Origin: a virus
Reading direction: 5' to 3' (one strand)
DNA length: 58,446 bases
IMG/VR virus record: IMGVR_UViG_3300025012_000101
Span: 1 to 58,446 of that record
Shown: piece by piece, positions 1 to 58,446 of the stretch
Layout of the letters: each line of letters begins with the position of its first letter
Numbering within the stretch: the stretch's first letter is position 1
The notes under the pieces: generated by a model
Seen by the model: only the letters and a program-made list of their open reading frames with translations
The model's database searches: none
What the model was told of the DNA's origin: nothing
Program-made: the position numbers and the translations under genes

Positions 1-3000
1 CGTGGGTCGCAATCCATGAGGTTGTCGGGCATGGCGGGCTGCGCATGCTGGATGCAAAGGTGGCAGAGCATATCGACACCTTGGCGAAGAACACTACCGT
101 AGCAAAGCTGGCGCGTGCGATTGCGGTTGACCGCGGCGAGACGTTCGACAAGGCAACGCATACCGAAGAGGCGATTGCGGAGCTGGCGGCGGCCTACTTC
201 ACCAATGGCGAGAAGGAGCTGATTGACCGCTACGGCGTAAAGGCTACAGGCATCGCCAAAGATGGATTGCGCGGCATTGTGCAACGCATGATCGACACGA
301 TCCGCCGTGTTCTGGCTGTGGTGATGGGTAAGAAGATCGACGCGGTATCGGATGCCGATGTGCGCAGCGTGATTAACGCGGCACGCCGGGCAGTGGAAGG
401 TACGGAGCAAGCTGATGGGTATGGCGAACCAGGCTATGCTCTGGCATCGCGCGGCAAGCAATCCGCCGAATCTTTCGCCCGTATGGCGTTGGAAGAACTG
501 ACTTCCGAGAACGATTCCGTGTTCGCTTACAAAAAGACTTCCAGCAAGTCGATAGACGGTGCGATTCTGGATGTTGTTGATGGCGCAGAATTCATGGGAG
601 AAGATACCCGCCAGGATGAGCGTACCGAGTCACATGCGGATCGACGCTATGTCTTTAAGACACTTAATGGAAAGCCATTCTATGTGTACGAGACGGATGC
701 CGGAGAAGTATGGATCGATGTAAGCAGACTGGAAACCGGCAGCGGTGGAGGGGCAATCTATGCCGCTATCGGAAACTACGCTTTCAACACCGGCAAGCGC
801 TTCATTGGTGACCCGTTCGGTCTATCCCCGGAAGCGGTGATCAGGCGCACCCATCACATGCTTTCATCGGCACTGCGCTTTGGTACGACACGCCACTTGG
901 ATGCGGCCAAACAACAGGTATGGGGGATGCCGGAAGATGGGGTTGAACCGCTAGATTGGCGTGGCTCTGACATTGACAAAGTGGAGGCGATGATCCACAC
1001 TCTCATCGAGACGGCAGAGGAAATAGCGCCATCCATAAAGGATTTTCATTATGACTTCCAATCTAGTCAATTCAAAGACAAAACCGGAACAGTTGTCTCC
1101 GGCGCGGACATCGCGCGGCTGGTTCAAGAGAGAGACGGAGGTAACGCCGAAGACCTTGGAATTGGCACGAAAACAGCACGTCGTGTTACGGTGCTGCGAT
1201 CCTTACTGGCGGCGGATAGCAAAGGCGCATCCGGGGGGCGAAGCGGCATATTGGAGCAGCTTCTCCATTGGAGCGATTCATCCATCCCAGAAAACCTTGA
1301 AGGGCTTTTCTCCAGAAGCCCTGGCAAAGATGTCCTACATGGAGATCGTGCAGGCGATGCAGGAACGTCAAGCACGGCACTAGAATCATCTGAAGCGCCG
1401 TTATCAAGCCACGCACCGTCTGTCACCAATCCGCTTAATCTGAATACCACCGCAGCGCAGCCTGCCAATTCTTCCATCCCGGAAGAAACTGAATTCCAGA
1501 CGCGCCAGCGCCAGGTTCAGGACAAGATGAACCGCTTTAAGGTTCTTCAGGCGTGGCTCAACCATAAAGGCGTCAAGCTGACCGACAAGGCCAACGTGCA
1601 TGAGGTGGAAAACCTGATGCACGCGAAGATTGCCAACCAGACGCAGGACTTCCGCGACCAAGTTGAGGCTCCACTGTTGGAGCGCGCAGCAAAAGCCGGG
1701 TTCACGCTGGAGCAGATTGCCGATTATCTTGAAGCGCAGCACATCCCGGAAGCAAACGCGCGGATGCGCGGAATTCACCAGAACGCGAACGCCACCGCCA
1801 ACGGAATCACCGATGCAGAGGCTCAAGTAACGCTGGCGCAGTTCCAAGCCATGCCGAAGTTCGCCGAATTCACGAAGCTGGCTGACGAGTTCCGCGCCAT
1901 CGGCGATGAGACGCTGGACATGCGCCTGCGCGAAGGGCTGATTTCGCGCGACCAGTACGATGCCTATAAGGCGACATTCAAGCATTGGGTGCCGCTGCGC
2001 GGTGACGGCAAGAAGCCAGGTGTCGGCAAGGGATTGTCTGTCAACGGCAAAGAGAAGCGCCGCCTCGGGCATGGAGAGCGCGAGGGTGGTGAGTACATCA
2101 TCGAGAACTTGCTGATGGATCGTGAGCGCGCAATATACCAGGTCGAGCATAACCGCACGGTGAAGAGCATCATCCAGTTTGCGCTTGAGGCCAAAGAGCC
2201 GGACATGATCACCGTCGGCAAGCCCGAGAAGCGCCAAGTGCTGAAGGATCAGTCGGTCTTTGAGGTGCAGCACAAAGGCAAGATGATGCGCTCATTCAGT
2301 TCCGAGAACGACGCCAAGGCATTCATCAACCAGGCTATCGCGCTGTCGTCGCAGAACAAGGGCGGCGGCATGGCGCGGTCGAACTTCGCCATCGCCAAGA
2401 CCAGCGACCCGATTGTGGTGATGCAAGCCAGTCCGATGCTGGCCGAGAATGAGATTCAAGGCTACGTCGCTGGGCATACCATCCGCATCCAGCTCAATGA
2501 TGAGTTGCTGGCGCGCGCGGCAACCAATATGGGCGTAGATCAGCTTAATATGCTGCTGTCGGCTGCCCGCACGATCAATATAGGTCTATCTAAGGTCTAC
2601 ACCGCATATTCGCCGGACTTCATTTTTCGCAACGCTACCCGAGACTTCATCGCCGGAACAATCAATCTGACCGGCGACATGGGGGTGAAAATGGCCGGGA
2701 AGATTTATCTGAACTACGGCAAGGCGGCCAAAGAACTGTTCATCGCGCGCAATGACCCGCGCAAGAGCGCATGGGTGCAGAAGTACCGCGCAGCCGGGGG
2801 CAATACTGGGGCGGCCTACTTGTCCGATATTGAGCGGGTAGGGAATGACGCGCGCGCGGCCATGTATGAGCGCATGAAAGCGCTGGATGTGTACCGTACT
2901 GTATACGGGAAGCTGATTTCCGAAGGGCGTGGCCAAGTCTATGCTCATGCCTCGGCGGCGATGCGTTCTGGAATCTCAAAGTTTGGCGCGATCCCAGTTG

Positions 3001-4310
3001 TCGGCCACTTCCTGACGCTGATTGAACATCTGAATGCCGTCACCGAGAACGCTCTGCGCCTGGCTACCTACATGACGCTGGTGCAAAACGGTTATACCGA
3101 ACAGAAGGCCGCATCGGCGGCAAAGAACTCCACGGTGAATTTCAACCGCAAGGGCGAGATCAGCAACGTGGCTGGTTCGCTGTACCTATTCTTCAACCCA
3201 TCCGTACAAGGTTCTGCACGCATGTTCGGATCGTTGCTGAAATCTGAGCACAAGGGGCAGGCGCAGGCAATGGCCGGGATGCTGGCCTTTGCAGCATTTG
3301 CGCTGGCCGAGCTGGGGCGCGGTGGTGATGACGACGACGAACGAAAATGGAAGAACATTCCAGACTACGTGAAGGATCACAACATGATCCTGAAGTTTGG
3401 CGATCTGCAATGGACGATACCGGTGCCGTATGAGTTCGCGCCGTTCCATGTCCTTGGTAACTCAATATCTGATGCCGTGCATGGGGAGAGTGGCTGGAAA
3501 TCTGCGATAAAGGTACTCAAGTCGATTGTTGATAACACCACCCCGCTGGGCGATCCGTTCACCGGTGACGGCAAGGACGGAGCCAACCTGTTCCAGATGA
3601 CGCCGACACTGGTGAAGATGGCGCTGGCCCCACATGAAAATGAAAACTCATTCGGCGCACCGATTCAGCCGGAGAAGGCCAGCTACAGCAAGAACAAGCC
3701 GGACAGTCAAAATATGTTCCGCAATACCAAGGGCACGCTGTACTCGGGTGCAGCAGAATGGATGAACGAAGTCACTGGCGGATCGAAGTACCAGCCTGGC
3801 GGAGTTGATGTGTCTCCCGAGACGCTGAAGTTCTGGGTATCTTCGCTGACTGGCGGAGCCGGGCGCTTCGTGACTGACTCAATCGGCGCTGCGTATGGTG
3901 CAACTGAAGGTGTCGCGCCTGACTTGCGCAGCACACCCATTGCCAGGGTATTTGTCCGCGAGCCTAGTGTGGCGGACGCACGCTCACGGTTCTGGGAAGC
4001 GACCAACGAAGCCAAGCAAGCAGCAGACGCTTTTGCCATGGCGAAGAAGGGGCACGACGGCAGCGCGATGAAGGAAATTCGTGATGCCGACAACGACCTG
4101 ATTCAACTGTCCAGATTCGCCGACCATATGGGGAAGGCTGCCGCGAAGAAGCGTGACCTGATCGACCAGATTAGAATGAATGATCAGATGCCGCTGGCGC
4201 AGAAGCGTGAGCAGATGAAAGAGATCGAGCAGAAGGAGCAGGAATACTACGACCGATTCCTCAAGGTGTTCGACCAGAAGCAGAAGGCGCGGAAGGACAA
4301 GGCGGCGTAG
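1..4310 (+). CDS. Giant polyvalent virion protein, C-terminal part (continues from 51189 across the circular junction)
   Basis: The frame is open from base 3 and continues in phase from the gene starting at 51189, because 1-126 equals 58318-58443. These are residues about 2378-3812 of a 3,812-aa protein. At 15-32 lies a zincin motif HEVVGH, followed by helical segments. Around 3100-3320 is a region with NPSVQGSARMFGSL followed by an Ala-rich hydrophobic helix, resembling the LPD38 domain of large polyvalent proteins. The C-terminus (about 3990-4300) is charged coiled coil. Polyvalent proteins are known to be packaged in the virion and injected with the DNA to counter host defences; that role is inferred here. 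The stop is 7 bp from the convergent integrase. A small ORF at 1051-1383 overlaps it in the +1 frame. Confidence 0.85.
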   Translation, partial: WVAIHEVVGHGGLRMLDAKVAEHIDTLAKNTTVAKLARAIAVDRGETFDKATHTEEAIAELAAAYFTNGEKELIDRYGVKATGIAKDGLRGIVQRMIDTIRRVLAVVMGKKIDAVSDADVRSVINAARRAVEGTEQADGYGEPGYALASRGKQSAESFARMALEELTSENDSVFAYKKTSSKSIDGAILDVVDGAEFMGEDTRQDERTESHADRRYVFKTLNGKPFYVYETDAGEVWIDVSRLETGSGGGAIYAAIGNYAFNTGKRFIGDPFGLSPEAVIRRTHHMLSSALRFGTTRHLDAAKQQVWGMPEDGVEPLDWRGSDIDKVEAMIHTLIETAEEIAPSIKDFHYDFQSSQFKDKTGTVVSGADIARLVQERDGGNAEDLGIGTKTARRVTVLRSLLAADSKGASGGRSGILEQLLHWSDSSIPENLEGLFSRSPGKDVLHGDRAGDAGTSSTALESSEAPLSSHAPSVTNPLNLNTTAAQPANSSIPEETEFQTRQRQVQDKMNRFKVLQAWLNHKGVKLTDKANVHEVENLMHAKIANQTQDFRDQVEAPLLERAAKAGFTLEQIADYLEAQHIPEANARMRGIHQNANATANGITDAEAQVTLAQFQAMPKFAEFTKLADEFRAIGDETLDMRLREGLISRDQYDAYKATFKHWVPLRGDGKKPGVGKGLSVNGKEKRRLGHGEREGGEYIIENLLMDRERAIYQVEHNRTVKSIIQFALEAKEPDMITVGKPEKRQVLKDQSVFEVQHKGKMMRSFSSENDAKAFINQAIALSSQNKGGGMARSNFAIAKTSDPIVVMQASPMLAENEIQGYVAGHTIRIQLNDELLARAATNMGVDQLNMLLSAARTINIGLSKVYTAYSPDFIFRNATRDFIAGTINLTGDMGVKMAGKIYLNYGKAAKELFIARNDPRKSAWVQKYRAAGGNTGAAYLSDIERVGNDARAAMYERMKALDVYRTVYGKLISEGRGQVYAHASAAMRSGISKFGAIPVVGHFLTLIEHLNAVTENALRLATYMTLVQNGYTEQKAASAAKNSTVNFNRKGEISNVAGSLYLFFNPSVQGSARMFGSLLKSEHKGQAQAMAGMLAFAAFALAELGRGGDDDDERKWKNIPDYVKDHNMILKFGDLQWTIPVPYEFAPFHVLGNSISDAVHGESGWKSAIKVLKSIVDNTTPLGDPFTGDGKDGANLFQMTPTLVKMALAPHENENSFGAPIQPEKASYSKNKPDSQNMFRNTKGTLYSGAAEWMNEVTGGSKYQPGGVDVSPETLKFWVSSLTGGAGRFVTDSIGAAYGATEGVAPDLRSTPIARVFVREPSVADARSRFWEATNEAKQAADAFAMAKKGHDGSAMKEIRDADNDLIQLSRFADHMGKAAAKKRDLIDQIRMNDQMPLAQKREQMKEIEQKEQEYYDRFLKVFDQKQKARKDKAA
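1051..1383 (+). CDS. Possible nested small gene inside the giant polyvalent gene (+1 frame)
   Basis: This 110-codon ORF lies in the +1 frame of the giant gene. An AAGGA sequence sits 8 nt before its ATG. Its product has ordinary protein composition (Trp, Tyr, Cys and charged residues mixed), while the giant frame over the same bases is Gly/Ser-rich and linker-like, especially towards the end. Two further ORFs of the same type, in the same +1 frame, occur at 53641 and 54697. I recognise no domain. It may be a real overprinted gene or a chance ORF; comparison with related phages would decide. Confidence 0.35.
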   Translation: MTSNLVNSKTKPEQLSPARTSRGWFKRETEVTPKTLELARKQHVVLRCCDPYWRRIAKAHPGGEAAYWSSFSIGAIHPSQKTLKGFSPEALAKMSYMEIVQAMQERQARH

Positions 4311-4317
4311 TGCGGTT

Positions 4318-5295
4318 TCAAAGCCTGCTTGCCAGATTCTCTGCGCTCTCATTGTAGTATATCATCAACATTTTTAGGTCACGGTGCCCGACCATACGCG
4401 CCAGCGCTAGCACGTCGAGCTTCTTTGCCAGCCGAGTAATCGCGGTATGGCGCAGGTCGTGGAATGTCAGCCCTTCGACTTCCGCCATCTTCTTCGCCTT
4501 GCGGAAATTGGCGTCTATCTGCGCGGTGGATAAATTAAACACCACGCTTTCGGTTCCCATCTGCCGCAGCAGCCTGATCGCCTCTTCCGATAGCGGCACG
4601 TCCCGGCTGGCTGCGTCCGTCTTGCCACTATCAACATGCATGTATCGCTTTTGTATATGCACGTTCTGCCAGTCCAGCGCTGCAATTTCACCGGCGCGCA
4701 TGGCTGATTCGATGGCGAATAGCATTGCCGCCCCGACCCTCGCGCCCACCGATCTTGGGGGTTCATTCCTGCTGTAGCCAAGCGCCACGGATAGCAACTC
4801 AATTTCATTCTGTGTTGCGATTCTGTCCCTTGCCTTTCCGTGTGCCGGCACCTTTACGCCGCGCATCGGGTGTTCTTTCAGCCAGTGCCATTCATTTATG
4901 GCAGTGGTGCAAGCAGACGACAGTAGCACCCACTCCCGGCGCACGCTTGACGATGTCACAGATTCAAGCCGCCTATCCCGCCACGACGCGAAATCTGGCT
5001 GCTTGAGTTCGGATAGTTTCACCTTGGCTATCTTGTCCCGCATGATAAGGTTGATGCGCAACCGCTCCCAGCGCTCCCCCTTCTTGGTTGGCGATACCTC
5101 GTCACGGTATTTCTCAAGGAGCTGGCCGAATGTTTTATTCGGTACATCTCCGCGCTTCCCTGCTATTATCTCGGCCTCGATTGAGGTAGCCCAGGATTGA
5201 GCTTCAGCCTTTGTTGAAAACGTCGCGGAGGCACGCTTTCCGTGCTTGGAAACTTCTGCGCGCCACCCGGTTTCTGATTTTCTGAAAGATGCCAT
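4318..5295 (-). CDS. int: Tyrosine-type site-specific integrase
   Basis: A 325-aa tyrosine recombinase that would catalyse phage integration at attP/attB. The N-terminal 60 residues form an arm-binding domain, then a SAM-like core-binding domain (about 55-150), then the catalytic domain with R200, K225, H279-x-x-R282 (HDLRHT), H304 and the nucleophile Y313 (or Y314, in IYYN). Length and motifs are complete. The start codon lies inside the first of three 11-bp TTGCGTAA repeats at 5295-5327, which are probable arm-type sites, so Int may bind over its own start. No strong ribosome-binding site is visible. A minus-strand terminator at 5392-5426 separates it from the upstream operon, so its expression may be separate from the early operon. 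Confidence 0.95.
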   Translation of the reverse strand: MASFRKSETGWRAEVSKHGKRASATFSTKAEAQSWATSIEAEIIAGKRGDVPNKTFGQLLEKYRDEVSPTKKGERWERLRINLIMRDKIAKVKLSELKQPDFASWRDRRLESVTSSSVRREWVLLSSACTTAINEWHWLKEHPMRGVKVPAHGKARDRIATQNEIELLSVALGYSRNEPPRSVGARVGAAMLFAIESAMRAGEIAALDWQNVHIQKRYMHVDSGKTDAASRDVPLSEEAIRLLRQMGTESVVFNLSTAQIDANFRKAKKMAEVEGLTFHDLRHTAITRLAKKLDVLALARMVGHRDLKMLMIYYNESAENLASRL

Positions 5296-5327
5296 TGCGT
5301 AATTCTTGCGTAAAATTTGCGTAAATC
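5295..5327 (+). repeat. Three tandem 11-bp repeats, probable integrase arm sites (P' side)
   Basis: TTGCGTAA occurs at 5295-5302, 5306-5313 and 5317-5324, each exactly 11 bp (one helical turn) apart. Two further copies (TGCGTAA at 5495-5501 and TTGCGC at 5505-5510) lie on the other side of the candidate core, again 11 bp apart. Helically phased direct repeats flanking a core is the usual layout of arm sites for tyrosine integrases. Confidence 0.65.
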
Positions 5328-5391
5328 ATAACAGGCTAAAGTAGGAAAGTGTGGAAAATACTAGGGATTGTGAAAGCGTGGAAGTGGCATG

Positions 5392-5426
5392 AAAAAAGCC
5401 CCGAAGGGCTTATTCTACGGGGCTTT
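5392..5426 (-). terminator. Rho-independent terminator between xis and int
   Basis: A 9-bp stem (AAAGCCCCG at 5395-5403 pairs with CGGGGCTTT at 5418-5426) is followed on the minus strand by a run of T. It lies between the excisionase and the integrase in the minus direction, within the attP region. Confidence 0.65.
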
Positions 5427-5439
5427 AGTGCTGTTTACG

Positions 5440-5460
5440 TGGTGCCCAGAAGAGGACTTG
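5440..5460 (-). other. Candidate attP core: 3' end of a tRNA gene
   Basis: Read on the minus strand, these 21 bases match the 3' end of a tRNA: part of the T loop (CAAGT), T-stem strand CCTCT, acceptor strand TCTGGGC, discriminator A and an encoded CCA. The rest of the tRNA is absent, as expected for an attP that restores the host tRNA gene on integration. The acceptor strand would pair with GCCCAGA; I do not assign the isotype. It lies between the two groups of arm-type repeats. Confidence 0.7.
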
Positions 5461-5480
5461 GAAAGCTAGTATTTAAGCGG

Positions 5481-5494
5481 GTTTCACGTGAAAC
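5481..5494. promoter_or_regulatory. parS: parS-like palindrome inside attP
   Basis: GTTTCACGTGAAAC is a perfect 14-bp palindrome identical to the core of the conserved bacterial parS site bound by ParB. Only the two outermost bases of the 16-bp consensus differ. It sits 20 bp from the tRNA core and directly abuts the arm-type repeat at 5495. No parA or parB gene is in the genome, so the ligand would be host ParB, if any. Confidence 0.6.
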
Positions 5495-5515
5495 TGCGTA
5501 ATTATTGCGCTATGC
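5494..5515 (+). repeat. Two 11-bp arm-type repeats (P side of attP)
   Basis: CTGCGTAATTA (5494-5504) and TTGCGCTATGC (5505-5515) are in tandem with the 11-bp period seen at 5295-5327 and in the same orientation. The second overlaps the stop codon of the excisionase gene. Confidence 0.5.
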
Positions 5516-5740
5516 TGCACGTCTTTCCTGATGGCGCTGCATCCATGTCAGCACTTCATCTGCCATCCACCTTGGCGTCGATCTTCCACCCCCAGCAAGC
5601 GGCAGCCGGATCGCCTGCGGGAACCCTGGCGCAGTGGCGACATGCTCTTTGAAATACTTGGGTTTCATTTGCAATATTCCGGCGATATAGTCACCATCCC
5701 AAAGCTGGAGTTCGGTTGGAATTTCTTTTGGCTGCCTCAT
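5510..5740 (-). CDS. xis: AlpA-like excisionase / DNA-binding regulator
   Basis: This is a 76-aa basic protein starting at 5740, where AAGGAG lies 8 nt upstream and the ATG overlaps the previous stop as ATGA. The ORF is open further upstream, but that start is poorer. Residues about 15-70 match the winged-helix layout of small excisionases: an access helix (DGDYIAGILQMKPKYF) followed by a wing and Trp-rich helix. Its position immediately beside attP and int argues for a directionality factor that bends attP, favouring excision. The family assignment rests on pattern and context. Confidence 0.65.
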   Translation of the reverse strand: MRQPKEIPTELQLWDGDYIAGILQMKPKYFKEHVATAPGFPQAIRLPLAGGGRSTPRWMADEVLTWMQRHQERRAA

Positions 5741-5922
5741 TCTATTTCTCCTTGCTGAGTGGCCGAACATCCATTCGGCACGAAGTCCTCGCAGACATCC
5801 TGTCCGGCGCGAAATTCGTTGAAGTCTTGGAACGATTGAATCGCGCTCGGTTTCGCCGTGAAGCGGTAGCACTCTTCACGGCTTGGGCATTGCGTGTCTT
5901 GGCACATGGATATATCAGGCAT
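5737..5922 (-). CDS. Small cysteine-rich phage protein
   Basis: A 61-aa protein with the cysteine pattern C-x4-C-x5-C and a fourth Cys near residue 44, suggesting a metal-binding knuckle. GAGGA precedes its ATG by 6 nt, and its stop overlaps the start of the excisionase (ATGA). Similar short Cys-containing ORFs occur in early regions of proteobacterial phages, but I know of no function. Confidence 0.6.
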   Translation of the reverse strand: MPDISMCQDTQCPSREECYRFTAKPSAIQSFQDFNEFRAGQDVCEDFVPNGCSATQQGEIE

Positions 5923-5946
5923 GGTGCGTCCTCAAAATGGTAGAAA

Positions 5947-6414
5947 TTAAAAAGGAATATCGTCATCGAAGTTGTCGAACGCACCAGCGCCTTGAGCAGG
6001 CGGATTATCTGGACGCGCGTTCCCTGCTGGCTTCGCTGCCGGAGCTGGGCGCGACTGCTCAGCTTGTTCGTGATCGCCGCCTTGCTGCCTGCTGCTCAGC
6101 ATCTGCATTTCGTTTACGATGATCTCGGTGGTGTAACGGTCTTGGCCCTCTTTTGTCTGATATTTTCGGGTTTGCAACTTACCTTCGATGTAGACCTGAG
6201 AACCCTTCTTCAGGTACTCTCCCGCCACTTCCGCCAGCCGACGGTAGAACACCAGGTTGTGCCATTCTGTCTTTTCCTGTTTTTCACCGGCCTTGTCTTT
6301 CCAGGTTTCGGAAGTCGCAAGCGTGGCGTTGGTCACCGCTTCGCCGTTGGTCATGTAGCGTGTTTCCGGGTCTTTGCCCAGGCGGCCTATCAGAATCACT
6401 TTGTTCACGCTCAT
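5947..6414 (-). CDS. ssb: Single-stranded DNA-binding protein
   Basis: A 155-aa SSB with an N-terminal OB fold starting [17 protein letters not shown], a conserved WHNLVFY strand near residue 52, a Gln/Pro/Ala-rich linker, and the acidic tail DDDIPF that recruits repair and replication partners. It coats ssDNA during phage replication and recombination. It is translationally coupled (ATGA at 6411-6414) to the methyltransferase upstream, in the leftward operon that also encodes the exonuclease and putative annealing protein. Confidence 0.95.
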
Positions 6415-7319
6415 ACTGCTCTCCTTAGTGCTTCAATAACATCGCAAGCCACAACCGGTACAACTGCATTGCCCAGCATGTGCATTGCGTCCTTTGCTCG
6501 TTCTGGAAGCAGGTAATGATGAGGAAACCCCATAAACTTCCTGCACTCTTCAACCGATAGCATGCGCATGCGGTCGCCATCTATAACTGCCCAACGGTCG
6601 CGCGTCGTGATTGTTCCAACTGGGCGGCTCAGGCTACGCCCACCTCGCTCGTTTCCGTAATAGGCGGTCAGGAATCTGCTGCCATGCACTTTGCGCCCTT
6701 CCGATATGCGCGCAAGCGTAGCCACGCTGCGCCCGGCCTTGTTAATTGAAGACCATCGCCCGGCGTTGAAGTCTATGATTTCAGCCGACCCGACATGCTC
6801 GCGCCGTGGCAGGTTTAGTTCGATAGGGTGCTTGCTGCGCGTTCCGACGATAAACAGGCGGCGTCTGTGCTGCGGAACTCCATGATCGGCAGCATCAATA
6901 ATCATGGGCGATAGAGCATAGCCAAGCGCACCCATAGCAGAACACCACGCCGGGTACAGCGACCACTTGGCGAACTCAGGAACGTTCTCTACCGTGAATG
7001 ATTCTGGCCGGTGATATTCGGCAGCGCTTACGACTGCCCATGCCGTGCTTCGCTGGGCATCATGGTGCGGACGCTCCTTTCCACGCGCTCGGCTATGGCC
7101 TTGGCATGCAGGTGATGCCATAAGTAGATCATGTGCAGGAATCTGCTTCCAGTCAGCTTGATGCAAATCTTGGCAGGCATGGATAGTTTCTGGATGGTTG
7201 GCCGCATGAATATTCACGGCAGCTTGCCAATGGTTTGCCGCCCATACAACCTTAACACCGGCCATTTTTGCGCCGGTCGAAAAACCGCCAGCTCCAGCGA
7301 ATAGATCAATTGCATTCAC
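6411..7319 (-). CDS. DNA (cytosine-5) methyltransferase 1
   Basis: A 302-aa C5 cytosine methyltransferase. Motif [11 protein letters not shown] is at residues 5-14. The catalytic loop reads SPACQGHS with C72 (the usual Pro before Cys is Ala). ENV is at 111-113, QHRRR at 150-154 and motif X (LGNAVVP) near the C-terminus. It would methylate phage or host DNA at an unknown site, probably to evade restriction. No cognate restriction gene is nearby. ATGA overlaps link it to the genes on both sides, so it is part of the early operon. A second, unrelated-looking C5 methyltransferase lies at 23333. Confidence 0.9.
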
Positions 7320-8365
7320 GCTATCCTCTCCGGGTAGCCGTCATGCAGCACGCCATCTAGCAGGCGTCCGGCTGCTTTCTTTCCAATACGTGCGACCGCT
7401 GCATCACCTTTTCGGAAATGCCCATCCGGCTCTCGCCCGTCTCCTTGCAGGTAGCGGACGTGGCCACGGCGCAAATCGCCGCCTTCATCGCCGCCAGCAC
7501 GCGCTTGATGCGGTGCCCACTCTCCCCACTGCTTGAACAGAAACGGTACGCCAGCCTCTGCACACTGATCGCGCAGGCTTCTTGCCCAATCAGGATGTAT
7601 CGGTCGAGCGTTGGGGCCGGATTCACCGCCACAAACAACCCAGTCTATCCTTGGGTGCCCTGGGAACTCACGTTGCAACATATCAACGCGGTTCCCGTCA
7701 AAAGGAACAGTGCATGACACCGCGCCGAGCATCGGCTCAACACTGATCCAGTGAACGGCTGCTGGCGTTTGCAGCAACAGCGGGATGCGCGCGTCGGCGG
7801 CTTCCTGATTCTCGACGCTAATGCCGAGCCACACATTCGGCAGGGGGAATTGTGTGAACACGCTTACCTTATTGCCCGGATCGCCGATGTGCGATAGGTT
7901 GGCATAACGCTGTGGCTCCATCGATTCGGCGAAAGCATCACCGGCACGTACCCACTTGTCACGGACGGCGCTCAACCGTAGATAATCCAGCATCCGCTCC
8001 GTCCTCTTCGTGAGCACCTGAAACGTGTGCTGCTTCGCCAGCGCCATCACCGCAAACACTTGGTCGATAAACTCATCCGGCACGCTCTCGTGAAACAGGT
8101 CGGACATGCTGTTCACGAACACCATGCGCGGGCGCTTCCATCGAAGCGGGTCTTGCAAATGTTCCGGCACCAGCTTGATGTTCCCATTCCAGCGCTTCGT
8201 TTCTGGATTGATCGTGCCTTCGTATGGCTGGCCAGCGCCGCAGAACCGCGCGGCCATGCTCTCGGCATAGCAGTTCATGCAGCCAGCGGAAACGCGAGTG
8301 CAGCCGCGCACTGGGTTCCATGTCTCGTCAGTCCAAGCTATCCCGCCGTTGCGCTGGTCAGCCAT
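7316..8365 (-). CDS. Phage Gp37/Gp68 family protein (DUF5131)
   Basis: A 349-aa protein of the phage Gp37/Gp68 (DUF5131) family. It opens with the family's TWNPVRGC and has a cysteine cluster C22-x6-C29-x2-C32, then FVNSMSDLFH, and later WISVEPML and CGGESG motifs. The cysteine trio recalls Fe-S/radical-SAM enzymes, but a catalytic activity is not established here. It overlaps both neighbouring genes in a tightly coupled cluster with DNA methyltransferase and NTP pyrophosphohydrolase, suggesting nucleotide or DNA modification. Confidence 0.8.
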   Translation of the reverse strand: MADQRNGGIAWTDETWNPVRGCTRVSAGCMNCYAESMAARFCGAGQPYEGTINPETKRWNGNIKLVPEHLQDPLRWKRPRMVFVNSMSDLFHESVPDEFIDQVFAVMALAKQHTFQVLTKRTERMLDYLRLSAVRDKWVRAGDAFAESMEPQRYANLSHIGDPGNKVSVFTQFPLPNVWLGISVENQEAADARIPLLLQTPAAVHWISVEPMLGAVSCTVPFDGNRVDMLQREFPGHPRIDWVVCGGESGPNARPIHPDWARSLRDQCAEAGVPFLFKQWGEWAPHQARAGGDEGGDLRRGHVRYLQGDGREPDGHFRKGDAAVARIGKKAAGRLLDGVLHDGYPERIA

Positions 8366-8936
8366 TTGCAGATTCCTTGCACACGAATGGCGCGATATTC
8401 GGCGATGTCCATCCGCCCGGCTTCTTCACTTTGCCGTTTGCGTCCTTGATGGCGACGAGGCCGAGGCCGTTGCAAACTCCGCAATCAACCAATCCTCGTT
8501 CATCGCTAAAATGATGCTTCCCGTTCCCGCATGAACATTCCACCAGCTTTGCCAGATTCGCCCGCGCCACTTCCCCGGCTGCGCCTTCCACGTCAGCACC
8601 TTGAGATAGGGCGCTTCCAATGGTTACCCAGGCAAGGTCGATATCTGCGTCAAGCATGGCGGCGCGGTCTGCAAGCTCAACGGCCTTGTCGAATTCTCCG
8701 ACCTTCATCCCCTGCGAAACGTCATGCAGAATGTCGCGCAAGTGCATCAGTCGCATCACTCCGGAAACATCTGCATCAGGTTCCAGAGATATTCCTTCAA
8801 TCAGTGCATCAACCTTCTCGCACATTTCTTCCGTCTGCAACCCGATATACAGCGCCGTCTGCCGCACGTTGTAGCGGTCTGTGGTGCATCCGATGGCTTC
8901 GGTGAACTGGCGTACTACTTTGATGATGTCGGTCAT
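8358..8936 (-). CDS. All-alpha NTP pyrophosphohydrolase (MazG/PRA-PH-like) with C-terminal zinc ribbon
   Basis: This 192-aa protein has an all-alpha pyrophosphohydrolase-like N-terminus: VRQFTEAIG near the start, the acidic helix TEEMCEKVD around 35-43 for metal binding, and DIDLAWVTIGSALSQG near 96-111. A C-terminal CxC...CxxC knuckle follows. Family members hydrolyse dNTPs to dNMP and pyrophosphate, shaping nucleotide pools. Its start overlaps the stop of the DGR reverse transcriptase gene by ATGA, so the two are co-translated; any role in DGR fidelity is speculation. Confidence 0.7.
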   Translation of the reverse strand: MTDIIKVVRQFTEAIGCTTDRYNVRQTALYIGLQTEEMCEKVDALIEGISLEPDADVSGVMRLMHLRDILHDVSQGMKVGEFDKAVELADRAAMLDADIDLAWVTIGSALSQGADVEGAAGEVARANLAKLVECSCGNGKHHFSDERGLVDCGVCNGLGLVAIKDANGKVKKPGGWTSPNIAPFVCKESANG

Positions 8937-9985
8937 GCTGCTTCCCCCTTGGTATTTTGGTTAATTGAAATTGATCGTGTTGATCCGGTGTGATTAAGCA
9001 TTGCACGATACGAGCGCAGCGCGTCGGTGCGGTCGCGCCCACCTGATTCGTGCTGACGTAGGCGCTGGTGGTAGCGGCTGCGGATGTAGCGCCCGGCGGA
9101 AATATGTTGCGGCCAGACGACATAACCCAAGAAAGGAATTCCCGCGCTGGCCGGCGCAAGTCGAATCTTGTGTGGATGGATGGTCAGGCCGTCGCTGGCC
9201 AGCTTGGCGGTGATCTGTGCGCATAGGGTTTGTAATTCTTCGTGCGACTCGCCCAGGATCACCATGTCGTCCACATAGCGGATGTAACGCCGGACGCGCA
9301 TGGTTTCTTTGATCCAGTGGTCGAAGTCGTTCAGGAATATGTTGGCGAATAGCTGGCTGGACAGGTTACCGATGGGCATTCCCTTGGCTGCCGTCTGTCG
9401 ATATAGCGTGGATTCATCGAACAGATGGTCGTAGCTGCTATCTGTTTGGAACGAGTCGATTAGGTTGACCAGCAGCACGCGCAGTTCGTGATCTCCGATG
9501 TAGCGCAGCACGCGCTCCTTGAGTAGGGCGTGATTGACCGAGTAGAAATATTTGCTGATGTCGAGCTGCAATACCCAAGTGGCATTATCGCTACGAGCGA
9601 ACTGCGCCAGTCTGCGCACGGCGGCATGGGTGCCTCGGCCTGGCAGGTTTCCGTAGGTATCGTGGATGAACTTCGGCTGCCAGATCGGCAGCAGGAAGCG
9701 GTAGAGCATCCAGTGGACGATGCGGTCTTTCATCGGAGCGTCCACCACATCGCGCCATTTTTTCTCGCGCACGGTGAATGTCTTGTATGGGCCGAAGGTG
9801 TAGCCCCGCTCGCGCAGTCTTTTCTGGATGGCGATCAGATGACGCAGCGGATCAGCAGAGAATCGCTGGATGCGCAGATTGTGAGATTTGTTCTTGCGGG
9901 TATTGAGCCAGCACGCGAACAGATTCGGCAGGCCGGTTAGGTGATGAAAGTCACTACCGCATTCCACTGCGCCACCCGTAGGCAT
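8933..9985 (-). CDS. DGR1 reverse transcriptase
   Basis: A diversity-generating-retroelement RT that would copy the template repeat at 10105-10219 into mutagenised cDNA. From the ATG at 9985 it is 350 aa. Motif A LQLDISKYFYSV has D142, motif B GMPIGNLSSQL is at 202-212, the catalytic YVDD is at 237-240, and GIPFLGYV is the primer-grip region. The N-terminus (NLFACWLNTRKNKS) aligns with the usual DGR RT start. The frame is open back to an ATG at 10246 that overlaps the stop of the accessory gene (ATGA). That would add 87 low-complexity residues read out of frame through the template repeat, so the start is uncertain. Its stop is coupled to the pyrophosphohydrolase gene. Confidence 0.93.
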   Translation of the reverse strand: MPTGGAVECGSDFHHLTGLPNLFACWLNTRKNKSHNLRIQRFSADPLRHLIAIQKRLRERGYTFGPYKTFTVREKKWRDVVDAPMKDRIVHWMLYRFLLPIWQPKFIHDTYGNLPGRGTHAAVRRLAQFARSDNATWVLQLDISKYFYSVNHALLKERVLRYIGDHELRVLLVNLIDSFQTDSSYDHLFDESTLYRQTAAKGMPIGNLSSQLFANIFLNDFDHWIKETMRVRRYIRYVDDMVILGESHEELQTLCAQITAKLASDGLTIHPHKIRLAPASAGIPFLGYVVWPQHISAGRYIRSRYHQRLRQHESGGRDRTDALRSYRAMLNHTGSTRSISINQNTKGEAA

Positions 9986-10104
9986 CGCAGCGGTTTCCGG
10001 TTGGGCGTGTTGCCGTGCTTTTGGAACTTGCGCTCCGGGAGATTTTCGACCAAGAGTTGACCTTCCGTGGGTATCCCCAGCGTCTAGGCCGTTTTTTCTT
10101 GGGT

Positions 10105-10219
10105 CAGCGGAAGCCGATGTTGTCGTTGCGATTGCTGGGCTCGTAGTTGTTGAGATTGAAGACGCCCGCATTCGAGTCGGAACCCCAGCAGCCGCCCCGG
10201 ACGAGCGCATTACCAGACC
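10105..10219 (-). repeat. DGR1 template repeat (TR)
   Basis: This 115-bp segment matches the variable repeats at 11163-11277 (15 mismatches) and 16241-16355 (16 mismatches). Every mismatch falls on a T of the plus strand, that is an A of the template transcript, the signature of adenine-specific DGR mutagenesis. It lies between the accessory gene (stop at 10243) and the probable RT start (9985), leaving a 119-nt spacer before RT as in the Bordetella phage BPP-1 element. Many of its codons in the target frame are AAC/AAT. Confidence 0.95.
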
Positions 10220-10242
10220 TTTCAGAAAATCCCCCTCGTTGT

Positions 10243-11091
10243 TCATGGCTGTGCCTGTGTTGAACGGATAAGTCCGCCGACCAAGCGGCCAAGTTCAACG
10301 GCTAGACCCGCTCTGTGCTCAAAGTTGAGCGCAAGTATGCCTAGCCTTTGAGCCTGTGCGAGATAGTGCTTGATCAGGTCAATATCGGCGGAGAGAGACT
10401 TGAGTAGCTTCTGTTTGTTGTCCTCAAGGCCGTATGCCATAACACCGCGCATGATTCGACCGATGCAGATGCGTAGATTTTCGCCATAGGTGGTGCGCAA
10501 GTCGCGCGGCATCTTGATAATGTCTTGCAGGAGCTGCGTGTCCAGGTCTTGCGCCTTGGCCTTGAGCTGGAAACATGCGGCATCTGGGCTGGATAACAGT
10601 TGGGTGGCAGCAGCCTTGTTCACCTCGCCGCGTTGCTTGAGGTCATCGATCACATCTTGGATGACTTTCGTCGAAACGGATTCCAGTACCGAATTGTTAC
10701 CTGTCGGCTGGCTGGATACATAAACTGTGTGTCCGGTTGCCTGGTTTCCCAGCGCAACGACGTATGGAATGCCGAACTCTTCGACTACCGTCCACAACCT
10801 GCGCTTGAAATTTCCGACTGGAAATCCGATGCGAATATGCGGCTCGGTTGCAGCCCCGACGAGCTTGAGCTTGTACTTTTTCAGCGTAGCCAGCGCGTAT
10901 GCCGTGCGGTCATAGCCATGGAGGAAATTACCGGATTGCACCAATATCAAGTGGCCGGCGTGTTTCTCTTCCAGCTTCTGCGCGATGGTAGCTACCGGAT
11001 CAGCCTGCCCGAGTCCAGCCTCAATGCCCTTAAAGGCGCTGATGCTGAACCTGGTCAGTTCGTCGTTTGTTGGTGTCGGTATTTCTTGCAT
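10243..11091 (-). CDS. avd: DGR1 accessory protein: MutS-like N-terminus joined to an Avd-like four-helix bundle
   Basis: A 282-aa protein; AGGAAC lies 6 nt before its ATG. The N-terminal half (about 40-125: HLILVQSGNFLHGYDRTA, then a conserved IGFP region and IPYVVALG) resembles the mismatch-binding domain I of MutS, a type reported beside some DGRs. The C-terminal half (about 160-282) has the pattern of Avd, the pentameric helical partner that binds DGR RT: PRDLRTTYGENL, a long Lys-rich helix and ELGRLVGGLI at the end. It sits between the VR1 target and the template, where avd lies in BPP-1. The fusion reading is mine and needs structural comparison. Confidence 0.75.
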   Translation of the reverse strand: MQEIPTPTNDELTRFSISAFKGIEAGLGQADPVATIAQKLEEKHAGHLILVQSGNFLHGYDRTAYALATLKKYKLKLVGAATEPHIRIGFPVGNFKRRLWTVVEEFGIPYVVALGNQATGHTVYVSSQPTGNNSVLESVSTKVIQDVIDDLKQRGEVNKAAATQLLSSPDAACFQLKAKAQDLDTQLLQDIIKMPRDLRTTYGENLRICIGRIMRGVMAYGLEDNKQKLLKSLSADIDLIKHYLAQAQRLGILALNFEHRAGLAVELGRLVGGLIRSTQAQP

Positions 11092-11113
11092 GATGTTCCT
11101 AGTTAATTTTCTA

Positions 11114-11141
11114 GGTCACGGCTACGCCGCGACCCGTGACC
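11114..11141 (-). other. DGR1 target hairpin downstream of VR1
   Basis: GGTCACGG (11114-11121) pairs perfectly with CCGTGACC (11134-11141) around a 12-nt loop. It lies 21 nt beyond the 3' end of VR1 in the coding direction. A near copy with the same loop (one base different) lies at the same distance from VR2. Hairpin/cruciform elements just 3' of the VR are known to promote retrohoming in BPP-1-type DGRs. The TR lacks one. Confidence 0.8.
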
Positions 11142-11146
11142 CGAGA

Positions 11147-11833
11147 TCAGAGACTCTTGGTGCAGCGGAAGCCGATGCGGTCGTGGCGATAGCCGGGCCC
11201 GAAGTAGACGAGATAGAAGACGCCCGCATCCGAGCCGGAACCCCAGCAGCCGCCCCGGACGAGCGCACGACCAGACCAGTTCCGCTCTCCGTCAGGCCGC
11301 CAGCCCATACCTTTTTCTTGCGATGGGTAGGGGGCAGTGGTCAGGCTTGGCGAATCCGCCTTGATGATGGTGGTCAATCCCAAGTCATTGCCCTGCACGT
11401 CGTCAAAAATCCACGAAAATACGTTGCCGTTTAGGTCGCAAACCTTCTCGCCATTCGATAGCGTCAACCAGCGGCGCTCCTTCGCATCGGGTGATTGGAA
11501 CGTACCAGGCTGTGCGCTCGAAACATTTCCTTTGCGCAGTCCACGGAATAGCTTGCCTTCGCCCACTTTCCCCTTAGTCCAGTTGCAATCCTGCTGGGCG
11601 GCATTAAGCCTGATCGCCAGTTCCTGTCTTTCAGTGACGAGCTGGCCGCCAATGTCTACGCACGCCGCTTTTGCTTCTTCAAAGCTGATGCGCACCCACG
11701 GTGTGCCATCCTCGGTGATAACTGCTTTCCCTCCAGCTCCCTTGCTGCAAGCGAACTGCCCATACTGGAATGCGGGAACGACAAGGCCGCTTGGTAGGGT
11801 AGTTTCTGGTACGGTGATGAATAGGTTTTTCAC
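11147..11833 (-). CDS. DGR1 variable target protein 1 (FGE-sulfatase/C-type-lectin-type fold)
   Basis: A 228-aa protein, starting at GTG 11833 with AAAGGGAT 5 nt upstream; the longer ATG start at 11914 would overlap the previous gene. The body has the formylglycine-generating-enzyme-like layout used by many DGR targets: LSNGEKVCDLNGNVFSW near the middle, GMGWRPDGERNWSG, then the variable C-terminus starting at LVRGGCWGS and ending GFRCTKSL. Residues exposed on the C-type-lectin surface are those changed by the DGR. No signal peptide or tail motif is seen, and its neighbours are recombination genes, so the ligand is unknown. Paralogue of the gene at 16225. Confidence 0.85.
   Translation of the reverse strand: MKNLFITVPETTLPSGLVVPAFQYGQFACSKGAGGKAVITEDGTPWVRISFEEAKAACVDIGGQLVTERQELAIRLNAAQQDCNWTKGKVGEGKLFRGLRKGNVSSAQPGTFQSPDAKERRWLTLSNGEKVCDLNGNVFSWIFDDVQGNDLGLTTIIKADSPSLTTAPYPSQEKGMGWRPDGERNWSGRALVRGGCWGSGSDAGVFYLVYFGPGYRHDRIGFRCTKSL
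11163..11277 (-). repeat. DGR1 variable repeat 1 (VR1)
   Basis: Aligned with the TR at 10105-10219, it shows 15 substitutions in 115 bp, all opposite template adenines (7 A-to-G, 3 A-to-C, 5 A-to-T on the coding strand). Identity ends abruptly at both borders. The invariant 13 bases CAGCGGAAGCCGA at its plus-strand left end are the likely initiation-of-mutagenic-homology segment. Confidence 0.95.
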
Positions 11834-11858
11834 AATATCCCTTTCGTTCTGGATTGAG

Positions 11859-12680
11859 TTATTTAACGGCGTACTTGCCAAGCATCGCAGGGATGTCGTC
11901 ATTTCCAATTGCATTTACGATGCACTCGGCGAACTGTTCTGCCATTTGCTCTTCGTGTTCTTCGATCTTGATAATGCGCAGATTGATGGCTGGCTTATCA
12001 GCGCCGGTCAGAATCCCAAGGCGCATCACAAAGGTGCGCTCGGCTATGTCCTTATACGGCACGCAAGTAAAACAAATCTCGGTAGGAAGCGGCTCCGTGC
12101 TAGATGCAGTGACACTTTCAAACGCGCTCCTGCTGGCGCTAAGTTGCTGCTCGGCGCTTTCCAGCTTACGCAGCGCTTCAATACTGATCTTGCGCACTGC
12201 CGCAATGGCCTTGTTCGCCGGAACATCAGCGCCGTCCTTGTGGCACGCAATCAAGTTTATCCAGTCTTCAAGAAATTCCGCGATGGCGGATTGCGGGTAT
12301 CCCTTTCCGTCAGCAATTTTGCGCAACGACTCATATGCAGCCGTGCGCTTCTGCTCCAGCCTGGCTGTGTTGTCTGCGTGACCTGGCTTTTCTTGCGTAC
12401 CTAGATTAAGCACGGCAGTTGCAATCATGCTTTCCGGCTCGATGAAGATTGCCGCGCCGAGTTCAGCATTTTTTTTCGCATAGCTTGCGAAGTCGCCGAT
12501 TACGCTCGTTACCATTGCTCCACGCAAACGGCGGCGCGTAGGCATGAACTTTTCGAGGTCGTGTATGTTGTGGTCAGAAGGTAGTGCGATAGCGCCGGTG
12601 GATTGACGATCTATTGCCGCGTTTGCAGCCTGAATTGCTTGAGCCTTTGAGAGTTCTTTTATTACGTCTGCGTCAAACAT
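11859..12680 (-). CDS. DUF2303-like phage protein
   Basis: This 273-aa protein has the features of DUF2303 phage proteins: IALPSDHNIHDLEKFMPT around residues 32-48, followed by GAMVTSVIGDFASYAKK and a long helical region. Such proteins are commonly found in early regions beside recombination or exonuclease genes; function unknown. AAGGAT lies 6 nt before the ATG. It lies between the VR1 target gene and small recombination-cluster genes in the leftward operon. Confidence 0.65.
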   Translation of the reverse strand: MFDADVIKELSKAQAIQAANAAIDRQSTGAIALPSDHNIHDLEKFMPTRRRLRGAMVTSVIGDFASYAKKNAELGAAIFIEPESMIATAVLNLGTQEKPGHADNTARLEQKRTAAYESLRKIADGKGYPQSAIAEFLEDWINLIACHKDGADVPANKAIAAVRKISIEALRKLESAEQQLSASRSAFESVTASSTEPLPTEICFTCVPYKDIAERTFVMRLGILTGADKPAINLRIIKIEEHEEQMAEQFAECIVNAIGNDDIPAMLGKYAVK

Positions 12681-12706
12681 GATTTATCCTTATATTTAGT
12701 TGATAC

Positions 12707-13081
12707 TTATTTGTTTTTTACTTCGCCAGTTTGTTTGTCCAGAAAGCTCATCTGATTTTCTGGTGCAAGTGAGAGGCGACCATATTTGCCGACATGCAGA
12801 GGCGTTACGCGCTCCTCTTTCTCGCCTGCTGTTCCGTTCAGAGTAGGGCGCGTGAAGCTGAGTTGATGAGCGCAATGAACTTGCGTGGTTCCGGGGATGC
12901 GCTTGAAACTGAATTTAAGCGTCACATCTCCAACGCGGTCGTTGTCGATTACCGCCGCCGCAACCTGAGAAAGCGCCAGAGATAACTTGCGCTCTAACAC
13001 TCCTCCATCCAGGTCTTGAATGAAACCACCGACATCTGTTCCAGCATCACTTTCTTGTTGTGCTGCGGTTTTCTGATTCAT
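12707..13081 (-). CDS. Hypothetical early protein
   Basis: A 124-aa protein of unknown function. The N-terminal 40 residues are polar and helical, followed by a segment of alternating beta-type residues (DVTLKFSFKRIPGTTQV) and a C-terminal tail ending in QMSFLDKQTGEVKNK. An AAAGGAG sequence precedes its ATG. It lies between DUF2303-like protein and the YqaJ exonuclease and so probably belongs to the recombination cluster, but no activity can be assigned. Confidence 0.65.
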   Translation of the reverse strand: MNQKTAAQQESDAGTDVGGFIQDLDGGVLERKLSLALSQVAAAVIDNDRVGDVTLKFSFKRIPGTTQVHCAHQLSFTRPTLNGTAGEKEERVTPLHVGKYGRLSLAPENQMSFLDKQTGEVKNK

Positions 13082-13111
13082 GCTCTTCGCTCCTTTTGTG
13101 AGTTAAATAAT

Positions 13112-13333
13112 TTACTTGGTAAGGTAGCCTGCAATGCCACGCGCTATTGCTGGCCTGCTCCAGTTCGCCATTGCGCGCAATTTCGTGCGCATCCAGCGTG
13201 GTCGCGCTTTAAGTAGCGCATCATGGATCGGGCGCAGCGATACCGGATTTTCAGGGTGCTTGTCGTTGTAGCTCTTGCTGTTGTTGCCGACTACATTGGC
13301 GTTCCTGATTGCAGTTATAGATTGCTTTTTCAT
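13112..13333 (-). CDS. Small basic hypothetical protein
   Basis: A 73-aa, strongly basic protein (many Arg and Lys; MRTKLRAMANWSRPAIARG near the C-terminus), consistent with nucleic-acid binding. Its ATG overlaps the stop of the exonuclease gene (ATGA at 13330-13333), so it is translationally coupled to it. I do not recognise a family. Confidence 0.6.
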   Translation of the reverse strand: MKKQSITAIRNANVVGNNSKSYNDKHPENPVSLRPIHDALLKARPRWMRTKLRAMANWSRPAIARGIAGYLTK

Positions 13334-15102
13334 GCTACCTTCCTTTCTTCGTGCTGAATGTCGCCACGGAACTCTTGCAGAATCCAGTCCAAAGCGGCTT
13401 CATTGGTTGTGCCAAAAGTGGTTGCAACAGCATCGAGCAGTTCGGCGCGATTGGGGCGGCGCGGCGAAATTGCCTGGGCGACGGATACCGGTGCGACGGC
13501 GTGCATCACGTCGGCAAGCGTAATGGCTCCGGCTTCTTCTCCTTGAGCAGGTAATGTTGCCGGTGACGGGAACGGCCATGTAGCGACCGGGAGGGCGATA
13601 GGTGCAGGCTTTGCGTCCTGCTCATCCTTGAGCTTTGCAGCAGCCTCTATAGCCGCTTTGGCGCGCTCTTCTTCATCCGCCTTTGCTTTGGCTTCTGCTT
13701 CTGACTTTGCGCGAGTGGCGGCTTCGGCCTCAATCTTGGCCTTGGCTTTGGCTTCTTCCTCAATGCGCATTACTTCGCGCTCAGCTTCCAGCTTTTCTGC
13801 TTCGGCGACTTGGTGATCTTTTATGCGGGTTGTGATCACCAGCTTAAAATCATCCATCGGCTTGCTGATAATTTGCGCAAGATCGTTGAACAGGAAACCG
13901 AACCCGGCGGAAGTTTCTTTGCACCACGTCAGTTTGGCGAGAATGTCCTTTGCTGCTGCATCAGCTGCAATCTTTCCGTTGGCCAGTGCAGTATCGACCG
14001 CATCCATCCATGCCGACACCAGACGCTTGCCTTTCATCGCCCCGGCAAAGTCTGGCTGCTGAATATTCAGACGAATTGGTTTGATCCAAGCTTCGAGCGC
14101 GGAGATGTGTTCGGAATAAGCCGTCTTGGCACCATTCAGGATCTCCAGCTTCTTCGCTTCCTTTTCCTTCTCGACATCCTTTTCAAGTTTTAGGGCGGTG
14201 ATGCGTAAATCTTCGTGCCATGCGTCTATCATGCGCGCCGCCGCACCTATGGTCAGAGTCTGCTCAAGCATCGCTTCCTTCGCGAGCATGAGCTTCTTGC
14301 CGGTCTCGCGGTATAACTTGGCGGCAGCCTCAGCATTGGAGAAATCCTGATCAGTTACGAGGCTAGTAGCGCGGACTGTTGCCAGCGAGGCCGCCAGCGC
14401 CTTTCCGAACTCGGCCATATTGTCGTCTGTGATTTCTCCCTTCGCGTGGACGAATAGGGCCGGAAGGGACAGGATCGCTTCGGCAGCAGGCTTCTCGATA
14501 ATCTCGACGTGCTGATAGTTTTCTCGGTCTTTGTTGAATTGCTCCCATCCTGCGCGGATGCGCTCGAACCAAACAGGATCAGGCAATATATCCATGCTGA
14601 CCATGCGCTCTTCGGTGCCGTCTGATACCGTGAATATCCAACTTTCTGCACCGGATACCATCAGGCATTGCTGTGGTTGTGCCATAAATTCATCTGGCAA
14701 TTCTTTCGCTGATACTGCGGCAGCAAGTGTTTCATTCCACTGTTTATGCTCCCATCCTTTGGTGCCCGACATGCGAAGACCATCGCACGAAGCTGAAGTG
14801 CGTCCGCGAGACAGCACGACCGGATATAGCTTGCTGCTTATCTGACGCTCGACGATTGGCCTAGCCAGCGCCTCTACCTCATGCCCGTAGTCAAGGATGT
14901 TTTCCTGCACCCATGAGCTGAACTCCTTTGTGATTCCGGATGACTTCATGCGCAAAAGTTCGGTGCGTGACGTTTTTTTGGATAGGCCAAGCATCGCAGC
15001 TGCTTCGCTTGCTCCATCATGGCTCATGCGGAATTCAATCCATTCAGGAGACCCCTGGATAAGTTCGTGCTCGATCAGCTCTTCTGTCATCATCTCGTCC
15101 AT
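13330..15102 (-). CDS. YqaJ-type (lambda-exonuclease-fold) recombination nuclease
   Basis: A 590-aa protein. The N-terminal about 210 residues match YqaJ exonucleases: QGSPEWIEFRMSHDGASEAA near the start, DYGHEVEALA (acidic catalytic region), an EHKQW motif in the PD-(D/E)xK core and QPQQCLMVSGAESW. It would resect dsDNA ends 5' to 3' for annealing-type recombination. The long C-terminal part is coiled coil with an Ala/Lys/Glu-rich stretch (about residues 430-490). I start it at ATG 15102, one base after the upstream stop, with GGAAGG 8 nt before it; an upstream ATG at 15132 overlaps that gene. Confidence 0.8.
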   Translation of the reverse strand: MDEMMTEELIEHELIQGSPEWIEFRMSHDGASEAAAMLGLSKKTSRTELLRMKSSGITKEFSSWVQENILDYGHEVEALARPIVERQISSKLYPVVLSRGRTSASCDGLRMSGTKGWEHKQWNETLAAAVSAKELPDEFMAQPQQCLMVSGAESWIFTVSDGTEERMVSMDILPDPVWFERIRAGWEQFNKDRENYQHVEIIEKPAAEAILSLPALFVHAKGEITDDNMAEFGKALAASLATVRATSLVTDQDFSNAEAAAKLYRETGKKLMLAKEAMLEQTLTIGAAARMIDAWHEDLRITALKLEKDVEKEKEAKKLEILNGAKTAYSEHISALEAWIKPIRLNIQQPDFAGAMKGKRLVSAWMDAVDTALANGKIAADAAAKDILAKLTWCKETSAGFGFLFNDLAQIISKPMDDFKLVITTRIKDHQVAEAEKLEAEREVMRIEEEAKAKAKIEAEAATRAKSEAEAKAKADEEERAKAAIEAAAKLKDEQDAKPAPIALPVATWPFPSPATLPAQGEEAGAITLADVMHAVAPVSVAQAISPRRPNRAELLDAVATTFGTTNEAALDWILQEFRGDIQHEERKVA

Positions 15103-15103
15103 G

Positions 15104-16159
15104 TTATTGACCTTCCTTTTCCCATGCGTCAATCTGGAATTGCTGTTCGTCGGTCAGGATCATCGAAGTTTTTGCGGTAGCGATGATTGCCTTTGCCTTT
15201 TTCTTTCCGCTACGCACCAGTGGCTCCCATTCTTTGCTCAGTTCAGCGAACTGCTCGGCGGTGCAGGCTTGCAACTCTCCCTTTCCGGCAGGCTTGCCGG
15301 TTTCTCCATTGCCTTGTTCTGCCTTGTTTTGCATCACGCTTTGCCAAGTCGCTTCGCCATCCTTGATCGCGCCGAAGATTCCACGCAGCGTCACGATTTG
15401 CGGCGGTGAGCATTTGGCTAGGTCATGCCCGAGATAGGAGGCCAGATCGGTCGCGGTAACTCCGATGGAAGAGAATGCGTCCACGATGCGCTTACGCTCT
15501 GCGTCAGGGTCTTTTGCCGCATCGTCCAAGCGAATCTTTTTGATGATCTCTTCAGCTTCATCGCATAAATCGCCTGGGATGATGCGCAGTCCGAGTGAAC
15601 GCATGGCCTTTGAGATCAACGCGCCGCGCTTATTGAGCAGGTCATCGTCAGTGCCTAGTACGGTGTAAACGTCCTTGTTGTAGCTGTTCTTGCGCACGCT
15701 GATGTAGGAGCCATCGCTATTCGGCTTGCTGCGTTCAACAGTTTTCGACACGCGCACGTCAAGCGGGTAGGTAATATTCGCTTCCAGATCGGTGACTGAA
15801 ACGCGGTGAACTTCTTTTTGCTCATCCTCGAAGATCATGGTGGTTTCGACCAGCACGTTCTTCATGCAGCGCAAGGCCACCTCAACAAAACGGATGCCCA
15901 AACCTTCAACGCCTTGTCCGATTGGCTTGATGTAGTAGGCGCTCTTGTTGTTGGCGAACGATGGCCGGCGGCATTCTTTGAGCAGTTCTTGCCGCACCGA
16001 ATCCATGTTGCGCGGATTGCGCATCGCCATGATGTAGCGTGACTCGACCATCGCCTTCGACTGTGCCGCGATCGCTGTTGATGCTGTTTCGACAACCGCC
16101 ATAGTCCGGCCTGTGCCGCCGAAATCTTCTTGTGTTGCCAGTGCTGTTCTATTGTTCAT
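15104..16159 (-). CDS. Putative single-strand annealing protein partner of the exonuclease
   Basis: A 351-aa protein with AGGAGC before its ATG. The central region (IKPIGQGVEGLGIRFVEVAL around residues 80-100, then a beta-rich stretch and NKDVYTVLGTDDDLLNKRGA) resembles phage proteins found directly upstream of YqaJ exonucleases, which act as RecT/Erf-like annealing proteins. The pairing with the exonuclease (1-nt gap, same strand) and the SSB in the same operon support that role. The sequence match to a named family is from memory and not proved. Confidence 0.55.
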   Translation of the reverse strand: MNNRTALATQEDFGGTGRTMAVVETASTAIAAQSKAMVESRYIMAMRNPRNMDSVRQELLKECRRPSFANNKSAYYIKPIGQGVEGLGIRFVEVALRCMKNVLVETTMIFEDEQKEVHRVSVTDLEANITYPLDVRVSKTVERSKPNSDGSYISVRKNSYNKDVYTVLGTDDDLLNKRGALISKAMRSLGLRIIPGDLCDEAEEIIKKIRLDDAAKDPDAERKRIVDAFSSIGVTATDLASYLGHDLAKCSPPQIVTLRGIFGAIKDGEATWQSVMQNKAEQGNGETGKPAGKGELQACTAEQFAELSKEWEPLVRSGKKKAKAIIATAKTSMILTDEQQFQIDAWEKEGQ

Positions 16160-16191
16160 GGTGTGCTCCTGATGTAATTTTGTTTAGCGAA

Positions 16192-16219
16192 GGCCACGGC
16201 TGCGCCGCGACCCGTGACC
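16192..16219 (-). other. DGR1 target hairpin downstream of VR2
   Basis: GGCCACGG (16192-16199) pairs with CCGTGACC (16212-16219) with one mismatch, and its 12-nt loop differs from that of the VR1 hairpin at one base. It is again 21 nt past the 3' end of the variable repeat in the coding direction and just after the stop codon at 16225. Confidence 0.75.
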
Positions 16220-16224
16220 AGCGA

Positions 16225-17133
16225 TCAGAGACTCTTGGTGCAGCGGAAGCCGACGCCGCCGATGCGATGGCCGGGCCCGAAGACGTCGAGATAGAAGACG
16301 CCCGCATACGAGTCGGAACCCCAGCAGCCGCCCCGGACGAGCGCACCACCAGACCAGTTCCGCTCTCCGTCAGGCCGCCAGCCCATACCTTTTTCTTGCG
16401 ATGGGTAGGGGGCAGTGGTCAGCGATATGGAATCGGCAGCAATCTTGCCAGTCAGGCCGTTTTCATCGCCCTGGATGTCGTCGAATACCCATGAGTAGCA
16501 GTTGCCAGAGAAGTCGTAGATTTTTTCGCCGTTGCTCAGCTGGTGCCAGCGGCGCTCTTCTGCATCGTCGGATTCGTAGGTTCCTTCCTGCGCTTCACTG
16601 ACGTTATCTTTGTGGATGCCTTGGAAAATCTTGCCTTCGCCGACCTTGCCACCAGTCCAGTTAATGTCTTGCTGGCTGATGTCGTATGCAATGGCCAGCG
16701 CGCGGGTTTCAGCGAGAAGGTCATAACCAGCAACGGCGCAAGCTTTGCGTGCATTGTCATAGTTGATCTCGACCCAAGGCATTGCGTCAGCGACCGACTG
16801 TGGAATTCCTGCTGGGCCGCGTGATGCGATGTACTGAGCAACTTGGAAGGATGGAACCACTTTGCCGTTTGGCAGCGTAACTTCCGGCACTGTGACGAAC
16901 AGGCTGCTTGCCTTAACCGTTGCAGCCACTTTGGCGCGCAGATCGGAAGCCAGTAGAGGGTATTCAGCCGCGCACGATTCTGCGTATGCCGCAATCGCCG
17001 GGATGCCGTGCTTGTCAGTGGTGAGGTTCAGGACGAAGTATTCGTTTCCTTCATGCTTCCCGCCTGGTGCATCAGTGCCGTCGGTGCGCGTGACGTTGAA
17101 TTTATGGTAAAGACCTTGTTCGCGTTGGTTCAT
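16225..17133 (-). CDS. DGR1 variable target protein 2 (FGE-sulfatase/C-type-lectin-type fold)
   Basis: A 302-aa paralogue of the protein at 11147 with an extra N-terminal domain (about residues 1-75) containing APGGKHEGNEYFVLNL and YPLLASDLRAK, seen in other phage proteins. The rest is FGE-like: LSNGEKIYDFSGNCYSWVF, GMGWRPDGERNWSG, and the variable tail LVRGGCWGS...GFRCTKSL. The last about 38 residues are diversified by DGR1. Its ATG overlaps the upstream stop (ATGA). Lying next to the annealing-protein gene, far from tail genes, it is an unusual DGR target location; what it binds is unknown. Confidence 0.87.
   Translation of the reverse strand: MNQREQGLYHKFNVTRTDGTDAPGGKHEGNEYFVLNLTTDKHGIPAIAAYAESCAAEYPLLASDLRAKVAATVKASSLFVTVPEVTLPNGKVVPSFQVAQYIASRGPAGIPQSVADAMPWVEINYDNARKACAVAGYDLLAETRALAIAYDISQQDINWTGGKVGEGKIFQGIHKDNVSEAQEGTYESDDAEERRWHQLSNGEKIYDFSGNCYSWVFDDIQGDENGLTGKIAADSISLTTAPYPSQEKGMGWRPDGERNWSGGALVRGGCWGSDSYAGVFYLDVFGPGHRIGGVGFRCTKSL
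16241..16355 (-). repeat. DGR1 variable repeat 2 (VR2)
   Basis: It differs from the TR at 16 of 115 positions, all at template adenines (10 A-to-G, 1 A-to-C, 5 A-to-T on the coding strand). It differs from VR1 at several of the same sites. The 67 bp next to it (16356-16422) are identical to 11278-11344 next to VR1, outside the template. Confidence 0.95.
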
Positions 17134-17330
17134 TTTGCTATCTCCTGTTGTTGGTTTAATTTCTCTGCGTTGCGATACCGCCGAATTTGTGCGTCAGACC
17201 GGATAAACCAGCCCACCTTGACGTTGATGCTATCCAGCGCGGCCTGTGCCATCCTGCGTCCCTCGGCATGGGCTTCTTCTGCCATGCGGTCAATCTCTGC
17301 GTGGTGCTCGGCGCGTCTATCGGCGCTCAC
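17130..17330 (-). CDS. Small helical hypothetical protein
   Basis: A 66-aa charged, helical protein read from GTG 17330. It has a His/Glu/Arg-rich N-terminal half and KVGWFIRSDAQIRRY in the middle. Its stop overlaps the VR2 target start (ATGA), and its start overlaps the stop of the next small gene upstream (GTGA), so it is in the coupled early operon. Function unknown. Confidence 0.55.
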   Translation of the reverse strand: MSADRRAEHHAEIDRMAEEAHAEGRRMAQAALDSINVKVGWFIRSDAQIRRYRNAEKLNQQQEIAK

Positions 17331-17425
17331 AACTTGCCTCGCGCAATTTCCAGCGCTTTACTGAACCGATAGCCCTGCCTGAAGTAATGGCGGTACAGCG
17401 CGCGGATGAATGCGAGCGGCCTCAT
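17327..17425 (-). CDS. Very small basic protein (32 aa)
   Basis: ATG at 17425 overlaps the preceding stop (ATGA at 17422-17425), giving a 32-residue product rich in Arg/Tyr/Phe (RALYRHYFRQGYRF). Its own stop overlaps the next gene's GTG. Placement within an unbroken chain of coupled starts is the main evidence that it is real. Confidence 0.5.
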   Translation of the reverse strand: MRPLAFIRALYRHYFRQGYRFSKALEIARGKL

Positions 17426-17742
17426 TTCAGTAGCTCCAGCTTTTTGAGCTTGCAGGTCATCAGCTTGGCGTCGAACGTCACCACGGCACCATTGGCGCAC
17501 CTGGACAGCGTGGCGCTGATGCGGTCGTATTGCTGCCGGTCGGCCATTGTGTCCAGGCGGTGCTGGATTACGTCGCGGTAGCCGGCGGTGAGTGTCCACA
17601 GCATCACGGCTGCTGCGGCTGTCATCACGGTGTAGAACAGCGGCGTGGCGCGGCGCTCGATGTCGTCCATGCGGGCGTTCTCGCGCTCGACTTCGGCACG
17701 CCTGTTGAGCTTGTTGACGATGTGCTGGTGGGCGAGGCTCAT
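17422..17742 (-). CDS. Single-pass membrane protein
   Basis: A 106-aa protein with a charged N-terminal region, one hydrophobic helix (PLFYTVMTAAAAVMLWTL, about residues 34-51), and a C-terminal part with two Cys (CANGAVVTF, TCKLKK). It is probably in the inner membrane. Overlaps link it to the genes on each side. No family recognised. Confidence 0.6.
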   Translation of the reverse strand: MSLAHQHIVNKLNRRAEVERENARMDDIERRATPLFYTVMTAAAAVMLWTLTAGYRDVIQHRLDTMADRQQYDRISATLSRCANGAVVTFDAKLMTCKLKKLELLK

Positions 17743-18173
17743 GCTTCGTCCCTCCGTTCCATGTATGCGCGCAAGCTATCTTCCGCGCCTACATCGCCGT
17801 CAATCTCGATACTGCGGGACAGTGAACAGGCGGCGTTCTCAAGTTCAGTCGCGCAGCCGGTGATAGTGGATGTGCGGTCGATCAGCTCATTGATGATGTG
17901 CTTGCATTCCAGCAGGCTGGCGTTGCCGATAAAGTCGGCGATTTCAACCAATTCATCCAGCCTGCCAAGCCGCTGCGCCTTGCGCTGGCCTTCTACGATC
18001 ATCTGCGGCACGTCCGGCATGTCACCCAGCTTATTCATGAGCGGGCGGATTGCGCGCAGCGTGGCGATGATGTGCTGGTTGCGGCGGATTGCTGCATCGT
18101 GTTCCACCGGCGGCGGCGTCAGGCCGGGAAGAAACTCTGGCAACCCGGCGGCTTGGGTTTCGATCATGTTCAT
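17739..18173 (-). CDS. First gene of the leftward early operon, hypothetical
   Basis: A 144-aa mostly helical protein of unknown function with no clear motif. Its ATG at 18173 has a strong GGAGG site 7 nt upstream. It is the first ORF after the long hairpin-rich leader that begins near the leftward promoter at 18646-18674, and its stop overlaps the next gene by 4 nt. Confidence 0.65.
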   Translation of the reverse strand: MNMIETQAAGLPEFLPGLTPPPVEHDAAIRRNQHIIATLRAIRPLMNKLGDMPDVPQMIVEGQRKAQRLGRLDELVEIADFIGNASLLECKHIINELIDRTSTITGCATELENAACSLSRSIEIDGDVGAEDSLRAYMERRDEA

Positions 18174-18640
18174 GGCGTTACCTCCATAAAGTTATCCGGT
18201 TGCCCGACCTAGGGCTGGGCTGGTTTCTTTCGCACTACCAGCGGTCGCTCACCTTTCCGAGTAGTCAGGCTCCCTTGTCGCATGAGGTCTAATCGCCATT
18301 ACCTCGTTCCACTTCACTGCGCTTGCTACTCAATCAGCAGTACGGAAGCGCCTGAACTTCATCCGGCTTGCAATCGGGGGAAATCCGGCTGCCGTCAGCT
18401 CGCTTCTTCATGCTCACGGAACTATTGATCCAACCGCCTCCGTGCTGCCGACTGTTACTGCCACTGCATTCTCGCTACCGTCAGGCTTCACCGTAGTCCT
18501 GCCTATTCACCATGCCCGCGATTCAGGCTGACGCTACTTGCCGGTACTTATGGATTCCTCCACCCCGAGGGACTGAATCCTGCTCTATCCTGCGTTCGCT
18601 GCTGCTGGGCTGCCGGTATCCCGCGTTGATCTGTAGGATG
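18174..18640 (-). ncRNA. Long structured leader or non-coding RNA of the leftward early operon
   Basis: About 465 nt without a convincing gene, lying between the leftward promoter and the first ORF of the operon. Stems I can pair by eye: 18219-18242 (6 bp GCTGGT/ACCAGC), 18284-18305 (GAGGT/ACCTC with inner pairs), 18345-18406 (three stacked stems, GAAGCG/CGCTTC outermost), 18415-18444 (CACGGA/TCCGTG), 18479-18533 (CGTCAG/CTGACG) and 18552-18580 (GGATTC/GAATCC). Most of the stretch is involved. I cannot match it to a known RNA class. It may be an antitermination leader, a processed ncRNA or a remnant of a mobile intron. Confidence 0.5.
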
Positions 18641-18645
18641 GGTGA

Positions 18646-18674
18646 ATTATCGACAAGTCGATTTAATAAGTCAA
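18646..18674 (-). promoter_or_regulatory. Leftward early promoter (PL-like)
   Basis: On the minus strand, -35 TTGACT (18674-18669), a 17-bp spacer and -10 GATAAT (18651-18646): five of six matches to each sigma70 box. Transcription would start near 18639 and enter the structured leader. Two repressor-type operators overlap it (18648-18663 and 18673-18688). Confidence 0.75.
18648..18663. promoter_or_regulatory. Repressor operator OL1
   Basis: TATCG-N6-CGATT covers the -10 and spacer of the leftward promoter. It shares the half-site and 6-bp spacing of the three operators near the repressor gene. Confidence 0.6.
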
Positions 18675-18688
18675 TAGATATTTCGATA
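18673..18688. promoter_or_regulatory. Repressor operator OL2
   Basis: AATAG-N6-CGATA overlaps the -35 of the leftward promoter. It follows the consensus WATMG-N6-CKATW seen at the other four sites. Confidence 0.5.
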
Positions 18689-18698
18689 TTCGAGGGAA

Positions 18699-18722
18699 AT
18701 AAAAAACCCGCCGAAGCGGGTT
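18699..18722 (-). terminator. Rho-independent terminator of the repressor operon
   Basis: AACCCGC/GCGGGTT stem (18705-18711 with 18716-18722), a 4-nt loop, and a T6 run on the minus strand. It lies 20 bp past the HNH gene stop and just upstream of the leftward promoter, so it separates the repressor operon from the early operon. Confidence 0.85.
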
Positions 18723-18743
18723 ATGGTTTGATGGTGTGCTAAA

Positions 18744-19037
18744 TTATTCTCGTCGGTCTTTTTCTTTTGCGGCTTCGTTGGTCTGCCATTGCATATTGCC
18801 TGAAGCGTCTGCGCCGCCGCGCTTGAGCGGTACAACGTGGTCAATAACGTATCCAGAACAGCGGCCAGTTGATTTACCGGTGGATGGACAAGGGTTGGCG
18901 TGCTTGAAGTCTTTTATCGCGCTGGCGCTGCGCTGGATGCGGCCATTGCTGTCGCGCGGGCAGGTGTCGCAGCGCGTGGATGCGAATGCAGGGAACGTCA
19001 GGCAGGAAAGCAGAATAAGCAGGGCGATGCGTGTCAT
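18744..19037 (-). CDS. Exported HNH-type nuclease-like protein
   Basis: A 97-aa protein with a clear signal peptide (hydrophobic run to about residue 15, likely cut after AFA) and an HNH-type core: CDTC near the mature N-terminus, GYVIDHVVPLKRGGAD with the catalytic HV, and NMQWQT. The family is common in proteobacterial genomes and prophages as small secreted HNH proteins. Its start overlaps the lipoprotein stop (ATGA). Located in the repressor operon, it may be expressed in the lysogen; role unknown. Confidence 0.75.
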   Translation of the reverse strand: MTRIALLILLSCLTFPAFASTRCDTCPRDSNGRIQRSASAIKDFKHANPCPSTGKSTGRCSGYVIDHVVPLKRGGADASGNMQWQTNEAAKEKDRRE

Positions 19038-19423
19038 TGTGTAACGTAAATGGCTGTTGCAGATAGCGTCTTGCTCCGAGCCTGATACGGAACAAACACT
19101 CCACCTCCATAGGGTTGCTTAACAAACGTACTGCCAGTGGTTACTTCTGTGCCACTGGTGTTAAGCACAATCGCATTTGCCCCGATAGCGGCTGCCTGTT
19201 TCTTCAACTCTTCGAGGGCGTAGTTTTGCTTCTCCTGGTCGGAAAATCCCCCCATGCTTCTCGCTTCTACCAACCCTATGACTTCGTGATTCGGTGGCGG
19301 TTGGAGCAACACCTTAACCTGCATAAAGTCTATCGGAGCGCGCGTTTGTCCAGTAACGACACCAGACCCGGTGGCGCAGCCGGTAAGCGTTACCGCTAGA
19401 ACCATCCATGCTATTCGTTTCAT
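19034..19423 (-). CDS. Lipoprotein
   Basis: A 129-aa protein with a lipoprotein signal peptide (hydrophobic run, lipobox LTGC with Cys16). The mature part has EVIGLVEA and a helix LEELKKQAAAIGANAIVL, a pattern seen in YbjQ/RcsF-like envelope proteins. Expressed with the repressor, it could alter the lysogen surface (superinfection exclusion); this is a guess from context. Confidence 0.7.
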   Translation of the reverse strand: MKRIAWMVLAVTLTGCATGSGVVTGQTRAPIDFMQVKVLLQPPPNHEVIGLVEARSMGGFSDQEKQNYALEELKKQAAAIGANAIVLNTSGTEVTTGSTFVKQPYGGGVFVPYQARSKTLSATAIYVTQ

Positions 19424-19492
19424 TGATCTACCCCTTTAGGATTGCGTTGAGAATCCTCCTGGTGCTGCGGCGCTGGGCGCTCTCGTAATGAT

Positions 19493-19732
19493 CTACCTGT
19501 CGATACTGACCGAACCCTGTATGTCGGCATCAATCGTGCCTCCTTGAACTCGAACAAGTGGTAGCTTTTCAATCAATTTAAGTCGTTGTTCTTGCCTCTT
19601 ATCGTTATCTTGTATGTCTTTGAGCGCACGAAAATCCCCAAAAGTCGGAGGCGTAGAAACATAAAGTTTTAGTGCGATAAAGCAAAGCGCTGCGGCTATA
19701 ACGGCAAGAATCGCCTTGGCTGTATTGTCCAC
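19493..19732 (-). CDS. Small membrane-anchored protein
   Basis: A 79-aa protein with an N-terminal transmembrane helix (AILAVIAAALCFIALKLYV, residues 7-25) and a charged C-terminal region. It lies 3 bp after the upstream membrane protein in the repressor operon. No family recognised. Confidence 0.6.
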   Translation of the reverse strand: MDNTAKAILAVIAAALCFIALKLYVSTPPTFGDFRALKDIQDNDKRQEQRLKLIEKLPLVRVQGGTIDADIQGSVSIDR

Positions 19733-19735
19733 ACT

Positions 19736-20101
19736 TCACTCCCCGCAAAATTTACCACATGATCCATCCGCGCCACGATCATCGGGAGCGTCCGGGCAAT
19801 CCCTCCAGCTACAGAAAGTTTCCGCTGCTGTTTTTTGTGCCGGGGGAAACGTGTGAAACAGAAACCACGCGCATAGGAGGAATGCCGCCCAAGCAGATGT
19901 GTTGCAAAATCTCTTCCCTTTGCGCACTCCGGCAACTACAACGGAAATCCAAAACGGCACCATGAGCTGCCAGTAGTAGATGGTCAGCGCCAAGCCAAAC
20001 AGGAATATCACCAAACAAAAAATAAGCGCCACCAACGATCCTGCGCCGTCTATCAACCCAGAAAGTACGTCGCCGATGGCGCGTATCGTTCGCTCGATCA
20101 T
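19736..20101 (-). CDS. Membrane protein in the repressor operon
   Basis: A 121-aa protein with two or three hydrophobic helices (LVALIFCLVIFLFGLALTI near residues 23-41, WISVVVAGV, and WAAFLLCAWFLFHTF near 70-84) and a Cys-rich C-terminal tail. Its ATG overlaps the repressor stop (ATGA at 20098-20101). Co-expression with the repressor suggests a lysogenic function such as exclusion, but nothing in the sequence proves it. Confidence 0.6.
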   Translation of the reverse strand: MIERTIRAIGDVLSGLIDGAGSLVALIFCLVIFLFGLALTIYYWQLMVPFWISVVVAGVRKGKRFCNTSAWAAFLLCAWFLFHTFPPAQKTAAETFCSWRDCPDAPDDRGADGSCGKFCGE

Positions 20102-20733
20102 ACGTCCATAACCATCTGCTTGACCACGCCGCAGATTACCGCATCAGGGCGCATTGGCATGATCGGGTAGCGTTCGTTGAGCGGCTTCAGGTAGGTTTGC
20201 CCGCCGTCGATCACCAACTGCTTAAAGGTAGCATCTGAGCCGTTCTGGCGCACGATCACGAAGCTACCGTTGCGCGCCTCTTCTTCTGGCTCGACAATCA
20301 GGATCGCGCCATTTGGGAATTTTGGCTCCATTGAGTCGCCCTGAACACGTAAGGCGTAGGTGTGTTGCTTAACGGTGACAGTTGTTGAAATCCACTCATC
20401 TGCTTGTTCGGTTGAAAAATTATCCACGGTCTCGCTCCAGTTGCCAGCCGCCACTAGGCTGATTAAAGGAACTCTTCCCCCGATGGCTATTTTTATCGGC
20501 GAGATATTACCTGTCTCTGGGTAGCCAGGTTCTTTTTTGCCTTTTCCTGTGGCGAGCCACATTGCATCCACACCTAGAGCTGTGGCAATTTGAGCTGTTG
20601 ACGGGGTTTTGTTGGTTCTCCCTCGCTCCAAGTCGGCAATAGTTGATTGCTGCACCTTTGCAGCCTTTGCAAGTGCCACCTGAGTAAGCCCGCGTTCTTT
20701 GCGCGTCGCTTTGATTCTTTCGCCTATAGCCAT
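20098..20733 (-). CDS. cI: CI/LexA-type prophage repressor
   Basis: A 211-aa repressor. It has an N-terminal XRE helix-turn-helix (LTQVALAKAAKVQQSTIADL, 16-35) and a C-terminal S24 self-cleaving domain with scissile A96-G97, Ser134 in GDSMEP and Lys171. RecA-stimulated cleavage would trigger induction. It is divergent from the small Cro-like gene across a 72-bp region with three matching operators. One of these overlaps its own start codon, giving autoregulation. It heads an operon with membrane, lipoprotein and HNH genes. Confidence 0.93.
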   Translation of the reverse strand: MAIGERIKATRKERGLTQVALAKAAKVQQSTIADLERGRTNKTPSTAQIATALGVDAMWLATGKGKKEPGYPETGNISPIKIAIGGRVPLISLVAAGNWSETVDNFSTEQADEWISTTVTVKQHTYALRVQGDSMEPKFPNGAILIVEPEEEARNGSFVIVRQNGSDATFKQLVIDGGQTYLKPLNERYPIMPMRPDAVICGVVKQMVMDV

Positions 20734-20740
20734 TTCGATA
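20725..20740. promoter_or_regulatory. Repressor operator OR3, over the repressor start codon
   Basis: TATAG-N6-CGATA covers the ATG of the repressor gene (complement of 20731-20733), consistent with autorepression. Confidence 0.5.
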
Positions 20741-20756
20741 ATCTACATCTAATTAA

Positions 20757-20772
20757 AATCGAAAAGGCTATT
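20757..20772. promoter_or_regulatory. Repressor operator OR2
   Basis: AATCG-N6-CTATT lies between the divergent genes and touches the rightward -35 box. Both half-sites fit WATMG. Confidence 0.5.
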
Positions 20773-20799
20773 GCGCAAATATCGTTCATTCGATATATT
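20771..20799 (+). promoter_or_regulatory. Rightward early promoter (PR-like)
   Basis: -35 TTGCGC (20771-20776), 17-bp spacer, -10 TATATT (20794-20799). The start of transcription would fall at or next to the ATG of cro (20806), so the message may be leaderless. Operator OR1 fills the spacer. Confidence 0.55.
20780..20795. promoter_or_regulatory. Repressor operator OR1
   Basis: TATCG-N6-CGATA is a perfect inverted repeat, extended by one more pair on each side (ATATCG/CGATAT, 20779-20796). It lies between the -35 and -10 of the rightward promoter. Confidence 0.65.
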
Positions 20800-20805
20800 G
20801 GGAAC

Positions 20806-20994
20806 ATGAACTGGAAAAAACTAATTCAAGACTTGCTTGATGAAGGCATGACGCAAGTGGCTATTGCCGATGAAATCGGACTGAAACAGCCTTCTATCGT
20901 TGACATCTTGCAAGAAAATACCAAGAGCGTGCGCTGGGAAACTGGCAACAAGCTCATCGCTCTGCACAAGCGCGTCATGCGGAAGGCCGCCTAA
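20806..20994 (+). CDS. cro: Cro-like regulator
   Basis: A 62-aa protein with a helix-turn-helix (GMTQVAIADEIGLKQPSIVD, about 14-33), divergent from the repressor. Length and position match Cro proteins, which oppose the repressor and favour lytic growth. There is no Shine-Dalgarno beyond GGGAAC, and the promoter places the transcript start at the ATG. A terminator follows at 21042-21067. Confidence 0.75.
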   Translation: MNWKKLIQDLLDEGMTQVAIADEIGLKQPSIVDILQENTKSVRWETGNKLIALHKRVMRKAA

Positions 20995-21003
20995 CATGAA
21001 CAA

Positions 21004-21037
21004 CCGGCCAATTTTACTCTTCCGTTTCATTGGCCGG
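21004..21037 (+). other. Perfect 9-bp hairpin after cro
   Basis: CCGGCCAAT (21004-21012) pairs with ATTGGCCGG (21029-21037). No T run follows, and it precedes the true terminator. It may help block readthrough or protect the cro transcript. Confidence 0.4.
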
Positions 21038-21041
21038 ATTT

Positions 21042-21067
21042 GCCCTGCGCTTGCGCTGGGCTTTTTT
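21042..21067 (+). terminator. Terminator after cro
   Basis: GCCC/GGGC stem with inner GCGC pairs, followed by T6 at 21062-21067. Readthrough or antitermination would be needed to express the replication genes downstream, unless they have their own promoter. Confidence 0.65.
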
Positions 21068-21082
21068 ATTTCAAGGTGACGT

Positions 21083-21340
21083 ATGAGTGATCCACAAGAC
21101 GACGCACCTCTGGCATCGCGCGCGGCATCCAGCAACTCATACGGCAAATGCACCGAGGAAGTGAAGGCGCGCATCCCATACGACATCAAGGAAGGTTTCA
21201 CCCGTATCGCACACGATATGGGGATGAATGAATCCGAGTTGTTGCGCGAAATGGTCATGGTCAAGGTTCTTGGTATGGACACAGTACGCAGGATATACGA
21301 AGAGCGCTTGCAGCGCGTGGCTGGAATAGGGAACGAATAA
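21083..21340 (+). CDS. Small helical early protein, possibly ribbon-helix-helix
   Basis: An 85-aa protein with a strand-like KARIPYDIKEGFTRIA segment followed by helices and ESELLREMVMVKVLGMD, a layout compatible with an RHH or phage early regulator. AAGGTGAC lies just before its ATG. It is 2 bp upstream of the replication gene. Function not assigned. Confidence 0.6.
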   Translation: MSDPQDDAPLASRAASSNSYGKCTEEVKARIPYDIKEGFTRIAHDMGMNESELLREMVMVKVLGMDTVRRIYEERLQRVAGIGNE

Positions 21341-21342
21341 TC

Positions 21343-22209
21343 ATGGCCGGCGACTGGATCAAGATGCGCCCTTCGCTGTTGACCAGCCCGAAGGTAAACG
21401 GTATCGCCAGAGAACTTGAAGGTGTTAAAGAGGTGACGAAAACACTTTCAATTGGATTCAATGGAAGTATGTCAGAAATCGTTACACGTAACGTTATGCG
21501 TAACGTAACGGTCGCGTCACTACTCGTTATATGGGGAGCCGCCAACGAGCATACAACAGATGGAATTTTCCATAACGCAGACCTTTCCGACCTTGATGAT
21601 ATGGTTGGGATACCAGGGTTCGGTGCGGCTATGGAATCGGTCGGATGGGCTGAATACGACGAAGAGAATTGCGCTGTAATCTTACCAAACTTCAATGAAT
21701 ACAATACTTGCGCTGGTGAACGGACGGCTTCTGCTAAGACTTCTGCGCAGCGTCAAAAAGAGTACCGTGATCGAAAAAAGTTACAACAAAGTGACGTAAC
21801 GAGTGACGTAACGAGTAACCGCAGAGAAGAGAAGAGAAGAGAAGATATAAAACCTACCAGTCAACCAGGCGCGGTGGGGTCGGAGAAATTCCAGATGCAC
21901 ATCGGCTGGATGCCATCGGTTCACGTTGCCGACCTTGCCAAGCAAGCGAACGTCACGATCAAACCCGAAAAGCTGCCGGAGTTCATCGCTCACTGGCTGA
22001 CGCAGACGGCACAGCGCACTCAATCCGAGTGGGATAAGGCGCTGTTGCAATCGGCAATGCATGACCGCAACCGGGACGCAGGCAAGCCGGATGCTGGTTC
22101 AAAGCTGCAATCAGGAAATCTGGCGAAGTTCGACCCGGTTGCATTCGTCAACGGTGGTCAATCACAAGCGGAGGGCGGACATGGGCGCACTATCGAAAAC
22201 GCAGCCTAG
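21343..22209 (+). CDS. Replication initiation protein with DnaT-like C-terminal domain
   Basis: A 288-aa protein. The N-terminal about 130 residues resemble phage replication/winged-helix domains (GDWIKMRPSLLTSPKV, LLVIWGAANEHTTDG). A basic linker with QRQKEYRDRKK follows, and residues about 185-245 match the DnaT DNA-binding domain (FQMHIGWMPSV, EFIAHWLTQT, WDKALLQSAMHDR). It would bind the origin or ssDNA to load helicase with the protein encoded next. It overlaps the downstream gene by 29 nt. Confidence 0.8.
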   Translation: MAGDWIKMRPSLLTSPKVNGIARELEGVKEVTKTLSIGFNGSMSEIVTRNVMRNVTVASLLVIWGAANEHTTDGIFHNADLSDLDDMVGIPGFGAAMESVGWAEYDEENCAVILPNFNEYNTCAGERTASAKTSAQRQKEYRDRKKLQQSDVTSDVTSNRREEKRREDIKPTSQPGAVGSEKFQMHIGWMPSVHVADLAKQANVTIKPEKLPEFIAHWLTQTAQRTQSEWDKALLQSAMHDRNRDAGKPDAGSKLQSGNLAKFDPVAFVNGGQSQAEGGHGRTIENAA

Positions 22210-22831
22210 CTCGGCATGGCTTACGCCGCGCAAGTGGCCGGACGCCGACAAGCCGCTGACGATGATGGACAGGCTGTTCAACCGAATGGACGGCAGCTAC
22301 CCGCACAAGTGGCGCAGCGCGTTCGCCAATGCGCAGGCGATCCAGAACTGGCGCGAAGCATGGGCTGAAGCGTTTGACGAAGAGGTGCTGACGCTGGACG
22401 AGATCAGGGCTGGGATCGTGACCTGCCGCAAGCTGTACGACTGGCCGCCGTCGCTGCCTGAGTTCCTGAAAGCGTGCCGCCCGGCCATTGACGCCGAGCG
22501 CGCCTTCATCGAGGCGACTGAGCAGATGCGCCTGCGCGATGCCGGGAAAGATTGCTGGAGCAGCCCGGTGGTGTATTGGGCGGCGGTGAGCCTCGGCCAA
22601 GACCTGCGCAACAACCACTACGGCGCGATCAGCAAGCGCTGGGCGGCGGCGCTGGATTGGGCGGGCAAGCGGATCAAGTCCGGCGAATTTCCGAACCAGG
22701 TTCCACCCCGGCGCGAGGCGCTTCCGGCACCAGGCAGGCAGAGCGTCGATGCAGAACAGGCTGCGGCCAACATCGCAAAACTGCATGAAATGCTTGGCAA
22801 GTCGAAAATTGCAGAGGGAGTTCCAGCATGA
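22181..22831 (+). CDS. Lambda P-like replication protein (helicase loader)
   Basis: A 216-aa protein. I start it at ATG 22181, preceded by GGAGGG; the frame is open further upstream inside the previous gene. It resembles phage replication protein P: MMDRLFNRMDGSYPHKWRSAF near residue 30 and a helical core with EVLTLDEIRAGI and WPPSLPEFLKACRP. P-type proteins recruit the host DnaB helicase to the origin. Directly after the DnaT/O-like gene it completes an O-P replication pair. Confidence 0.75.
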   Translation: MGALSKTQPSSAWLTPRKWPDADKPLTMMDRLFNRMDGSYPHKWRSAFANAQAIQNWREAWAEAFDEEVLTLDEIRAGIVTCRKLYDWPPSLPEFLKACRPAIDAERAFIEATEQMRLRDAGKDCWSSPVVYWAAVSLGQDLRNNHYGAISKRWAAALDWAGKRIKSGEFPNQVPPRREALPAPGRQSVDAEQAAANIAKLHEMLGKSKIAEGVPA

Positions 22832-23022
22832 GCCAGTACAAAAGCATGTTTGAGCAAGCGATCAGAGCACTGGCAGCGATTGATGATGCTCTTGGGCTTG
22901 AAGATGATGGCTGCAACGAGCCTGAACGCACTCTTGACGCTATTGCAGAACTGAAAGCAGCGGCAGCACGAGGGGAGGAATTAGCGCGAACGGTAATGTC
23001 TGACACAGTGGGGAAAGCATGA
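22828..23022 (+). CDS. Small helical hypothetical protein
   Basis: A 64-aa acidic, helical protein (FEQAIRALAAIDDALGLEDD and an Ala-rich second helix). Its ATG overlaps the stop of the P-like gene and its stop overlaps the next start. Function unknown. Confidence 0.55.
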   Translation: MSQYKSMFEQAIRALAAIDDALGLEDDGCNEPERTLDAIAELKAAAARGEELARTVMSDTVGKA

Positions 23023-23336
23023 GCCTCGAACTCGCCCGCGCTCAAGTGCTGCTGCATCCGAACCAGTTCCGCAAGGACTTCTACGACTGGATAAATTACA
23101 ACTTCCATGTGTTCGAGTATTTCGAGCAGTGCGCCGTCAAGGTCTGGGATGCCGGATTCACCCACTACAGCGCCCGAACCATCGTCGAGGTGATGCGTCA
23201 CCGCTCCAACGTGCGCGAGATCATCGGCGAATACAAGCTCAACGATCATCGCACTCCGGATATGGCGCGGCTCTACATGCTGGTTCACCCGGAGCATCGC
23301 GGGCTGTTCGAGTTCCGCGAGAGAAAGGCGGCATGA
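23019..23336 (+). CDS. Conserved phage hypothetical protein
   Basis: A 105-aa protein with many aromatic residues (DFYDWINYNFHVFEYFEQ) and AGFTHYSARTIVEVMRHR in the middle. The pattern is familiar from early regions of proteobacterial phages but has no known activity. It is coupled by 4-nt overlaps at both ends. Confidence 0.65.
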   Translation: MSLELARAQVLLHPNQFRKDFYDWINYNFHVFEYFEQCAVKVWDAGFTHYSARTIVEVMRHRSNVREIIGEYKLNDHRTPDMARLYMLVHPEHRGLFEFRERKAA

Positions 23337-24070
23337 ATGAGCTGGCTCTTTTCGCAGGCGCTGGTGGCGGAATACTTGGCGGATACTTGCTCGGATGGCG
23401 AACTATCTGCGCAGTTGAACGTGATGCCTACGCCGCACAAGTTCTGGCACAAAGACAAAATGATGGATCACTCGAACCTTTCCCGATTTGGTCTGACGTT
23501 GAAACGTTTGACGGAAAGCCGTGGCGTGGAATTGTTGACATTGTATCTGGAGGATTCCCGTGTCAGGACATCAGTTCGCAAGGTAGCGGGGGGGGGGTAC
23601 GTGATGGCGAACGAAGCGGACTCTGGGCGCAGATGGCAAGGATTATTGGCGAAGTACGACCCAGCTTTGTGTTTGTGGAAAATAGCCCAATGCTCACTAC
23701 TCGCGGACTTGGAACAGTGCTTGGAGATTTGGCCGCGCTGGGGTTCGATGCGGAATGGGGAGTGTTATCAGCAGCCGATGTTGGCGCTCCGCACCTCAGA
23801 GAGCGCATCTGGATTGTTGCCTACTCCAATGGCTTCGGATTGGAAGGGCGGAACGTCATCAATCAGGAAGGACACCGGGAAGCAACGGCTAGATCAGTTC
23901 CGAGATTGGTGCAAAAGCATTCATGGCCTGACGTATCCAATCCCAGAGCATTCGGAAGCGATGATGGGGTGGCCTATCGGATGGAGCGACTTAAAGCTAT
24001 TGGTAATGGGCAAGTCCCAGAATGCCATGCGACAGCATTCACTCTGCTGCGAGAAAGGCTAGAAGCATGA
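23333..24070 (+). CDS. DNA (cytosine-5) methyltransferase 2
   Basis: A 245-aa C5 methyltransferase starting at ATG 23333 (ATGA overlap). Motifs: FAGAGGG at 7-13, PCQDIS with C77, ENSP at 116-119, LRERIW at 155-160 and GNGQVP at 224-229. The target-recognition segment between the last two is only about 60 residues, short for the family. A G10 run at 23588-23597 follows the catalytic loop. The same DNA is open in the +1 frame for 241 codons. It probably modifies phage DNA against restriction. Confidence 0.88.
   Translation: MNELALFAGAGGGILGGYLLGWRTICAVERDAYAAQVLAQRQNDGSLEPFPIWSDVETFDGKPWRGIVDIVSGGFPCQDISSQGSGGGVRDGERSGLWAQMARIIGEVRPSFVFVENSPMLTTRGLGTVLGDLAALGFDAEWGVLSAADVGAPHLRERIWIVAYSNGFGLEGRNVINQEGHREATARSVPRLVQKHSWPDVSNPRAFGSDDGVAYRMERLKAIGNGQVPECHATAFTLLRERLEA
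23337..24062 (+). CDS. Long overlapping +1-frame ORF over methyltransferase 2
   Basis: A 241-codon ORF starts 4 nt after the methyltransferase start and ends 8 nt before its stop, entirely in the +1 frame. It begins MSWLFSQALVAEY and contains LLAKYDPALCLWKIAQ, GSMRNGECY and MMGWPIGWSDLK. From memory, similar ORFs are often annotated in phages at this place, which may reflect either real dual coding or repeated over-annotation of a constrained overlap. The Met-Ser start has no separate ribosome-binding site, so it would rely on coupling. Confidence 0.35.
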   Translation: MSWLFSQALVAEYLADTCSDGELSAQLNVMPTPHKFWHKDKMMDHSNLSRFGLTLKRLTESRGVELLTLYLEDSRVRTSVRKVAGGGYVMANEADSGRRWQGLLAKYDPALCLWKIAQCSLLADLEQCLEIWPRWGSMRNGECYQQPMLALRTSESASGLLPTPMASDWKGGTSSIRKDTGKQRLDQFRDWCKSIHGLTYPIPEHSEAMMGWPIGWSDLKLLVMGKSQNAMRQHSLCCEKG

Positions 24071-24252
24071 GCAACCTATCCCCTTGGTTCAAGCCATCAG
24101 ACCCGCCAGAGCGCGAAGGACGCTATCAGGTCAAGGACTGGCTAGGCCACATCAACTACGCGGAATGGTGGAAAGGCGAATGGCGCAACCCGGAGACTTA
24201 TGACCATATCCAGAAGAACAGGATTCGAGGCTGGCGCGGGGTGGCTAGGTAA
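24067..24252 (+). CDS. Small Trp-rich phage protein
   Basis: A 61-aa protein, ATGA-coupled to the methyltransferase. Pattern: REGRYQVKDW...YAEWWKGEW, resembling short phage proteins of about 60-90 aa that read as a compact beta domain. Function unknown. Confidence 0.6.
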   Translation: MSNLSPWFKPSDPPEREGRYQVKDWLGHINYAEWWKGEWRNPETYDHIQKNRIRGWRGVAR

Positions 24253-24791
24253 TGGCAAATATAATCATTGCCCGCACCTGCGCGCCATTGCCGGAAGAAG
24301 CGGAGCGCGTCGGCCTGCGCAAGATGCTGTTCGAGTGCTTCAAGGGCGCTAACGATGCGGACGATAAGGCGTGGCGGCGTTTCTGGAAGCGCGTCATCAG
24401 TCTGGAGCCTGGGGAGATTTCCTTTCTCGATCTCGTCATCCCGCGCAACGGAAAATTTCATCGCAAGTTCTTCGCCATGCTCGATGTTGGGTACGACGCA
24501 TGGGAGCCGCCGCGCAAGCGCAGGACGTACAAGAAGCGCGAGATCACCAAGAACCGGGAGCAGTTCCGCGAGGAGATCATCATCCTTGCCGGCTTCTATG
24601 AGCAGACATTCAACCTGAAAGGCGAAATGCGCCTGCGCGCCAGGTCGATCAGCTTTGCCAAGATGGAGCAGCCGGAATTTGAAGAGCTTTACTCCGCCGT
24701 TGTGGACGTGCTGCTGCGCGAGGTGTTGCACACCTACAAGGATCGCGACGAGCTGGATGCGGTCGTGGAAAGGGTGTTGGGATTCGCATGA
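24252..24791 (+). CDS. DUF1367-like phage protein
   Basis: A 179-aa protein with the DUF1367 hallmarks: IVIARTC-type start (ANIIIARTCAPLPEEAE), then RNGKFHRKFFAMLDVGYDAW around residues 65-84 and RSISFAKM near 137. The family is found in the early regions of lambdoid and related phages; its function is unknown. The first ATG overlaps the preceding stop by one base. Confidence 0.7.
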   Translation: MANIIIARTCAPLPEEAERVGLRKMLFECFKGANDADDKAWRRFWKRVISLEPGEISFLDLVIPRNGKFHRKFFAMLDVGYDAWEPPRKRRTYKKREITKNREQFREEIIILAGFYEQTFNLKGEMRLRARSISFAKMEQPEFEELYSAVVDVLLREVLHTYKDRDELDAVVERVLGFA

Positions 24792-25180
24792 GCGCAACCA
24801 TGACGCAAGAATTCGAGTCCGACATTCGCAGGCGTGTGAATCCAGCCTATGTTGATGTGCGCGGCACCGAGAGTTATGAGCGCGCCGCCCTTCTGGGCGA
24901 AATAGACCGGCTGCGCGCGGCGATCCGGCAAACGTTGGATGAGAACGGACATCTTGCGGACGGGGACAACTGCACGCTGATCACGCTGAAACGCGCATTA
25001 AATATCCAGACTTGCCGGAAGTGCGGCGGCGACATGAAGTCGGGCATGGCGATGTGTCAAACCTTAACCGGAATAGCTGATTTCATTGGCGGCGAGGTTT
25101 GCACGGTGTCGCCTGGCGGGCCTGGTAAGGTGATCGGGTGTTGGAAGTGCGAGCAATGCGGTTGGAGCGTGACGGCATGA
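24788..25180 (+). CDS. Zinc-ribbon hypothetical protein
   Basis: A 130-aa protein. The C-terminal half has two CxxC pairs (CRKCGGD near residue 77 and CWKCEQCG near 118), consistent with a zinc ribbon. The N-terminal half is helical and charged. ATGA overlaps on both ends. Possibly nucleic-acid binding; not assigned. Confidence 0.6.
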   Translation: MSATMTQEFESDIRRRVNPAYVDVRGTESYERAALLGEIDRLRAAIRQTLDENGHLADGDNCTLITLKRALNIQTCRKCGGDMKSGMAMCQTLTGIADFIGGEVCTVSPGGPGKVIGCWKCEQCGWSVTA

Positions 25181-26712
25181 ACGCAATCAGCCAAATGGAA
25201 TGCACTGCGCTGACTTTGCACAGCCCGCTGGAATTGCTGTTTGCCCAATACCGTGCGGATCATGAGGGAATTGAGAAAATCGCCGGATTTGTTGATTCAG
25301 CCAGGCAGATGAATTATTTCTTCGATGCGGCGAGAGTTGAGCAAAGGTCTGTAACTGCATCGGCGCATGAAGTGTTTAAGCTGGAACCAGCCTTGCGCGC
25401 ACTGGATGCGTCCTACTGGCAAAGGGCTATGTTCCTGACTGACGTGTTGGAATACATGCCCGCCGATAAGCGCAACGAGTGGCACAACCAAATATCGAAG
25501 CACGAGACCCCGACATTCGAGAAAGAGAGCGTCAAGTCAACCCTGATCCAGATGCTCAACAACCGTGCGCAGTTCATGGCAGAGCGTGTTGACGGGCTGT
25601 TCCGCGCGTTGCCCGGCGACCATGTTACCAATCAGCCGCAGGCATTCGGTAAGCGGTTCATCCTGAATTACATGCTGTCGTACAGTTCAATCAGCCATGA
25701 TCGCGCCAACTACATCCACGACCTGCGCTGCGTGATCGGTAAGTTCATGGGGCGAGACGTTCCAAACTCGCACAATACCTATTCAGATTTGAACGGTATG
25801 GCGCGGGATGGACAGTGGAACGAGTTTGACGGCGGAGCATTTAAGGTGCGGCTGTACAAAAAAGGCACCGCGCACATGGAAGTGCATCCTGAAATGGCGT
25901 GGCAGTTGAATAAGGTACTGGCTTTTTTGTACCCAATGGCAATACCGGCAGAATTCCGCACAAAGCCGAAGAAGGCCGCGAAGTCTCACAAGCTGCACTA
26001 CGACCTGGTGAGCTACGAAGTCATCAAGGAATTGGAGCGCGGCCTGCCATACCACGACAAAGCAACAACCAGCCTGCATTATGAGTACAAGGAGCCGCCG
26101 ACAGCTCCGACCATTGCCGTGATGGAGCGACTGGGCGCGGTGAGCACTGAAAAGAGGATATGGGAGTTTGGCTATCTCATCCTGCCGATCATCAAGGAAC
26201 TGTCGCGCACCGGGCGCATTCCAGAGCAGAAGAGTCACCAGTTTTACCCGACGCCGCGCGAACTCGCCGAGGTGGCAGTAGCGATGGCCGAGATCGAGCC
26301 GCACCATTCATGCTTGGAGCCGTCAGCCGGGCAAGGTGGGCTGGCCGACCTGATGCCGAAGTCAACAACCTGCATTGAGGTATCGGCGCTGCATTGCGCA
26401 GTGTTGAGAGCAAAAGGCTATGAGGTTGAACAAGCTGATTTTATAGATTGGGCAGACTTACAGTTTCCGCTCCGTAAATATGCCCGCATTGTGATGAACC
26501 CGCCTTTCAGCGAAGGCCGCGCAGTGAAGCACGTCAAACATGCTGCATCGATGCTGTCCGTTGGAGGCGTGCTGGTCGCCATTATGCCAGCGTCAAACAA
26601 GGGCAAGACCATCGTGGAAGGCATGAAGCACGAATGGAGCGCAGCCTACGACAACGAGTTTAAAGATGCGTCGGTGAGCGTGGTGATTTTGAAATTGATA
26701 GGGTGCGCATGA
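25177..26712 (+). CDS. DUF4942 / class I adenine-type DNA methyltransferase
   Basis: A 511-aa protein starting at ATG 25177 (ATGA overlap). The N-terminal about 330 residues match DUF4942-type phage methyltransferases. The C-terminal third is a Rossmann methyltransferase with LEPSAGQGG (380-388) as SAM motif I and NPPF (441-444) as the catalytic motif, typical of N6-adenine or N4-cytosine amino methyltransferases; QFYPTPRELAE precedes motif I, as usual. It is the third DNA methyltransferase in the genome, probably for protection against restriction. Confidence 0.85.
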   Translation: MNAISQMECTALTLHSPLELLFAQYRADHEGIEKIAGFVDSARQMNYFFDAARVEQRSVTASAHEVFKLEPALRALDASYWQRAMFLTDVLEYMPADKRNEWHNQISKHETPTFEKESVKSTLIQMLNNRAQFMAERVDGLFRALPGDHVTNQPQAFGKRFILNYMLSYSSISHDRANYIHDLRCVIGKFMGRDVPNSHNTYSDLNGMARDGQWNEFDGGAFKVRLYKKGTAHMEVHPEMAWQLNKVLAFLYPMAIPAEFRTKPKKAAKSHKLHYDLVSYEVIKELERGLPYHDKATTSLHYEYKEPPTAPTIAVMERLGAVSTEKRIWEFGYLILPIIKELSRTGRIPEQKSHQFYPTPRELAEVAVAMAEIEPHHSCLEPSAGQGGLADLMPKSTTCIEVSALHCAVLRAKGYEVEQADFIDWADLQFPLRKYARIVMNPPFSEGRAVKHVKHAASMLSVGGVLVAIMPASNKGKTIVEGMKHEWSAAYDNEFKDASVSVVILKLIGCA

Positions 26713-26972
26713 CCACGGCCAGTGAAAAGAGCTACATGGGGCGCGTGGCTGCATTGGGCTGCATCATTCCAGACTGCGGAAGCCCTGCCGTGTTACATCA
26801 CCCCCGTTTCTGCTGCGGCATGGCACAGCGTGCCAGCAACTTCCTCGTAATCCCGCTTTGCCCAGACCACCACGCCGGGGCATTGAGCATCCACAAGTCT
26901 CCGCGCCAGTTTGAAAATCTGTTCGGCTCGGAGGTTGATCTGTTGGCCGAAACAATCAGGAGGTTAGCATGA
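26709..26972 (+). CDS. Ref-like HNH-type nuclease
   Basis: An 87-aa protein with the compact Ref/HNH pattern: CIIPDCGSP, LHHPR, GMAQRASNFLVIPLCPDHH and SIHKSPRQF. Ref of phage P1 is a RecA-dependent nuclease that enhances recombination, and short Ref-like domains occur in many phages. The His and Cys ligands appear complete. ATGA overlaps at both ends. Confidence 0.7.
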   Translation: MTTASEKSYMGRVAALGCIIPDCGSPAVLHHPRFCCGMAQRASNFLVIPLCPDHHAGALSIHKSPRQFENLFGSEVDLLAETIRRLA

Positions 26973-27076
26973 TGGAAGATTTGCCACTGATATTCGTTAT
27001 TGTTCTGTGGGCAGGATTGCTAACCGCAGGTTTGGACGCAATGCTTACCGAATTTGAATACGGTGATCGGAAATGA
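26969..27076 (+). CDS. Tiny membrane peptide (35 aa)
   Basis: ATG at 26969 overlaps the Ref-like stop. The product is one transmembrane helix (LIFVIVLWAGLLTAGL) with an acidic tail ending EYGDRK. Its stop overlaps the next ATG (ATGA). Support is the chain of couplings and the coherent membrane helix. Confidence 0.5.
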   Translation: MMEDLPLIFVIVLWAGLLTAGLDAMLTEFEYGDRK

Positions 27077-27228
27077 GCCCGTGCCATACCTGCATTTACC
27101 GCGCCCTGCGCTCAATCGGTGGATTTGCATTATGGGGATGCCTCAAGCATAGGATCAGGTTCGGCAATGATTCTGATTGGAAGGCCGGAAAGAATCAGCC
27201 CAAATCGTGTGTGGATTACGCGAAATGA
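27073..27228 (+). CDS. Small Cys-motif protein (51 aa)
   Basis: ATG at 27073 (ATGA). It begins with a CHTC pair at residues 4-7 and has further Cys at 23 and near 46, suggesting a zinc knuckle. The central WGCLKHRIRF is typical of short phage Cys proteins. Function unknown. Confidence 0.5.
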   Translation: MSPCHTCIYRALRSIGGFALWGCLKHRIRFGNDSDWKAGKNQPKSCVDYAK

Positions 27229-27539
27229 AGCAATCCGCGCCAGAAGCTGCATTTGCCCTGCACTGCCGGGCGCACAAACTCAATCCAGTGCCTGAGTTCA
27301 AGTTTCATCCGGTGCGGAAGTGGCGCGCTGACTTCGCGTTCCCTGCGCACATGATCCTGATCGAGATCGAGGGCGGGGTGTGGGTGAATGGCCGGCATAA
27401 CCGGGGCGCAGGGTATTCGGCGGACTGCGAGAAGTATTCGCATGCTGCTTTGTTGGGGTATCGGGTGTTTCGCTTCACGCCTGATATGGTGAAAAGCGGG
27501 GAGGCTGTGCAAATGGTGATAGAGGCAGTTGGTAGATGA
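27225..27539 (+). CDS. PD-(D/E)xK-type endonuclease, DUF559/Vsr-like
   Basis: A 104-aa protein starting at ATG 27225 (ATGA). The core reads FKFHPVRKWRADFAF, LIEIEGGVW and RHNRGAGYSADCEKY, then GYRVFRFTPDMV. The D...E-x-E strand pattern and terminal RxF fit small restriction-like nucleases of the DUF559/Vsr type. In this gene cluster it could be a Holliday-junction or nicking nuclease. Confidence 0.75.
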   Translation: MKQSAPEAAFALHCRAHKLNPVPEFKFHPVRKWRADFAFPAHMILIEIEGGVWVNGRHNRGAGYSADCEKYSHAALLGYRVFRFTPDMVKSGEAVQMVIEAVGR

Positions 27540-27700
27540 AATCAACGGCCATGCCCAGCAGATTCTACGGCGACCCGGCCAACTGTTGCGATGAGCGGCG
27601 CAAACTTACTGAGTTGGCAAAGAAGCTGGCAGAGCGCGACCGGAAGCACAAGTCTAGACGGATTCAGATGTTGGTTAAACAGGCGAAGAGGGGTAGATAA
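27536..27700 (+). CDS. Small basic protein (54 aa)
   Basis: ATG at 27536 overlaps the nuclease stop, and the TAA overlaps the next ATG at 27700. The product has two adjacent Cys (NCCDERRKL) and a highly basic helix, suggesting nucleic-acid binding. No family recognised. Confidence 0.55.
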   Translation: MKSTAMPSRFYGDPANCCDERRKLTELAKKLAERDRKHKSRRIQMLVKQAKRGR

Positions 27701-28218
27701 TGTTCAAAAGCGCACACCATGCCTTGCAATTCGCATTCAGGACAATCAATACGCCTATCGTCAAGATGTCATCGGTTAACTCAATGCGCGGGGCAAGTGG
27801 CTCTGGTGAAATGACTCCACATGATAGGCATGCACAGGCGGCGATCATTCTGTCCATTATTGAAAAGGCGGTGGATGTGAACGGGTTGGCGTACCTAAAG
27901 GCGCACTATGGACGTGAACTGCAAGGCGGAGAAGATCAGCACACCGTAGCTGATGTGCTGGTGCGCGTGGCGATGGCCGCTATGCCAACCGGGATGCACA
28001 GCCGGCGCGGGGTGGAAAAGTTGGTGCGCATCTACTTCGGGCAAGACATCAGCATGGTGTCAGTGCGTAAAGATATGGGGTGTGGCCATCCGAGAGCCAA
28101 TGAGTACCGTGATGCCGTGCGAAAGGCGTTGAACGCAATTGGTGATCGGGCTGATTATGATGTTGATGCCGCCTTGAGGGTAGCTTGCCAGGTTGGCGAT
28201 GAAGCGGTGGCGGCATAA
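27700..28218 (+). CDS. Last gene of the rightward early operon, possibly a late regulator
   Basis: A 172-aa helical protein. Its position (end of the early operon, immediately before a terminator and the lysis genes) is where Q-type antiterminators usually lie, and HDRHAQAAIILSIIEKAV with a downstream helix-turn-helix-like SVRKDMGCGHPRANEYRDAV would allow DNA binding. I cannot confirm the family; treat the regulatory role as a guess from location. Confidence 0.55.
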   Translation: MFKSAHHALQFAFRTINTPIVKMSSVNSMRGASGSGEMTPHDRHAQAAIILSIIEKAVDVNGLAYLKAHYGRELQGGEDQHTVADVLVRVAMAAMPTGMHSRRGVEKLVRIYFGQDISMVSVRKDMGCGHPRANEYRDAVRKALNAIGDRADYDVDAALRVACQVGDEAVAA

Positions 28219-28301
28219 GGCAAAAAACTATTTGATTTTTTTTGAAACTGCTAGTAGAAGTAAAAACCTAGTGTGGGATTCCTGCCCACCAAATAATTTC
28301 C

Positions 28302-28325
28302 AGCCCGCCCTGTGCGGGCTTTTTT
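28302..28325 (+). terminator. Terminator after the early operon
   Basis: AGCCCGC/GCGGGCT stem (28302-28308 with 28314-28320), 5-nt loop, then T6. Confidence 0.9.
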
Positions 28326-28343
28326 ATTGGGCGCGACAGAAAA

Positions 28344-28814
28344 ATGATAACCGTCGAACTTTACCTGATGGGCCGAGATTTGAAGTACGCCTGCTCAGAC
28401 GAGGTGCGCCGCAATGCTTTAGTGACGGTTGATAAGACCAATCAGCTAAAGATGCTGGCCGCCTTGGACGGTATTGAGTTCCCCGACGATGCTACCGAAG
28501 TCGCAAGCGGCTGGCGGCCTGCTGCAATCAATGAATACACCAGCAACGCGGCAAAGCTCAGTTCGCACATCACCGGATGCGGTCTAGACACGCGCGATCC
28601 GCAAAGGCTATTCGCGCGCTGGTGTCTGCGAAATATTGCGCATTTGGAAAAGATTGGGTTGTGGATGGAAAACCCGAGATGGACGCCAACTTGGGTGCAT
28701 CTACAAACCTACTCGCCGGGAAGCGGCAAGCGCGTGTACATCCCATCAACAAAACCGCAACTCGCGCCAGCATTGCCGGAGCAGGGCGGGCCGCGCTTCA
28801 TGGAAACAGCATAG
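28344..28814 (+). CDS. Peptidase M15-like endolysin
   Basis: A 156-aa protein with the zinc-peptidase pattern of M15-type endolysins: SGWRPAAIN at 55-63, SSHITGCGLD with H75 and D82, and WVHLQ with H119 as the metal ligands. It would cut peptide cross-links of murein at lysis. No signal peptide is visible, so release would depend on the holin encoded next. Confidence 0.8.
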   Translation: MITVELYLMGRDLKYACSDEVRRNALVTVDKTNQLKMLAALDGIEFPDDATEVASGWRPAAINEYTSNAAKLSSHITGCGLDTRDPQRLFARWCLRNIAHLEKIGLWMENPRWTPTWVHLQTYSPGSGKRVYIPSTKPQLAPALPEQGGPRFMETA

Positions 28815-28820
28815 GAGAAC

Positions 28821-29375
28821 ATCATCGACCCGATAACAATTGCAATGGGGCTGGCGCAGTTCGTGCCGCAGCTCGCCAAATGGATAACCGGCAGCGACAA
28901 GGCCGAACAGGTGGCGCAGAAGGCCATCGACATCGCCAGGAGTGTGACTGGTGCGCATACCGGCGATGAGGCGGTTAAGGCGTTGCAGGACAACCCCGAT
29001 CTGGTGCTGCAATACCGCAAGGCGGTGCTGGATCAAGAGGTTGTGTTTCAGACGCTGGCGGTGCAGAACGCCCACGACATCAATACGACCATGCAGGCGG
29101 AAGCGGTCGCAGAACACTGGCCGACTTACTGGTGGCGGCCTTATATTGGCTTCTGCTTCGGGACTTTAGCCCTGCAATGCGGGGTAACGGTAGCGATTGC
29201 GTATATCGGCGTGATGTTCTTCGCGGTGAAGCCGGAAGTTCTTAGTTACCTGCCTGCCATGTTAGGAGCAGAGGCTGCGGTGATGGCGACGATGGCCCCG
29301 ATCCTCGGCGTAGCAAGCTGGTTCAGGGGCAAGATGCAGGCCGACCCAGGCATTGCTACGGTAAATAGAGGCTGA
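28821..29375 (+). CDS. Holin-like membrane protein
   Basis: About 184 aa with a helical N-terminal half and two hydrophobic segments near the C-terminus (FCFGTLALQCGVTVAIAYIG and LGAEAAVMATMAPILGVASW), like 3TM-type phage holins. The first ATG (28845) has no ribosome-binding site. AGGAG at 28813-28817 instead points to AUC codons at 28821 or 28824, which would give the usual IDPITIAMGLAQF N-terminus. It overlaps nothing and follows the endolysin by 6 bp. Confidence 0.65.
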   Translation: MIDPITIAMGLAQFVPQLAKWITGSDKAEQVAQKAIDIARSVTGAHTGDEAVKALQDNPDLVLQYRKAVLDQEVVFQTLAVQNAHDINTTMQAEAVAEHWPTYWWRPYIGFCFGTLALQCGVTVAIAYIGVMFFAVKPEVLSYLPAMLGAEAAVMATMAPILGVASWFRGKMQADPGIATVNRG

Positions 29376-29376
29376 T

Positions 29377-29721
29377 ATGAGCGGCGACATCAAGAACGAC
29401 ATCATCGCAGCTATCGCGAAGACGGATGACGACAACATGAAAACAGTGCTGCTTCTGTTGTTGGCTGTTGTCGGGCAGATCGGGGACAAGATTGACGCTA
29501 TGCAGCGCGACGAGAAGGGGCTGCGCGATGCCGTGCTGAATGGCCATGAGCCGGTACACCACTCGCACCATGAGTGGGTGGCGAAGCGCATCAAGCAGGA
29601 AGAGGATGATGCTGCGGCAGAGAAAGACTCAAAGCGCAAGATACGCGATGACCTGGTAGTGAAGGTGCTTGGGTTTCTGGTGATCGGATTGCTTACCGCT
29701 TCAGGGTGGGTGTTGAAGTAA
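29377..29721 (+). CDS. Lysis-cassette membrane protein
   Basis: A 114-aa protein with a hydrophobic segment near the N-terminus (TVLLLLLAVVGQIG), a charged middle containing HHSHHEW, and a C-terminal transmembrane helix (VLGFLVIGLLTASGWVL). It lies between the holin and terminase, so it may be a second holin, antiholin or spanin component. Its stop overlaps the next ATG. Confidence 0.55.
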   Translation: MSGDIKNDIIAAIAKTDDDNMKTVLLLLLAVVGQIGDKIDAMQRDEKGLRDAVLNGHEPVHHSHHEWVAKRIKQEEDDAAAEKDSKRKIRDDLVVKVLGFLVIGLLTASGWVLK

Positions 29722-30368
29722 TGGCTGCGCCGAAGAAAGTTGATTACGCCCAGATAGAGTCGGGCTGGCGAGCTGGGATTAAAAGCCCAAGGCAACTTTC
29801 CGCCGACTATGAGGAAGAGACAGGAAGTAAGGTTTCGCATACCTCTATCACCAAGCACTTCACCAAGTTGGGTGTGCCGCGCGACCTAAAAGCCAAAATC
29901 AACGCCAAAGCTGAGGCGATGGTTAACATGGCGATGGTTGACAGTAAGGTTGACAGCGAAACCATACCCAAGGAAGCGGAGATTATTAACGCCAATGCGG
30001 CAGTTGTTGCCACCACTCTGCTTGACCACAGGAAGGACATCAAGCGGCATCGTACCTTGGCTGTCAGTCTGCTTGCTGAGATAGAGTCGGAGACGTTCGA
30101 CCCAGAGCTTTTTGATAAACTTGGCGAAATGATGCATGCGCCAGACGAAAAGGGCATGGACAAGCTGAACGAGTTGTACCGCAAGGTTATCTCCACTCCA
30201 AGCCGGGTAGATTCCATGAAGAAGTTATCGGACACGCTCAAGACGCTGATTGGGCTGGAGCGTGAAGCGATTGGGATGGATCACGCCAAGCCGCAGACCC
30301 CTGGCGATGCCCTGGACAACCTGCTGACTGCCTTGGACGGAAGAACTGCAAGCCTGATTCCAAAGTAA
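29721..30368 (+). CDS. terS: Terminase small subunit
   Basis: A 215-aa protein. The N-terminal helix-turn-helix (YAQIESGWRAGIKSPRQLSADYEEETG, quoted in parts: GIKSPRQLSADYEE then VSHTSITKHF) is that of small terminases that recognise the packaging site. The rest is helical, for oligomerisation. I start at ATG 29721, overlapping the preceding TAA. It is directly upstream of the large terminase. Confidence 0.8.
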   Translation: MAAPKKVDYAQIESGWRAGIKSPRQLSADYEEETGSKVSHTSITKHFTKLGVPRDLKAKINAKAEAMVNMAMVDSKVDSETIPKEAEIINANAAVVATTLLDHRKDIKRHRTLAVSLLAEIESETFDPELFDKLGEMMHAPDEKGMDKLNELYRKVISTPSRVDSMKKLSDTLKTLIGLEREAIGMDHAKPQTPGDALDNLLTALDGRTASLIPK

Positions 30369-30370
30369 TC

Positions 30371-31873
30371 GTGGCTGAAACGGAAGATCAAAAGTTCGCC
30401 AGAACAATAGGCGACCGCAACTGGCGGCTGCGCAATCTGTATTGGATCACAGACAAGGACGGCAAGAAGGTCAAGTTTGTACCGAATGAAGCCCAGCTAA
30501 GTTTGTTGGGCGCGTTCTGGTATTTGAACATCATTCTGAAAGCGCGGCAGCGCGGATTTACCACGCTGATTTGCATATTGTGGCTGGATACGATCCTGTT
30601 CAACAGCAACGTCCGCTGCGGCATCATCGCCGACACGCTACCTAACGCGACGGTAATCTTCCGCGACAAGATCAAGTTCGCGTATGACAACCTGCCGGAT
30701 GCGCTCAAGGAAAAGCGACCGGCCATCAAGAACGATGCCGGCGAGCTTTTGCTGTCGAACAATAGCAGTATCCGCGTAGGCACGTCGATGCGCTCAGGCA
30801 CGCTGCAATACCTGCATGTGTCTGAGTTTGGGAAGATTTGCCGTAAGTACCCAGAGAAAGCCAACGAAATCATCACCGGGGCGCTGAATACGGTGAGCGC
30901 CGGGCAGTTTGTGGTGATTGAGAGCACGGCTGAAGGGCGCGGCGGTAAATACCATGAGATGTGCATGGATGCGCAAGCGCTCTTGCAGCAGGCCAAGCAG
31001 CTCGGCCAGTTGGACTACAAGTTCCATTTCTACTCTTGGTGGGACGCTGACGAGTACGAGATTGACCCGTCCACCGTTGTCATTACGGATGAGGATCACA
31101 AGTATTTCGACCAGGTAGAAGAGAGGATCGGGCTCGGCCTGAGCATGCGCAAGCGCGCGTGGTATGTGCAGAAGAAGAAAACTCAGGGCGACAAGATGCG
31201 CCAGGAGTACCCGTCCACATCGGACGAGGCATTCGAGCAGGCCATTGAGGGCGCTTACTACAGCGCGGAAATGCTAAAGACTCGGGTGGAAGGACGCATC
31301 TGCTCTATTCCGGTCATACCATCGGTGCCGGTGCATACGTTCTGGGACTTAGGCCGAAATGACATGAACGCAATCTGGTTCATGCAGCATATCGGAACGC
31401 AGTACCGATTCATCCGCTACTACGAGAACAGTGGTGAGAGCTTGGCACACTACGCCAAATACCTGCGCGATACCGGATACTTGCTCGGCGACATCTATCT
31501 GCCGCACGATGCCTGCCATGAGCTGCTTGGGCAAATCGATACGGTCGATGTCCAGCTCGGGAAGATGTTGCCCGGCGTGAACATCAAGATCGTGCAGCGG
31601 ATTCCAAGGGTGATCGAAGGCATCGGCATGATGCGCGATAAGTTCCCGCAGGTCTGGCTTGACGAGACAAGCTGCGCCAAAGGCATCCCGCACTTGGACA
31701 ACTACCGCAAGCAGTGGAATGAGGCGCTTGGAGTATGGCGCGAAGAGCCGCTGCACGACATTGCTTCTAACGGTGCCGATGCCATCCGGCAGTTTGCCCA
31801 AGGATACGAAGAAGAGTCGCGGCTGATCAGCAGCAAGCCGAGAAAACCATTTAACTGGCGCGTAGGCGCTTAA
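30371..31873 (+). CDS. terL: Terminase large subunit
   Basis: A 500-aa packaging motor read from GTG 30371, 2 bp after the small subunit. The Walker-A-like loop KARQRGFTT is at 57-65, Walker B with catalytic Glu (LHVSEFGK, E152) at 148-155, and the RNase-H-type nuclease begins with FWDLGRND near residue 318. It pumps DNA into the prohead and cuts concatemers. No split or frameshift seen. Confidence 0.93.
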   Translation: MAETEDQKFARTIGDRNWRLRNLYWITDKDGKKVKFVPNEAQLSLLGAFWYLNIILKARQRGFTTLICILWLDTILFNSNVRCGIIADTLPNATVIFRDKIKFAYDNLPDALKEKRPAIKNDAGELLLSNNSSIRVGTSMRSGTLQYLHVSEFGKICRKYPEKANEIITGALNTVSAGQFVVIESTAEGRGGKYHEMCMDAQALLQQAKQLGQLDYKFHFYSWWDADEYEIDPSTVVITDEDHKYFDQVEERIGLGLSMRKRAWYVQKKKTQGDKMRQEYPSTSDEAFEQAIEGAYYSAEMLKTRVEGRICSIPVIPSVPVHTFWDLGRNDMNAIWFMQHIGTQYRFIRYYENSGESLAHYAKYLRDTGYLLGDIYLPHDACHELLGQIDTVDVQLGKMLPGVNIKIVQRIPRVIEGIGMMRDKFPQVWLDETSCAKGIPHLDNYRKQWNEALGVWREEPLHDIASNGADAIRQFAQGYEEESRLISSKPRKPFNWRVGA

Positions 31874-31886
31874 TCGAGGTAAAAAT

Positions 31887-34034
31887 ATGGTCGAAGTGCC
31901 GCAGCTTACAGTTTCAGAATGGGGCGACATCCTCACTGAAATACAGCAGCAGCCTGCTTGGCGCTCGCAGGCTGACCGCGAGGCTGACTATTTCGACGGC
32001 AACCAGATCGATGCGCCAACGCTTCAGGCTATGGCCGACCTTGGCATGGCACCTATCGTAGAGAACATCATGTCGCCAACGGTTGATTCCGTGCTCGGAC
32101 TGGAAGCGCAGAACCGACTGGACTTCGTGGTGAAGGCCGAATACGACGACAAGCATGCCGAGGTTGCCGAAGCCATCAATGTGAAGGTAAATGAGGCCGA
32201 GAAGCGAAGCAAGCTCGATGCTGCTTGTACCGAGGCGTTTGCCGGGCAGGCAAAAGTTGGGCTTGGCTGGGTGCTGGTTGGCAAGGAGCACGATCCGTTC
32301 AAGTATTCACACAAAGCCGAGTTTGTTCACCGCAACGAGGTGTTCTGGGATTTTAAGTGCCGCGAGAACGATACCGACAACTACCGCTACCTTGTGCGCA
32401 GCAAGTGGTACGACGTGGATCAGCTCAAGCTGGTGTTCAAGGACAAGACGGAATTGCTTGATAGCACAGGAACTGCGTGGTCTTCGCTAGATGCCTCGTT
32501 GCTGCTGGATGGTGGCAAGAGCACCGGTTTGGCGATGGACTTCAACATCGAGCGCGGATTCACTGTCATGGAGCAGGAGTGGCGCGACACATATCGCAAG
32601 CGGCTGCGATTGTCCGAGGTATGGTATCGCCGCTGGGTGACTGGCAAGATACTGAAATCTCCTGATGGGCGCGTGGTTGAGTATGACGAGAGCAACCCGA
32701 ATCATGTTGCCGTTGTTCAATCCGGATACATTCAACCATTTGAGGCTACCTACTCCAAGGTGAGATTAAGCTGGTGGGTCGGCTGCCACTGCCTGGCCGA
32801 CATCGAAAACCCGTACAAACACGGGAAGATTCCATACGTACCGTTCTTCGGCAAGCGCGAGGACATGACCGGCATCCCTTACGGTCTTGGAAGGCCGATG
32901 ATCCCGATGCAGGACGAGGTGAACGCGCGCAACACGAAGATGATCTGGTTGCTGGCAGCCAAGCGCGTGACCATGACCAAAGGTGTGGCCGATGTCGAGC
33001 AAGTGCGCTCAGAAGCGGCGCGGCCTGATGCCGTGCATGTGCTGGACGCCGAAAAGATGCGCCAAGGCGGCGTATTCAAGGTTGAGACTGATTTCGAGTT
33101 AAACGCCCAGCAGTATCAGGCGCTGGTGGATAAGCGCCAAGCGATCAAGAATGTGGCTGGTGTTTACGCGGCATTCGAGGGTAAAAACAGCAGCGCAAAC
33201 TCTGGCCGTGCCATTGATTCGCTGGTTAATCAGACTACCCAGACGCTTGCAGTGATCTACGACAACCAGCGCCAAGCGCGCTCGCTATGCGGTGAATTGC
33301 TGATGTCGAACATCATTCAGGAGATGGGCGATATAGAGCATGTCGTGACAATCGACGATGGCGCGGGCTCGAATCCGAAATCCGTTGTGCTTAACCAGCG
33401 CACCACTGAAGGGATGAACAACGACGTGCAGCGTGCAATGTTGAGGCTGTCGCTGTCGAGTATCCCGTCAACACCGAGCTACCGCCAGCAGCAGTCTTCC
33501 GGGTTCGCAGAGATTCTGAAGTCTCTGCCGCCGGAAATGCAGGCGCAACTGATGGATTTCTACCTGCTGTCCACCGACTTCAAGGATAAAGAAAAGGCCG
33601 TCGTGCGCATCCGCAAGATAATCGGCGTTGTTGATGGCGAGTCGGAAGACCCGAAAACAATCCAGCTCAAGCAGCAGTTGCAGGAATTGCAGGCGCAACT
33701 TGAGGCAGCATTGCATGGGAACCAGCAGGCGCAGGCCGCACTGGATGACAAGAGCAAGGAGTTTGAGCTGAAGAGCCGCGAACTGGACATCAAGGAGAAC
33801 ACCGGCGCTTTGCAGGCGCGCATTGATGCAGAGCATGTCGTGCTCAAGCGCGAACAGTCTGGCGGTCAGCAAGTGGAGCTAGATAACGAGTCCGCTGAGA
33901 TCGATGCCATTGTGGAAAAGGTCACGGCCCGCATCAATCCGGCTATGCAGCAAATCCTAACCATGCTTGCAGAGATGCGTAATGAGGATGCCAAAGAGGA
34001 CAAGATCGAGGCGCAACCAATAGAAATCCAATAA
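31887..34034 (+). CDS. Portal protein (P22/BPP-1 type)
   Basis: A 715-aa protein with typical podovirus portal features: ADREADYFDGNQ and a QNRLDF region near the start, IPYVPFFGKREDMTGIPYG in the middle, RGFTVMEQEW, and a long Gln/Glu-rich coiled C-terminus. It forms the dodecameric DNA gate at one capsid vertex and docks the terminase. It follows terL by 13 bp. Confidence 0.9.
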   Translation: MVEVPQLTVSEWGDILTEIQQQPAWRSQADREADYFDGNQIDAPTLQAMADLGMAPIVENIMSPTVDSVLGLEAQNRLDFVVKAEYDDKHAEVAEAINVKVNEAEKRSKLDAACTEAFAGQAKVGLGWVLVGKEHDPFKYSHKAEFVHRNEVFWDFKCRENDTDNYRYLVRSKWYDVDQLKLVFKDKTELLDSTGTAWSSLDASLLLDGGKSTGLAMDFNIERGFTVMEQEWRDTYRKRLRLSEVWYRRWVTGKILKSPDGRVVEYDESNPNHVAVVQSGYIQPFEATYSKVRLSWWVGCHCLADIENPYKHGKIPYVPFFGKREDMTGIPYGLGRPMIPMQDEVNARNTKMIWLLAAKRVTMTKGVADVEQVRSEAARPDAVHVLDAEKMRQGGVFKVETDFELNAQQYQALVDKRQAIKNVAGVYAAFEGKNSSANSGRAIDSLVNQTTQTLAVIYDNQRQARSLCGELLMSNIIQEMGDIEHVVTIDDGAGSNPKSVVLNQRTTEGMNNDVQRAMLRLSLSSIPSTPSYRQQQSSGFAEILKSLPPEMQAQLMDFYLLSTDFKDKEKAVVRIRKIIGVVDGESEDPKTIQLKQQLQELQAQLEAALHGNQQAQAALDDKSKEFELKSRELDIKENTGALQARIDAEHVVLKREQSGGQQVELDNESAEIDAIVEKVTARINPAMQQILTMLAEMRNEDAKEDKIEAQPIEIQ

Positions 34035-34053
34035 AAACATAGTTTTGTAGCAC

Positions 34054-34159
34054 CCGCAGCCCAGCGATACGGGCAACCCCGACCGGCTTAATACCGGTTT
34101 TTTTACGCCCACCGCAAGGTGGTTTTGATTACTTCCTTACCGCAGCCCAGCGATACGGG
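34054..34159 (+). repeat. 20-bp direct repeat bracketing two hairpins
   Basis: CCGCAGCCCAGCGATACGGG occurs at 34054-34073 and 34140-34159, 86 bp apart. Between the copies lie the terminator at 34082-34104 and a second hairpin (CCACC-GCAA-GGTGG, 34109-34122). No gene lies in this 153-bp gap. Confidence 0.8.
34082..34104 (+). terminator. Terminator after the portal gene
   Basis: ACCGG/CCGGT stem (34082-34086 with 34094-34098) followed by a T run; a second GNRA-type hairpin with TTTT follows at 34109-34126. Confidence 0.75.
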
Positions 34160-34187
34160 TTCTGGTTATCCAGATAGGAGAAAAGCG

Positions 34188-35138
34188 ATGTCGGAACATA
34201 AAGACGCAGCATTTTACTTGGCCAACCCAGATGAACTCGCAGGATTGTCTGCGGATGAGCTGGAGGCGCTTGCCTACCCAGGAGAAGCAACAGGTGCAGC
34301 ACAGGACGACACGGCGCAAGCCGATCCCGCTCCGTCCGGCGATGCAGTTGCAACAAAGGAAGCAGGCGAACAACCACAACCAGATGCGATTCTGGCGCGC
34401 GACGGGAAGCATTTGATCCCAATATCCGTGCTGGATGCCGCACGCAAAGACGCAACCAATGCGCAGGCAGCGGCTAATACCGAGGCTGAAGCAAGGGTGG
34501 CGGCAGAGCAGCGCTTGGCTGAGTTGCAGGCAAAAGTAGATGCAATGCAGAGCGGAGACGGCAAGGCTGTCGAAGGAGTTTCTGTGCTATCTGCGGAAGA
34601 ACTTGCGCAGATGGAAGAGGACTTCCCGACACTGGCCAAAGGTTTCCAGGTGATGCAGGCAGAAATTGCACGACTGCAAGCATTGTCTGCCAGGCAGGAA
34701 ACAGCAAAGCAGGAAACAGAGATCGATACTGTGGCTCGTACAGTGCAGGACTTGATCGACTCCAACCCGAAGCTGTCTCATCTGCAAACAACTGACCCGA
34801 CCGGATGGGCAAAGGCTGTCGCCATCGACGATGGGTTGCGAGCGGCAATGCCGGGCACAGACATGGCATCCCGCTTCAACGCTGTCGTAGCGGCATACGA
34901 GGCGCAGTACGGGGCTGTTGTTGCACCAGCTAAAACCGAAACGACATCGCAAGAAACACATAAACAACCAGTAAAGAATCAGAACGTGCCGCTCTCAATG
35001 TCGCAAATCCCCGGTGGAACTCCGCCGGCTGTCAGCGAGGCCGCCGCACTGCTTGCAATGAACGGAACGCAAGCATTGGCGCACTTCGATGGCATGACCA
35101 AGGAGCAGATCGAACGTCAGCTTGATTCGATGCTATAG
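34188..35138 (+). CDS. Scaffolding protein
   Basis: A 316-aa, acidic, Ala/Gln/Glu-rich, coiled-coil protein between portal and major capsid genes, the standard place and composition for a scaffold. It starts at ATG 34188 with AGGAG 8 nt upstream. The N-terminus LANPDELAGLSADELEALA and the C-terminal HFDGMTKEQIERQLD helix are typical ends; the C-terminal basic helix would bind the coat protein. Confidence 0.75.
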   Translation: MSEHKDAAFYLANPDELAGLSADELEALAYPGEATGAAQDDTAQADPAPSGDAVATKEAGEQPQPDAILARDGKHLIPISVLDAARKDATNAQAAANTEAEARVAAEQRLAELQAKVDAMQSGDGKAVEGVSVLSAEELAQMEEDFPTLAKGFQVMQAEIARLQALSARQETAKQETEIDTVARTVQDLIDSNPKLSHLQTTDPTGWAKAVAIDDGLRAAMPGTDMASRFNAVVAAYEAQYGAVVAPAKTETTSQETHKQPVKNQNVPLSMSQIPGGTPPAVSEAAALLAMNGTQALAHFDGMTKEQIERQLDSML

Positions 35139-35162
35139 AGAAATCTCTTAAACCGAAACCAG

Positions 35163-35183
35163 ACCGCCTTTTGGCGGTTTTTT
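35163..35183 (+). terminator. Terminator between scaffold and capsid genes
   Basis: ACCGCC/GGCGGT stem with a TTTT loop followed by T6. Confidence 0.85.
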
Positions 35184-35206
35184 CATTTCTAAAAAGGAAA
35201 TAAGTC

Positions 35207-36487
35207 ATGGGTACAAATATCGCAAGTGGTGCCGCACAAACGGGCGCAATCGTCGGCGCAGCCTTATTCGCGCAGGCACAGAAAACTACTGGCACGTTCC
35301 GAAATCTGGTCGGGCCAACCCCTTCGATGTCGGAAATCGAAGGCAAGTTGGGCAAGCAGCAATCCAGCGCGGCAATGCCTATCGTTGAAGTTAAAGACCT
35401 CACCAAAGCAGCCAGCGACACCGTGCGCGTGGATTGCGTGGACGTGGTTGTTACCGAGCCAATCATGGGCAGCCGCAACGCGGAAGGCAAGGGCGCGCCA
35501 ATGTCCTTCTCCAGCTTCGACACCAAAGTTGACCAGTACACATTCCCGGTGAGCGCTGGCAACAATATGTCGCAGCAACGCACTCCGCACAACCTGCGGC
35601 GCTTGGCTCGCGCTCAAGCAGTTGGTTTGATGAGCAAGTATTTCGAGCTGACCAGTCTGGTGCATTTGGCCGGTTCGCGTGGTCAGGCTACTGGTGGCGA
35701 TTGGGGCATCATCCCGTTGCAGACCGCTGACAACTTTGCGGAAGTCATGGTGAATCCGGTTAAGGCTCCGACCTACAACCGTCACTTCGTCGTGAGTGGT
35801 GCAAACATCGTTCAGGGCGGGGCGCAGTTGGCCTCTATCGCCTCGACCGACCTTCTGAAGCTGTCCCACCTCGACCAGTTGCGCAACGTTATCGACAACC
35901 TCGATCTGTCCTTGCAGTCGGTCAAGATTGCTGATGACCCTGCCGCAAACGACGAACCGATGTGGGTAATGTACGCCCCGTCCAATGTGTACTCGTCGCT
36001 TTTGCAAGAGGGTTCGCTGCGCGCCTTCCAGCAGCACGCCATCAACCGTGCATCGTTCGGCAGCAAGCATCCGCTGTTCCGTGGCGAGTGCGGCATGTGG
36101 AACGGCATCTTGGTTAAGAAATTGCCGCGCGCCATCCGCTTTGGAGCAGGCACTACCACCAAGCACATCACTTCCGCCAACGCAGCAGCCGGTACGGAAA
36201 CCGATGTGACCATCACTGCCGGCCTGACCGCAGGCTACGCAGTGGAGCGCTGTATCTTGTTGGGTGCGCAGGCATTAACGCAGGCTTACGGCAACAACAA
36301 TAACAGCGGCACGCCGTACACCTGGGCTGAGAAGCTGCACAACTTCGAGCGCGACCCCGAGTTCGCAGTGTTCGGCGTTGGCGGTCAAGCCAAGGTGCGT
36401 TTCGATGTCAAGGACTCCACCGGTGCCAAAATCCCCACGGATCACGGCGTCATCGTCCTGGACGTGGCGGCCAAGCAGTCCGTGTAA
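35207..36487 (+). CDS. Major capsid protein
   Basis: A 426-aa protein with AAAGGAAAT before the start. It resembles the DUF4043/N4-gp56-like capsid proteins: SFDTKVDQYTFPVSAGNNM, RTPHNLRRLARAQAVG, and WVMYAPSNVYSSLL, ending in a beta-rich domain. It should form the HK97-fold shell. Strong terminators on both sides suggest independent high-level expression. Confidence 0.85.
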   Translation: MGTNIASGAAQTGAIVGAALFAQAQKTTGTFRNLVGPTPSMSEIEGKLGKQQSSAAMPIVEVKDLTKAASDTVRVDCVDVVVTEPIMGSRNAEGKGAPMSFSSFDTKVDQYTFPVSAGNNMSQQRTPHNLRRLARAQAVGLMSKYFELTSLVHLAGSRGQATGGDWGIIPLQTADNFAEVMVNPVKAPTYNRHFVVSGANIVQGGAQLASIASTDLLKLSHLDQLRNVIDNLDLSLQSVKIADDPAANDEPMWVMYAPSNVYSSLLQEGSLRAFQQHAINRASFGSKHPLFRGECGMWNGILVKKLPRAIRFGAGTTTKHITSANAAAGTETDVTITAGLTAGYAVERCILLGAQALTQAYGNNNNSGTPYTWAEKLHNFERDPEFAVFGVGGQAKVRFDVKDSTGAKIPTDHGVIVLDVAAKQSV

Positions 36488-36496
36488 CGACGAGTA

Positions 36497-36527
36497 GTCG
36501 GCCTCTTGAGTGAGGCCGACGCTTTTT
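36497..36527 (+). terminator. Terminator after the capsid gene
   Basis: A 9-bp stem GTCGGCCTC/GAGGCCGAC (36497-36505 with 36512-36520) followed by CGC and T5. Confidence 0.85.
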
Positions 36528-36558
36528 ATTCGCAACACCTTCTATAAGGAATTGAAAA

Positions 36559-37005
36559 ATGGGTACTCATAACTCTGGTAACACAAAGCCGGTTCATGCT
36601 GCCGAATACGGTAACGCGGTCAAGTTCCACGACCAAATCACTACCGTTGCAGGCGATGCCGCAGCTGCGTCCATCATCCATCTGGTCAAGGTTGCAGCCG
36701 GAACCGAAGTTGACCGCGTTGTGGTCAAGAACACCGATCTGGACACCAACGGCACTCCGGCGATGACCGCCAAGATCGGATTCGCGCCGATTGACGGCTC
36801 TGCCGCCGTAACCGGTGCCGATACCGCAATCGCTGCTGATGGCGTATTCGGCCAAGCTGCGGCAACGACCACCTATGAAATCTTCCCGCCGTATCTGGTC
36901 GAGGTTGATTCGTGGCTGGCCATCGTGGTCGGTACTGCTGCCGCTACCGCAGCGGCAGGCACGATCAATGCGAAGGTCGAAGGCATCGCCAAGGGCGTTC
37001 GTTAA
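36559..37005 (+). CDS. Head decoration-type protein
   Basis: A 148-aa, beta-type, Ala/Thr/Val-rich protein with few charges, directly after the major capsid gene. Composition and place are those of a capsid decoration or head-fibre protein. A hairpin (AACAGGGCG/CGCCCTGTT, 37022-37047) follows its stop. No specific family is recognised. Confidence 0.6.
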   Translation: MGTHNSGNTKPVHAAEYGNAVKFHDQITTVAGDAAAASIIHLVKVAAGTEVDRVVVKNTDLDTNGTPAMTAKIGFAPIDGSAAVTGADTAIAADGVFGQAAATTTYEIFPPYLVEVDSWLAIVVGTAAATAAAGTINAKVEGIAKGVR

Positions 37006-37066
37006 GCCGTAGCAAAACCACAACAGGGCGGCTTCGGTCGCCCTGTTCCATATTTAGGAGGCCGCA

Positions 37067-37846
37067 ATGGCAAAGATGATCGGAGTCCGCTACATCGGGC
37101 TTAAAGAAGAAGTAGAGGACACGGTAACCAACAGTGGTGCCATATGGAAACAGGGCCAGATTCACAACTTCTCGGATACTATCGCGCGCCAGTTGCTTGT
37201 GCATACCGACTCGTTTGAGGAAGTGAAGCCGGAAGTGTCAGGCGGCAACTTTCTGAGCGGCAAGGTCGGCGGTAAGATCATCGAAGCTGCCTCATACGTC
37301 AATCTAAACGCAATGGGCGTGGATCAATTGCTCCACTATGCCCATGTCGAATTCAACAGAATCATCAATCCATCCGGCAAGACTGAAGGCGAGCTGCGCG
37401 GCGAAGTGCAGACGATGATGACCATGGCGACACTGGACGAAGTTCGCCGTGATGGCGAAGTTGTATGCGAAGAGCCGCGCTTTAAGGCGTTCGTCTCTGT
37501 AACGCAGGCGGAATTGGACGCACTCAATTCTGGCGAACTCACGGTTAAGCTGGTTCCGTTCGTGCCGGAAGAGGTCGCTGGACTGGTTACGGATCAAGTT
37601 GTCCAAGAAGGCGCTGGAAATGTGGATATACAACCCGTAAACGCCGGGCCTTCTGTACCTACAGAAGGTGCAGGCTTAAGCGATGCTGCTGGCAAGTCAG
37701 CCATACCGACGGCGGAAGAAATCACTGCCATGAACAAGGCGCAGTTGCTGGCGATCGGCTCATCCCAAGGTATTTCGCTAAACGACTCTGCGCCCGCTGT
37801 CACGCTACGCAAGCAGTTGATCGAAGCGCTGCACCCAACTGTTTAA
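37067..37846 (+). CDS. Structural protein with C-terminal SAP/HeH-like helix pair
   Basis: A 259-aa protein with an AGGAGG site before its ATG. The N-terminal 55 residues look like a small beta domain (MIGVRYIGLKEEVEDTVTN) seen in phage head genes. The C-terminal segment (AEEITAMNKAQLLAIGSSQG...TLRKQLIEAL) resembles a HeH/SAP DNA-binding helix pair. It may line the head interior or contact DNA; inferred only. Confidence 0.55.
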   Translation: MAKMIGVRYIGLKEEVEDTVTNSGAIWKQGQIHNFSDTIARQLLVHTDSFEEVKPEVSGGNFLSGKVGGKIIEAASYVNLNAMGVDQLLHYAHVEFNRIINPSGKTEGELRGEVQTMMTMATLDEVRRDGEVVCEEPRFKAFVSVTQAELDALNSGELTVKLVPFVPEEVAGLVTDQVVQEGAGNVDIQPVNAGPSVPTEGAGLSDAAGKSAIPTAEEITAMNKAQLLAIGSSQGISLNDSAPAVTLRKQLIEALHPTV

Positions 37847-37858
37847 CAAGGGGCTGAC

Positions 37859-38530
37859 ATGCTCGTTTCCGTTGTTATTGGCCGCGCCGGTACGATTTTG
37901 CAAGATGCGACTGGCGTGCGCTGGCCGGAAGCCGAGTTGGTTGGTTGGCTGAACGATGGCCAGCGCGAGGTCGTGCAGGTTCGCCACGACGCATCTGTAT
38001 CCAATGGGGCAATTACTCTGATAGCTAACAGCGCAAAGCAGACATTGCCTGCTGGTTCGATTGCACTGCTTGGAATCAGCCGCAATCTTGGCACCGATGG
38101 GCTTACTCCAGGTGCGCCAATCAAGCTGACGAAACGCGAGTATCTGGATGCGCTGGTTCCGACATGGCATACCGATGCCGGGCAGGCGGCTATCAAGCAC
38201 TACTGCAATGACGTGCTTGATCCAAAGCACTTCTATGTTTATCCGCGCCCTCATGCGACAACTGCGGTGCAGGTAGAGGCTCTGCTGTGCGTGCTTCCTG
38301 CGGATTGTGCGCTGCCAAGTGCAACGCCGAGTGCAGCACTTACGCTGGCTGATGAATATGCGAATTCCTTGGTTGATTACATCTTGTACCGCGCATTCAG
38401 CAAGGACACTGAAGCCGCGAGCGCGCAACGTGCATCTGATCACTACGCCTTGTTTATGACATCGCTTGGCGTAAAAACAAAGTCTGATGTAGCGACAAAC
38501 CCTAACACCAAGACAGGAGCGCCTGCGTAA
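37859..38530 (+). CDS. Head-tail adaptor protein (DUF6682-like)
   Basis: A 223-aa protein with TGVRWPEAELVGWLNDGQREVV near the N-terminus, the pattern of phage adaptor proteins that join portal and tail, followed by helices and a central beta segment. It is coupled to the next gene at 38530. Its position after the capsid block fits a connector role. Confidence 0.7.
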   Translation: MLVSVVIGRAGTILQDATGVRWPEAELVGWLNDGQREVVQVRHDASVSNGAITLIANSAKQTLPAGSIALLGISRNLGTDGLTPGAPIKLTKREYLDALVPTWHTDAGQAAIKHYCNDVLDPKHFYVYPRPHATTAVQVEALLCVLPADCALPSATPSAALTLADEYANSLVDYILYRAFSKDTEAASAQRASDHYALFMTSLGVKTKSDVATNPNTKTGAPA

Positions 38531-39192
38531 TGGCTACGACACAATTTAGCGCATTTCTGCCAAGTATCCTGATCGATGTTCTTGGCTGTCCGGATATTCT
38601 GGTAGAGCGAGAAGTTCGTAATTCGGCAATCGACTTCTGCCGTAGATCACAGGCTTGGCGTGTGCAGCTTGACCCGATTTCGGTGGTAGCCAATGTCGAT
38701 ACTTACGACATTGACCAATACGGCACGGTTGTCGAAAAAATCATTGATGTGTTCTACACCGGCATTCAGCTAACGCCAAAAACGTATGGTGAGATCAACG
38801 CGCAGCGCAAACTCGCAATCTCAATTGCACTAGGCACGACATTGGACGGCGTGCTACCAGCGGTCAAATTCTTTGCACAGCAAAATCCATCACAAATCGT
38901 TTTGTATGGGATGCCTGATGCCAGCTATGTGGATGGCCTGTTGATAGACGCCGTGCTTGTGCCAACTCGCACTTCAACCGGCATGGATAGTGTAATTGCA
39001 GATCGCTATTGGGATGCGATTGTGCATGGGGCAAAGCATCGACTGATGATTGTGCCAAGCAAGCCATGGACAGACGCCAATCTTGCAGCGTGGCACAAGA
39101 CACAGATGGATAACTTGGTTGATAGCGCAGGCATCGAAGCCGTCCGCGGTTTCAATAATGCGCCGATCAGAACCAAGACATATTTGAGGTAA
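38530..39192 (+). CDS. Head-tail connector / tail tubular A-like protein
   Basis: A 220-aa protein: EVRNSAIDFCRRSQAWRVQLDP near residues 28-50 and YDIDQYGTVVEKIIDV match connector proteins of BPP-1-like podoviruses; a helical C-terminus ends with RTKTYLR. Its first base overlaps the preceding stop codon. Confidence 0.65.
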   Translation: MATTQFSAFLPSILIDVLGCPDILVEREVRNSAIDFCRRSQAWRVQLDPISVVANVDTYDIDQYGTVVEKIIDVFYTGIQLTPKTYGEINAQRKLAISIALGTTLDGVLPAVKFFAQQNPSQIVLYGMPDASYVDGLLIDAVLVPTRTSTGMDSVIADRYWDAIVHGAKHRLMIVPSKPWTDANLAAWHKTQMDNLVDSAGIEAVRGFNNAPIRTKTYLR

Positions 39193-39260
39193 TTATTCGC
39201 ACCACCAGCTACTCGAAGTAAAGGTTTCACGCATTCCCTGGCGTTACAGGGCGCAACCGC

Positions 39261-39285
39261 AACCCGCTCTAAGTGGGTTTTTTTA
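39261..39285 (+). terminator. Terminator after the connector genes
   Basis: AACCC/GGGTT stem (39261-39265 with 39274-39278) with a T7 run. Confidence 0.75.
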
Positions 39286-39310
39286 CGTCCCAACTATAGG
39301 AGATTCAATC

Positions 39311-39709
39311 ATGCCAGGTGCATTTTCAAACTACATGGAAGCAAAGATCGTTGACGCATTCCTGCGCAACACGCCCTACACCCCAGCTGCCACCGTCTAT
39401 CTGGCGTTGTTCGAGTCAGACCCCGGCGAAGATACAGGCGGCACGGAAACGGCATTCACCAACTATGCACGTCAGGCTGTGGCATGGACGGCGCTTGATG
39501 GAGCAGGGCAGACTAAGAACTCCGCTCTGGTAACCTTCCCAGCCAACGGCAACGCCTCAGCTTCTGCGACCATCACCCACATCGGCATCTATGACGCTGC
39601 CACCACCGGCAACCGCTTGTTGTATGCCGCGCTGACCGCGCCAAAAACATTGGCTCCCGGCGACGTTCTGGCCTTCGCCGCCAATGCGTGTGTGTTCACG
39701 CTGGACTAA
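39311..39709 (+). CDS. Phage tail fibre-type protein
   Basis: A 132-aa protein. The pattern LRNTPYTPAATVYLALFESD, then YARQAVAW, ALVTFPANG and THIGIYDAATTGNRLLYAAL is characteristic of a small tail-associated beta-sandwich protein found beside fibre genes. Function in the virion is inferred. Confidence 0.7.
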   Translation: MPGAFSNYMEAKIVDAFLRNTPYTPAATVYLALFESDPGEDTGGTETAFTNYARQAVAWTALDGAGQTKNSALVTFPANGNASASATITHIGIYDAATTGNRLLYAALTAPKTLAPGDVLAFAANACVFTLD

Positions 39710-39713
39710 ATAG

Positions 39714-40877
39714 ATGTTGCTTAACGGCTTCGCGCTCAACAGGGCGGCGCTTAACGGCGCTGCACTGCTGGCGATCCTGTATGGAGGGGTATCGGGTACT
39801 GCTGGCGCGACAGGATCTCCTGTGGCGACAAAGACGCAGTATGCGCATGTAGCGGCCAACTCTGGAGTGGTGGTAACGCTCGAAGCTTATGAAAAAGACT
39901 ATGGGTTTACAGTCGGCTCTGCTGGCGCAGTATCGCTTGTAACGTCAACACAAAGCCATTCAGCAAAATCAGCGCTGAGCGCTGGCGCAACTGGCATTGC
40001 GTTCGTTTACAACGCTCGCTTTGCTTACGCTGGAGGCGACTGTTCCGCCACTGGCTACGCGCTGCCAAATAGTAAGCTGGCTGATGTGGCGGCCAGTAGT
40101 GGCGTTTCAGGAAGCTTTATTTCAACGCTTAACCAGCATGCCAAATCCAGTGTGTCAGGAACGGCGGCAGGCACGGCGGAAGGGGTAAAGACACAGCATC
40201 CAGCAGTGACAACGGCACCAGGCTGCGCAGGGTATGCGGATTGGCAGTACAAGGCATCAGGCGGAAGCACTTGGCTGCACGATGGTCACGCTTGGGCAAG
40301 CGCAGGCGGCATTCTTGCGGTGGACGAAACCAAGTACAAGGTTGTCATCGGGGATGGCTTAATTGCCACGGCGGAAGCTTCTGTTGTTGCGCGTGCGTAT
40401 GTCGAGTGTCGCGCAAGATCATCTACATCCTGCAACGCAACAGCCACATCAGAAGCAATCAGAACTGCCTACGCAACAATGGCAGGTACGGTTGGGTGCG
40501 CGAATGTGTCAGTGGCAACCTACAACCACATGGCAAGTGTGGCGGGTGCGTGTGGCGTGCTTTACACACAGCAACCGAACTTTGTCACTGTTGCAGGTAC
40601 TGGCAGCGCAGAGGGAATCGGAATTGCGTCCGCGCAGATCAACGGGATGATTGTCAAATTTGCAGGCAGTGCAGTGCCATGCGGCGCGACTGGGTTAGCA
40701 GCCCCTTATGTTCTTAAATTTGGCGCATTCAGCGTTTCCGCTTCCGTCTCCGTAACGGCGAATGCCTTTGGTAATGCCGGTGTTCACGCCACCACAGATA
40801 GAACCATGACCGTGCCAGCAGAAAATCGCGGCATGGCCGTGCCATTTGATGATCGAATTATGAGGTTAACCGCATGA
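39714..40877 (+). CDS. Low-complexity virion protein
   Basis: A 387-aa Ala/Gly/Ser/Thr-rich protein made of short beta-type repeats (AASSGVSGSF, AAGTAEGVKT, AYATMAGTVG) with many small residues; the N-terminus LLNGFALNRAALNGAALL is helical. It lies between two fibre/adaptor genes and is probably a tail or spike component. No family recognised. Confidence 0.6.
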   Translation: MLLNGFALNRAALNGAALLAILYGGVSGTAGATGSPVATKTQYAHVAANSGVVVTLEAYEKDYGFTVGSAGAVSLVTSTQSHSAKSALSAGATGIAFVYNARFAYAGGDCSATGYALPNSKLADVAASSGVSGSFISTLNQHAKSSVSGTAAGTAEGVKTQHPAVTTAPGCAGYADWQYKASGGSTWLHDGHAWASAGGILAVDETKYKVVIGDGLIATAEASVVARAYVECRARSSTSCNATATSEAIRTAYATMAGTVGCANVSVATYNHMASVAGACGVLYTQQPNFVTVAGTGSAEGIGIASAQINGMIVKFAGSAVPCGATGLAAPYVLKFGAFSVSASVSVTANAFGNAGVHATTDRTMTVPAENRGMAVPFDDRIMRLTA

Positions 40878-41149
40878 TACTCGGAACATTTACCAAGCAA
40901 CCGGCGGATAAGTTTGATTATGACATCGACTACACGGACTGGCTGACATCAGGCGACAACGTACAGGGCGCAATAGTCTCAGGAGATGCCGGAATTACGA
41001 TTGATTCGACCTTTATCAATGATCCGCGCATCAAGATTTGGCTGTCCGGCGGCACGGCTGGAGCAACCTATAAAGTGACCTGCACCATGACCAGCTCAGA
41101 CGGCAGAGTGCGTCAGGACGAATTTAAGATTCGCATCAAGGAGTATTGA
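40874..41149 (+). CDS. Fibre-tail adaptor-like protein
   Basis: A 91-aa, Ig-like beta protein (DYDIDYTDWLTSGDNV, ATYKVTCTMTSSDGRVR) coupled to the preceding gene by ATGA and followed 3 bp later by the DGR2 target gene. This matches small phage adaptor proteins that join fibres to the tail. Confidence 0.65.
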   Translation: MILGTFTKQPADKFDYDIDYTDWLTSGDNVQGAIVSGDAGITIDSTFINDPRIKIWLSGGTAGATYKVTCTMTSSDGRVRQDEFKIRIKEY

Positions 41150-41152
41150 TAG

Positions 41153-42718
41153 ATGATTCAACTTTTCGCAAATAACGCCGCCAGCCTGCTGGCATCCAGC
41201 CTGACCAACGTAGCTACCAGCTTGTCGATTACGGCTGGTGCAGGGGTAAAGTTCCCGTCTCCAACCGGAGGCGATTATTTCAAGGCAACATTGTGCCAAC
41301 TTTCGGGCGTGGACGAGGTAAATTTCGAGATCGTGAAAGTGACGGCAAAATCAACCGATACTTTTACTATTGTCAGGGCGCAGGAAGGCACAACGGCGCT
41401 GGCATTCAATGCAGGCGACAAGTTTGAATTGCGAATCACTAAGGGAACGCTTGAGACGTTTGCGCTGAACTCAAGCGACAACATCAATAACGTTGGCATT
41501 CCAGGCGCAGCCGGGTTTGGCGTTGGCATTTGCCCGACGCTCCCAGCAGGGTTTGTTGCAATGTCTGGATACGATCAGCCAGGCACAGACAACTACGGCA
41601 ACTATCAGTACAGCGACGGCAGTATCATGGTCTGGATACCAGCCTTCTTTTACAAGTACGGCACCGGATCGAATGGTTTTGCAGTCAACATCGTGGATAT
41701 TAAGCCGGAATCGGCTTACGCGAATGAAGCGGCTGCCAATGCCGCAGGTTATGCGCTACATCGGGCATTTTACGATGGCGGCGCGGTGCAGCGCGGCGTG
41801 TTCGTTGACAAGTATAAATGCTCTGCCAATGCTGGCATCGCATCCAGCATCAAAAACGGCATTCCGATGTCGAGCAATTCTGCCAATAATCCGTTCAGCG
41901 TCTGCACTGCAAACGGCCAGACGCCGGCACAGTTTTACTACGGCGCTATTGCCGCCGCGAAGTCGCGCGGAAATAACTTTTTCCCCGGTAGTATGTTCAT
42001 TCGTGGCGCGCTGGCGCTGCTGGCGCTGGCACACGCGCAAGCCTCAACCGCAACGACGTGGTGCGCCTGGTATCACGCCACAAACAACTTCCCCAAAGGC
42101 TGCAACAACAACGCGCTTGGCGATCAGAACGATGCAGAACTGTTGTTTGTAACGTCCGGGTACTCAACCGCCAATAAAACCGGCAGTGCGAACGTGCTGG
42201 CCAAGACCACGCACAACGGTCAGAACTGCGGCGTGGCTGATGTGAACGGCACGTTATGGGAAGTGTGTCTGGGCATCACGTCCGATGCGACCAACTTCTA
42301 CGTCCTCAAAACCAGCGCGGCGATGAAGAACATCACATCAGGAAACACCGGCGCTACAGACGCATGGGGCGCTACCGGCATTACTGCGCTATACGACAGC
42401 CTCGGCGCGACCTACGGTGCGCTGACTGCATCCAGCACGGCAAAGTTATATGGCTCGGCAACACAGGTGTTTGATGCTGCAACCAGCGGAAATGCGTGGA
42501 ATGCAGCTGGCGCAGGAATTCCGCTGGTTGGTGGTGTTGGCGGAACGAATGCCTTTGGCAATGACGGTCTATGGGATTACAGGCCAAACGAGATGTGCCC
42601 GATTGCCGCGGGTAGCTGGAGCGCCGCGGCGGCCGCGGGGGCGTGGGCGTTGAATCTCAGCACCGTGCGTGGCAGCTCGGCCACCACCGTTGGGTTGCGC
42701 GCGGCCTTGTATCTTTGA
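41153..42718 (+). CDS. DGR2 variable target: receptor-binding tail protein with FGE/C-type-lectin-type domain
   Basis: A 521-aa tail protein. The N-terminal about 125 residues form a virion-anchoring domain (IVRAQEGTTALAFNAGDKF is a fibre motif). The rest has the FGE-type lectin layout: WIPAFFYKYGTG, DGGAVQRGVFVDKY, NGTLWEVCLGI, GLWDYRPNE. The last about 38 residues (MCPIAAGSW to the stop) are encoded by the variable repeat at 42593-42707. The arrangement target-avd-TR-RT is that of BPP-1 mtd, which switches host receptor specificity; here by analogy. Confidence 0.88.
   Translation: MIQLFANNAASLLASSLTNVATSLSITAGAGVKFPSPTGGDYFKATLCQLSGVDEVNFEIVKVTAKSTDTFTIVRAQEGTTALAFNAGDKFELRITKGTLETFALNSSDNINNVGIPGAAGFGVGICPTLPAGFVAMSGYDQPGTDNYGNYQYSDGSIMVWIPAFFYKYGTGSNGFAVNIVDIKPESAYANEAAANAAGYALHRAFYDGGAVQRGVFVDKYKCSANAGIASSIKNGIPMSSNSANNPFSVCTANGQTPAQFYYGAIAAAKSRGNNFFPGSMFIRGALALLALAHAQASTATTWCAWYHATNNFPKGCNNNALGDQNDAELLFVTSGYSTANKTGSANVLAKTTHNGQNCGVADVNGTLWEVCLGITSDATNFYVLKTSAAMKNITSGNTGATDAWGATGITALYDSLGATYGALTASSTAKLYGSATQVFDAATSGNAWNAAGAGIPLVGGVGGTNAFGNDGLWDYRPNEMCPIAAGSWSAAAAAGAWALNLSTVRGSSATTVGLRAALYL
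42593..42707 (+). repeat. DGR2 variable repeat
   Basis: A 115-bp repeat matching the template at 43147-43261 with 18 substitutions, all at template adenines: 11 A-to-G, 7 A-to-C and none A-to-T. It covers the last codons of the target gene. Identity with the template stops abruptly on both sides. Confidence 0.96.
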
Positions 42719-42734
42719 TGCCTGAGCGATAGCG

Positions 42735-43145
42735 ATGGGCATTCACGATGAGGCGAAGCTGGATAAGAAATTCATGGAATTCGCCAAGTTGATGAACATC
42801 CACCTCAACCACTTCCCGAAGCATGAGAAGTACGGACTCGCGCTTGAAATCAGGCGTGCTGCCTATGAGATGTATGGCTTTATCGTAGAGGCGCAAAAGC
42901 GCTATCACAAGAAAACCGCAATGACCAACCTTGATACCCGGCATGAGCAGTTGCGCATGTTGGTGCGCCTTGCGTACACGCTGGGGTATTTTGAATTCAA
43001 GGATGGTCAGCGTGCAGAAAAATCACCATCCGAGTTAGGCGAGCATCGTTATCTCGCGCTGTCTCGGCTGGTGGATGAATTAGGCAGGATGATCGGCGGA
43101 TGGATTGTCGCCGAGCGCCTGCTTGATAAACGGGAGGCGTCTTAA
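42735..43145 (+). CDS. avd: DGR2 accessory variability determinant
   Basis: A 136-aa basic four-helix-bundle protein of the Avd family: FPKHEKYGLALEIRRAAYEM near residues 28-47, the QLRMLVRLAYTLGYF helix and the terminal LVDELGRMIGGWIVAER. Avd forms a barrel-shaped pentamer that binds the DGR reverse transcriptase and template RNA. It sits between the VR and TR as in BPP-1. Confidence 0.93.
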   Translation: MGIHDEAKLDKKFMEFAKLMNIHLNHFPKHEKYGLALEIRRAAYEMYGFIVEAQKRYHKKTAMTNLDTRHEQLRMLVRLAYTLGYFEFKDGQRAEKSPSELGEHRYLALSRLVDELGRMIGGWIVAERLLDKREAS

Positions 43146-43146
43146 T

Positions 43147-43261
43147 ATGTGCCCGATTGCCGCAGGTAACTGGAACAACGCGGCGAACGCAGGAGCGTGG
43201 GCGTTGAATCTCAACAACGTGCGTGACAACTCGAACAACAACGTTGGGTTGCGCGCGGACT
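43147..43261 (+). repeat. DGR2 template repeat
   Basis: A 115-bp template rich in AAC codons in the target frame (GGTAACTGGAACAACGCG in part). It starts 1 bp after the avd stop and is followed by a 139-nt spacer before the RT gene, nearly the same spacing as in BPP-1. It is unrelated in sequence to the DGR1 template. Confidence 0.96.
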
Positions 43262-43400
43262 CGGTTTCACCTCACAGGCCGCATTTTGGTCATAGTGGAA
43301 TCAAGGGAGACGCTTTCCGGCGCGTGGTGAAAGCCACGGCGAAATCGGTATGCTTCCGCCTTTCTGGTAGGGCGGAAGATCGTCTCGAAGGTCTGGCGAC

Positions 43401-44423
43401 ATGAAGCGTATCGGCCATCTATATGAGCAGGCTTTTACCCGCGAGGCGTTGCTGATCGCATTTCACGCGGCGGCGCGCAACAAGCGCGGCAAGCGTGCTT
43501 GCTTCAACTTTGAAAAAAGCCTCGCCAGCAATCTGGACGCCCTCCACAACGAGCTGAGTAACGGGAGTTATAAGCCGCGCCCATACTACAGTTTCATGGT
43601 CTACGAACCGAAGCCGCGCCGCATCTATGCTCCGGCCTTCCGCGATCTGGTGGTGCAGCACGCCATCTATCGCGTGGTCGCGCCAATCTTCGAGTGCGGA
43701 TTCATCGACCAGTCGTTCGCCTGCCGCATCGGCTACGGAACACACAAGGCCGCAGATTACGCGCAGGCCGCATTACAGCAGATACCGCGCGACAGCTACA
43801 CACTCAAGCTGGACATCCGCAAGTTCTTCTACCGCATCGACCGCAGCATCCTGCGCACGCAGATCGAGCGCAAGATCAAGGATGCCCGCTTTGTTGACCT
43901 GATGACGATGTTCGCCGACCACGGCGAACCGGAAGGCATCCCAATCGGGAATCTACTGTCGCAACTCTACGCGCTGATCTACCTGAACCCGCTGGATCAC
44001 TACATCAAGCGCGAGCTGGGCATCAAGCACTACTGCCGATATGTGGACGATTTCGTGTTATTTGGTATCAGCCGCGAGCGAGCGCTGGAATGCCAGCGCC
44101 TGATCATTGATTTCATCCGGCGCGAACTCGGTCTGGAGCTATCCAAGTCTACCATCGCGCCAGTGGCGCGCGGCATCAACTTCGTCGGCTATCGCACCTG
44201 GGCTAGCAAGCGCTTCATCCGCCGCCACAGTCTAGGTAATTACCGCGTAGCGATGCGCCGTGGTGAGATTGAATCCGCTGCATCAATTCTTGGCCATGCA
44301 CGCCATACCCATTCGTTGCAGCACATGCTGCGTTATTCCAAGGAGCAGCACCATGCCAACCATTGTCGCCTACCGCAAATATATCGATCCAGAGATCACG
44401 CGCGAACTTCGCCTGCCTGTTGA
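43401..44423 (+). CDS. DGR2 reverse transcriptase
   Basis: A 340-aa DGR RT. It starts MKRIGHLYEQAFTREALL, as usual for DGR RTs. Motif A LKLDIRKFFYRID has D138, motif B IPIGNLLSQ is at 180-188, the catalytic YVDD at 214-217, and GINFVGYRTW is the primer-grip segment. It would copy the template at 43147 into mutagenised cDNA for the tail gene. Its last 71 nt overlap the next gene in another frame. It differs widely from the DGR1 RT. Confidence 0.95.
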   Translation: MKRIGHLYEQAFTREALLIAFHAAARNKRGKRACFNFEKSLASNLDALHNELSNGSYKPRPYYSFMVYEPKPRRIYAPAFRDLVVQHAIYRVVAPIFECGFIDQSFACRIGYGTHKAADYAQAALQQIPRDSYTLKLDIRKFFYRIDRSILRTQIERKIKDARFVDLMTMFADHGEPEGIPIGNLLSQLYALIYLNPLDHYIKRELGIKHYCRYVDDFVLFGISRERALECQRLIIDFIRRELGLELSKSTIAPVARGINFVGYRTWASKRFIRRHSLGNYRVAMRRGEIESAASILGHARHTHSLQHMLRYSKEQHHANHCRLPQIYRSRDHARTSPAC

Positions 44424-44811
44424 CGGCCAGCATCAATCGCTCGGCACCGAGCTGGCGACACTCGCAGACGGTACAACCTACGTCTGCCTGCCGGACGGCG
44501 CGGTGCTGCCAGCCGGCCAGCATGACGAGATCGCCGTTAGCATCCAGACCGTGACGCTGACCACTGCGCAGATTGCCGAAATCAAATCGGTCAGCCCTCA
44601 TGTGCGACTGATTTCCGACCGGATGCAGCAGATGATCCGTGACGCCTATAGCCTGGAGGATGAGCAGTATTTCTCCCGCATCGGGGTTGGAGTAGCGCTT
44701 GGTGCGTATGTATTTCAGGCCGGCGAAATGGACGCATTACTGGCCTTCGGCGCGCATGTCGAGGCTGTCCGGCAGTGGGGTAGAGATCGCCGCGCGGAGA
44801 TTGGGCTGTGA
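44353..44811 (+). CDS. Tail-region hypothetical protein
   Basis: A 152-aa protein starting at ATG 44353, with AAGGAG 7 nt upstream, inside the end of the RT gene. The N-terminus is beta-rich (LPVDGQHQSL, TYVCLPDGAVLP), the C-terminus helical (SDRMQQMIRDAYSLEDEQYF). It follows the DGR in BPP-1-like tail clusters; function unknown. Confidence 0.6.
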   Translation: MPTIVAYRKYIDPEITRELRLPVDGQHQSLGTELATLADGTTYVCLPDGAVLPAGQHDEIAVSIQTVTLTTAQIAEIKSVSPHVRLISDRMQQMIRDAYSLEDEQYFSRIGVGVALGAYVFQAGEMDALLAFGAHVEAVRQWGRDRRAEIGL

Positions 44812-45140
44812 TTGCCATCCTCTACACTATCGCCTACCTATACCTATTCTGGTGCGCCTATGTACTGGTGATGGCTCTATATAGGGCGCACCTCGACAAG
44901 CGATTACATGGGACGAATCGCATCCTTGCATTGCCGGTGGTGGCCTTTGGCATCGGGATTGATGTGTTCTCAAACATGATAATCGCGCCGGTGGTGTTTC
45001 TCGATCTGCCGCGTGAATGGTTGGTGACGCAGCGTCTTTCGCGCTACATTAAAACGGATACAGGCTGGCGTGCCACGCTGGCCGAGCGCATCTGCAATGG
45101 ATTGCTGGATGCGTTTGACCCAACCGGAGATCATTGCTGA
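44808..45140 (+). CDS. Membrane protein in the tail cluster
   Basis: A 110-aa protein read from GTG 44808 (GTGA overlap). It has two hydrophobic helices (YTIAYLYLFWCAYVLVMAL and ILALPVVAFGIGIDVFSNMI) and a basic C-terminal half with WLVTQRLSRYI. It may act in DNA injection or at the cell membrane; not established. Confidence 0.6.
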   Translation: MIAILYTIAYLYLFWCAYVLVMALYRAHLDKRLHGTNRILALPVVAFGIGIDVFSNMIIAPVVFLDLPREWLVTQRLSRYIKTDTGWRATLAERICNGLLDAFDPTGDHC

Positions 45141-45243
45141 TGACAGGCTTTTCAGTAAGACAATTCAAGTGGATCGCCCCGCGCGCAGAATTGCACTGAC
45201 CAAGCCAAGCACCATCCAAACCATTCTGATAAAGCAACCAACA

Positions 45244-45265
45244 AGCCGCCATTGAGCGGCTTTTT
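45244..45265 (+). terminator. Terminator before the tail nozzle gene
   Basis: AGCCGC/GCGGCT stem (45244-45249 with 45256-45261), 6-nt loop, T5. It ends the DGR2 transcription unit. Confidence 0.85.
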
Positions 45266-45279
45266 ATTTTGGATACTCC

Positions 45280-46899
45280 ATGACCGTAATCGCAATCAAG
45301 GAATTCGACGGTGAAGCACCAAAGGTAAACCCGCGTCAGCTCCCGGCTACCATGGCGCAGCGCGCGCTGAACTGCAAGCTATGGGCAACGCTTGAACCGT
45401 TCCGTGATGTTGCCGCCGTGATTACGCCGACAAAGGTTGGCGCAAATATGTCCATGTACCGGATTGGTCAAGGGTTGGCCGAAACGCTGTTCTGGATGAC
45501 CTGGGCGATGGATGTAAACGTGGCGCGCGGCCAGATCGCCGGAGATACCACAGAGCGCACCTATTACACCGGTGACGGCGTGCCGAAGGTTACTGACGCA
45601 TCAATGTGCAGCACCGGAGGAACGAACTACCCAAATGCATCCTACACGCTCGGGCTTCCAAAGCCCGCCGCCTCTCCAATCGCTACAGTTTCTGGTGCCG
45701 GAACCGGGCTTCCCGAGCGGCGCATCTATGTCTACACCTACGTTTCAGCATGGGGTGAAGAGTCGCAACCTTGCCTGGCATCTGCTCCAGCGGATGTGCT
45801 GGTTGGCCAAACTGTCACGCTCTCCAGCCTATCGGTTGCGCCGACTGGAGCCTATAACGTGGCGACCAAGCGCATCTACCGCTCGAACTCTGGAACATTC
45901 GGTACGCAGTTCCAGTTCGTCGCCGAGATTCCAGTAGCCACGACAACCTACGCCGACACCTTGCTTGGAACGGCATTGGGCGAATTGCTGCCGTCCGATA
46001 CCTGGGCGATGCCACCGGCAACCCTTTCCGGCCTGATCACATTGCCGAATGGAGTCATGGCCGGGTTTGCTGGCAACGAGGTGTGTTTCTGTGAGCCTTA
46101 CAAGCCCTATGCATGGCCGATCAAGTACCGGCAGGCGACAGATTTCCCGATTGTTGCTATCGGACAGTATGGCGGCGTGCTGATCGTCGCTACGACCGGT
46201 ACGCCATACATGCTGTCTGGTGTTGACCCGTCCAGCATGTCCATGATCAAGATGGAATTGCAGCAGGCATGCGTCTCCAAGCGCTCAATGGTGAACATGG
46301 GCAATGGCGTGTGCTACGCCTCCCCGGATGGGCTGGTATTCGCCACGGCAGGCGGCGCGATGCTGGCGACCAAAGAGCACTTCACCCGCGACCAATGGCA
46401 GGCGCTCAAGCCGGATTCGATCCACGCCTATCTGCTCGATGGCCGCTACATCGGCTTCTACAACACCGGCACGGTATCGGGCGGGTTCATCTTCAGCCCG
46501 GCAGACGGCAAGGATGGGCTGGTGATGATCGACACTTACGCAACTGCTGGCTACGTTGATCCGGTGCTGGACGCGCTCTACCTTCGGATAGGTGCGAACA
46601 TCGTGCGCTGGGATGCCCATGCCACGGCGAAGAAAACGCTGACATGGAAATCCAAAGTATTCACCGCGCCAAAGCCGTGCAATATGTCCTGCGCCCAAGC
46701 TCTGGCCGCCGCCTACCCGGTGACGGTAAACGTCTACGCCGATGGGGTATTGAAGCGCGCGCAGACGGTGACTAGCGATCTGCCGTTCCGGCTGCCTTCT
46801 GGATTTCTGGCGCGCGACTGGGAAATTGAGGTGGTAGGGCAGAACGAGATTTACGCGCTGTTCCTGGCTGAATCCATGACGGAACTGGCAAATGGCTAA
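45280..46899 (+). CDS. Tail nozzle / tubular protein B-like
   Basis: A 539-aa beta-rich protein. [38 protein letters not shown] and ILPNG-type propeller repeats ([19 protein letters not shown]) resemble podovirus tail nozzle proteins that plug the portal and contact the fibres. It overlaps the next gene by 8 nt. Confidence 0.65.
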
Positions 46900-48517
46900 C
46901 CTGCTCACGGCGACCAAGCTGCCAGCGATTCCGCCAGTTCCTGCCGGGTTGCAGCCGCCTGCCTTGTCGCAGGTTCTGGTGGCGGTCAGAGAGGCATTGA
47001 ACGTGATGAACGGCGTGACCGGCGACCCGCTGGATGCGTCAGTCACCTTCCGCGACCTGATTAACTCCGGCGCACTGTTGCTCAACTACAACGGGCAGAC
47101 TTCCACCGGAACGGGGATGTTGCCGCTGGGCAGCGGAATACAAGTCGCGGCCACAACGCAGGTTGACTACACGCCTCCGCCCGCGCCGACAGGCTTGATC
47201 GCGTCCGGCGCAATCGGCAACATGATCCTTGCATGGGATACCCCAACCTACAAAAACCACGCCTACACCGAGATATGGCGCGCGCAGGTGACATTCACCG
47301 CAGGCGTTGCCGACCCCAGCAATATCGGCTTGGCGCAAAAGGTTGGCACATCATCCGGCTATGTCGGCGTGTATGCGGACGCCACGGGCGCGGCCAGTGA
47401 TTGCTGGTACTGGATCAGGTTCGTCTCAACGGCGAACGTGACCGGCGCTTACAACGCGATTGCCGGGGTGCGCGGAACGACCGCGACTGATCCTGCATAC
47501 CTGATGAGTCTGTTGACTGGAGCGCTTGGTGATCAGCCGCTCTATCAGTTGGCAACCACGACGGTTATCAACGGGGTGAGCGTGCCGCCCGGCGTGTACA
47601 TGAAGGCTGTGTATATTCAGGACGGCGTGATCACCAATGCCAAGATTGGCAGTCTTGCAGTCGATACAGCCAAGATAGCCGATGCAGCAATATCCAATGC
47701 GAAGATTGCCGCGCTTGCCGTAAGCAATGCGCAAATTCAGGATGCGGCGATCACAACGGCAAAAATCGCGTTGGCGCAGATCACGCAGGCATTGATCGCC
47801 AATGCGGCTATTGGGAATGCACAGATTCAGAATGCAGCGATTGATACCTTGCAGCTTGCCGGACAGGCGGTGACCATTCCAGTTAGCTCATACGCTGCTT
47901 CTTCTGTTGCGCTTGCCACAACCGATACCAATTGCGGTTCTGCGACCATTATTTCATCTGGAGCTCCAATTAGCGTAAGAGTTGCGTGCCGTGTGGCTAT
48001 CTCGGTATCGCCAATACTAACTCAGCCGCAGCTATATGTAGCCGGCACAATTACTGCCAACACAACCGTAAACTCTTCTGCAAACGCAACAACCAGTGTA
48101 AACACCAACGTCTCTGTAGGCAGTGCGTATTGCACGACTTTCCATAATCATACGGCAAGCGCAAACAGCACTGCAAATACAAGTGTTAATGTCAATTCAA
48201 CAGCAAATACAAGCGTAAATGGAGGCGGGCAATATATATTCGGAAGCAATGTAGCAGCAGCAGGCTATGCCACTGTTACGGCAAGAATACTTCGGTCGGA
48301 TGGCGTTTCATTTAATGCGGGTTTGGTGGCGCGCTGTGATGCAAGCACAAACTCATCTGGATTTAATGGCACATTTGTTTTGGAAATTACTGACATGCCT
48401 GGCGTTGGAACTTTCACATATAGCGTGATTGCATCCTACGCAACAGGAGGGTCTATCGCTGCGGCATCTGCATCCGTGTCAAATAGAAATGTGAATTTGT
48501 TGGAGACAAAACGATGA
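46892..48517 (+). CDS. Tail fibre/tip protein with trimeric repeat shaft
   Basis: A 541-aa protein. The N-terminal half is fibronectin-like ([21 protein letters not shown]), followed by repeats of the form NAKI-x-AA (about residues 245-330) typical of trimeric fibre shafts, an Asn/Thr/Ser-rich stretch (about 390-445) with HNHTASANS, and a beta-type C-terminus. It probably forms the central tail fibre. Confidence 0.7.
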
Positions 48518-48702
48518 AAAACTATGTGGTGTATGACAGGCAAGGTATTATTCAAAAGACTGGTCATTGTCCAACCGACATGCTTGAGTTGCAAGCTGGG
48601 CAAAACGAATTCGTTATGGAAGGTCAAGCAGACGAAGAGAGCGATCTAATTGATGTTGCGGCAAAAACGGTGTTAAGGAATGCTCGGAAACAGCATACCT
48701 AA
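48514..48702 (+). CDS. Small protein coupled to the tail fibre gene
   Basis: A 62-aa protein whose ATG overlaps the fibre stop (ATGA). The start [19 protein letters not shown] looks like a small beta domain common after fibre genes, perhaps a fibre assembly chaperone. Function not known. Confidence 0.6.
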
Positions 48703-48769
48703 CCTCTTGCATTTCCCCCAAAAACAAGTAGAAGTAGAGGGCACATTCAAACTTTATTGAGGTGTGCAA

Positions 48770-49243
48770 GTGGTCGATAACCTGACCTATCAGGTAGAGA
48801 AATACAGCGACACGCTTCCCGACATGAAGCCGCTGTATAACGACCACTGGCTTGAGCTTGGCACGAACCACGACGTTATCAAGCTCAACATGGATTACAA
48901 GCGCTACGAGGCATTGGATGCCGCCGGCGTGTTGCATCTGGTCACAGTTCGCAACCACGGCGAACTGATCGGCTACTACCTTTCCATCATCATGCCGCAC
49001 CTGCACTACGCCGACGTACTTACGTCATTCGGCGACATCATGTATCTGAAAAAACAATACCGACGCGGATTCTCCGGCGTGCGCCTGCTGAAGTTCGCCG
49101 AGGAATCGCTGCGCGCCATCGGCGTGAAATGGATTTTCTCTGGATCGAAGCTGCATTTTGAGGAAGGAAGGCTGGGCAAAGTTCTTGAATTGCTCGGCTA
49201 TAAGGCGCGAGAGGTTCAATACACGAAATACTTAGGGGGTTAA
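48770..49243 (+). CDS. GNAT-family acetyltransferase-like protein
   Basis: A 157-aa protein. I start at GTG 48770, with GAGG 7 nt upstream; the GTG 6 nt earlier is too close to it. Motifs: VTVRNHGELIGYYLSI (beta4-type strand), ADVLTSFGDIMYLKKQYRRG with the R-x-x-G/A-type acetyl-CoA loop, then VRLLKFAEESLRAIG. Such GNATs occur in tail clusters of BPP-1-like phages. The substrate is unknown. Confidence 0.7.
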   Translation: MVDNLTYQVEKYSDTLPDMKPLYNDHWLELGTNHDVIKLNMDYKRYEALDAAGVLHLVTVRNHGELIGYYLSIIMPHLHYADVLTSFGDIMYLKKQYRRGFSGVRLLKFAEESLRAIGVKWIFSGSKLHFEEGRLGKVLELLGYKAREVQYTKYLGG

Positions 49244-49245
49244 TC

Positions 49246-49947
49246 ATGTTCGTTGGTTGGTACATCAGATTTTTCAAGGCTACATTTATGTGCCATTGGG
49301 GGGTTGCGGCATCCATTGCTATTCCCATGATCATTGGTGACAACGGCCAAGGCGATGCAAATCAGGCGTCGGCCAATGCGGCGAATTCAAGCGCAGCCGC
49401 AGCGGACAAGCAAGTCGCCATCGCGCAGGATCAGTGGGATATGTGGAAGCAGCAGTACGGCCCGATGAACAATCAATTAACCGGCCTTACCACTGCCGCC
49501 GGATCGCCCGCGCAGATTGACCAGGAAGGCGCGATTGCGGATGCAAATGCCACCCAGCAGATCGGGCTGGCGAGCGCCGCAAAGAGTCGCGCGCTTCAGC
49601 GCACCGGCGTAAACCCGAACTCTGGGAATGCGCTGGCGCTGGCCACCGAGAATGCCAACAACGAGGCGCTGATGAAAACGGGAGCAGTCAACACCGCGCG
49701 CAAGACCACTCAGGATACCGCCTTTGCCAAGACGCTGGATACCGTCAACGCGGGCAATCGCGTGGCCAGCAATGCCACTACCGGGCTTTCATCGGCGACC
49801 GCCGGACTTTCTGCGGCATCGAATGCGAGTGCCGGGGTTGCGGCCAATGCGGCAAAAACAAACGAGTCGATGGGTGGGTTATACAACACGATTGGAACAG
49901 GTATCGCTAAAGTCTTAACTCAACCGAGTGGATGGGGAGGTGGTTAA
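49246..49947 (+). CDS. Internal virion protein, Ala/Asn-rich
   Basis: A 233-aa protein with a hydrophobic N-terminus (GVAASIAIPMIIG) and a long helical Ala/Asn/Gln-rich body with DKQVAIAQDQWDMWKQQYGP. This composition is typical of podovirus ejection proteins stored in the head. It precedes two more proteins of this type. The exact start is uncertain. Confidence 0.6.
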   Translation: MFVGWYIRFFKATFMCHWGVAASIAIPMIIGDNGQGDANQASANAANSSAAAADKQVAIAQDQWDMWKQQYGPMNNQLTGLTTAAGSPAQIDQEGAIADANATQQIGLASAAKSRALQRTGVNPNSGNALALATENANNEALMKTGAVNTARKTTQDTAFAKTLDTVNAGNRVASNATTGLSSATAGLSAASNASAGVAANAAKTNESMGGLYNTIGTGIAKVLTQPSGWGGG

Positions 49948-49949
49948 TC

Positions 49950-51170
49950 ATGGCAATTTCAATGGCAGGACTGGCAAGCACAATGCAAGGGTATCAGCAG
50001 GCTGACCGCCAGCGCGCGAGCGATGAAGCGAACACCCGCAAGGATCGGCGCGACCAATGGCAATTCGAGCAGGAAAAGAAGGCGCAAGAGGCGCGCACAA
50101 GGGAAGATGCTGTCCTGAATGGCGAACCTGGACTCAGTGCAGTTACTCCAAAAGTGCCCGCAGCTACTGATCAGGCCGCGCCCGTTACCCAGCAGCCTTC
50201 CGCCAGCATGGGCGCATCAACGCCGGCATTGGCGCAGCCATCTGCTCAAGCAGCGCCTACCTCGCCTATCTCCTATTCCAAGCAGATGCAGCAGCGCGTG
50301 AATGACTACGCCGCGAAGAATCCGAACGACATCAAAGGCATCACCTCGATGCAAGCCAAGGTGGATTCGTTTGCTCAGGGTGAAACAGCAAAAAAACAAA
50401 ACGAGTTTCTGGCCTATGGAAACGATGCAATCCGCAAGCTGGTCGCCTTCAACGACGTATCTGGTGTGCAGGAACTTATGACGAAGCATTGGCCGGACGG
50501 CAAGCAGTACCAGTTCCAGGCGAACAAGGATGGTTCGTATGACGTTGCCGAAGTAGGCGGCACCCGCACCAAGCATTTCAGCAACATGGATGAGCTTGGC
50601 AGGACAATTACCAATGTGCTGAGTCCGGCGCAATACCAAGCAGCCCATGCAAAAGCGCAGGAAACCGGCCTTGTGGAAGGTGCAAAATTACCCGCGAAGG
50701 TTGCCGAGGAAGAGGCCAAGGCGCGCGCCAAGGCAAAAGGTGATATTGAGACAGCGCAGCAAACCGGCGTAGTGGACAAGAATAAAGCCGATGCAACGCA
50801 ATCAAGGGCTGCTGCCGGGTTATCGTCGGCATCCGCCGGTGAAAAGAACTTCGACACCGGGCAAAAAAGCGCACTGGCCAAGGTGAATGCGCAGATCGCC
50901 GCAACCGATGAAGTTGCCGAGCCATCCAAGTACAAAGAACTGCTGAAGCAAAGAGCGAGCCTTGAGCCGCGCCAAGTCAATGTCGGAGGGTTGCATACCA
51001 CGCTTGGCGAAAACGATAGCGGCATGAAGGTGCCGATCATTACCGATCCGGTTACCGGCAAGGTGTATCAAGGCGGGAATGTGATCTATGACCGTAGCAG
51101 CGGGTCGGCCACTCCCAAGCAAACTCCACTGCCAGCAGCGGGACTCCCTTCAGGATTTAAGCCGCTCTAA
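49950..51170 (+). CDS. Internal virion / ejection protein
   Basis: A 406-aa, Ala/Gln/Lys-rich coiled-coil protein starting at ATG 49950, with GGGAGGTGG upstream. QGYQQADRQRASDEANTRKD at the N-terminus and a central beta portion (QYQFQANKDGSYDVAEVGGT) match ejection-protein-type genes preceding polyvalent proteins. It lies 18 bp upstream of the giant gene. Confidence 0.65.
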   Translation: MAISMAGLASTMQGYQQADRQRASDEANTRKDRRDQWQFEQEKKAQEARTREDAVLNGEPGLSAVTPKVPAATDQAAPVTQQPSASMGASTPALAQPSAQAAPTSPISYSKQMQQRVNDYAAKNPNDIKGITSMQAKVDSFAQGETAKKQNEFLAYGNDAIRKLVAFNDVSGVQELMTKHWPDGKQYQFQANKDGSYDVAEVGGTRTKHFSNMDELGRTITNVLSPAQYQAAHAKAQETGLVEGAKLPAKVAEEEAKARAKAKGDIETAQQTGVVDKNKADATQSRAAAGLSSASAGEKNFDTGQKSALAKVNAQIAATDEVAEPSKYKELLKQRASLEPRQVNVGGLHTTLGENDSGMKVPIITDPVTGKVYQGGNVIYDRSSGSATPKQTPLPAAGLPSGFKPL

Positions 51171-51188
51171 GCAAAAGGACATCGCCCA

Positions 51189-54100
51189 ATGGCACAGCAA
51201 TGGAAAGCAGTTGAAGGCGCTGCGAAGAACGATAGCGGAGAATACCAGGCGCTTGTTGGCGGGAAGTGGCAGCCGGTAGCGGGCGCGGCGAAGAATGACG
51301 CTGGCGAGTACATGGCGCTGATGGATGATGCGCCACCCGGATTGCTTGACCGCGCAACCGCTGCTGTAAAGTCCGGCCTGTCTTCCATTGACTCTGCGCT
51401 ATCCGCGCCGAAGTCTGTGATGGATGGCTATGTCGATGATCGCCAATCGAAGTCGGCAGCAAACCCAAGCCTTGGTCAATCCGGGCTGAGTCAAGCCGGT
51501 TATGGACGCGCCGTGAGTATGGCGCGCGCCGGTTCTGTGCCTGAACAGGATGGTGACATTGTGTCCAGGGCGGTCAATGTAGCCAGTGGTGACACTCGGG
51601 CTATGGCAGGCCGGCAGGCTGTTGACGATGCCGCAGATCAGATAAAGGCTGAGCAGCAAACGCAGGCCGCGCAAGACAAGGCATTTCGTACTGATCATCC
51701 GATCATGTCCGGGTTCGCGTCTGGAGCCTCACAACTTGCCGAATCTGTAGCCGATGCTCCACAGTTCGCTAACGACACCATTAAGGAAGTGGCAATCAAC
51801 CCATTCATGCGTCTGTTCGGCCAAGAACCATTGAAACCGACTGAGCGATTCTCTATTGCAAAAGACCTTGAGAACACATCGAACGCGCTGCGCCCAGACA
51901 TTGCGAACAAGAAATTATCCGAACTGAAAGGAATGGGCGATTACACGGACTGGATCGCGGCGCAGGCCGCCATTCAAGCACCGCAAATCGTCGGTTCAAC
52001 TGGCGCTGCTTTCATTCCAAAGTTGCGCGCCGCATATCTTGGAATGATGGGCGTTACATCCGGTGCATTGCAATACCAGCAAGACCTCGAAAAGAACGTA
52101 ACTCAACGCCGCGCATGGTTGGACGGAGTAACCAATGGAGCATTCGAGGCTCTAGGCGAGGCGCTTCCGTTCGCGGCGTTCGATAAGATTGGTGCGCTTG
52201 TGATGAGAATGCCAGCGTCGCAACGCGCACCGTTCATTGCAGAGGCTGTCAAGAAAACGCTTGCGGCTACCGGGGCGATGGTAGGGCAGCACGCCTCAGA
52301 GGGTGTGTCAGAAGCTTTCACGCAGGCAGGTCAAAACGCATCACAGAACTACATTGCTGAAATCCCTACCGGGCTAATGGATAACGTACCCGAAGCTGGA
52401 GCAATCGGCGCAATCATGGCGACACCGATGGCCTTGTCTCACGGCTACCACGCGGCGCGTCAGCCGCAATCAGCCGGCGCAGCACTCGGTAATTCCCTGC
52501 AATCCGAAGTAGATGGCAATCAATTCGACAAGCGCGCCATCACCGAGGACGCGCTACGTGCCTTGTCTCCCACTGGCAAGCTACCCACGCCGCTCACCGC
52601 AAAGGCTGCCGAAGCATCGGCGCGTCAAAAATCTATCGTCACCGGCCAGCCGCACCAGGTTATTGAGCATCCAGCAGAAGCGGGGAAATTTACCGCCGTG
52701 CCTGCCACTGTTGCGCAGGAGGTTGAGCAGAAAGCCGCCGCAATTCAGCCAGAGATTCAGGCAGAAGATGCCGCCATGCTGCAACAGGCCGAGGAATTCG
52801 GACAGGCACCCGTCGATCACTTCGCCAATGGCGTAACACCCGAGGCGCTGGACAGCCTATTTGCAGAGTCGCGCGCCAAGGCCGCTGCAAAAGTTGCACA
52901 ACCTATCGCAGCACCGGCCACGCCAATTCAGGAAATCGCACCGATTCAGGTTACTCCATCGACAACAATTCAAGAATTATCGACAACTTTCCCCGACTTC
53001 AATACCTGGAAGCAGGGTAAGGCCGGCACGCCTGATGACCTCGAAGCGCAGTGGTTCGCAGATCAAAAGGTGCATGCGAAAGCCAAGGCAATGCAGGACA
53101 TTATCCCAGCCAATCCGATTGATGCCGCTGCACATGATGCGGCCACCTCACCGCTCAATGACTTGCCCGAGCCAACGCAGGCACAGAAAGAGGCTGGTAA
53201 CTACAAGAAGGCGCATATCAAGCTGCACGGGCTGGACATTGCCATAGAGAACCCGAAGGGATCGGAGCGCAGCGGCATAGACCCGAACGGAGAGGCATGG
53301 AGCGTTGCGCTTCCGGATCACTACGGGTATATCAAGCGCACCAGTGGCGCGGATGGCGATCATGTTGATACCTATATCGGAAACAATCCGGAAAGCCTGC
53401 ATGTATTCGTAGTCGATCAGGTCAATGCCGACTCTGGCAAGTTCGACGAACACAAAATAATGCTCGGATTTAATAGCGTGGAAGATGCGATGCGCAGCTA
53501 TCAGGCCGCATTCAACGATGGGCGTGGGCATGCACGCATCGGCTCTATCACACCGATGACTGTTGACGCATTCAAGACATGGCTTAAGGAAGGCGAAACG
53601 AAGCAACCTGCTGCGCCTCAAGCATTTTGGAAAGGAAACCATGAAGCATCTGCCGCCAAACCATTACCTACTGACTCGCAACCCGATCATGGCGCAAGTA
53701 AAGCCGCTGGGAACATGGTACAGCCATCATCCGGAACTATCGGAAGCGATGCAGCTACCGTGGGAAGAGCTGCTGCTGTGGACGGCGGGATGGCTTCCGG
53801 AGAAGCGCAACGACATAGTGACGCAGAGGGTGCTGATGCACGACATGCTGCGGGGAGCGACACGGCAGTAACACCAGACGTAACCGGAGCAATCCGCGCC
53901 CACGTCGAGCAGCTTGTGAAGCGCCGCGCGGTCGCACAGCAAATCAAGCGCGGCGATTACTTCGGTGCCGCCCTGCAAGAAGCCAAGAATGCTATGGCCG
54001 GCAAGAAGGTATCCGCAGAGAAAATGCGCAAGCACGCCATCGCTTTCGCTTCGGATGTAAAGCTGGCTGACGCATTCAATGGCATCGCCGACGTTCTGGA

Positions 54101-57100
54101 AGCAAGCAGTCAAGCCAAGCAGCCAGCACAGAAGAAGCCGCAGCGTGCCTCGCATGACTTGTTGCAGCGCATCAAGCAGCTTGGTGGCATTGACGGAACA
54201 CTGGCGCTGGACATCACCGGCGAGGCGCGCGCGCCCGGCGGATGGAAGTTCGCCTTCAAGAAGGGCGGCACCGGCCTGGACGATTTGGCTACCATGCTGG
54301 CTGACGATGGGTTTATGATAGACACCAGCGACGTGGACGGTGGCGTGCAGCAGTTGCGCGACATGATCCGTGCGCACATCGGCGGCGAGCGCAACTTCAA
54401 GGCGAAGACGCTGGAAGCGTCGACCGAGGCAATGGCAAGCGAGCGCAACCTGGACGCACTGGCGCAGCGCGCTAACGAGCTGGGCATCAATTGGCGCAAC
54501 CTATCCGCACAGCAGTTGTCGGATGCCGTGTATGAGGCGGAAGATGCCTTGGCGATGGACGCACTTGATGCGGCAGATAATCCAGAAGAAGCTGCCGAAC
54601 TGTCAGACGCGGTATTTGATGGCGTGGTAGATGATGGAGATATTGAATTCACAGCAAGTACACCCGACGAAATAGCCGCATGGCTGGGAGAAGATGATGG
54701 ACAAGAAGGAAATGCAGGAACGGTTCAAGGCGTTGTCGCCGAAGGACAAGAAGCTGGTACTGGACGTAACGGCGGCACGAATCGCCAAGAAGCGGGAGTT
54801 GGACAAGAAGTTCTCCAAAGCTACACCGCCGCAGAAGTAACTCAGCGCGAAGCCGCACAGGATGCGCAGGAACGCGCCCAGCGCGCCGAAGAGGATGCGG
54901 CAAAGGCGGAGCAAGCCGCAAAGGATCAAGCCGCGCTAGATGCCAAAATCAAGGCGCGCACCGACAACCCAGAGAACTTCAAATTCGGTGAAAACAGCAA
55001 GCAGGCCGCAGCGCCGGTTTCCGACCTGTTCAATCAGCCGTCCGCATCAAGCAACCTAGAACTCCAGCGCGTCATCAAGAAGGCTTACGAAGTCGGCGTA
55101 AGCGCCGCGCGCATCAGCGAGATCGGCAATGACATTCCTGCGCTGACAGAGGAAATTGGCCGCGCCGTAATGGCGATGGGCAGCAAGCAAGCGGCAAAGC
55201 CAACCGCGAAGCAATCCGATAATGCCCTGACTGCCGCGCTGAATGAGTACGAGGAAACCGGCGAAATTGGAACAGTCGATGAATTGGCTGATCGCATCGA
55301 GTCTATGATTGACGAAGGCACTGCGCCTGAATCGTTGACTGAAGCTATAAAGCAGTACCGAGACGACCAAGCATACGACCGCGAGCTATCCGGGCGCGGC
55401 GACATGGATGCGGCGGAAGTAAGGCTGATTGCTGCGATCCGTGCGGCGTCAAATGAAAGCAAGCCAGAAGAAATCCTCGTCAAGCAGCCGTACAACGTCA
55501 ACACGATGGCCGGTATTGCCGAGTTCGAGCAAGCGAAAGAAACCGCATCCAGCGCCCCAGAAAACACAATCATCCGCGTCCGCATCGAGAAGGAAGGTCT
55601 GTATGAGCATGATCCGGTAAAAACTCTCTACGGCGCATTTGTGGCGAATGGCGACGGCACAGCAACATGGGCGCAAGCCACATTCCCGGCATCGAAGGAA
55701 ATCCCATCTGATGCGGAGATCATGGAATTGGCAGAATCAATCCGACTGCGCGACAAGGAAACCGAAGCCAAGATTGCCGAGCAGTCGCGCAAGAACAAGG
55801 CTGGACTGGCCGACAAAGGAATTGTGGTCGGGCTGGAATTGCAAAGCCCGTCAACCTATGTTCCGGGCAAAAAAGGCATGACCACGTTCACGCGCGCCAA
55901 AGTGGTGGCGATTGACGACCACGGAATTGCAGAGGTTCACGCCACACTCAAGGGATCGGGTAAGACCTATGTGTTCAAAGCGGATGCCGATAGTAGGCTG
56001 TTCGAGAAACTGGCAGAGAAAACTGAATTAACACAAGCCAAAAAACTCGAAGTCCTGAAAGCCCAGGCACAGGGCAAGATTAGCGGCGATCAGGCCGATG
56101 CGATGAAGCAATTGGCCGATGCCGGGGAACATGCGGCAGTGGATGAGGTGCTGAAGCCAGCGCAGGCCGAGCAACCCGAAATTTCTGATTCTGAATACGA
56201 TACGCTGATAGCGAGAGCAGAAAAAGAAAACTCGCTTGAGCCAAGATCGATGCGCAGAGCCGCATTTGTTGAAGGAGTTAATGACGGGATGTACGGAAAC
56301 CCGCAGAAGCGAACAAATGCAGACGCTTACCGAGAAGGTTACGCATGGGGAATTGAGAATAAGCCATCCAAGGCCGAGCAACCAGCCAGCGTAGAGGGTG
56401 CGCCTATCGAGGATTTTGGCGAAAAAATATCCGGTGCGCGCAAGGAATACGCCGCCGCCTACAAAGATAAGATGGATGCCGCGAAGGGCATGGACATTCT
56501 CGCACAGCCGCTGTCGAAGTCGTGGCCAGAGCCGGACTATCAGAAGCTGGTTGATGCCGGAAATGACAAGAGCATCGTCGGGCTGGTGCGCTCGATGCGC
56601 GACGAAATCCCGAATAAGCCCGGCAAGTCATACCGCCAAAAGACCTGGGCGGCACAAGTTGAACTGCTGCGCGACACCGCCGACAAGCTGCTGAACGATC
56701 AAGCATTCGCGGACAAGTTCGTCAGCGACATGAAGAAGGTTGAGCATCTTAAACTGGATGATGTAATTAATGGCCGCGCCGAGCTGTATGCCTTGCTCGG
56801 ACATGAAAAATCCCTGAAGGGAATCCGCATATCGCGCAGCCAGTATGGCGTTTACAACGGCGTCCCATTTAACCCGCCTAAGATCATTTGGGAAGTCACT
56901 AAGGATGCGAAGGCTACTGCGTTCGGCAACATGCCCAGGACGCTCGGCAGCGGCGACACGCGGCAGGCTGCAATCGACTCGTTCACCAAAGCATATTCCA
57001 CGCTGGATACCAGCAAAGAGAAGGACAACAAGACCAAGTTCGACCTGTACGCAAATAGGTACGCCAAGGCTGGCGACAAAGGGCAGTATTTCATCGGCAA

Positions 57101-58446
57101 GAAGGTGGGGCGCAACGTCATTCACATCAAGGACGGGCTCGATACCGTTAAGGAAGCGCGCGTCTACGCGGCAGAGCACAACGATGAGCTGACTGCCATC
57201 CTTGAGCAAAAGAAGGCAATACCCAACGAGCGCTACGACACCAACCAGCCGCGTGTTGGGCAGGATATGCGCAACGGGCAGGATGTCACGCCGCAGATGT
57301 TCTCAGATGCCTTCGGCTTCCGTGGGGTGCAATTCGGGAATTATGTGGAGGGCGCGCGTCGGCAGAAAGACTTGAACGATGCCTACGATGCGCTGATGGA
57401 CTTGGCCGCCGTGCTGGACATTCCGCCCAAGGCGTTGTCGCTGAATGGCGAACTCGGGCTGGCCTTCGGCGCACGCGGCACAGGCGGAAAGAACCCGCAT
57501 TCCGCCCACTATGAATCCGGCCAAGTTGTCATTAACCTAACCAAAGGCAGCGGAGCGGGCAGTCTGGCGCATGAATGGTGGCACGCACTAGACAGCTATT
57601 TCTCGCGCGTTGCGGGGAAGAAAGACGATTTCGCCACTGACCGACCAGATGTCTCGCTGGCCGCGCGCGACGCGAAGTATTATTTCAATAATGACGGCAT
57701 CCGCAAGGAAATGATCGAAGCGTTCGGCGCGGTCGTGAAGGCCATCAACGGAACGGCCATCAAGCAGCGTTCCGGCTCGCTCGATGCGCGCCGCACGAAA
57801 GAATACTGGGGCACCGGCATTGAGATGTCAGCGCGCTCATTCGAGCGCTACGTGATCGCCAAGCTGCATGACAACGGATTCGCAAACGATTATCTGGCAA
57901 ACGTGGTATCGGAAAAATACTGGAACGCGGCAGAAGCATTGGGCATCGGTGAAGGTGGAAGCTACCCGTACCCGACAGAATCAGAACTGCCGGCCATTCG
58001 CGGCGGGTTCGATAAGTTCTTCCAGACCATTGAGTCCAAGGAAACCGACAAGGGCGTGGCGATGTTCAGCCGAGGCGAGCAGGTAGGCGGCCAAACCGTC
58101 GCCTCCGTCACCAAGTCCACCGCCCAACTCCGCGCCCGCTGGCTTGGCTTCCGTCGCGTCAAGATCGTGCAGTCGGTTAAGGAAGTTCCGAACGAAATCT
58201 ATCTGCGTGCGCTGCGTGCGCTCAAGCCAATCGATCAGGGCACAGAAGGGTTTTACGATCCCAAGACAAACACTGTCTACCTGATCGCGGACAATATCGC
58301 ATCGCCGGAGCGCGCGGCGTGGGTCGCAATCCATGAGGTTGTCGGGCATGGCGGGCTGCGCATGCTGGATGCAAAGGTGGCAGAGCATATCGACACCTTG
58401 GCGAAGAACACTACCGTAGCAAAGCTGGCGCGTGCGATTGCGGAGC
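51189..58446 (+). CDS. Giant polyvalent virion protein, N-terminal part (continues at base 1)
   Basis: The ATG at 51189 opens a frame that reaches the end of the window and continues in phase at base 3, stopping at 4310: 3,812 aa in all. Residues 665-805 (53190-53600) match the InPase domain of polyvalent proteins (AHIKLHGLDIAIENPKGSER, GADGDHVDTYIG). Then come linkers and helical domains. About 2030-2145 is an LPD1-like zincin with HEWWH (57570-57584), and a second zincin motif HEVVGH is at 58332-58349. The two metalloprotease motifs and many LPD-type domains suggest an injected anti-defence protein. Two small ORFs (53641, 54697) lie inside its linkers. Confidence 0.9.
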   Translation, partial: MAQQWKAVEGAAKNDSGEYQALVGGKWQPVAGAAKNDAGEYMALMDDAPPGLLDRATAAVKSGLSSIDSALSAPKSVMDGYVDDRQSKSAANPSLGQSGLSQAGYGRAVSMARAGSVPEQDGDIVSRAVNVASGDTRAMAGRQAVDDAADQIKAEQQTQAAQDKAFRTDHPIMSGFASGASQLAESVADAPQFANDTIKEVAINPFMRLFGQEPLKPTERFSIAKDLENTSNALRPDIANKKLSELKGMGDYTDWIAAQAAIQAPQIVGSTGAAFIPKLRAAYLGMMGVTSGALQYQQDLEKNVTQRRAWLDGVTNGAFEALGEALPFAAFDKIGALVMRMPASQRAPFIAEAVKKTLAATGAMVGQHASEGVSEAFTQAGQNASQNYIAEIPTGLMDNVPEAGAIGAIMATPMALSHGYHAARQPQSAGAALGNSLQSEVDGNQFDKRAITEDALRALSPTGKLPTPLTAKAAEASARQKSIVTGQPHQVIEHPAEAGKFTAVPATVAQEVEQKAAAIQPEIQAEDAAMLQQAEEFGQAPVDHFANGVTPEALDSLFAESRAKAAAKVAQPIAAPATPIQEIAPIQVTPSTTIQELSTTFPDFNTWKQGKAGTPDDLEAQWFADQKVHAKAKAMQDIIPANPIDAAAHDAATSPLNDLPEPTQAQKEAGNYKKAHIKLHGLDIAIENPKGSERSGIDPNGEAWSVALPDHYGYIKRTSGADGDHVDTYIGNNPESLHVFVVDQVNADSGKFDEHKIMLGFNSVEDAMRSYQAAFNDGRGHARIGSITPMTVDAFKTWLKEGETKQPAAPQAFWKGNHEASAAKPLPTDSQPDHGASKAAGNMVQPSSGTIGSDAATVGRAAAVDGGMASGEAQRHSDAEGADARHAAGSDTAVTPDVTGAIRAHVEQLVKRRAVAQQIKRGDYFGAALQEAKNAMAGKKVSAEKMRKHAIAFASDVKLADAFNGIADVLEASSQAKQPAQKKPQRASHDLLQRIKQLGGIDGTLALDITGEARAPGGWKFAFKKGGTGLDDLATMLADDGFMIDTSDVDGGVQQLRDMIRAHIGGERNFKAKTLEASTEAMASERNLDALAQRANELGINWRNLSAQQLSDAVYEAEDALAMDALDAADNPEEAAELSDAVFDGVVDDGDIEFTASTPDEIAAWLGEDDGQEGNAGTVQGVVAEGQEAGTGRNGGTNRQEAGVGQEVLQSYTAAEVTQREAAQDAQERAQRAEEDAAKAEQAAKDQAALDAKIKARTDNPENFKFGENSKQAAAPVSDLFNQPSASSNLELQRVIKKAYEVGVSAARISEIGNDIPALTEEIGRAVMAMGSKQAAKPTAKQSDNALTAALNEYEETGEIGTVDELADRIESMIDEGTAPESLTEAIKQYRDDQAYDRELSGRGDMDAAEVRLIAAIRAASNESKPEEILVKQPYNVNTMAGIAEFEQAKETASSAPENTIIRVRIEKEGLYEHDPVKTLYGAFVANGDGTATWAQATFPASKEIPSDAEIMELAESIRLRDKETEAKIAEQSRKNKAGLADKGIVVGLELQSPSTYVPGKKGMTTFTRAKVVAIDDHGIAEVHATLKGSGKTYVFKADADSRLFEKLAEKTELTQAKKLEVLKAQAQGKISGDQADAMKQLADAGEHAAVDEVLKPAQAEQPEISDSEYDTLIARAEKENSLEPRSMRRAAFVEGVNDGMYGNPQKRTNADAYREGYAWGIENKPSKAEQPASVEGAPIEDFGEKISGARKEYAAAYKDKMDAAKGMDILAQPLSKSWPEPDYQKLVDAGNDKSIVGLVRSMRDEIPNKPGKSYRQKTWAAQVELLRDTADKLLNDQAFADKFVSDMKKVEHLKLDDVINGRAELYALLGHEKSLKGIRISRSQYGVYNGVPFNPPKIIWEVTKDAKATAFGNMPRTLGSGDTRQAAIDSFTKAYSTLDTSKEKDNKTKFDLYANRYAKAGDKGQYFIGKKVGRNVIHIKDGLDTVKEARVYAAEHNDELTAILEQKKAIPNERYDTNQPRVGQDMRNGQDVTPQMFSDAFGFRGVQFGNYVEGARRQKDLNDAYDALMDLAAVLDIPPKALSLNGELGLAFGARGTGGKNPHSAHYESGQVVINLTKGSGAGSLAHEWWHALDSYFSRVAGKKDDFATDRPDVSLAARDAKYYFNNDGIRKEMIEAFGAVVKAINGTAIKQRSGSLDARRTKEYWGTGIEMSARSFERYVIAKLHDNGFANDYLANVVSEKYWNAAEALGIGEGGSYPYPTESELPAIRGGFDKFFQTIESKETDKGVAMFSRGEQVGGQTVASVTKSTAQLRARWLGFRRVKIVQSVKEVPNEIYLRALRALKPIDQGTEGFYDPKTNTVYLIADNIASPERAAWVAIHEVVGHGGLRMLDAKVAEHIDTLAKNTTVAKLARAIAE
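53641..53871 (+). CDS. Possible nested gene 2 in the giant polyvalent gene (+1 frame)
   Basis: A 76-codon ORF with AAAGGA just before its ATG. Product: HLPPNHYLLTRNPIMAQVKP, WYSHHPELSEAMQLPWEELL, WTAGWLPEKRNDIVT: diverse, Trp/His-rich and protein-like. The giant frame across the same bases is Ala/Gly/Ser-rich low-complexity linker between the InPase domain and a helical domain. That contrast is the evidence for overprinting. Confidence 0.45.
   Translation: MKHLPPNHYLLTRNPIMAQVKPLGTWYSHHPELSEAMQLPWEELLLWTAGWLPEKRNDIVTQRVLMHDMLRGATRQ
54697..54840 (+). CDS. Possible nested gene 3 in the giant polyvalent gene (+1 frame)
   Basis: A 47-codon ORF with GGGAG 6 nt before its ATG. Product: DKKEMQERFKALSPKDKKLV then a second Lys-rich helix, a coherent charged helical pair. 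The giant frame here reads Gly/Glu/Gln-rich linker (GQEGNAGTVQGVVAEG). It is in the same +1 frame as the ORFs at 53641 and 1051. Confidence 0.4.
   Translation: MDKKEMQERFKALSPKDKKLVLDVTAARIAKKRELDKKFSKATPPQK
58318..58446. repeat. Terminal overlap equal to bases 1-126 (circular assembly)
   Basis: Bases 58318-58443 equal 1-126 exactly. The last three bases (AGC) differ from 127-129, but 58434-58446 match 171-183. A 10-bp repeat GCGATTGCGG at 117-126 and 171-180 could explain this as a variant read lacking 54 bp (18 codons). Confidence 0.9.

Follow-up and report, generated by a model that had tools for sequence, protein, structure and literature searches.

The window, a whole virus record of 58,446 nucleotides (58.4 kb), is a complete-looking temperate phage genome. 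It carries a diversity-generating retroelement (DGR), here DGR1, whose two variable repeats lie in paralogous lectin genes of an early operon. The location and control of this operon, which is lambda PL-like and repressor-controlled, are well supported, and we consider it fairly probable that DGR1 diversifies cytoplasmic lectins whose ligands, within the cell, are variable proteins of the host. An earlier note on this DNA had pointed to the same unusual placement; its observation is confirmed and its interpretation is partly supported.

A retroelement with two lectin targets

About 129 nt are repeated at both ends of the window, an entire virus record and not a bacterial chromosome. Genes for the terminase, portal, major head, tail fibre and internal virion protein are late and rightward, and the integrase, recombination and repressor genes are leftward. 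DGR1 spans positions 8933-17133 on the minus strand, on which all features of its operon given below also lie. The template repeat (TR, 10104-10222) overlaps the 5' end of the reverse transcriptase (RT) reading frame. The variable repeat VR1 (11162-11280) lies inside the first hypervariable target, VP1, and VR2 (16240-16358) lies inside the second, VP2, at its C-terminus. The coordinates of the earlier note, 10105-17133, leave out the RT gene at 8933-10246.

Both variable repeats differ from the template at template adenines only, as is characteristic of DGRs. Within a 114-nt core, VR1 is changed at 15 of the 22 template adenines and at 0 of the 92 C, G and T positions (Fisher p 8e-14), and VR2 at 16 of 22 and again 0 of 92 (Fisher p 6e-15), bearing out the claim that the element diversifies two genes. 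Over the 119-nt span, VR2 has 19 of 26 adenines changed and no other base. The same adenine-only divergence, with at most one non-A mismatch each, was found in 23 of 24 distinct VR/TR comparisons from 13 related contigs; the single exception (L011) is aligned out of register. TR adenines fall in 16 template codons, 8 of them AAY, allowing as many as about 6e13 combinations of residues in each VR. A chance repeat as the source of the TR/VR likeness is ruled out by this pattern, and a decayed cassette is ruled out by open reading frames, adenine-only divergence and hairpins that are all maintained across relatives.

The RT (8933-10246) adjoins the TR and contains IGNLSSQ, corresponding to the GxxxSQ motif of DGR enzymes, together with a catalytic YVDD of the YxDD type. 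Its family homology begins at about residue 86 and it matches phrog_1423 (E 8e-104). Directly upstream, a 282-aa accessory protein (10243-11091) combines a conserved N-terminal domain with an Avd-type helical C-terminus (residues 174-280 approximately). This C-terminus matches Avd families in PHROG (E 2e-7) and NCBIfam (E 8e-8, yet below the NCBIfam cut-off) and is modelled as a helical bundle with a pLDDT of about 80, supplying the accessory component expected of a DGR. A MutS-like identity for the N-terminal half was considered and dropped, as profile comparison with solved structures did not bear it out and the model was poor. As to hosts, among the genome contigs found the accessory protein is carried only by a Gallionella MAG and Thauera butanivorans; 369 sampled genomes of the Thauera class yielded no further carrier, and none of the isolate phage records carries VP1 or the accessory protein.

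Directly 3' of the VP2 stop codon lies a GC-rich hairpin with a 3-nt loop (16191-16213), the DGR target-site element, and a second hairpin (11113-11135) directly follows the stop codon of VP1. In a search allowing G-T pairs, 28 of 32 VP stop codons were directly followed by a GC-rich hairpin whose loop has 3-4 nt, compared with 0.7% of shuffled sequences, and compensatory changes are present in these hairpins. The TR region is without one, as expected for an element in which the hairpin or cruciform marks the target and is absent at the template. Retrohoming in the Bordetella phage BPP-1 requires such a hairpin (PMC3240598). For DGR1, retrohoming in cells is predicted; what the sequences show is the divergence of VRs between relatives. 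Taken together, DGR1 is a real diversity-generating retroelement and a normal member of its kind; its address and its target class are what is unusual.

VP1 (11147-11833; the ORF opens at 11914 and homology starts at about 11833) and VP2 (16225-17133) are paralogues with 63% identity. Both score above the cut-off of the Pfam FGE-sulfatase family, in agreement with the earlier assignment of VR1 and VR2 to paralogous FGE-type lectin genes. The fold predicted for VP2, with a mean pLDDT of 73 (lower in the VR and at the N-terminus), resembles those of FGE, Mtd and the DGR protein TaqVP. The VR aligns with the FGE active-site segment, and the residue opposite the catalytic Cys is not Cys in what is a weak profile alignment. 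A catalytic FGE enzyme was rejected on this ground: the VR replaces the active-site segment and holds no cysteine there. Because the VR occupies this segment without the cysteine, VP1 and VP2 are most likely binding proteins. No transmembrane or secretion-like hydrophobic stretch was found in either sequence, which rules out secreted or membrane proteins, and the lectins have no match among PADLOC families, which rules out a known defence family as their identity.

VP1 consists of the FGE-type C-lectin without an N-terminal module. As the earlier note had recognized, the larger target has an extra N-terminal domain; this module of about 70 residues (residues 1-72 approximately) belongs to phrog_9572, and its structure was predicted as part of the VP2 model, where confidence is lower at the N-terminus. 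The module occurs without a lectin as a 79-aa protein of Achromobacter phage JWF, encoded between a dNMP phosphatase and the DNA-ligase region. In Burkholderia phage BcepF1 it is joined to a sequence of no relation, and a 173-aa protein of Bordetella phage PBb001 also has it; in all three phages the gene is an early one. A search of these three genomes, run without a positive control, gave no match to the DGR1 RT.

Placement and control of the DGR1 operon

VP1 lies directly upstream of the accessory-protein gene. Another 5 kb upstream is VP2, with small early genes on one side and, on the other, the gene adjoining the RecE-like exonuclease. Of the neighbours proposed earlier, SSB (5947-6414, toward the distal end of the operon) and the exonuclease (RecE-like/YqaJ, 13330-15132) are confirmed. 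The annealing protein is a candidate by position: the product of 15104-16159 matches only phrog_3657, which has no assigned function, and no family support for the label was found. Further confirmed members of the operon are a C5 methylase, a DUF5131 protein that matches PADLOC candidate models, the RT and the Avd-type C-terminus.

The best promoter match of the region (18674-18646) reads on the minus strand, with a -35 element TTGACT at 18674-18669, 17 nt of spacing and a -10 element GATAAT at 18651-18646. It directly follows a strong intrinsic terminator (18722-18705) that closes the transcript from the repressor side. The next strong terminator after the promoter (5396-5411) precedes the integrase and lies toward the distal end of the operon. 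An operator-like palindrome, ATCGACAAGTCGAT, overlies the promoter at 18649-18662, with a second, weaker copy at 18674-18687. Promoter and terminator scans as a whole return no more sites than shuffled sequences, and our argument therefore rests on the conserved arrangement. The same order of terminator and promoter is found in two relatives (L030 and L005), and the equivalent promoters of L030, L005 and L029 carry paired palindromes or repeats.

A lambda-like PL should have operators in common with the cro/repressor region, and two close relatives do. L005 has exactly four copies of a 12-nt palindrome: two overlie the early promoter, and the other two separate the Cro-like gene from the repressor gene. 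L029 has a different palindrome five times in the same two places. Neither count is reached in any of 200 shuffles. In the window the shared pattern is weak: operator-like sites at 20726, 20758 and 20781, near the CI-like repressor gene (20098-20733), are poor copies and the motif is not significant genome-wide, so that repressor control in the window itself is inferred from the relatives.

Homologues of the VPs are present on about 26 distinct contigs, with RecE, the phrog_3657 gene and SSB among their neighbours. Elsewhere their neighbours are ParB and a dNMP phosphatase (L040), primase and integrase (L033), repressor, methylase, excisionase (xis) and integrase (int) (L026), exonuclease, a Sak4-type annealing protein and DNA polymerase (L032), repressor and primase (L031), or a helicase (L019). 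The annotated flanks are thus early, replication or integration modules. Among the relatives whose flanks could be annotated, which is not every flank, no VP homologue was found among tail genes, and the tail or late-module placement expected of an Mtd-like DGR target is seen neither in the window nor in these relatives. Consistent tail placement of the homologues, which the earlier note had named as evidence against its view, is therefore not what we find, and the conserved placement rules out a location peculiar to one genome. Together with the terminator-promoter arrangement and the operators of two close relatives, the recurrence in unrelated early modules strongly supports an early, repressor-controlled, non-tail location.

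The pair of targets is less constant than the neighbourhood. The number found per relative ranges from one, in L029 and G005 (VP1 only), to three in L033 and L040. In L032, a fragmentary record, the lectin is present with neither an RT on the record nor a hairpin, as expected if the target is not diversified there.

A tail-type DGR in the same genome and comparable systems

The window carries a second element, DGR2, on the plus strand. Its target is a tail-fibre-type protein (41153-42718, VR at 42593-42707), followed by a cassette at 42735-44423 with Avd (42735-43145), TR (43147-43261) and RT2 (43401-44423). Here 17 of 28 template adenines are changed and none of the 84 other bases. RT1 and RT2 are 33% identical, and both RT types occur together in three other virus records. 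In these, the target of the second DGR is a homologue of the tail-fibre target of the window (G003), tail-type by family (G004), or a protein matching only a PHROG without assigned function (G005), which is probably tail-type as well. A search for second-DGR TR/VR pairs in G004 and G005 gave none at zero mismatch, and a relaxed search gave an imperfect pair in G005 only.

DGR1 resembles the BPP-1 DGR, whose target is Mtd, in its adenine-only TR/VR differences, DGR-type RT, Avd-type protein, post-VR hairpin and C-lectin target. It differs in that its targets are two early-operon proteins instead of a tail gene, its Avd domain forms the C-terminal part of a 282-aa protein, and its phage has a second, tail-type DGR. 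TaqVP of the Thermus aquaticus prophage DGR (PDB 5vf4) is likewise a variable protein of FGE-like C-lectin type and ranks among the best fold matches of VP2; the likeness is one of fold (14% identity), and the parts of the TaqVP source available to us do not report an early-operon placement. One TR serving two targets, as in DGR1, is described for Roseburia phage Shimadzu, Faecalibacterium phages and the nd4/nd12 tentaclin phages (PMC11792537, PMC10743442). There, one target is of unclear function, the targets are predicted to be virion or receptor-binding proteins or are unassigned, and neither an early operon nor repressor control is reported in the text consulted. Cellular DGRs acting on putative immune sensors are likewise proposed to have an intracellular hypervariable binding module, but these are chromosomal bacterial defence genes, whereas the DGR1 targets are phage early-operon genes (PMC10907252, PMC10053308). 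In the freely accessible paper texts that were searched, we found no early-operon phage DGR targets of this kind.

Possible roles of the diversified lectins

We propose that during the lytic programme one leftward transcript would deliver VP2, the recombination proteins, VP1, the Avd-type protein, the TR RNA and the RT. Copying of the TR RNA, error-prone at adenines, would yield cDNA that replaces VR1 and VR2 during phage genome replication. Progeny would then carry differing versions of two cytoplasmic, non-catalytic FGE-type lectins. Because these lack export signals, lie among DNA-metabolism genes and include an early-protein module, they are taken to act within the infected cell, where their ligands would be variable proteins of the host, with defence or host-replication factors the likeliest. 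The purpose most likely would be counter-defence or host take-over, ligand and function being inferred. VP2 directly precedes the exonuclease pair, a position that Gam has in lambda, and RecBCD-type nucleases may therefore be one concrete candidate ligand.

The earlier note had suggested that the lectins bind a diverse protein of the host or of a rival phage, which is plausible. It is unlikely, in our view, that their ligands are variable proteins of superinfecting phages, bound early in infection or, if expression leaks, in a lysogen. In bacterial immunity, a role has been proposed for cytosolic DGR proteins that bind proteins of viruses (PMC10053308), and the operon also holds the methylase and the DUF5131 gene with its PADLOC candidate-model match. 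However, the lectins themselves lack a defence-family match, and the operators predict that the operon is off in lysogens, when protection would matter most; action on the lysogen, which the earlier note had also envisaged, is made less likely by the repression expected there.

It seems quite improbable that the lectins are virion or ejected proteins, encoded early by happenstance and serving host recognition as in BPP-1. In its favour, phage targets proved to be mostly tail proteins when more than 30,000 DGRs were surveyed (PMC8144416), and VP2 and Mtd have the C-lectin fold in common. Yet no annotated relative has the lectins among tail genes, they carry no structural-protein domain, the N-terminal module is found in DNA-metabolism and early gene clusters, and DGR2 already fills the tail role in the same genome. 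We give very little credence to the idea that the cassette lies in the recombination operon since retrohoming gains from the phage exonuclease, SSB and replication, with target function secondary. Retrohoming efficiency does depend on replication direction and is raised by ExoI loss (PMC12875486), but DGR2 has the same adenine-only signature from a late operon, no RecE homologue was recognised near the cassette in L026 or L033, and the early position of the targets would be left unexplained.

Under the reading that we favour, of intracellular lectins binding host proteins, early DGR1 would tune the phage to the interior of its host and DGR2 would tune the tail to the outside. More tentatively, a single temperate-phage lineage may use two independent DGRs, a late one acting on the tail for entry and a repressor-controlled early one acting on intracellular lectins against host proteins or defences. 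The authors of the DGR survey remark that a phage able to attach to a new host is not thereby sure to replicate in it (PMC8144416), and our findings suggest a phage that evolves rapidly in two respects, entering cells and dealing with whatever lies within them. Phage DGRs have so far been understood as tools for changing attachment. If hypermutation is indeed aimed at intracellular proteins, phages would bring to the arms race a repertoire of intracellular binding proteins that is able to evolve. Two DGRs with two target classes in one genome would provide an internal control for the selection acting on each, and the lectins would be candidate counter-defence proteins whose ligands could be fished for directly.

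The DGR1 cassette and its neighbours

In the accessory protein of DGR1 (10243-11091), the diversity-generating retroelement of the leftward early operon, an N-terminal domain of about 170 residues and unknown fold precedes the Avd-type bundle; this domain is conserved in 15 relatives. The DUF5131 protein encoded in the same operon (7316-8365) has strong matches to PDC-M41B and PDC-M30B, both candidate defence models in PADLOC, and its gene adjoins the DGR1 cassette again in many relatives. Two related contigs have in common a phrog_874 protein of unknown function (L026:16279-16983 and L033:14371-15090), encoded in both downstream of the cassette and near the integrase.

Target genes in related contigs

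Long stretches of the related contig L004 are identical to the window, with differences in two short clusters (17910-17952 and 16975-17053), one of them within the N-terminal module of the target protein VP2. VR2, the variable repeat of VP2, is identical in both. The clusters resemble the outcome of recombination over short patches, or of a mixed assembly.

In L032, a homologue of the DGR1 target proteins (10007-10699) neighbours exonuclease, Sak4 and DNA polymerase genes. Searches found no DGR1 reverse transcriptase in this record and no target hairpin at the homologue, which is possibly a non-diversified member.

Reading frames at the record ends

A 1421-aa reading frame begins at the left end of the window (45-4310), and its PHROG matches are proteins of more than 2700 aa. 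Another, very large frame (51189-58443) continues past the right end. Together they may encode one giant protein across the terminal repeat in a circular genome.
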